From Paraclostridium ghonii (GTDB lineage Bacteria; Bacillota; Clostridia; Peptostreptococcales; Peptostreptococcaceae), in contig NZ_JAKEDR010000037.1 of the NCBI RefSeq assembly GCF_023653455.1, positions 1 to 24,885 on the forward strand: a stretch of 24,885 nucleotides of DNA, in the 5' to 3' direction. The position numbers and the translations under genes are program-made. The notes beneath the pieces are model-generated. The model saw only the letters and a list, made by a program, of their open reading frames with translations, was not told where the DNA came from and did no database searches. Positions 1 through 24,885 of this stretch are shown here, one piece after another (position 1 is the stretch's first letter; every line of letters begins with the position of its first letter).

Positions 1-233
1 AGATATATTAACATATTAAAAATGAAAATAATGTTAACACAAATAATAAATATTTCATATTGTATTAATGAAATATCATAGCACAAAAATATATTTTTAA
101 TAAAGGGGTTATAGATACGAACGATGGAATTTAAATGATTGTAGATATACTATTCAATACTTATACTAACCTTTTCTGGCCAAAATTTAATGACAAATTT
201 ATTTCTGTAAAGCAGAAATAAAAAATAAAAAAA
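1..233. other. Intergenic, no gene seen
   Basis: A/T-rich sequence before the first protease promoter. I see no coding frame of credible length or quality. A 9-bp perfect inverted repeat (positions 50-58 with 68-76, 9-nt loop) and a 7-bp one (201-207 with 213-219) are present. Neither is followed by a T-tract on the + strand, so I do not call them terminators. Any upstream gene lies outside the window. Confidence 0.5.
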
Positions 234-273
234 ATAGTTGACAATCAAACTAATCGTATATAGTATTTATAAT
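234..273 (+). promoter_or_regulatory. Promoter/operator box 1 of protease array
   Basis: The box holds TTGACA at 238-243, TATAGT at 259-264 (15-nt spacer) and TATAAT at 268-273 (24-nt spacer). Neither spacing is the usual 17, which suggests activator dependence or a different element. TTGACA lies inside an imperfect inverted repeat, TAGTTGA-caa-TCAAACTA, of the type bound by dimeric MarR-like repressors. The same box recurs at 2202-2241, 5982-6021 and 9750-9789. Confidence 0.6.
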
Positions 274-587
274 ACAAGAGCTAACAAAAGTATTTTCAAT
301 CTGAAACAAATCTTTTAATTTTCAATTATTTACAATCACAACAAATAAAAAAATATGATTTTAAATATCAACTTATTATCTATAGAGTTGATAAAAATAA
401 TGTTTATCTTAATTTTTTTATTTAATAATCTTAAGAACATTCCTCTTAAACTTTCGCAATAAACAAAAAATTTAAAAAACAACAAGCTGAAGACTTAAAT
501 AATATTTATACTTTTATGAAGCTAATATTGTTTAAGTAAAGAATCTAGATTACTTACTATAAAAATTTAATAAGGGAGATGGATTAA
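274..587 (+). promoter_or_regulatory. Long 5' leader of protease copy 1
   Basis: About 310 nt separate the promoter box from the start codon, with no open frame. Blocks of it recur in the leaders of copies 2, 4 and 6: an AACAAATAAA segment, a TTTCGCAATAAACAAAAA-type segment (437-461 here) and the final AATTTAATAAGGGAGA. A 7-bp hairpin (367-373 with 386-392) is kept in copy 2 at 2367-2392, with C-G changed to T-G, so pairing survives. An untranslated regulatory leader is inferred. Confidence 0.45.
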
Positions 588-2126
588 ATGTTTAAAAGAA
601 ATTTAGCTATTTTAACAATAGCGGGGTTATCATGCGGATTTTTAGCGCCTACAGTAAGTTTTGCAGATAGTCAAACAAAAGAGGAGTTACCACAAGCATA
701 TAATGTTAAGGCAGATCAAGATTTAAAAGATGTATTGAAAAATGTATCAGATGATTACAAAATAAAAGATAATGCAGACCAATATGAATTAGTTAAAAAA
801 GAAAAAGATGATTTAGGATTTACTCATTATACTTTAAAACCTAAAGTAGATGGATATTTTGCAGAATCGGCTGAAGTAAAAATCCATACAGATAAAACTG
901 GAAAAGTTGTTTTTGTAAATGGGGATTTAAATCAAGGGAAATTAGAAGTTAAAAATGAAACTAAAATAGATAAAGAAAAGGCTATTGAATTAGCGTTTAA
1001 AGGTATAGAAAAATCACGTGATGAAGTTAAAAACTTATCAGGGAAAGATGTTGTTCAAGAGGCAGGTATCACTGTTGATGAAAAGAGCAATAGAGCTATA
1101 TATTCTTTAGATATATCATATACTGTACCAGAAGCTGCTCACTGGATAATTAAAGTAGATGCAGAAAATGGAAATATAGTTGAAAAACAAAATATTTTAG
1201 AGCAAGCTGCACAAGCAGCAGGGACTGGAATAGGAACAGATGGTAAAGTTAAAAATTTAAATATAACAGAAGATAACGGTAAATATCAATTATTAGATAC
1301 TACTCATAAAGGTAAAATAGGAACTTTAGGATTTGAATCTTTTAAAGATGATGAAGAAAATTGGATAGTTGGAAGTCTTATTTCAAATATAAAGAATTTT
1401 TTCGACCAAGATAAAGCAGCAGTAGATGCTCACTATTTTACAAATGAAGTTTACAACTATTATAAAAATGTTCACAATAGAGAAAGTTACGACAATAAAG
1501 GGTCAGATATAAACTCTTATGTGCATGTTCAAGATCCTAACTATGGAGGAAATTGGAGTAATGCAGCTTGGACTGGTGTAGAAATGATTTATGGTGATGG
1601 AGATCCAGCAACAGAAAATCCATTCACAGCGGCAAATGATGTTATTGCTCATGAAATAACACATGGAGTTACAACATCATCAGCAAACTTAGTTTACAAA
1701 AATCAACCTGGAGCATTAAATGAATCATTTTCAGATGTATTTGGATATTTTGTAGATAGTGATGATTGGCTAATGGGTGAGGATTTATTTAAAAAACCAG
1801 GTGAAGCTATAAGAGATTTACAAAATCCTACAAAATATGGGCAACCGGATAATATGAAAAATTATAAAAATTGGCCAGAATGGTTAGACAAAGGAGGAGT
1901 TCATACAAATAGTGGTATCCCTAATAAAGCAGCATATAACACTATAACTAAAATAGGAAAAGAAAAATCAGAAAAAATTTATTATAGAGCTCTTACTCAA
2001 TATTTAACACAACAATCACAATTTACAGATGCTAAAAGTTCTTTAATTCAATCAGCAAAAGACCTTTATGGAGATAAAGTAGCTAACGATGTTAAAGCAT
2101 CATGGGATGAAGTTGGTGTAAATTAA
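588..2126 (+). CDS. Secreted M4 thermolysin-like neutral metalloprotease, copy 1
   Basis: Zinc endopeptidase (bacillolysin/thermolysin family, M4) expected to be exported and to degrade extracellular protein. The 512-aa preproenzyme has a signal peptide (residues 1-26, likely cut after SFA), an FTP plus PepSY inhibitory propeptide (about 35-205), then a mature domain of about 300 aa. The zinc motif HEITH has H355 and H359 with catalytic E356. The third ligand is E379 in GALNESFSD, 20 residues later as in thermolysin. Transition-state residues D434 and H439 lie in DKGGVH. The substrate-binding NAAW motif is at 325-328. The start is supported by AAGGGAGATGG 8 nt upstream. It has its own promoter box, long leader and terminator. 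All catalytic residues are present, so it is probably active. Confidence 0.97.
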   Translation: MFKRNLAILTIAGLSCGFLAPTVSFADSQTKEELPQAYNVKADQDLKDVLKNVSDDYKIKDNADQYELVKKEKDDLGFTHYTLKPKVDGYFAESAEVKIHTDKTGKVVFVNGDLNQGKLEVKNETKIDKEKAIELAFKGIEKSRDEVKNLSGKDVVQEAGITVDEKSNRAIYSLDISYTVPEAAHWIIKVDAENGNIVEKQNILEQAAQAAGTGIGTDGKVKNLNITEDNGKYQLLDTTHKGKIGTLGFESFKDDEENWIVGSLISNIKNFFDQDKAAVDAHYFTNEVYNYYKNVHNRESYDNKGSDINSYVHVQDPNYGGNWSNAAWTGVEMIYGDGDPATENPFTAANDVIAHEITHGVTTSSANLVYKNQPGALNESFSDVFGYFVDSDDWLMGEDLFKKPGEAIRDLQNPTKYGQPDNMKNYKNWPEWLDKGGVHTNSGIPNKAAYNTITKIGKEKSEKIYYRALTQYLTQQSQFTDAKSSLIQSAKDLYGDKVANDVKASWDEVGVN

Positions 2127-2135
2127 TTATGACTC

Positions 2136-2177
2136 AAAAAGCAACTGGAAGTCAGTTTTTAAATCCAGTTGCTTTTT
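2136..2177 (+). terminator. Intrinsic terminator after protease copy 1
   Basis: GCAACTGGA (2141-2149) pairs with TCCAGTTGC (2164-2172), flanked by A5 and T5. The same stem sequence follows copies 2-5, so it belongs to the duplicated unit. Confidence 0.9.
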
Positions 2178-2201
2178 CAATTTTAAAAAAATTTGAGAAA
2201 A

Positions 2202-2241
2202 ATAGTTGACAATCAAACTAACGGTATATACTATTTATAAT
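2202..2241 (+). promoter_or_regulatory. Promoter/operator box 2 of protease array
   Basis: Near-identical to the box at 234-273. TTGACA is at 2206-2211, TATACT at 2227-2232 and TATAAT at 2236-2241, with the same TAGTTGA-caa-TCAAACTA inverted repeat. Differences from box 1 fall mostly between the elements. Confidence 0.6.
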
Positions 2242-2593
2242 ACAAGAGAGAACATAATTATGTTTATAACATAAAATTTTCTATGCACAATTGTTTTAAT
2301 ATTGGACAAATCTTTTAAATTTCAATTACTCATTATCAAAACAAATAAACAGATATAATTTTAAATATTAACTTATGGATTATAAAGTTGATATAAATGA
2401 TGTTTGTCTTAAAAATTTTATTTAACAGTATCCTAAAAACATTCCTACAAAATTTTCATAATAAACAAAAATTCAAAACAATGGGTTAATGACTTAACTA
2501 ATATTTATATGCCATGAATTTAATATTATTTAAGTGAAGGGTTTATATTATTTATTAATTAAATTAAAAATTTAACAAGGGAGAGGGATTTAA
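2242..2593 (+). promoter_or_regulatory. Long 5' leader of protease copy 2
   Basis: A non-coding stretch of about 350 nt, homologous to the copy 1 leader through most of its length. The hairpin 2367-2373/2386-2392 is retained with a G-T wobble. It ends in AAGGGAGAGGG, the ribosome site shared by several copies. Confidence 0.45.
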
Positions 2594-4132
2594 ATGTTTA
2601 AAAGAAATTTAGCTATTTTAACAATAGCAGGGTTATCATGCGGATTTTTAGCGCCTACAATAAGTTATGCAGATAGTCAAACAAAAGAGGAGTTACCACA
2701 AGCATATAATGTTAAAGCAGATCAAGATTTAAAAGATGTATTAAAAAATGTATCCGATGATTACAAAGTAAAAGATAATGCAGATCAATATGAATTAGTT
2801 AAAAAAGAAAAAGATGATTTAGGATTTACTCATTACACTTTAAAACCTAAAGCAGATGGATATTTTGCAGAGTCTGCTGAAGTAAAAGTACATACAGATA
2901 AAACTGGAAAAGTTGTTTTTGTAAATGGAGATTTAAATCAAGGGAAATTAGAAGTTAAAAATGAAACTAAAATAGATAAAGAAAAGGCTATAGAATTAGC
3001 ATTTAAAAGCATAGAAAAATCACGTGATGAAGTTAAAAACTTATCAGGAAAAGATGTTGTTCAAGAGTCAGGCATTACTGTTGATGAAAAAAGTAATAGA
3101 GCTATATATTCTTTAGATATATCATACACTGTACCAGAAGCTGCTCATTGGATAATCAAAGTAGATGCAGAAAATGGTAATATAGTTGAAAAACAAAATA
3201 TTTTAGAACAAGCTGTAGGAGCAGTAGGTAGCGGAATAGGTACAGATGGTAAAGTTAAAAATTTAAATGTAACTTTCGATAAGGATAAATATGTGCTATT
3301 AGACACTACTCATAAAGGTAAAATAGGGACTTTAGGATTTGAATCTTTCCAAGAAGATGAAAATAATTGGATAGTTGGAAACCTTATCTCAAATATACAA
3401 AGATTTTTCGATAAAGATAAAGCAGCTGTAGATGCTCATTATTTTACAAATGAAGTTTACAACTACTATAAAGATGTTCACAATAGAGAAAGTTATGATG
3501 GAAAAGGTGCAGATATAAACTCTTATGTGCATGTTCAAGATCCTAGCTATGGAGGAAATTGGAGCAATGCGGCTTGGACTGGTGTAGAGATGATTTATGG
3601 TGATGGAGATCCAGCAACAGAAAATCCATTCACAGCGGCAAATGATGTTATTGCACATGAGATAACACATGGAGTTACAACATCATCAGCAAATTTAGTT
3701 TACAAATATCAACCAGGTGCATTAAATGAATCATTCTCAGATGTATTTGGATATTTTGTAGATAGTGATGATTGGTTAATGGGTGAGGATTTATTTAAAA
3801 ATCCTGGTGAAGCTATAAGAGATTTACAAGATCCTACAAAATATGAGCAACCAGCACATATGAAAGATTATAAAAATTGGCCAGGATGGTATGATAATGG
3901 AGGAGTTCATGTAAATAGTGGTATTCCTAACAAAGCAGCATATAACACTATAACTAAAATAGGAAAAGAAAAAGCAGAAAAAATTTACTATAGAGCTCTT
4001 ACTCAATATTTAACACAACAATCACAATTTACAGATGCTAAAAGTTCTTTAATTCAATCAGCAAAAGATATTTATGGGGATAAAGAAGCTAACGATATTA
4101 AAGCATCATGGGATGAAGTTGGTGTAAATTAA
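2594..4132 (+). CDS. Secreted M4 thermolysin-like neutral metalloprotease, copy 2
   Basis: 512 aa, colinear with copy 1: signal peptide ending SYA, FTP/PepSY propeptide, then the mature M4 domain. Zinc and catalytic residues are H355, E356, H359, E379, and H439 in DNGGVH. It shares with copy 3 a distinctive linker and mature N-terminus (AVGAVGSGIG, LNVTFDKDKY, SNIQRFFDKDK) that copy 1 lacks. Its centre around HEITH (TATENPF-type loop, SANLVYK) matches copy 1 closely, so the gene is a mosaic of neighbouring types. The loop before the final His reads NWPGWYDN. It has its own promoter box and terminator. Predicted secreted and active. Confidence 0.97.
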   Translation: MFKRNLAILTIAGLSCGFLAPTISYADSQTKEELPQAYNVKADQDLKDVLKNVSDDYKVKDNADQYELVKKEKDDLGFTHYTLKPKADGYFAESAEVKVHTDKTGKVVFVNGDLNQGKLEVKNETKIDKEKAIELAFKSIEKSRDEVKNLSGKDVVQESGITVDEKSNRAIYSLDISYTVPEAAHWIIKVDAENGNIVEKQNILEQAVGAVGSGIGTDGKVKNLNVTFDKDKYVLLDTTHKGKIGTLGFESFQEDENNWIVGNLISNIQRFFDKDKAAVDAHYFTNEVYNYYKDVHNRESYDGKGADINSYVHVQDPSYGGNWSNAAWTGVEMIYGDGDPATENPFTAANDVIAHEITHGVTTSSANLVYKYQPGALNESFSDVFGYFVDSDDWLMGEDLFKNPGEAIRDLQDPTKYEQPAHMKDYKNWPGWYDNGGVHVNSGIPNKAAYNTITKIGKEKAEKIYYRALTQYLTQQSQFTDAKSSLIQSAKDIYGDKEANDIKASWDEVGVN

Positions 4133-4141
4133 TCATGACTC

Positions 4142-4180
4142 AAAAGCAACTGGAAACAATTATTTGAATCCAGTTGCTTT
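4142..4180 (+). terminator. Intrinsic terminator after protease copy 2
   Basis: AAAAGCAACTGGA (4142-4154) pairs with TCCAGTTGCTTT (4169-4180). The T-tract is short (three T, then ATTT), so it may leak into copy 3, which has no promoter box of its own. Confidence 0.8.
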
Positions 4181-4321
4181 ATTTAAGAGTAAGTAAGGCT
4201 AGTATTTTTTATAATATAGAATTGTAATAAATATAAATTAACTTAAAAACTCATGAATTTAATGTTATTTTAAAACGATATTTACATAATAAACTAAAAA
4301 TTTAATAAGGGAGAGGGATTT

Positions 4322-5854
4322 ATGTTTAAGAGAAATTTAGCGATTTTAACAATAGCGGGGTTATCATGTGGTATTTTAGCGCCTACAATAAGTTATGCAG
4401 ATAGTCAGACAAAAGAGGAGTTACCACAAGCATATAATGTTAAAGCAGATCAAGATTTAAAAGATGTATTAAAAAATGTATCAGATGATTACAAAATAAA
4501 AGACAATGCAGATCAATATGAATTAGTTAAAAAAGAAAAAGATGATTTAGGATTTACTCATTATACTTTAAAACCTAAAGCAGATGGATATTTTGCAGAA
4601 ACAGCTGAGGTAAAGGTACATACAGATAAAACTGGAAAAGTTGTTTTTGTAAATGGAGATTTAAATCAAGGTAAATTAGAAGTTAAAAATGAAACTAAAA
4701 TAGATAAAGAAAAGGCTATAGAATTAGCATTTAAAGGTATAGAAAAATCGCGTGATGAAGTTAAAAACTTATCAGGAAAAGATGTTGTTCAAGAGTCAGG
4801 AATTACTGTTGATGAAAAAAGCAATAGAGCTATATACTCTTTAGATATAGCATACACTGTACCAGAAGCTGCTCATTGGATAATTAAAGTAGATGCAGAA
4901 AATGGTAATATAGTTGAAAAACAAAATATTTTAGAACAAGCTGTAGGAGCAGTAGGTAGTGGAATAGGTACAGATGGTAAAGTTAAAAATTTAAATGTAA
5001 CTTTCGATAAGGATAAATATGTGCTATTAGATACTACTCATAAAGGTAAAATAGGAACTTTAGGATTTGAATCTTTCCAAGACGATGAAAATAATTGGAT
5101 AGTTGGAAATCTTATATCAAATATACAAAGATTTTTCGATAAAGATAAAGCAGCTGTAGATGCTCACTATTTTACAAATGAAGTTTACAATTACTATAAA
5201 GATGTTCATAATAGAGAAAGTTATGACGGGAAAGGTGCAGATATAAACTCTTATGTACATGTTCAAGATCCTAATTATGGAGGAAATTGGAGTAATGCGG
5301 CTTGGACTGGTGTAGAGATGATTTATGGAGATGGAAATACAGCAACACAAAATCCTTTTACAGCTGCGAATGATGTTATTGCACATGAGATAACTCATGG
5401 AGTTACAACATCATCAGCTGATTTGGTTTACGAATATCAACCAGGAGCATTAAATGAATCATTCTCAGATGTATTTGGATATTTTGTAGATAGTGAAGAC
5501 TGGTTAATGGGTGAAGATTTATTCAAAACTCCTGGAAAAGCTATAAGAGACATGCAAAATCCAGAAAAATATGGTCAACCAGCACATATGAAAGACTATA
5601 AAAATAAAATAAGTGATCATGGGGGAGTTCATACAAACAGTGGTATTCCTAACAAAGCAGCATATAACACTATAACTAAAATAGGAAAAGAAAAATCAGA
5701 AAAAATCTACTATAGAGCTCTTACTCAATATTTAACACAACAATCACAGTTCTCAGATGCTAAAAGTTCTTTAATTCAATCAGCAAAAGATATTTATGGA
5801 GATAAAGAAGCTAATGATGTTAAAGCAGCATGGGATGAAGTTGGTGTAAATTAA
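4322..5854 (+). CDS. Secreted M4 thermolysin-like neutral metalloprotease, copy 3
   Basis: 510 aa, closest to copy 2 over the propeptide and mature N-terminal domain. The zinc motif is H355, E356, H359, with E379 and H437. The loop before GGVH is two residues shorter than in copies 1 and 2 (NKISDH), and the loop after YGDG reads NTATQN. The ATG at 4322 follows AAGGGAGAGGG with 6-nt spacing. Only 189 nt separate it from copy 2. That gap holds the copy 2 terminator and about 80 nt of leader remnant, but no TAGTTGACAATC box. A lone TATAAT at 4210-4215 without a good -35 is the only promoter candidate, so expression may come from read-through. Confidence 0.96.
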   Translation: MFKRNLAILTIAGLSCGILAPTISYADSQTKEELPQAYNVKADQDLKDVLKNVSDDYKIKDNADQYELVKKEKDDLGFTHYTLKPKADGYFAETAEVKVHTDKTGKVVFVNGDLNQGKLEVKNETKIDKEKAIELAFKGIEKSRDEVKNLSGKDVVQESGITVDEKSNRAIYSLDIAYTVPEAAHWIIKVDAENGNIVEKQNILEQAVGAVGSGIGTDGKVKNLNVTFDKDKYVLLDTTHKGKIGTLGFESFQDDENNWIVGNLISNIQRFFDKDKAAVDAHYFTNEVYNYYKDVHNRESYDGKGADINSYVHVQDPNYGGNWSNAAWTGVEMIYGDGNTATQNPFTAANDVIAHEITHGVTTSSADLVYEYQPGALNESFSDVFGYFVDSEDWLMGEDLFKTPGKAIRDMQNPEKYGQPAHMKDYKNKISDHGGVHTNSGIPNKAAYNTITKIGKEKSEKIYYRALTQYLTQQSQFSDAKSSLIQSAKDIYGDKEANDVKAAWDEVGVN

Positions 5855-5870
5855 TTTAAATTATGTAAAT

Positions 5871-5915
5871 AAAAAAGCAACTGGAAAATAGGCTTTTAAC
5901 CCCAGTTGCTTTTTT
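5871..5915 (+). terminator. Intrinsic terminator after protease copy 3
   Basis: A6 then GCAACTGG (5877-5884) pairs with CCAGTTGC (5902-5909), followed by T6. Same family as the terminators of copies 1, 2, 4 and 5. Confidence 0.88.
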
Positions 5916-5981
5916 ATTTGGGAAAATTTTGAAAACTGATATTAAAATACAAAAAATTATAATTGTTAAAAATTTCCAAAA

Positions 5982-6021
5982 ATAGTTGACAATTAAATTA
6001 ACGGTATATATTATTTATAAT
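5982..6021 (+). promoter_or_regulatory. Promoter/operator box 3 of protease array (copy 4)
   Basis: TTGACA is at 5986-5991 and TATAAT at 6016-6021, with the common GGTATATA-TATTTATAATACAAGAG context. The inverted repeat is slightly decayed here (AATTAAATTA instead of AATCAAACTA), so a regulator might bind this copy less well. Confidence 0.55.
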
Positions 6022-6297
6022 ACAAGAGACAACATAATTATGTTTAGTAAGAAAAAAGTAAATTTTGTATACAAAAATAGGTTTAACCTGTAGTAAATCT
6101 TTAAGTTTTTAATTATTTACAATTAAAACAAATATAAATATATAATTTTAAAATATGGGTATTAATTCTTTATTTAACTATAGAAACGTATTTTAAAAAT
6201 TTTCGCAATAAACAAAAAATTAAAAATAGTAGGTTTAAGTACAGGGGTTAGAGTGCTTAAAAGTAAAGTTAAAAAAATAACAAAGGGAGAGGGATTT
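6022..6297 (+). promoter_or_regulatory. 5' leader of protease copy 4
   Basis: About 275 nt, the shortest of the four long leaders. It keeps the AACAAATA and TTTTCGCAATAAACAAAAA blocks but has lost the segment with the 7-bp hairpin seen in copies 1 and 2. A GTG at 6253 opens an in-frame extension of 15 codons. I reject it as the start because the ribosome site AAGGGAGAGGG lies just before the ATG at 6298. Confidence 0.4.
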
Positions 6298-7824
6298 ATG
6301 TTTAAAAGAAATTTAGCTATTTTAACAATAGCAGGGTTATCATGCGGAGTTTTAGCACCTACAGTAAGTTTTGCAGATAGTCAAACAAAAGAAGAGTTAC
6401 CACAAGCTTATAATGTTAAAGCAGATCAAGATTTAAAAGATGTATTAAAAAATGTATCAGATGAGTACAAAGTAAAAGATAATGCGGATCAGTATGAATT
6501 AGTTAAAAAAGAAAAAGATGACTTAGGATTTACTCATTATACTTTAAAACCTAAAGTAGATGGATATTTTGCAGAATCGGCTGAAGTAAAAATTCATACA
6601 GATAAAACTGGAAAAGTGGTATTTGTAAATGGGGACTTAAACCAAGGGAAATTAGAAGTTAACAATGAAACTAAAATAGATAAAGAAAAAGCTATTGAAT
6701 TAGCGTTTAAAGGTATAGAAAAATCACGTGATGAAGTTAAAAATTTATCAGGAGAAGATGTTGTACAAGAGGCTAAAATTACTGTTGATGAGCAAAGTAA
6801 TAGAGCTGTATATTCTTTAGATATATCATATACTTTACCAGAAGCTGCACATTGGATAATTAAAGTAGATGCAGAAAATGGGAATATAGTTGAAAAACAA
6901 AATATTTTAGAACAAGTTTCACAAGTAGCAGGAACTGGAATAGGGTCAGATGGTAAAGTTAAAAATTTAAATATAACTGAAGATAATGGTAAATATCAAT
7001 TACTAGATAGTACGCATAAAGGTAAAATAATAACTAAAGCTTTTGAATCTTTTAAAGGTGACACAACAGTTGGAAACATTATTACAAATATAAAAAGTTT
7101 TTTCGATCAAGATAAAGCAGCTGTAGATGCTCACTATTTTACAAATCAAGTTTATAATTACTATAAAGATGTTCATAATAGAGAAAGTTACGATAATAAA
7201 GGGTCAGACATAAACTCTTATGTACATGTTCCAGAAGAGGATGGAACAAGCATGAGTAATGCGTATTGGAATGGCGTAGAGATGAGTTATGGTGACGGGG
7301 ACCAAAAAACAGAAAATGCTTTTACAGCAGCAAATGACGTTGTTGCACATGAGATAACACATGGAGTTACATCATCATCAGCTGACTTAGTTTACAGTAA
7401 ACAACCAGGTGCATTAAATGAATCATTCTCAGATGTATTTGGATATTTTGTAGATAGTGAAGACTGGTTAATGGGTGAAGATTTATATAAAGCACCTGGT
7501 GAAGCTATAAGAGATTTGCAAGATCCTACAAAATATGATCAACCAGCACATATGAAAGACTATAAAAATTATAGTTTAAGAAATGATAATGGTGGAGTTC
7601 ATACAAATAGTGGTATTCCTAATAAAGCAGCATACAATACTATAACTAAAATAGGAAAAGAAAAAGCAGAAAAAATTTATTACAGAGCTCTTACTCAATA
7701 CTTAACACCAAAATCACAATTTGCAGATGCTAAAAAATCTTTAATCCAATCAGCAAAAGATCTATATGGAGACAAAGTAGCTAATGATGTTAAAACAGCA
7801 TGGGATGAAGTTGGGGTAAATTAA
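6298..7824 (+). CDS. Secreted M4 thermolysin-like neutral metalloprotease, copy 4
   Basis: 508 aa from the ATG at 6298 (MFKRN, preceded by AAGGGAGAGGG). This gives the same signal peptide as its paralogues; an in-frame GTG 45 nt upstream would bury it. Catalytic set: H351, E352, H355, E375, and H435 in DNGGVH. It belongs with copy 7 to a distinct subtype. Both have a four-residue-shorter loop (FKGDTTVGNIITNIK), the segment HVPEEDGTSMSNAYWNGVEM instead of the DPNYGG-type loop, and MSYGDG rather than MIYGDG. These positions lie near the active-site cleft in thermolysin, so a different substrate preference is possible (inference). It has its own promoter box and terminator. Confidence 0.96.
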   Translation: MFKRNLAILTIAGLSCGVLAPTVSFADSQTKEELPQAYNVKADQDLKDVLKNVSDEYKVKDNADQYELVKKEKDDLGFTHYTLKPKVDGYFAESAEVKIHTDKTGKVVFVNGDLNQGKLEVNNETKIDKEKAIELAFKGIEKSRDEVKNLSGEDVVQEAKITVDEQSNRAVYSLDISYTLPEAAHWIIKVDAENGNIVEKQNILEQVSQVAGTGIGSDGKVKNLNITEDNGKYQLLDSTHKGKIITKAFESFKGDTTVGNIITNIKSFFDQDKAAVDAHYFTNQVYNYYKDVHNRESYDNKGSDINSYVHVPEEDGTSMSNAYWNGVEMSYGDGDQKTENAFTAANDVVAHEITHGVTSSSADLVYSKQPGALNESFSDVFGYFVDSEDWLMGEDLYKAPGEAIRDLQDPTKYDQPAHMKDYKNYSLRNDNGGVHTNSGIPNKAAYNTITKIGKEKAEKIYYRALTQYLTPKSQFADAKKSLIQSAKDLYGDKVANDVKTAWDEVGVN

Positions 7825-7851
7825 TTTACATTATATAAATTAATTATGAAT

Positions 7852-7895
7852 AAAAAAGCAACTGGAATTAAGTTTTTAAATCCAGTTGCTTTTTT
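7852..7895 (+). terminator. Intrinsic terminator after protease copy 4
   Basis: A6 then GCAACTGGA (7858-7866) pairs with TCCAGTTGC (7881-7889), followed by T6. Member of the shared terminator family. Confidence 0.9.
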
Positions 7896-7923
7896 ACGTT
7901 TTAAAAAATTTTTCATCTACTAA

Positions 7924-7964
7924 GGGATTATAAATTATCTGATTTGTAGATAAGTTATAATCCC
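7924..7964. repeat. Long inverted repeat (hairpin) before copy 5
   Basis: A 17-bp stem with one mismatch (7924-7940 with 7948-7964) and a 7-nt loop. The ends are GGG/CCC. No T-tract follows on either side, so it is not a standard terminator. It has no counterpart upstream of the other protease copies. Confidence 0.7.
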
Positions 7965-7974
7965 AACTGCTAAA

Positions 7975-8043
7975 CTTGAGCAACGGACCTGCTTTCCAAG
8001 GTCGTTGGCGACATAAAGTAGTTCGCAGACGTAGTCGCTCAAG
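7975..8043. repeat. G+C-richer foldable insert, possible structured RNA or dispersed repeat
   Basis: Sixty-nine nt with about 52% G+C by my count, in an A/T-rich region. Outer arms CTTGAGC (7975-7981) and GCTCAAG (8037-8043) pair perfectly, and pairing extends to 10 bp with one mismatch. Inside are GACCT/AGGTC (7986-7990 with 7999-8003) and GCGA/TCGC (8008-8011 with 8023-8026), giving a three-way-junction fold. GCGAC at 8008-8012 could instead pair with GTCGC at 8034-8038. It replaces the promoter and most of the leader expected before copy 5. I do not recognise the family. Confidence 0.5.
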
Positions 8044-8096
8044 CAAAGTGAATTTTTATTACTTAGTTTAATATTTTTAATAAGGGAGATAGAATA

Positions 8097-9629
8097 ATGT
8101 TTAAAAGAAATATAGCTATTTTAACAATAGTAGGGCTATCATGTGGGGTTTTCGCTCCTACAGTAAGTTATGCAGATAGTCAAACCAAAGAAGAGTTACC
8201 GCAAGGTTATAATGTTAAAGGAGATAACGATGTAAAAGATGTGTTAAAAAATGTATCAGATGAGTATAAAATAAAAGAGAATGCAAATCAATACGAATTA
8301 GTTAAAAAAGAAAAAGATGATTTAGGATTTACTCATTATACTTTAAAACCTAAGGTAGATGGATATTTTGCACAATCGGCTGAAGTGAAAATCCATACGG
8401 ATAAAACTGGAAAGGTTGTTTTTATAAATGGGGACTTAAATCAAGGTAAATTAGAAATTAAGAATGATACTAAAATAGATAAAGAAAAAGCTATACAATT
8501 AGCTTTTAAAGGTATAGAAAAATCACGTGATGAAGTTAAATCCTTATCTGGTAAAGACGTTGTTCAAGAGGTTAAAATTGCTGTTGATGAAAAAAGTAAT
8601 AGAGCTATATATTCTTTAGATATATCATATGCTTTACCAGAAGCTGCTCACTGGATAATCAAAGTAGATGTAGAAAATGGGAATATAGTTGAAAAACAAA
8701 ATATTTTAGAACAAGCTACACAAGTAGTAGGGACTGGAATAGGTACAGATGATAAAATTAAAAATTTAAATATAACTGAAGATAAGGGTAAATATATGTT
8801 ATTAGATACTACCCATAAGGGTGAAATAGGGACTTTGAATTTTGAATTTTTCGAGTTTGGAAATACTATCATTGGAAATATAATTTCAAATATAAAAAAC
8901 TTTTTCGATAAAGATAAAGCAGCGGTAGATGCTCATTATTTTACAAATGAAGTTTATAACTATTATAAAAATGTGCACAATAGAGAAAGTTACGATGGAA
9001 ACGGATCAGATATAAATTCTTATGTTCATGTTCCTAATCCAAAATCAGGAGGAAGTTGGAGTAATGCAGCTTGGACTGGATCATATATGATTTACGGGGA
9101 TGGGGATTCAGCAACAGAAAATCCTTTTTCAGCAGCAAATGACGTTATTGCACATGAGATAACTCATGGGGTGACTTCATCTTCAGCTAATTTAGTTTAT
9201 AGCAAACAATCGGGAGCATTAGATGAATCATTCTCGGATGTATTTGGATATTTTGTAGATAGTGAAGACTGGACAATGGGTGAAGATTTATTTAAAACAC
9301 CTGGGAAAGCTATAAGAGATTTACAAGATCCTACAAAATATGGTCAACCAGCACATATGAAAGACTATAAAGATTATGAATTATGGTCAGATAATGGAGG
9401 GGTTCATACAAATAGTGGGATTCCTAATAAAGCAGCATATAATACTATAACTAAAATAGGAAAAGAAAAAGCAGAAAAAATTTACTATAGAGCTCTTACT
9501 CAATATTTAACACAACAATCACAATTCACAGATGCTAAAAGTTCTTTAATTCAATCAGCAAAAGATCTTTATGGAGATAAAGAAGCTAATGATGTTAAAA
9601 CAGCATGGGATGAAGTTGGTGTAAATTAA
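8097..9629 (+). CDS. Secreted M4 thermolysin-like neutral metalloprotease, copy 5
   Basis: 510 aa. Catalytic set: H353, E354, H357, E377, and H437 in DNGGVH. It is one of the more divergent copies. The signal peptide reads MFKRNIAILTIVGLSCGVFAP. The conserved GALNESFSD is GALDESFSD, next to the zinc ligand. The motif NAAWTGVEM is NAAWTGSYM. The early mature loop is FEFFEFGNTIIG. Its propeptide shares a 152-nt identical stretch with copy 6 (8287-8438 equals 10289-10440). Upstream there is no promoter box, only a foldable insert and about 30 nt resembling the end of the common leader before AAGGGAGATAG. How it is transcribed is unclear. The protein itself looks intact. Confidence 0.96.
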   Translation: MFKRNIAILTIVGLSCGVFAPTVSYADSQTKEELPQGYNVKGDNDVKDVLKNVSDEYKIKENANQYELVKKEKDDLGFTHYTLKPKVDGYFAQSAEVKIHTDKTGKVVFINGDLNQGKLEIKNDTKIDKEKAIQLAFKGIEKSRDEVKSLSGKDVVQEVKIAVDEKSNRAIYSLDISYALPEAAHWIIKVDVENGNIVEKQNILEQATQVVGTGIGTDDKIKNLNITEDKGKYMLLDTTHKGEIGTLNFEFFEFGNTIIGNIISNIKNFFDKDKAAVDAHYFTNEVYNYYKNVHNRESYDGNGSDINSYVHVPNPKSGGSWSNAAWTGSYMIYGDGDSATENPFSAANDVIAHEITHGVTSSSANLVYSKQSGALDESFSDVFGYFVDSEDWTMGEDLFKTPGKAIRDLQDPTKYGQPAHMKDYKDYELWSDNGGVHTNSGIPNKAAYNTITKIGKEKAEKIYYRALTQYLTQQSQFTDAKSSLIQSAKDLYGDKEANDVKTAWDEVGVN

Positions 9630-9637
9630 GTATGTTT

Positions 9638-9680
9638 AAAAAGCAACTGGAAATGATATTTTAAATTCAGTTGCTTTTTT
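9638..9680 (+). terminator. Intrinsic terminator after protease copy 5
   Basis: AAAAAGCAACTG (9638-9649) pairs with CAGTTGC (9668-9674), followed by T6. The G-A pair next to the loop is changed (TTCAG instead of TCCAG), slightly shortening the stem relative to the others. Confidence 0.85.
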
Positions 9681-9749
9681 AATACATGAAAAATTGCAAA
9701 GTGAACTTTTTTATTTAATAAAAAGCAAGTATTATAAAAATTTAAAAAA

Positions 9750-9789
9750 ATAGTTGACAATCAAACTAATGGCATATAATATTTATAAT
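9750..9789 (+). promoter_or_regulatory. Promoter/operator box 4 of protease array (copies 6-8)
   Basis: TTGACA is at 9754-9759. There is a consensus TATAAT at 9775-9780 (15-nt spacer) and a second TATAAT at 9784-9789, with the same inverted repeat TAGTTGA-caa-TCAAACTA. It probably drives the three-gene unit of copies 6-8, which has no later box or terminator. Confidence 0.6.
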
Positions 9790-10098
9790 ACAAGGAAAAA
9801 GGAAAAAAATACCAAATTTAAATTAATTTTAATATGTATCAAATCTTTAAATTTTCAATTATTTATTATCAAAACAAATAAAAGTATAAATAAAAAATAT
9901 AAATTAAAAAATATGTATATTAATTTTTTTATTTAACTGTATCCTTAAAACATTTCTCTTAATTTCACAATAAATAAAAAATTTCAAAAACAAAAAGACC
10001 TAATTAATACTCTTGAAATATAAATATAATGCTATCTAAATACACGATTTATATTATTCACATAATTAAATTAAAAATTTAATAAGGGAGAGGGATTT
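9790..10098 (+). promoter_or_regulatory. Long 5' leader of protease copy 6
   Basis: About 310 nt without credible coding potential. It retains the TCAATTATTTATTATCAAAACAAATAAA-like block, the TTTCACAATAAATAAAAAATT block and the AATTTAATAAGGGAGAGGG ribosome-site end. The 7-bp hairpin of copies 1 and 2 is not recognisable. Confidence 0.4.
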
Positions 10099-11631
10099 AT
10101 GTTTAAAAGAAATTTAGCTATTTTAACAATAGTGGGGTTGTCGTGTGGATTTTTAGTACCTACGTTAAGTTATGCAGATAGTCAAACCAAAGAAGAATTA
10201 CCACAAGCTTATAATGTTAAATCGGACAAGGATTTAAAGGATGTATTAAAAAATGTATCAGATGAATATAAAATAAAAGATAATTCAGATCAATACGAAT
10301 TAGTTAAAAAAGAAAAAGATGATTTAGGATTTACTCATTATACTTTAAAACCTAAGGTAGATGGATATTTTGCACAATCGGCTGAAGTGAAAATCCATAC
10401 GGATAAAACTGGAAAGGTTGTTTTTATAAATGGGGACTTAGATCAAGGTAAATTGGAAGTTAAAAATGAGACTAAAATAGATAAAGAAAAAGCTATACAA
10501 TTAGCTTTTAAATGTATAGAAAAATCACGTGATGAAGTTAAAAACTTATCAGGAAAAGATGTTTTAAAAGAGCCTGAAATTACTGTTGATGAAAAAAGTA
10601 ATAGAGCTATATATGCTTTAGATATATCATATACTTTACCAGAAGCTGCTCACTGGATAATCAAAGTAGATGCGGAAAACGGCAACATAATTGAAAAACA
10701 AAATATTTTAGAACAAGCTACACAAGTAGCAGGAACTGGAATAGGTACAGATGGTAAAGTTAAAGATTTAAATATAACAGAGGATAATGGTAAATATGTG
10801 CTATTAGATACTACTCATAAAGGTAAAATCGGAACTTTACAATTTGAATCTTTTGAAGGTAGTGATGACAGTTGGATACTTGGAAGCCTTATTTCAAATA
10901 TAAAGAATTTTTTCGACCAAGATAAAGCAGCTGTAGATGCTCATTATTTTACAAATGAAGTTTACGACTATTATAAAACTGTACACGATAGAGAAAGTTA
11001 CGATGGAAAAGGAGCAGATATAAATTCTTATGTACATGTTCCAGATCCGAACTATGGAGGAGATTGGAGCAATGCAGCTTGGACTGGCATAGAGATGATT
11101 TATGGAGATGGGAATCCATCAACACAAAATGCTTTTACAGCAGCAAATGATGTTATTGCACATGAAATAACACATGGAGTTACATCATCATCAGCTGGTT
11201 TAGATTATCAATTTCAACCAGGTGCATTAAATGAGTCATTTTCGGATGTATTTGGATATTTTGTAGATAGTGAAGATTGGACAATGGGTGAAGATTTATA
11301 CAAAGAACCTGGCAAAGTTATAAGAGATTTACAAAACCCTGAAAGATGCGAGCAACCATCACATATGAAAGACTATAAATATATGTTAAGTGATCATGGA
11401 GGGGTTCATAAAAATAGTGGAATTCCTAACAAAGCAGCATATAATACTATAACTAAAATAGGAAAAGAAAAATCAGAAAAAATTTACTATAGAGCTCTTA
11501 CTCAATATTTAACAAGACAAGCACAGTTCTCAGATGCTAAAAGTTCTTTAATTCAATCAGCAAAAGACCTTTATGGAGATAAAGAAGCTAATGATGTTAA
11601 AGTAGCATGGGATGAAGTTGGAGTGAAATAA
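10099..11631 (+). CDS. Secreted M4 thermolysin-like neutral metalloprotease, copy 6
   Basis: 510 aa. Catalytic set: H355, E356, H359, E379, and H437 in DHGGVH. First gene of a likely three-protease transcript (copies 6-8). It carries two cysteines unusual for the array: one in the PepSY region (FKCIEKS) and one in the mature domain (PERCEQP). The second is shared with copy 8 inside a nearly identical nucleotide block (YKEPGKV to PERC), suggesting exchange between copies 6 and 8. The loop after HEITHGVT reads SSSAGLDYQFQ, unlike the others. The ATG at 10099 follows AAGGGAGAGGG. It has no terminator of the GCAACTGG family. Confidence 0.96.
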   Translation: MFKRNLAILTIVGLSCGFLVPTLSYADSQTKEELPQAYNVKSDKDLKDVLKNVSDEYKIKDNSDQYELVKKEKDDLGFTHYTLKPKVDGYFAQSAEVKIHTDKTGKVVFINGDLDQGKLEVKNETKIDKEKAIQLAFKCIEKSRDEVKNLSGKDVLKEPEITVDEKSNRAIYALDISYTLPEAAHWIIKVDAENGNIIEKQNILEQATQVAGTGIGTDGKVKDLNITEDNGKYVLLDTTHKGKIGTLQFESFEGSDDSWILGSLISNIKNFFDQDKAAVDAHYFTNEVYDYYKTVHDRESYDGKGADINSYVHVPDPNYGGDWSNAAWTGIEMIYGDGNPSTQNAFTAANDVIAHEITHGVTSSSAGLDYQFQPGALNESFSDVFGYFVDSEDWTMGEDLYKEPGKVIRDLQNPERCEQPSHMKDYKYMLSDHGGVHKNSGIPNKAAYNTITKIGKEKSEKIYYRALTQYLTRQAQFSDAKSSLIQSAKDLYGDKEANDVKVAWDEVGVK

Positions 11632-11730
11632 TATATAAATTTGAAAGAAATAAAAAGTTAATTTTTTAGAACTTATGAAGCTAATATTATTCACATAATT
11701 AAATTAAAATTTAATAAGGGAGAGATGTGT

Positions 11731-13251
11731 ATGTTTAAAAGAAATTTAGCTATTTTAACAATAGCAGGGTTGTCATGTGGAGTTTTAGCACCTACAGTAA
11801 GTTTTGCAGATAGTCAAACAAAAGAGGAGTTACCACAAGCTTATAATGTTAAAGCAGATCAAGATTTAAAAGATGTATTAAAAAATGTATCAGATGAGTA
11901 CAAAGTAAAAGATAATGCAGACCAATACGAATTAGTTAAAAAAGAAAAAGATGATTTAGGATTTACTCATTATACTTTAAAACCTAAAGCAGATGGATAT
12001 TTTGCAGAAGCAGCGGAAGTAAAAATTCATACAGACAAAACTGGAAAAGTTGTATTTGTAAATGGGGATTTAGATCAAGGAAAACTAGAAGTTAATAATG
12101 AAATAAAAATAGATAAAGAAAAGGCTATACAATTAGCTTTTAATGCAATAGAAAAATCACGTGATGAAGTTAAGAATTTATCAGGACAAGATGTTGTTCA
12201 AGAAGCTAAAATAGCTGTTGATGAAAAAAGCAATAGAGCTATATATGCTCTAGATATATCATATACGGTACCAGAGGCTGCTCACTGGATAATTAAAGTA
12301 GATGCAGAAAACGGTAATATAGTTGAAAAACAAAGTGTTTTAGAACAAGTTGCACAAGCATCAGGTACTGGAATAGGTACGGATGGCAAAGTTAAAAATT
12401 TAAATATAACTGAAGATAATGGGAAATATCAATTATTAGATAGTACTCATAAAGGTAAAATAGTAACTAAAGGTTTTGAATCTTTCCAAGGTAATACAAC
12501 AGTTGGAAGTATTATTACAAATATAAAAAACTTTTTCGATCAAGATAAAGCAGCAGTAGATGCTCACTATTTTACAAATGAAGTTTACAATTACTATAAA
12601 GATGTTCACGATAGAGAAAGTTATGATGGAAAAGGATCAGATATAAACTCTTATGTACATGTTCCAGAGAAGAATGGAGAAAGCATGAGTAATGCTTATT
12701 GGAATGGTGTAGAGATGAGTTATGGTGATGGGGATCCAACAATATTTAATGCTTTTTCAGCAGCAAATGACGTTGTTGCACATGAGATAACACATGGAGT
12801 TACAACATCATCAGCTGATTTAATTTATATGAACCAACCAGGAGCATTGAATGAATCATTCTCAGATGTATTTGGATATTTTATAGATAGTGATGATTGG
12901 ACAATGGGTGAAGATTTATATAAAACACCTGGTAAAGCTATAAGAGATATGCAAGATCCTACAAAATATGGGCAACCAGCACATATGAAAAATTATAAAA
13001 TTACATTGCTAGACCGTGGAGGAGTTCATACAAATAGTGGTATTCCTAACAAAGCAGCATATAACACTATAACAAAAATAGGAAAAGAAAAATCAGAAAA
13101 AATTTACTATAGAGCTCTTACTCAATACCTAACAAGACAATCAAAATTTAAAGATGCTAAAAGTTCTTTAATTCAATCAGCAAAAGATATTTATGGAGAT
13201 AAAGACGCTAATGATGTTAAAGCAGCTTGGGATGAAGTTGGGGTGAAATAA
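11731..13251 (+). CDS. Secreted M4 thermolysin-like neutral metalloprotease, copy 7
   Basis: 506 aa, the shortest copy. I chose the second of two in-frame ATGs (11725 and 11731). The second matches the MFKRN start of all paralogues and leaves 6 nt after AAGGGAGAG, whereas the first abuts the ribosome site. Catalytic set: H351, E352, H355, E375, and H433 in DRGGVH. It is the same subtype as copy 4 (FQGNTTVGSIITNIK, HVPEKNGESMSNAYWNGVEM, MSYGDG), although copies 5 and 6 lie between them. The loop before GGVH is short (ITLLDR). Only 99 nt separate it from copy 6, the last ~50 of them a leader remnant, so it is probably co-transcribed with copies 6 and 8. Confidence 0.96.
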   Translation: MFKRNLAILTIAGLSCGVLAPTVSFADSQTKEELPQAYNVKADQDLKDVLKNVSDEYKVKDNADQYELVKKEKDDLGFTHYTLKPKADGYFAEAAEVKIHTDKTGKVVFVNGDLDQGKLEVNNEIKIDKEKAIQLAFNAIEKSRDEVKNLSGQDVVQEAKIAVDEKSNRAIYALDISYTVPEAAHWIIKVDAENGNIVEKQSVLEQVAQASGTGIGTDGKVKNLNITEDNGKYQLLDSTHKGKIVTKGFESFQGNTTVGSIITNIKNFFDQDKAAVDAHYFTNEVYNYYKDVHDRESYDGKGSDINSYVHVPEKNGESMSNAYWNGVEMSYGDGDPTIFNAFSAANDVVAHEITHGVTTSSADLIYMNQPGALNESFSDVFGYFIDSDDWTMGEDLYKTPGKAIRDMQDPTKYGQPAHMKNYKITLLDRGGVHTNSGIPNKAAYNTITKIGKEKSEKIYYRALTQYLTRQSKFKDAKSSLIQSAKDIYGDKDANDVKAAWDEVGVK

Positions 13252-13271
13252 TTTAATAAGGAGAAGGGTGT

Positions 13272-14798
13272 ATGTTTAAAAGAAATTTAGCTATTTTAAC
13301 TATAGCAGGGTTGACATGTGGGTTTTTAGCCCCTACTGCAAGTTTTGCAGATAGCCAAACAAAAGAGGAGCTACCACAAGCTTATAATGTTAAATCAGAT
13401 AAAGATTTAAAAGATGTATTAAAAAATGTATCGGATGAATACAAAATAAAAAATAATGCAGATCAATATGAATTAGTAAAAAAAGAAAAAGATGATTTAG
13501 GATTTACTCATTACACTTTAAAGCCTAAAGCAGATGGATATTTTGCAGAAGATGCAGAAGTAAAAATTCATACAGATAAGACCGGAAAAGTTGTTTTTGT
13601 AAACGGGGATCTAAATCAAGGTAAATTAGAAGTCAAAAACGAAACAAAAATAGATAAAGAAAAAGCTATACAATTAGCTTTTAATGCAATAGAAAAATCA
13701 CGCGATGAAGTTAAAAATTTATCGGGAGAGGATGTTGTTAAGGAATCTAAAATAGCTGTTGATGAAAAAAGTAATAGAGCGATATATGCTTTAGATATAG
13801 CATACACTTTACCAGAAGCTGCTCACTGGATAATCAAAGTAGATGCAGAAAATGGGAATATAGTTGATAAACAAAATATTTTAGAACTAGCTTCTCAAGT
13901 ATCGGGTACTGGAGTGGGTACAGATGGTAAAGTTAAAAATTTAAATATGACTTTAGGTGATGATAATAAATATGTATTATTAGATACTACTCATAAAGGA
14001 AAAATAGAAACTTTGGCTTTTGAATCTTTTAGAGGAACTGGAGAGAGTTGGATAATTGGAAATCCTATTACAAACATAAAGAATTTTTTCGAGGATAAAG
14101 CAGCAGTAGATGCTCATTACTTTGCAAATGAAGTTTACAATTACTATAAAAATATTCACAATAGAGAAAGTTACGATAATAAAGGTGCAAATATAAGATC
14201 TATTGTTCATATTGCTCTTACACTAGGACATTGGAGTAATGCAGCTTGGAATGGAGTAGAGATGATTTATGGTGATGGGGATCCAGAAACAGAAAACCCT
14301 TTTTCGGCAGCGAAAGACGTTGTTGCACATGAGATAACACATGCAGTTACTTCATCTTCAGCAGCTTTAGTTTATGAATTTCAACCAGGAGCATTAAATG
14401 AATCATTCTCAGATGTATTTGGATATTTTGTAGATAATGACGATTGGACAATGGGTGAAGATTTATACAAAGAACCTGGCAAAGTTATGAGAGATTTACA
14501 AAATCCTGAAAGATGTGGACAACCAGCACATATGAAAGATTATCAAAATTCTGATGATGATTATGGTGGAGTTCATTTAAATAGTGGTATTCCTAATAAA
14601 GCAGCATATAATACTATAACTAAAATAGGACAAGAAAAAGCAGAAAAGATTTACTATAGAGCTCTTACTAAATATTTAACAAAACAATCACAGTTTTCAG
14701 ATGCTAAAAACTCTTTAATTCAATCAGCAAAAGATCTTTATGGAGACAAAGAAGCTAATGATGTTAAAGAAGCATGGGATAAAGTTGGTGTAAACTAA
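13272..14798 (+). CDS. Secreted M4 thermolysin-like neutral metalloprotease, copy 8
   Basis: 508 aa and the most divergent mature domain. Catalytic set: H353, E354, H357, E373-377 region ligand in GALNESFSD, and H435 in DYGGVH. Distinctive points: HEITHAVTSSSAALVY (Ala after the second His, as in thermolysin's HELTHAV); NIRSIVHIALTLGHWSN replacing the DINSYVHVQDPNYGGNWSN-type loop; one residue missing in NFFEDKAAVDAH; and a PERC cysteine shared with copy 6. It follows copy 7 by only 20 nt, containing AATAAGGAGAAGG as ribosome site, so it is the last gene of the 6-7-8 unit. No terminator of its own is seen. The stop codon is directly followed by the next promoter. Confidence 0.95.
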   Translation: MFKRNLAILTIAGLTCGFLAPTASFADSQTKEELPQAYNVKSDKDLKDVLKNVSDEYKIKNNADQYELVKKEKDDLGFTHYTLKPKADGYFAEDAEVKIHTDKTGKVVFVNGDLNQGKLEVKNETKIDKEKAIQLAFNAIEKSRDEVKNLSGEDVVKESKIAVDEKSNRAIYALDIAYTLPEAAHWIIKVDAENGNIVDKQNILELASQVSGTGVGTDGKVKNLNMTLGDDNKYVLLDTTHKGKIETLAFESFRGTGESWIIGNPITNIKNFFEDKAAVDAHYFANEVYNYYKNIHNRESYDNKGANIRSIVHIALTLGHWSNAAWNGVEMIYGDGDPETENPFSAAKDVVAHEITHAVTSSSAALVYEFQPGALNESFSDVFGYFVDNDDWTMGEDLYKEPGKVMRDLQNPERCGQPAHMKDYQNSDDDYGGVHLNSGIPNKAAYNTITKIGQEKAEKIYYRALTKYLTKQSQFSDAKNSLIQSAKDLYGDKEANDVKEAWDKVGVN

Positions 14799-14827
14799 TT
14801 GACAAATCGGTTTATATATAATAAAAT
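14799..14827 (+). promoter_or_regulatory. Promoter of the trpP T-box leader
   Basis: TTGACA (14799-14804), a 17-nt spacer and TAAAAT (14822-14827) give a near-consensus vegetative promoter. Its -35 begins at the first base after the stop codon of protease copy 8. Transcription would start near 14834. Confidence 0.7.
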
Positions 14828-14879
14828 TTAAATAAATTTAATATAAATCCTGAGAAAAGGGATAGTAACTAAATTTAGG

Positions 14880-15120
14880 TTCAATATAGAGAGTCGAGGG
14901 TGGTGGAAGCTTGACAAGAAGTAATTTAGGGAATGGGCCTTTGAGGAGCAAATTGAAATCAGAAGTATATGAGAGTAGACTTTGCCGTATATCGCACGTT
15001 ATAGCGAATAGGGTATGATAGTACCTGAAATTGAGTGATGTGCAATATACTTTTATTGTACATAAATTAGGTGGCAACGCGGATATACTCCGTCCTATTA
15101 ATATAGGACGGAGTTTTTTT
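14880..15120 (+). promoter_or_regulatory. T-box riboswitch, tryptophan specifier
   Basis: The tRNA-sensing leader controls read-through of its terminator in response to uncharged tRNA. The Stem I start AGAGAGTCGAGGGTGGTGGA is at 14888. The specifier context GAATGGGCC places codon TGG (Trp) at 14934-14936. The conserved T-box AGGTGGCAACGCGG is at 15069-15082. Its TGGC would pair with an acceptor end GCCA, which fits a G discriminator base as in tRNA-Trp. The terminator follows at 15088. The downstream transporter family independently agrees with tryptophan. Expected logic: low charged tRNA-Trp opens trpP expression. Confidence 0.93.
15088..15120 (+). terminator. T-box leader terminator
   Basis: CTCCGTCCTAT (15088-15098) pairs perfectly over 11 bp with ATAGGACGGAG (15103-15113), has a 4-nt loop and is followed by T7. 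The competing antiterminator would use the T-box at 15069-15082. This may also be the first effective stop for transcripts from protease copies 6-8. Confidence 0.92.
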
Positions 15121-15249
15121 ATTGCCCAAAAAATTAAAAGGTGGTGGTAAGGATGATGTGAAAAGATAACTCAAAAGATAGCGATTTATATCACTGGATA
15201 TTAATAGTGAAAAATAAAAAATATTTTAAAATTCTAGGAGGAAATGATT

Positions 15250-15816
15250 ATGAAAACAAATACAAGAAAATTAGTTTTAAATTCTTTACTATTAGCAATT
15301 GGTCTACTTTTACATCAGCTAACACCAGCTATAGGGTTGCCAATTCAACCAGATATGGCTTTGATAATGTTATTTACAGTAATAATTTTAAATAAAGACG
15401 ATTATAAAACTTCACTTATATGTGGAATTATAACAGGGATATTTACGGCACTAACTACAAAGTTTCCAGGAGGTCAATTTCCAAATATAGTAGATAAAGT
15501 TATTACAACAAATATAGTATATTTATTAGTATTTATTATGTATAAATTACCTTTTATAAAAAAGCTTAAGGAAAAAACACAGGATTTTATAGTGTCTATA
15601 ATAATATTACCTATAGGAACATTAATAAGTGGAACTACATTTTTACTAGCAGCATCAATTTTAGTAGGGCTTCCAGGTACATTTAAATCATTATTTTTAG
15701 TAGCAGTAGTTCCTGCGATATTAATTAATTTAGTTTTCGGTATGTTTTTAATTAAAATAATAAGTAGTTCTGTAAATAGATTAGGATATAAAGAATTAAA
15801 AAGTATAAGTAAATAA
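15250..15816 (+). CDS. trpP: Tryptophan transporter TrpP family
   Basis: Small integral membrane protein for tryptophan uptake (TrpP/YhaG family). From the chosen start it has 188 aa, a typical family length, with about five hydrophobic segments. The motif-like stretch FPGGQFPNIVDK lies in the N-terminal half and PIQPDMAL after the first segment. Two ATGs exist (15244 and 15250). AGGAGG at 15236-15241 gives only 2 nt to the first but 8 nt to the second, so I use 15250. The gene sits about 130 nt after a Trp T-box terminator, so it should be induced by tryptophan starvation. It appears to be a single-gene unit closed by a hairpin at 15843. The assignment rests on family resemblance plus the specifier codon. 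Confidence 0.88.
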   Translation: MKTNTRKLVLNSLLLAIGLLLHQLTPAIGLPIQPDMALIMLFTVIILNKDDYKTSLICGIITGIFTALTTKFPGGQFPNIVDKVITTNIVYLLVFIMYKLPFIKKLKEKTQDFIVSIIILPIGTLISGTTFLLAASILVGLPGTFKSLFLVAVVPAILINLVFGMFLIKIISSSVNRLGYKELKSISK

Positions 15817-15842
15817 ATATGAATATAAAAAAATAGATTAAT

Positions 15843-15881
15843 ATATGAAGAGGCATTGAAACATACAATGCCTTTTCATAT
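15843..15881 (+). terminator. Terminator after trpP
   Basis: GGCATTG (15852-15858) pairs with CAATGCC (15866-15872). Outer A/T pairs extend the stem to about 16 bp with one G-T wobble, and TTTT follows the core. Confidence 0.75.
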
Positions 15882-15898
15882 ATAATTAAAAAAGTTTG

Positions 15899-15907
15899 TG
15901 ATATAAT
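15899..15907 (+). promoter_or_regulatory. Extended -10 promoter of the CPBP gene
   Basis: A TG-A-TATAAT sequence is a full match to the extended -10 form. No good -35 lies 17 nt upstream, which extended -10 promoters do not need. It is about 92 nt before the start codon at 15999. Confidence 0.5.
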
Positions 15908-15998
15908 TATTAAATGTAAAAATTTCCATTTTATAATTTAAAAATATATAAATAGGGATTTTAGTAAAAAAGGTATCTGGTATTTAAGGGGGAAATAA

Positions 15999-16835
15999 AT
16001 GAGAAAAAAATCTATAAAGTTAATTTGGGGAATGTTTGTAGTATTTATAATTGTATTTATTTTAAATCTAGGGTTCAAAAGTAGAATATCAGCAACGGAA
16101 AGAATGTTTTTTGTTCTACAATTATGGGCTGTAATATTATCAATTATTCTAATTATAAAAAATAAATTACCAAAAAAACATTATATCAAGATTTCTATAA
16201 TTTTAAGTTTACTAGTTGCATTATCGTATTCTAGTATGTTGACCATTCAATCTTATTTTAAAATAGCAATTTTTCAAATGACAATAGGATTTATATTTAC
16301 ATTAATATCTTCATTAGCTATTTTTTCAACATTTGAAAAATTTAAAGAGGAAAAACTTATATTTTTAAATACAACTACTAAAAAAAGTATTTTTATAAGT
16401 ATATTACTGGGAATAGGCGTTGGAATTGTTTTAGGATTTATAAACTTTTTATTAGGGAGTATAAATAATATGCCTAATTTACATATTAGATTATCTTATT
16501 TTATAGTATCATTAAGTCCTGCAATTTATGAAGAGATTGTAATGCGATCATTATTTTATGCTTTTTGTATTCATTTAATGAATGGAAAAATTGAAACAAA
16601 AAAGCAGCAATTAACTTGTTGGTTTATGATGATTATACCACACGTTATAATTCATACTCCTGATACTTTTATTTCTGCGGGAGTTAATGAAGGTATATTA
16701 TCAATAGTAGTGCTTGCATTGATATTTGGGTTACCATTTGCAATTTTACAGAAAAAAAGGGATATAACATCAGCTATGATTGCACATGGATTGACTGATT
16801 TTATTAGGTTTTGTTTTTATGGGTTACCGTTTTAA
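15999..16835 (+). CDS. CPBP (CAAX/Abi) family intramembrane metalloprotease
   Basis: Polytopic membrane protein of 278 aa with about eight hydrophobic segments. The C-terminal half carries the CPBP signature: EEIVMR (E178, E179, R183), paired histidines H215 and H219 in PHVIIH, and HGLTD (H263, D267). These match the EExxxR, FxxxH and HxxxN/D metal-site motifs of Rce1-like prenyl-protein proteases. In bacteria this family often serves bacteriocin self-immunity or maturation, or membrane signalling. No prenylated substrate is evident here, so the substrate is unknown. The start has GGGGGAAA upstream. The next gene begins 16 nt after its stop, so the two are probably one operon and may act together. 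Confidence 0.85.
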   Translation: MRKKSIKLIWGMFVVFIIVFILNLGFKSRISATERMFFVLQLWAVILSIILIIKNKLPKKHYIKISIILSLLVALSYSSMLTIQSYFKIAIFQMTIGFIFTLISSLAIFSTFEKFKEEKLIFLNTTTKKSIFISILLGIGVGIVLGFINFLLGSINNMPNLHIRLSYFIVSLSPAIYEEIVMRSLFYAFCIHLMNGKIETKKQQLTCWFMMIIPHVIIHTPDTFISAGVNEGILSIVVLALIFGLPFAILQKKRDITSAMIAHGLTDFIRFCFYGLPF

Positions 16836-16851
16836 TTAGAGGGAGGCTAAT

Positions 16852-18312
16852 ATGATTAGGGAAAATTTAAAAAGGATATTTATATCACTAATAACAAATC
16901 CGATATTAATAGGTTTATATTGGGTATTTTGTTATGAATTATCTTCATTATGTATGTATGGAAGAATGAACAATAATATTTATATTTTTTTAGTATGTTT
17001 AGTATTAATAGCATTTATTATATTATTTACTATAGTTAAGATAATAAAAAATAAAGAATATAATATTAAAAAATCAATTAATTTTAAATCATGGAAATAC
17101 ATTTCTATCATAATTATTATCGCAGTAACATCATTTTATGGAGTGAAAATTTATAAAAGTGCAGTAAATTATGGGGGTAAGCTTTCATGGGTTATAGATC
17201 GATTAAAAAATGAAAGAAAAGTTAAGTTTAAGCATAACAACATATATGAATATGGAGTCGAGGGCATATTTGAAGATATAAATAAAAAATATAAGCTACC
17301 AAAGCAATTATATATGGTAGATGACTTTACGTTGGAGTTTAGTTCAGATGGAACGATTACATCTTTTTATACGTTTTTATATGGTAAAAATGATCAAGGA
17401 AAAGACAAAACATATTTAATAAATTATGATAAAAAGAAGTCAAAAGACATTACAGTAATTCTAAATGGATATGCTAATGCTGCTTATACTTACAATTATG
17501 ATAAGCTAGTAGAACCTTTAAGGAAAACAGTTAAGTCTATTTCGATTAAGAAAACAGTTGAAAAATGGGATCAAAGTAGCTATGGATTAGTTTATTATGG
17601 AAAACAAAATTGGGGTTATAATACAGATGGAATTGTCAATATTAATGAAGATGGAACACAACATAATGAGAAAGATCCGAGTTCTGAAATAGTTGGATAT
17701 ACTGTATCTATATTTGCACCTAAAAAGGAATCTATAATGCCGGTTAGGTATAACTTAATCTGCAATTCAGATTGGAGTAAATCATGTATGATTCCACAAC
17801 AACACAATGAACAACATCAAAATGATAATACTGAGCAATTTTATTTATCAAAAAAAGTTGGATATAAATTAAATTTTGTGGATAAAGCAGCAGGTAGCAC
17901 TCTTTACTCTTTAAGCAAGACTATAGATGGAGGAACAAAATGGGAAATCATAAATGAAAATCCATTTAATGGAGTGATAGGGAGTATAGGAGGAATAAAA
18001 TTTATAGATGAAAAAATTGGATTTTTAGTTGCTATAAATCCTTCTGGAAATGAGGGATTATTGTATCGCACAGATGATGGAGGAAAATCTTTTAAAGAAG
18101 TAGATTATCCAAAACACGAAGTAAAGTTAAATACTGGTGGGGTGATAAATCCTTTTGATACGCCTACTGCACCTTTTGAGAAAGACAATGTTTTAAATAT
18201 GATGGTTGAGCAAGGTGGAGATGGAGATTATAATGGAAACACTAATGCACTTTATCAATCAAAAAATAAAGGTATAAATTGGGAATTTATAAAAGAAATT
18301 AAAAATGATTAA
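16852..18312 (+). CDS. Membrane-anchored protein with C-terminal Asp-box repeats, function unknown
   Basis: A 486-aa protein I do not recognise as a named family. Three hydrophobic segments occupy about residues 10-30, 41-66 and 80-100. The remaining ~385 residues are hydrophilic and probably outside the membrane. The C-terminal part has three Asp-box-like motifs (x-D-G-G-x-x-W/F type): about 357-364 (IDGGTKW), 407-414 (TDDGGKSF) and 470-477 (SKNKGINW). Such motifs occur in BNR/sialidase-like and YCF48-like beta-propellers. The number seen here is too low for a full propeller unless other blades are degenerate. GGGAGG lies 6 nt before the ATG. It is translated just after the CPBP protease, suggesting a shared process, possibly as its partner or substrate (inference). 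Confidence 0.75.
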   Translation: MIRENLKRIFISLITNPILIGLYWVFCYELSSLCMYGRMNNNIYIFLVCLVLIAFIILFTIVKIIKNKEYNIKKSINFKSWKYISIIIIIAVTSFYGVKIYKSAVNYGGKLSWVIDRLKNERKVKFKHNNIYEYGVEGIFEDINKKYKLPKQLYMVDDFTLEFSSDGTITSFYTFLYGKNDQGKDKTYLINYDKKKSKDITVILNGYANAAYTYNYDKLVEPLRKTVKSISIKKTVEKWDQSSYGLVYYGKQNWGYNTDGIVNINEDGTQHNEKDPSSEIVGYTVSIFAPKKESIMPVRYNLICNSDWSKSCMIPQQHNEQHQNDNTEQFYLSKKVGYKLNFVDKAAGSTLYSLSKTIDGGTKWEIINENPFNGVIGSIGGIKFIDEKIGFLVAINPSGNEGLLYRTDDGGKSFKEVDYPKHEVKLNTGGVINPFDTPTAPFEKDNVLNMMVEQGGDGDYNGNTNALYQSKNKGINWEFIKEIKND

Positions 18313-18360
18313 ATTTGGTATGCAAGCCAAAAGTAAATATGTATATATAATCTGTTTTAC

Positions 18361-18396
18361 AAAAAACCGTACTTTAAATTAATAAGTACGGTTTTT
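18361..18396 (+). terminator. Terminator of the CPBP/Asp-box operon
   Basis: CCGTACTT (18367-18374) pairs with AAGTACGG (18384-18391), flanked by A6 and T5. The symmetric flanks could let it act on both strands. Confidence 0.88.
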
Positions 18397-18663
18397 ATAT
18401 TGAATTGAAAAAATATACAATAAATAAATTAATTTCAAAATTGAAAAATAACATAGAGAATATTTTCAAACAAAGTGGTTAATATAAAATTACAAAGTAG
18501 AAATATAAATAAACTATATAAATTAAATTATTTATAGTTATTTAATAATATAATTCTACTTTAAAATTTTTTGTAGTTTACACTTAATTACTTAAAATAA
18601 TTAAATGCAAATTACAAATTTAAATAAAAATATAAAAATTATTTTGTTAAAGGAGTGGCTTAT
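18397..18663 (+). promoter_or_regulatory. A/T-rich leader region with nested inverted repeats
   Basis: No gene is seen. Two nested perfect inverted repeats occur: AAAGTAGAA/TTCTACTTT (18494-18502 with 18554-18562) enclosing AACTATA/TATAGTT (18512-18518 with 18533-18539). This gives a 69-nt foldable segment about 100 nt before the downstream gene. TTTACA at 18577-18582 is a possible -35, but the following -10 (near 18598) is poor. The region may be a structured leader or operator. Confidence 0.4.
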
Positions 18664-19020
18664 ATGGCACACGATAAAGGAAATGATACTAGTATAATAA
18701 GATGGATAGGAAGATTCCTATTAGTTGCAGTTATCTTAATGATAACATCATTTTTAACTCCAGGTTTTACAATACGAGGAATGTGGTCATTTTTACTAGC
18801 TGCTGTTGTAATATCAGCATTGGATTATTTAGTAGAAATGCTTATGGGAGTTGATGCATCTCCTTTTGGAAAAGGAATAAAAGGATTTATAATTGCAGCA
18901 ATAATAATATATTTAACTCAATTTTTAGTTCCTCATATGGGAGTATCTATTATGGGAGCAATACTGGCAGCGTTAGTTATTGGAGTTTTAGATGCAATAT
19001 TTCCTGCTAGAGCTATGTAA
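18664..19020 (+). CDS. Small membrane protein, YvlD / phage holin superfamily IV type
   Basis: 118 aa with four hydrophobic segments arranged as two similar halves. FLTPGFTIRGMWSFLLAAVVISALDYLV (about residues 35-62) resembles FLVPHMGVSIMGAILAALVIGVLDAIF near the C-terminus, so an internal duplication is likely. The repeated P-G-F/x-G-x-W/I-x-A-L-L pattern fits the YvlD-like family annotated as holin superfamily IV. Those chromosomal proteins are not shown to be lysis holins, and no endolysin or phage gene is nearby. An in-frame GTG at 18655 overlaps the ribosome site AAAGGAG (18649-18655). The ATG at 18664, 8 nt after it, is the better start. Single-gene unit with its own terminator. Confidence 0.8.
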   Translation: MAHDKGNDTSIIRWIGRFLLVAVILMITSFLTPGFTIRGMWSFLLAAVVISALDYLVEMLMGVDASPFGKGIKGFIIAAIIIYLTQFLVPHMGVSIMGAILAALVIGVLDAIFPARAM

Positions 19021-19053
19021 TTTATATAAATATAAAATTTATAATCAAGAGAT

Positions 19054-19090
19054 AAAAGGTACTATTTTATAAAATAGTACCTTTTATTTT
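19054..19090 (+). terminator. Terminator after the YvlD-like gene
   Basis: AAAAGGTACTATTTT (19054-19068) is perfectly complementary to 19071-19085 (15 bp), followed by ATTTT. Symmetric A/T flanks make bidirectional use possible. Confidence 0.85.
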
Positions 19091-19097
19091 TAATAAA

Positions 19098-19117
19098 ATA
19101 GTTTTATTTAAAACTTT
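19098..19117 (+). promoter_or_regulatory. Upstream operator of the marR-MATE unit
   Basis: ATAGTTTTATTTAAAACTTT is the imperfect sister of the palindrome at 19160-19179, differing only at its right end. It lies just upstream of the presumed -35 region, so two repressor dimers could bracket the promoter. Confidence 0.7.
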
Positions 19118-19143
19118 ATGTTTAAGAATTACTCATAGTGGTA

Positions 19144-19149
19144 TATAAT
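19144..19149 (+). promoter_or_regulatory. -10 element of the marR-MATE promoter
   Basis: A consensus TATAAT lies between the two palindromes. The -35 is weak (TTTAAG at 19121-19126 with 17-nt spacing). The start point would fall near 19156, next to the downstream operator. Confidence 0.55.
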
Positions 19150-19159
19150 AGAAAGAAAA

Positions 19160-19179
19160 ATAGTTTTATTTAAAACTAT
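19160..19179 (+). promoter_or_regulatory. Downstream operator of the marR-MATE unit
   Basis: ATAGTTTTATTTAAAACTAT is a perfect 9+9 palindrome around a TT centre. It sits at the expected transcription start and 17 nt before the marR ATG, a standard position for autorepression by a MarR dimer. Confidence 0.75.
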
Positions 19180-19195
19180 AAAAAGAGGGGCTCTT

Positions 19196-19636
19196 ATGAA
19201 AAATTTAAACTTTATAGAAAATTTAATGATTGTGCATCACTTTACGAAAAATATATTTAAATATTCATCGATAAAAGAGTTAGATTCAAATATTAACGAA
19301 ACACATGCAAAGATACTATTATTTGTTCATAAGCATGAACATAAACAGATGAGTAAAATTAATCAATATATAGGTATTCAAAAAGGAGCATTTACAACAT
19401 CGGTAGATATATTAATTGATAATGGATATATAGTAAAAGTAAAGTCAGAAAAAGATAAAAGATTTACAACTTTAGAATTAACTCGAAAGGGGCAAGAAAT
19501 GGCAATTAAGCTTGAAGAAAATTTATATAAAAGTATAAATGATATGTTTGATAATCTACATGAGGAAGAAAGAGAAGAGATAAATGATGCTTTAAATATA
19601 TTATCAAGATTTTGTATGAAAAATAGAACAAAGTGA
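19196..19636 (+). CDS. MarR family transcriptional repressor (MepR-like)
   Basis: A 146-aa winged-helix regulator. The helix-turn-helix spans about residues 50-75 (QMSKINQYIGIQKGAFTTSVDILIDNGYI). The wing carries the family signature D87-K-R89-F-T-T-L-E-L-T-R-K-G. The helical ends fit a dimerisation domain. It sits 15 nt before a MATE exporter gene, the same order as mepR-mepA in staphylococci, where MepR represses both genes and is released by cationic compounds. Two palindromes around its promoter (19098-19117 and 19160-19179) are the likely binding sites, so autoregulation is expected. The ligand cannot be read from sequence. AGAGGGG lies 5 nt before the ATG. Confidence 0.9.
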   Translation: MKNLNFIENLMIVHHFTKNIFKYSSIKELDSNINETHAKILLFVHKHEHKQMSKINQYIGIQKGAFTTSVDILIDNGYIVKVKSEKDKRFTTLELTRKGQEMAIKLEENLYKSINDMFDNLHEEEREEINDALNILSRFCMKNRTK

Positions 19637-19651
19637 AAATAGGAGGACAAA

Positions 19652-21013
19652 ATGGAAGATAAAAAAATAATACTTTTAAGAGATGAAAAAGTTTCAAAAG
19701 CTATATTGAAATTATCAATACCTATGGTTATGGGGATGATGATTCAAGTTTTATATAATTTAGTTGATACGTACTTTATAGGTATGTTAAATGATTCAAA
19801 TCAGCTAGCAGCAGCTAATATATCTCTTCCTGTGTTTATGATGCTTATGGCAATAGCAGGGATTGTAGGGTCAGGGTCATCTTCATATATATCAAGATGT
19901 TTAGGGAATAAGGATTACGAAGAAGCAAATAAAACCATTTCAATAGCAACAGGACTTTTAATTATCATGAGTATAATAGTTATGATAGTTGGGGTATTTA
20001 TGTCACCTAATATTGCACGAGGTTTAGGAGCAAATGATGCTACATTTAAGTATACTTATAAATATATAGTTATAATGTTTATTGGAGCAATACCGGTAAT
20101 GTGTAGTTATGCATTAGGTCAACTTCTTAGATCAGAAGGTAATATAATGCAATCTGTTATAGGGCTTACATTAGGTACTGTTGTAAATATAGTTTTAGAT
20201 CCAATTTTTATATTTGGATTTAACCTTGAAATAACAGGAGCGGCTATAGCTACTGTAATAGGGCAAGTCTCAACTCTAATTTATTTTTCTTACGCATTTT
20301 TAAGTGGAAAGACTACTTTAAAAATGAATTTAAAGAAAATTAAATATGATAAAAATATATTTAAAGAAATATTTACAATAGGTGTTCCTGCATCATTAAA
20401 TCAAATGTTAATGGGATTAGCTACTGTTATTGTGAACAATATAGCTATAGGATATGGAACATTAACGGTTGCGGGTATGGGAGTAGCTATGAAAATAATG
20501 ACTATAGGAACCTTTGTATTTATGGGGTTTTCAGCTGGATGCCAGCCGTTAGTTGGATACAATTATGGATGTGCTAATATTCCTAGAGTTAAAGAAATCA
20601 TTAAAAAGGGGATAATAATAACTTCAATAATAGGTTTAAGTTTAGCCTTAGTATTTGGAGTATTTGCTAGCTCATTAATAGGATTATTTACAAGTGAGCC
20701 TGAGGTTATAAGTAAAGGATCTATTATACTTAGAGCATTAATTATTTCACTTCCTTTTGTTGGTGGACAGATGATATCTACAACTTCAGCTCAATCAATG
20801 GGTAAAGTTGTTGTAGCATTTATTTTATCTATATCAAGACAAGGATTATTATATATGCCTCTTTTAGTTATATTAAATAATGCATTTGGATTCTCAGGAT
20901 TTATTTATGCTCAACCTATAACTGATATGATTATGTTAGCATTCTCATCTATATTATTATTTAAGGTTATGCCAAAAGATAATAAGAGTTATGAATTAAA
21001 AGAAGAGCTTTAA
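19652..21013 (+). CDS. MATE family multidrug efflux transporter (MepA-like)
   Basis: A 453-aa membrane protein with about twelve predicted segments, the usual MATE length. It has two homologous halves: one begins KAILKLSIPMVMGMMIQVLYNLVDTYFIGML and the second begins FKEIFTIGVPASLNQMLMG near residue 235. Both are typical of the MATE fold. Conserved-looking stretches include GSGSSSYISRCLG and the second-half GFSAGCQPLVGYNYG. Function: export of cationic drugs or metabolites by Na+ or H+ antiport (family knowledge; the substrate is not deducible). AGGAGG lies 7 nt upstream. It is co-transcribed with the upstream MarR gene and therefore likely derepressed with it. The unit ends at a strong hairpin shared with the convergent gene. 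Confidence 0.92.
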   Translation: MEDKKIILLRDEKVSKAILKLSIPMVMGMMIQVLYNLVDTYFIGMLNDSNQLAAANISLPVFMMLMAIAGIVGSGSSSYISRCLGNKDYEEANKTISIATGLLIIMSIIVMIVGVFMSPNIARGLGANDATFKYTYKYIVIMFIGAIPVMCSYALGQLLRSEGNIMQSVIGLTLGTVVNIVLDPIFIFGFNLEITGAAIATVIGQVSTLIYFSYAFLSGKTTLKMNLKKIKYDKNIFKEIFTIGVPASLNQMLMGLATVIVNNIAIGYGTLTVAGMGVAMKIMTIGTFVFMGFSAGCQPLVGYNYGCANIPRVKEIIKKGIIITSIIGLSLALVFGVFASSLIGLFTSEPEVISKGSIILRALIISLPFVGGQMISTTSAQSMGKVVVAFILSISRQGLLYMPLLVILNNAFGFSGFIYAQPITDMIMLAFSSILLFKVMPKDNKSYELKEEL

Positions 21014-21077
21014 TATGTTTAGAAATTATATGTAAGAAAAATATTAAACAAATAATAAAAGGATTATGAATAAGTGT

Positions 21078-21118
21078 AAAAGGGTTATGTTATAAAAACT
21101 TATAGCATAACCCTTTTT
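21078..21118. terminator. Bidirectional terminator between convergent genes
   Basis: AAAGGGTTATG and an inner TTATAA pair with TTATAG and CATAACCCTTT, forming about 17 bp with one G-T pair and a 4-6-nt loop. A-rich left and T-rich right flanks let it serve both the MATE gene (+) and the zinc-ribbon gene (-). Confidence 0.85.
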
Positions 21119-21145
21119 ATTATTAAATTAGTTGATTTATGTGTA

Positions 21146-21820
21146 TTAATAGTAATATGGGTTAGCCATTAAAGATATTGTAGCCCCAATGAATATAAGT
21201 ATAAATATTAATATAATAAATAAGAACGTTAAAATAACTGGTAATGCTAAGTTAGTTCCTCCTTTAGATAATAAAACTCTATGTTTTATATCTTCCTTAA
21301 GTCCCTCAACAGAACCTAATTGTTTTTGAATGTGTTTTAAATATAAACTATTTCCATATAAGCCACATGCAACACATGTACCTATATTTAGAAGAAAACC
21401 TAAGAATGGAATAAAAGCAAATATTATATTAGCTATTATTAATCCAACTCCATATCCATACATCTTTCTATAGAATAGCCAGTTTGAAGTAAGAAAGAAT
21501 GATGCCCAGTTCCAAGATGTACTTTTTTCAAATTCTTGCATCTCCTTAAATTTAGGTATGTAATACTCGGTATTTTTTTGAATGAAATTTACCATATCAT
21601 CATTTTCCCAATCTGCATTCAAACATTTATCACCACTTATATCAGTAAGATTTGTAGAAGTTTCATTATTAGTTATAGTATCGTTGCTATTTGTAGCAGT
21701 ATCTTTTATTGAACCTTCAATAGATTCTAAACTATTTCCACAGCTGGAACAAAATTTACCTGGTGACGAATTTTTATGTCCACATTTAGAACAAAATACA
21801 GTTTCAGTGCTTTTTTCCAT
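21146..21820 (-). CDS. Zinc-ribbon membrane protein, DUF2628-like
   Basis: A 224-aa protein starting at 21820. AAGGAGGGG on the minus strand lies 4 nt upstream, which is better than an in-frame start 63 nt earlier. N-terminal zinc ribbon with Cys10-x2-Cys13 and Cys24-x2-Cys27 (CSKCG...FCSSCG). A Ser/Thr/Asn-rich linker follows at about 35-70. A WNWASFFLTSNWLFYRKMYGYG block then leads into two hydrophobic segments and, after a charged stretch, a C-terminal hydrophobic segment (about 195-215). The WNWAxFF...WLxYRKMY pattern is that of DUF2628-type membrane proteins. The function is unknown; this layout often marks small envelope-associated proteins. It is convergent to the MATE gene and divergent from the PotD-like gene, in a unit of its own. 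Confidence 0.82.
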   Translation of the reverse strand: MEKSTETVFCSKCGHKNSSPGKFCSSCGNSLESIEGSIKDTATNSNDTITNNETSTNLTDISGDKCLNADWENDDMVNFIQKNTEYYIPKFKEMQEFEKSTSWNWASFFLTSNWLFYRKMYGYGVGLIIANIIFAFIPFLGFLLNIGTCVACGLYGNSLYLKHIQKQLGSVEGLKEDIKHRVLLSKGGTNLALPVILTFLFIILIFILIFIGATISLMANPYYY

Positions 21821-22132
21821 TTTACCCCTCCTTATAAAATTTATTATCGACCTAAAAATTAAAAAATGTACCCTATAAAACATTTTTCAAAGGATAATAA
21901 GATTATTTTATCTATGTTAACAAAACATTTTAAATTATAATATAAAACCTTATTATTTTCAATGGATTATGACCATAAAATGGAAAAAATATAAAATAAA
22001 TTATTTATATTAAATTATTTTTAGAGTAAGCATAATTTTTATTAAATAATAAAAAACTACAGATTAAAGGAGATTGACTACTTATAGTTTTGGGTAATAG
22101 AATAATTGTAGACTAAAGGAAAGGATTAAAGT
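21821..22132. promoter_or_regulatory. Divergent intergenic region
   Basis: 312 nt between the minus-strand zinc-ribbon gene and the plus-strand PotD-like gene. On the plus strand, TTGACT (22074-22079), an 18-nt spacer and TAGAAT (22098-22103) form a reasonable promoter with a short leader of about 20-25 nt. I found no convincing minus-strand promoter. A loose direct repeat (ACAGATTAAAGGAGA near 22059 and GTAGACTAAAGGAAA near 22108) spans the promoter. Confidence 0.55.
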
Positions 22133-23188
22133 ATGAAGAAAATATTTAAATTATTAAGCTTATCAATTTGTGTTTTATTGATGAGTGCATTTTTTGTAGG
22201 ATGCAGTAAAAACTCTTCAGAGCAAGTAAGCTTTCTTAACTATGGAGAAAATATAGATAAAGAAACTGTAAAAGATTTTGAAAAAAAATATAATATAAAG
22301 GTTAACATTGAAACTTTTGATGATATGGAAACAATGTATCAAAAAATTAGTAAAGGCGGAGTGAAATATGATGTTATTTTAGTGTCTGATGCCTTAATGC
22401 CAAGAATGATTAAAAAAGATCTTATCCAAGAATTAAATAAAGATAACATACCTAATATATCTCAGATGGATAAGGCTTATTTAAATTTACAAATAGATCC
22501 AGGCAATAAATATTCAGTTCCTTATATGTTTGGAACGGTAGGGCTTATTTATAATAAAGATGTAGTAAAAGAAAAAGTAGATAGTTGGGATATTTTATGG
22601 GATGAAAAGTATAAAGATAAAGTGTTTATGTTTGATACTTATAGAGATACAATAGGTGTAGCTTTAAAGAAACTTGGGTATTCTTTAAACTCGAATAATC
22701 CAAAGGAAATAGAAGAGGCTAAGGAGTTATTAATAAATCAAAGAAAAGCAGTACATCCAATATATGGAGTTGATAATGGAACTACAATGATACCAGCAGG
22801 AGAAACTGACATAAATATGATATGGTCTGGAGAAGGGTTAAATCTTCAAGATGAAAATTCTAATTTAGTTTATGTAGTACCTAAAGAGGGAGCTAATTTC
22901 TGGATAGATAGCTTATGTATACCTAAAAATGCTAAAAATGTTGATGGAGCAGAGAAGTTTATAAATTTTGTAAGTGATAAGGAAAGTGCGCTAAGAATAG
23001 CTGATGAAATAGGATATACAACTCCAAATAAAGAAGCACAACTATCTCAACCGGAAAGTGTTAGAAATAATCCAAATGCATACATGCCTAAAGAAATAAT
23101 GGATAGATGTGAAATATATGAGGATTTCTCTATGGATGTAAAAAAATTATATGATAATGCATGGATAAATATAAAGTCAGATAATTAA
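22133..23188 (+). CDS. PotD-like extracellular solute-binding lipoprotein
   Basis: 351 aa. The N-terminus has a lipoprotein signal (residues 1-23) with a lipobox-type FVGC and the anchoring Cys24, so the mature protein should be tethered to the outer membrane face. The rest is a type 2 periplasmic-binding fold close to the spermidine/putrescine binders: an early FLNYGENIDKETVKDFEKKY segment, then FGTVGLIYNKD, WDILWDEKYKDKV and PKEGANFWIDSLCIPKNAKN. The usual partners (PotA ATPase, PotB/PotC permeases) are not adjacent. Either it works with permeases encoded elsewhere or it senses ligand. Polyamine is the family default; the actual ligand is not proven. AGGAAAGG lies 8 nt before the ATG. Confidence 0.88.
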   Translation: MKKIFKLLSLSICVLLMSAFFVGCSKNSSEQVSFLNYGENIDKETVKDFEKKYNIKVNIETFDDMETMYQKISKGGVKYDVILVSDALMPRMIKKDLIQELNKDNIPNISQMDKAYLNLQIDPGNKYSVPYMFGTVGLIYNKDVVKEKVDSWDILWDEKYKDKVFMFDTYRDTIGVALKKLGYSLNSNNPKEIEEAKELLINQRKAVHPIYGVDNGTTMIPAGETDINMIWSGEGLNLQDENSNLVYVVPKEGANFWIDSLCIPKNAKNVDGAEKFINFVSDKESALRIADEIGYTTPNKEAQLSQPESVRNNPNAYMPKEIMDRCEIYEDFSMDVKKLYDNAWINIKSDN

Positions 23189-23303
23189 GTACAAATAAGT
23201 AAATTCTTAGAAACTATATATTGTAATATTTGATTTAAAATAAGACAATAATATGATTTTCTAATGTTTACTAAATATATATAAATTATGAGGGGGAATA
23301 AAA

Positions 23304-23711
23304 ATGGGATATAAATGGAATGATGATTTACTAACAGGGAATATGCAAATTGATACAGAGCATAAAGAATTAATAAAAGCTATCAATGATTTATTAGAAG
23401 CTTGTAGTAAAGGTAAAGGGAGAGCTGAATTAGAAAAGACAGTAAAATTCTTGTCTTCTTATACTAAAACACATTTTGGACATGAAGAAATTTTACAAAA
23501 AAAATATAACTATCCTGATTATAATAATCATAAGAAATATCACCAACACTTTATTGATACTGTTGAAAATATACAAAAAAAGCTTTTAGCAGAAGGACCA
23601 AGTATAGTTTTAGTAGGTGAAATTAATAGTAAAGTTGCCAATTGGATAATTAGTCATATAAAAAGAGAAGACGTTAAAGTGGCAGCCCATATAAGAAATA
23701 ATTCTAAATAG
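23304..23711 (+). CDS. Bacteriohemerythrin
   Basis: A 135-aa cytosolic non-haem di-iron protein of the single-domain hemerythrin type. It binds O2 reversibly and in anaerobes or microaerobes is thought to store, sense or scavenge oxygen. All seven iron ligands of the four-helix bundle can be placed with canonical spacings: H20 (DTEH), H57 and E61 (HFGHE), H76 and H80 (HKKYH), H118 and D123 (HIKRED). The N-terminal YKWNDDLLTGNMQID is the usual family opening. GAGGGGG lies upstream of the ATG. It is 115 nt after the PotD-like gene without a clear terminator between, so partial co-transcription cannot be excluded. A terminator follows at 23726. Confidence 0.95.
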   Translation: MGYKWNDDLLTGNMQIDTEHKELIKAINDLLEACSKGKGRAELEKTVKFLSSYTKTHFGHEEILQKKYNYPDYNNHKKYHQHFIDTVENIQKKLLAEGPSIVLVGEINSKVANWIISHIKREDVKVAAHIRNNSK

Positions 23712-23725
23712 TTTAATTATAATTT

Positions 23726-23771
23726 AAGGAAGGTATGTATTAGTATTAAAAAAATGAACCTTCCTTTTTTT
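23726..23771 (+). terminator. Terminator after bacteriohemerythrin gene
   Basis: AAGGAAGGT (23726-23734) pairs with ACCTTCCTT (about 23758-23766) across a 23-nt loop, then a run of T. The long loop makes it less typical than the others here. Confidence 0.7.
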
Positions 23772-23818
23772 ATGCATTTTTACAGTTTTATCAATTTATA
23801 TTATATAAACATTTATCG

Positions 23819-23827
23819 TGTTATAAT
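23819..23827 (+). promoter_or_regulatory. Extended -10 promoter of the aldo/keto reductase gene
   Basis: TG-T-TATAAT, without a good -35. A perfect 10-bp palindrome AAACTAGTTT at 23860-23869, downstream of it and before the ribosome site, might be an operator. That is a weak inference from a short site. Confidence 0.5.
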
Positions 23828-23890
23828 ATTAAAAAATAAATTATATATAAATAAAATGGAAACTAGTTTTATATAAAGGGGGATGAAATT

Positions 23891-24721
23891 ATGGACAAAA
23901 ACCTTACATATTTAAGTAATGGAATAAAAATACCTTTATTAGGGTTTGGAACATACAAATCTGGAAGTGATGAAGACACGTCTAAATCCGTAAAAAATGC
24001 TTTGAAGTTAGGATATAGGATGATAGATACTGCTTCATTTTATGGGAATGAAGTAGGAATTGGGAAAGGTATAAAAGAAAGTAAAGTAGATAGAGAAGAA
24101 ATATTTTTAGTAACAAAACTTTGGAATGAAGACCATGGATATGAAAATACTATTGAAGCTTTTAATAAATCATTAAGAAATTTAAATGTAGATTATATAG
24201 ATTTATATTTAATACATTGGCCAAATAAGTTAAATGCTGAAACATGGAGAGCCTTTGAAGATTTACATGAAATGGGAAAAGTAAAAGCTATAGGTGTATG
24301 CAATTTTAAAGTGAATCATTTAGAAGAGTTAAAGAAGAGTGCGAATATAATGCCAATGGTAAATCAAGTTGAGATGCACCCTTTTAGCATTAAAAATGAG
24401 ATTTTAAATTATTGTAAAGAAAGTAATATTAAAGTTATTGCATGGAGTCCTATAAGTAGAGGAAGAATATTTTCTAATGATTTAATGATTAGTTTCTCAG
24501 AAAAATATAATAAGACAATAGCTCAAATAGCATTGAGATGGCATATTCAAAGAGGGGTCATACCTATACCAAAATCATCAAATGAAGATAGAATAAAAGA
24601 GAATATAGATATATTTGATTTTGAAATTTCTAGTGAAGATATGAAACATATTGATTTATTAAATGAAGGAGACGATATATCTGTTTCAAAACCGCCTTCT
24701 AACACTATATATAATGATTAA
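23891..24721 (+). CDS. Aldo/keto reductase
   Basis: 276-aa NADPH-type oxidoreductase with a (beta/alpha)8 barrel, expected to reduce aldehydes or ketones in the cytosol. The full catalytic tetrad is visible: D46, Y51 (DTASFYGNE), K76 (VTKLW) and H109 (YLIHWP). The C-terminal VIPIPKSSNEDRIKEN segment is the usual cofactor-phosphate binding motif. The AKR5-like opening (NGIKIPLLGFGTYK) and length fit 2,5-diketo-gluconate reductase/glyoxal reductase-type members, but the substrate cannot be assigned. AAGGGGG lies about 7 nt before the ATG. Single-gene unit with its own promoter and terminator. Confidence 0.93.
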   Translation: MDKNLTYLSNGIKIPLLGFGTYKSGSDEDTSKSVKNALKLGYRMIDTASFYGNEVGIGKGIKESKVDREEIFLVTKLWNEDHGYENTIEAFNKSLRNLNVDYIDLYLIHWPNKLNAETWRAFEDLHEMGKVKAIGVCNFKVNHLEELKKSANIMPMVNQVEMHPFSIKNEILNYCKESNIKVIAWSPISRGRIFSNDLMISFSEKYNKTIAQIALRWHIQRGVIPIPKSSNEDRIKENIDIFDFEISSEDMKHIDLLNEGDDISVSKPPSNTIYND

Positions 24722-24732
24722 ATTATAATAAA

Positions 24733-24764
24733 ATGCCTTATCATAATTATGATAAGGTATTTTT
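24733..24764 (+). terminator. Terminator after aldo/keto reductase gene
   Basis: CCTTATCAT (24736-24744) pairs perfectly with ATGATAAGG (24749-24757), with extra A-T and G-T pairs outside. It is followed by TTTTT. Confidence 0.85.
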
Positions 24765-24885
24765 GATTTTAGGATTGTTATGCAATGTTTGTTTGTAAAA
24801 GTTTTATTAAGAAAAAAGGACAAAATACCCATGGCATCGAATAAATAATGTTAATACTTTACCTTTATTTATAGTACATAAAAAT

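Follow-up and report, generated by a model that had tools for sequence, protein, structure and literature searches.

Eight intact tandem genes for predicted secreted thermolysin-like proteases at one locus of Paraclostridium ghonii

On the + strand of a Paraclostridium ghonii contig, at positions 588–14798 by open reading frame calls, eight prepropeptidase genes of the M4 (thermolysin/aureolysin) type follow one another head to tail. The window analyzed here is that complete contig of 24,885 bp, from an assembly of 3.53 Mb in 374 contigs. We read the array, with a probability of roughly 0.6, as a diversified, old, recombining tandem family of secreted proteases that is under partly separate control and is kept for variety. 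The evidence comes from the genes themselves, from copy number in related genomes, from the divergence and selection pattern of the copies, and from their regulatory anatomy and segment phylogenies.

The eight genes, their edges and their number elsewhere

All eight open reading frames encode 506–512 aa with no internal stops (0/8). FTP propeptide, Peptidase_M4, and Peptidase_M4_C domains score above the Pfam cut-offs in every copy, while PepSY is absent from the Pfam listing for the array proteins at E 0.001. HExxH and the downstream Glu zinc ligand are present in all copies, as are Tyr157, His231, and Asp226, and the residues H142, H146, E166, E143, Y157, R203, D226, and H231 (thermolysin numbering) are kept in 8/8. 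A sequence-only reading of this DNA had described eight full-length tandem genes at this place and on this strand, with domains and motifs kept and pseudogenes lacking, and all of this is borne out. The signal peptide was called by eye from the common N-terminus. Small departures occur: the position of Asn165 is Asp in copy 5, and copy 8 has several one-off changes. Identity to copy 1 is 92, 91, 87, 85, 85, 86, and 82% for copies 2–8 in order, and searches of the genome by whole protein and by Pfam both revealed no M4_C gene beyond the eight. Ribosome-binding sites, judged by eye, favor a start at 6298 rather than the GTG at 6253 for copy 4 and a start at 11731 for copy 7. The genes are given with their mature N-lobe class, NAAW or NAYW, which is taken up further below:

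588..2126, + strand: M4 copy 1, 512 aa, NAAW class
2594..4132, + strand: M4 copy 2, 512 aa, NAAW class
4322..5854, + strand: M4 copy 3, 510 aa, NAAW class, no conserved promoter upstream
6298..7824, + strand: M4 copy 4, 508 aa, NAYW class
8097..9629, + strand: M4 copy 5, 510 aa, NAAW class, no conserved promoter upstream
10099..11631, + strand: M4 copy 6, 510 aa, NAAW class, opens a likely 6-7-8 operon
11731..13251, + strand: M4 copy 7, 506 aa, NAYW class, 99 bp past copy 6
13272..14798, + strand: M4 copy 8, 508 aa, NAAW class, 20 bp past copy 7, lowest likeness to copy 1

Which known proteases do these proteins resemble? The model of copy 1, the only copy modeled, has a mean pLDDT of 84.3 and a thermolysin-like fold. 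The closest solved relative is aureolysin, both by sequence and (for copy 1) by fold, at 53% identity and a TM-score by target length of 0.95. Fold (in copy 1), zinc site, catalytic residues, and FTP propeptide are features that the array copies share with aureolysin and thermolysin; the array differs from these M4 enzymes in being eight paralogues at one locus. The spl operon of Staphylococcus aureus encodes up to six secreted serine proteases. It is likewise a cluster of homologous secreted proteases, and the array too consists of several intact tandem paralogues; however, the array proteins are M4 metalloproteases, a family unrelated to the Spl serine proteases, and the array has eight copies with several promoter-like and terminator-like elements. 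Complementary substrate specificities have been reported for SplA, B, D, and E (PMC7926377).

Is the array complete? Its edges can be compared with the single-copy locus of sister genomes:

34..233, unstranded: left flank at the left end of the array, 73% identity to the sister single-copy locus (blastn)
14843..15100, + strand: T-box leader (RF00230) of the TrpP transporter gene at the right edge, 115.2 bits
15244..15816, + strand: TrpP-family transporter gene, conserved right neighbor (Pfam PF17099; synteny)

The left-flank match covers intergenic DNA and the 5' end of a 250-aa gene beside the locus of sister genome G001 (L027 19213–19016), and the flank has hits in G001 and G004. The 250-aa gene is intact in G001 and mostly missing beside the array. 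Given this match of the left flank to the sister locus, the array appears to begin with copy 1, and a cut at the contig start is unlikely. On the right, the single M4 copy of G001 and that of P. benzoelyticum (L009) likewise have a TrpP gene downstream. Since both edges match flanks of the single-copy locus in a sister genome, the count of eight looks complete. An assembly artifact is also unlikely: copies 2–8, at only 82–92% identity to copy 1, are too far apart in sequence to result from a simple duplication during assembly, and the same or related proteins occur on other, longer contigs. A 3,308,179-bp contig is the one given for the clusters represented by proteins identical to copies 2, 4, and 5; for the clusters represented by relatives of copies 3, 6, 7, and 8 (98, 92, 98, and 97%), the longest contig measures 168,385 bp. 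A mobile origin was rejected, with the best plasmid matches partial and at 60–80% DNA identity (7 records) and the matches to phage records below 60% protein identity (17 records). No tRNA genes were found in the window. A 486-aa neighbor protein has a close P. ghonii-named counterpart at 93%, as do copies 6, 7, and 8 at 92, 98, and 97%.

How unusual is such a number of copies? Five genomes of the same genus other than its own were available, and the comparison with sister species that had been proposed gives one M4 copy in four of them and none in the fifth, which is 75% complete. Of 40 relatives, 11 matched a full-protein query, the array's own genome being counted among them. With PF02868, 19 of 393 genomes in a class sample matched (own included), no other having more than 3 copies, and 14 of 398 in a phylum sample (own included), no other having more than 2; in another clostridial family, that of genome G351, 50 of 206 genomes matched and the highest count was 4. 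One genus of 11 genomes, a small sample, had 4 with M4 hits and at most 2 per genome. These samples overlap and hold a single genome per species. The genome with the array thus has the highest M4 gene count among all genomes sampled, which supports the earlier claim that the copy number is unusual. An array may be hidden by assembly collapse in P. benzoelyticum, whose two contigs stop inside the leader, as collapse would give; yet its protein is identical to P0010, for which 12 contigs are reported, the longest of 73,067 bp. A description of this array was not found among the top results of literature searches, in which subscription papers were poorly covered.

Age, selection and variable regions

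Pairwise Nei–Gojobori distances were computed on the eight copies and two sister-species genes. Between copies, dS runs from 0.215 to 0.472 (mean 0.373), and between the copies and their G001 and P. benzoelyticum counterparts from 0.374 to 0.570. Because divergence among the copies is near that to the sister species, the expansion is not very recent; the very recent amplification that the sequence-only reading had entertained is not supported by these values. The dN/dS comparison it had suggested does uphold selection on the copies. The copies are under purifying selection, stronger on signal and propeptide (omega of means 0.144) than on the mature part (0.304), with 0.237 for whole genes. Constraint differs from copy to copy. 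Changes unique to one copy, nonsynonymous to synonymous, number 4/8, 1/4, 0/12, and 8/16 in copies 1–4 and 21/11, 10/12, 13/13, and 31/24 in copies 5–8, the highest per-site ratios being those of copy 5 (0.48) and copy 8 (0.33).

Where in the enzyme do the copies differ? Among the 311 mature positions (thermolysin numbering), 109 vary. Regional pN/pS is 0.18 in the prepro region, 0.29 in the rest of the mature part, and 0.52 in four variable blocks taken together (~40–66, 106–132, 154–161, and 221–232, chosen after inspection); residues 221–232 reach 0.80. No 15-codon window exceeds a pN/pS of 1, the maximum being 0.96. Positions with at least three states are not significantly clustered: the densest 10-residue window was matched by 1822 of 5000 permutations and the number of adjacent pairs by 412 of 5000. 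Several of the variable loops presumably border the active-site cleft, as we take them to do in the thermolysin structure.

Enrichment of change in the substrate subpockets was tested with the residues listed in Table 3 of PMC12316308 and was not found (5/19 varying versus 109/311 overall; Fisher p 0.47). The varying positions in that list are 114, 130, 134, 193, and 202. Position 114, in the S1 pocket, is Ala in six copies, as in aureolysin, and Tyr in copies 4 and 7, as in pseudolysin. Because replacements are not enriched in pocket residues, altered substrate specificity among the copies is something we can only infer.

Regulatory anatomy of the locus

A conserved promoter-like site, followed by a leader of ~300 nt, stands upstream of copies 1, 2, 4, and 6 only:

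238..266, + strand: promoter-like site of copy 1, TTGACA-17-TAGTAT, aligned with the sister genome
2206..2234, + strand: promoter-like site of copy 2, TTGACA-17-TACTAT
5986..6014, + strand: promoter-like site of copy 4, TTGACA-17-TATTAT
9754..9782, + strand: promoter-like site of copy 6, TTGACA-17-TAATAT

A pattern built from these four sites occurs at the four places and nowhere else in the window, and in none of 100 shuffles. Promoter-like matches in general are not above chance over positions 1–16000 (87 versus 99.6 in shuffles), and the evidence for the promoters is therefore their conservation, not their count. The site aligns with that of G001, whose single-copy locus has promoter and leader as in the array, and on visual inspection the G002, G005, and Romboutsia lituseburensis leaders show it too. 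Near copy 5 there is a weak promoter-like match at 8068–8095 (9/12), the best among the matches listed, which ends just before the start codon.

Copies 1–5, and only these, are followed by a terminator-like hairpin, GCAACTGG...CCAGTTGC with a T run:

2136..2182, + strand: terminator-like hairpin after copy 1, -17.2 kcal/mol
4141..4186, + strand: terminator-like hairpin after copy 2, -19.4 kcal/mol
5870..5920, + strand: terminator-like hairpin after copy 3, -18.5 kcal/mol
7850..7900, + strand: terminator-like hairpin after copy 4, -22.6 kcal/mol
9638..9682, + strand: terminator-like hairpin after copy 5, -16.0 kcal/mol

A general terminator scan gave 3 where 3.0 were expected; it missed the array hairpins because their long loops exceed its loop limit of 8. 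No hairpin of the GCAACTGG type was found at the locus of G001 and P. benzoelyticum (L009), where one M4 copy is seen. Copies 3 and 5 each lie behind a terminator-like hairpin without the conserved promoter and keep their ribosome-binding sites. Copies 6, 7, and 8 are likely an operon, since the gaps between them are only 99 and 20 bp, and its transcript would run into the TrpP T-box.

The leaders and one intergenic space hold further elements:

2251..2264, unstranded: palindrome AACATAATTATGTT in the copy 2 leader, a candidate operator
6031..6044, unstranded: palindrome AACATAATTATGTT in the copy 4 leader
6062..6077, unstranded: second palindrome, ATTTTGTATACAAAAA, best kept before copy 4
7908..8060, unstranded: one member of a dispersed repeat, in the space separating copies 4 and 5

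Genome-wide, AACATAATTATGTT has two exact matches, one ahead of copy 2 and the other ahead of copy 4, and its reversed control has one. By eye, the palindrome also precedes the single copy in G001, G005, and G002 and does not precede copies 1 and 6, a loss that suggests different control. The second palindrome is one mismatch from ATTTTGTATACAAAAT of the sister leaders; with 2 mismatches allowed, 3 of 100 window shuffles reached as many matches. The dispersed repeat has at least 41 matches in its own genome, itself included (40 of 124 candidates were scored), and Rfam returned only subthreshold, chance-like matches for it.

Evidence for segmental exchange, and competing explanations

Has the array evolved gene by gene or segment by segment? 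The mature N-lobe falls into two classes, NAAW and NAYW, that are common to several species. Separate trees were built for the prepro region, the mature N-lobe, and the C segment with all 32 aligned rows, the NAYW group having been named after the alignment had been seen. In the N-lobe tree, NAYW rows form a group that spans several species (99.9), and the test rejects one clade of the ghonii rows (p-AU 0.0017). The other two trees show the opposite: twelve ghonii-type rows group in the prepro tree (98.6) and, weakly, in the C-segment tree (77.7), and both reject an NAYW clade (p-AU 0.016 for prepro, 0.00027 for the C segment). A run on 25 rows, without Mmang, P0007, P0011, P0014, P0015, P0020, and P0022, agrees, the 32-row result being the stronger for the N-lobe; an early run on 27 rows left many forks open. 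Because the N-lobe groups by class and its flanks by species, the trees suggest segmental exchange in the history of the array. In a GENECONV-like test of all 28 pairs, a single pair, copies 5 and 6, passes at the global level, with an identical tract longer than chance would give (columns 64–114; 1/2000 permutations), the next tract being reached by 414 of 2000 permutations. For P0003, a relative of copy 6, and P0002, a relative of copy 3, other copies match better in some 40-column blocks.

Two further protein pairs bear on the age of the classes. P0016 and P0018 have the same longest contig (22,800 bp), as do P0019 and P0021 (67,822 bp), and linkage within each pair is read from these equal figures. 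Each pair has one NAYW and one NAAW member, which suggests that the two-class state is old and makes it a candidate for the ancestral one. These sets have two classes, as does the array, but only two copies are seen in them.

How might such a locus have arisen? A single ancestral M4 locus upstream of trpP would have expanded to eight copies in the P. ghonii lineage through duplications that moved whole units of promoter, ~300-nt leader, gene, and terminator, with later loss of promoter and leader in some copies. Homologous exchange would homogenize signal/propeptide and C-lobe among the sequences of the lineage, with the old N-lobe classes and the surface loops remaining different. Judging from knowledge of the family, each product is probably a secreted zymogen that is exported, folded by its propeptide, self-activated, and active in extracellular proteolysis. 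We put forward tentatively, as one possible form of this history, a recombining specificity repertoire: the N-lobe (~210–355 of copy 1) would be an exchangeable cassette, flanked by a propeptide and a C-lobe that are both conserved, and the array a reservoir whose donors include the copies that lack the conserved promoter. Old NAAW and NAYW classes would then move between paralogues and across species.

Could the copies instead be functionally equivalent, kept since more secreted protease benefits a protein-fermenting anaerobe? Eight intact genes with their catalytic residues, purifying selection, the same conserved promoter at four copies, and subpockets without enriched change all agree with such a dosage benefit. 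We nevertheless consider it unlikely, given a dS of 0.2–0.5 and replacements that are more frequent in the mature enzyme than in its propeptide, the palindromes that the copy 1 and copy 6 leaders have lost, and the copies 3 and 5 without a conserved promoter, which are odd if dosage is what matters. Where the sequence-only reading had left selection for dosage or diversity side by side, diversity fits better, because the propeptides are far more alike than the mature domains and because promoter and palindrome content differs among copies.

Neutral persistence would mean that an array made by unequal crossing-over has not yet been lost and that selection acts mostly against misfolded secreted protein. 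This we hold to be quite improbable: dS is near the sister-species level, yet 0/8 copies are pseudogenes; the unique changes of copy 3 are 0 nonsynonymous to 12 synonymous; and copies 3, 7, and 8 have 97–98% relatives in what appears to be another strain. What it does accommodate is the lack of any window with pN/pS above 1, the unenriched subpockets, and the one copy in four sister genomes. It is harder still to credit that copies 3 and 5 serve as silent donors, their sequence reaching expression only once it has been converted into a copy that bears a promoter. Their place behind terminator-like hairpins without the conserved promoter and the exchange between copies would suit that role, and the ratio in copy 5 (21 to 11) fits less constraint. 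Copy 3, however, is the most constrained by unique changes (0 to 12), which points to its expression; both copies keep ribosome-binding sites, weak promoter-like matches exist, and read-through is possible.

An old, recombining family kept for variety remains our preferred reading, and its likely benefit would be a mixture of expressed, active proteases whose joint range of protein substrates is wider than that of a single enzyme. The species has also been tried in mice: C. ghonii spores were given to tumor-bearing mice as an anti-tumor agent (PMC6512072), a paper in whose main text the word "protease" was not found. Through such use of spores the array enzymes may be of practical interest. 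For the family, the array brings together eight intact paralogues whose propeptides are conserved and whose mature domains vary, a natural test case for the diversification of secreted protease specificity.

Candidate control elements of the array

2251-2264 and 6031-6044, palindrome in the leaders of copies 2 and 4
14799-15114, immediately 3' of copy 8: a promoter-like site plus the T-box leader that precedes the TrpP gene

Where might regulators act on the tandem M4 protease genes? In a genome-wide search, the palindrome had exact matches at these two places only, and the same palindrome is conserved in the corresponding leaders of sister genomes; for both reasons, it is a likely candidate operator for some regulator. 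At the right edge of the array, no terminator was recognised between copy 8 and the T-box leader of the transporter gene trpP. The T-box could therefore either end the transcript of copies 6-7-8—a likely operon—or pass it on.

Repeats and copy number

7908-8060, dispersed repeat between copies 4 and 5, with two predicted hairpins

This repeat has at least 41 matches in the genome, its own site included (40 of 124 candidates scored), and no Rfam family scored over threshold; it may be a miniature mobile element. In P. benzoelyticum, the assembly ends within the M4 leader from either side (contigs L009 and L036), so a second M4 copy may have been collapsed there.

Genes beyond TrpP

15999-16835, gene for a 278-aa membrane protein
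16852-18312, gene for a BNR/WD40-like protein

The membrane protein, which we take to be CPBP-like from a motif recognised by eye, is encoded between the genes for TrpP and the BNR/WD40-like protein; at this place sister genome G001 (L027, 13615-14994) carries a 459-aa permease-like gene on the opposite strand. Among the matches listed, the nearest named relatives of the BNR/WD40-like protein after P. ghonii are from Bacillus (about 63-66%), and a sordellii relative shares 51% identity; the G001 neighbour stands at 64%. Horizontal transfer of this gene is possible.
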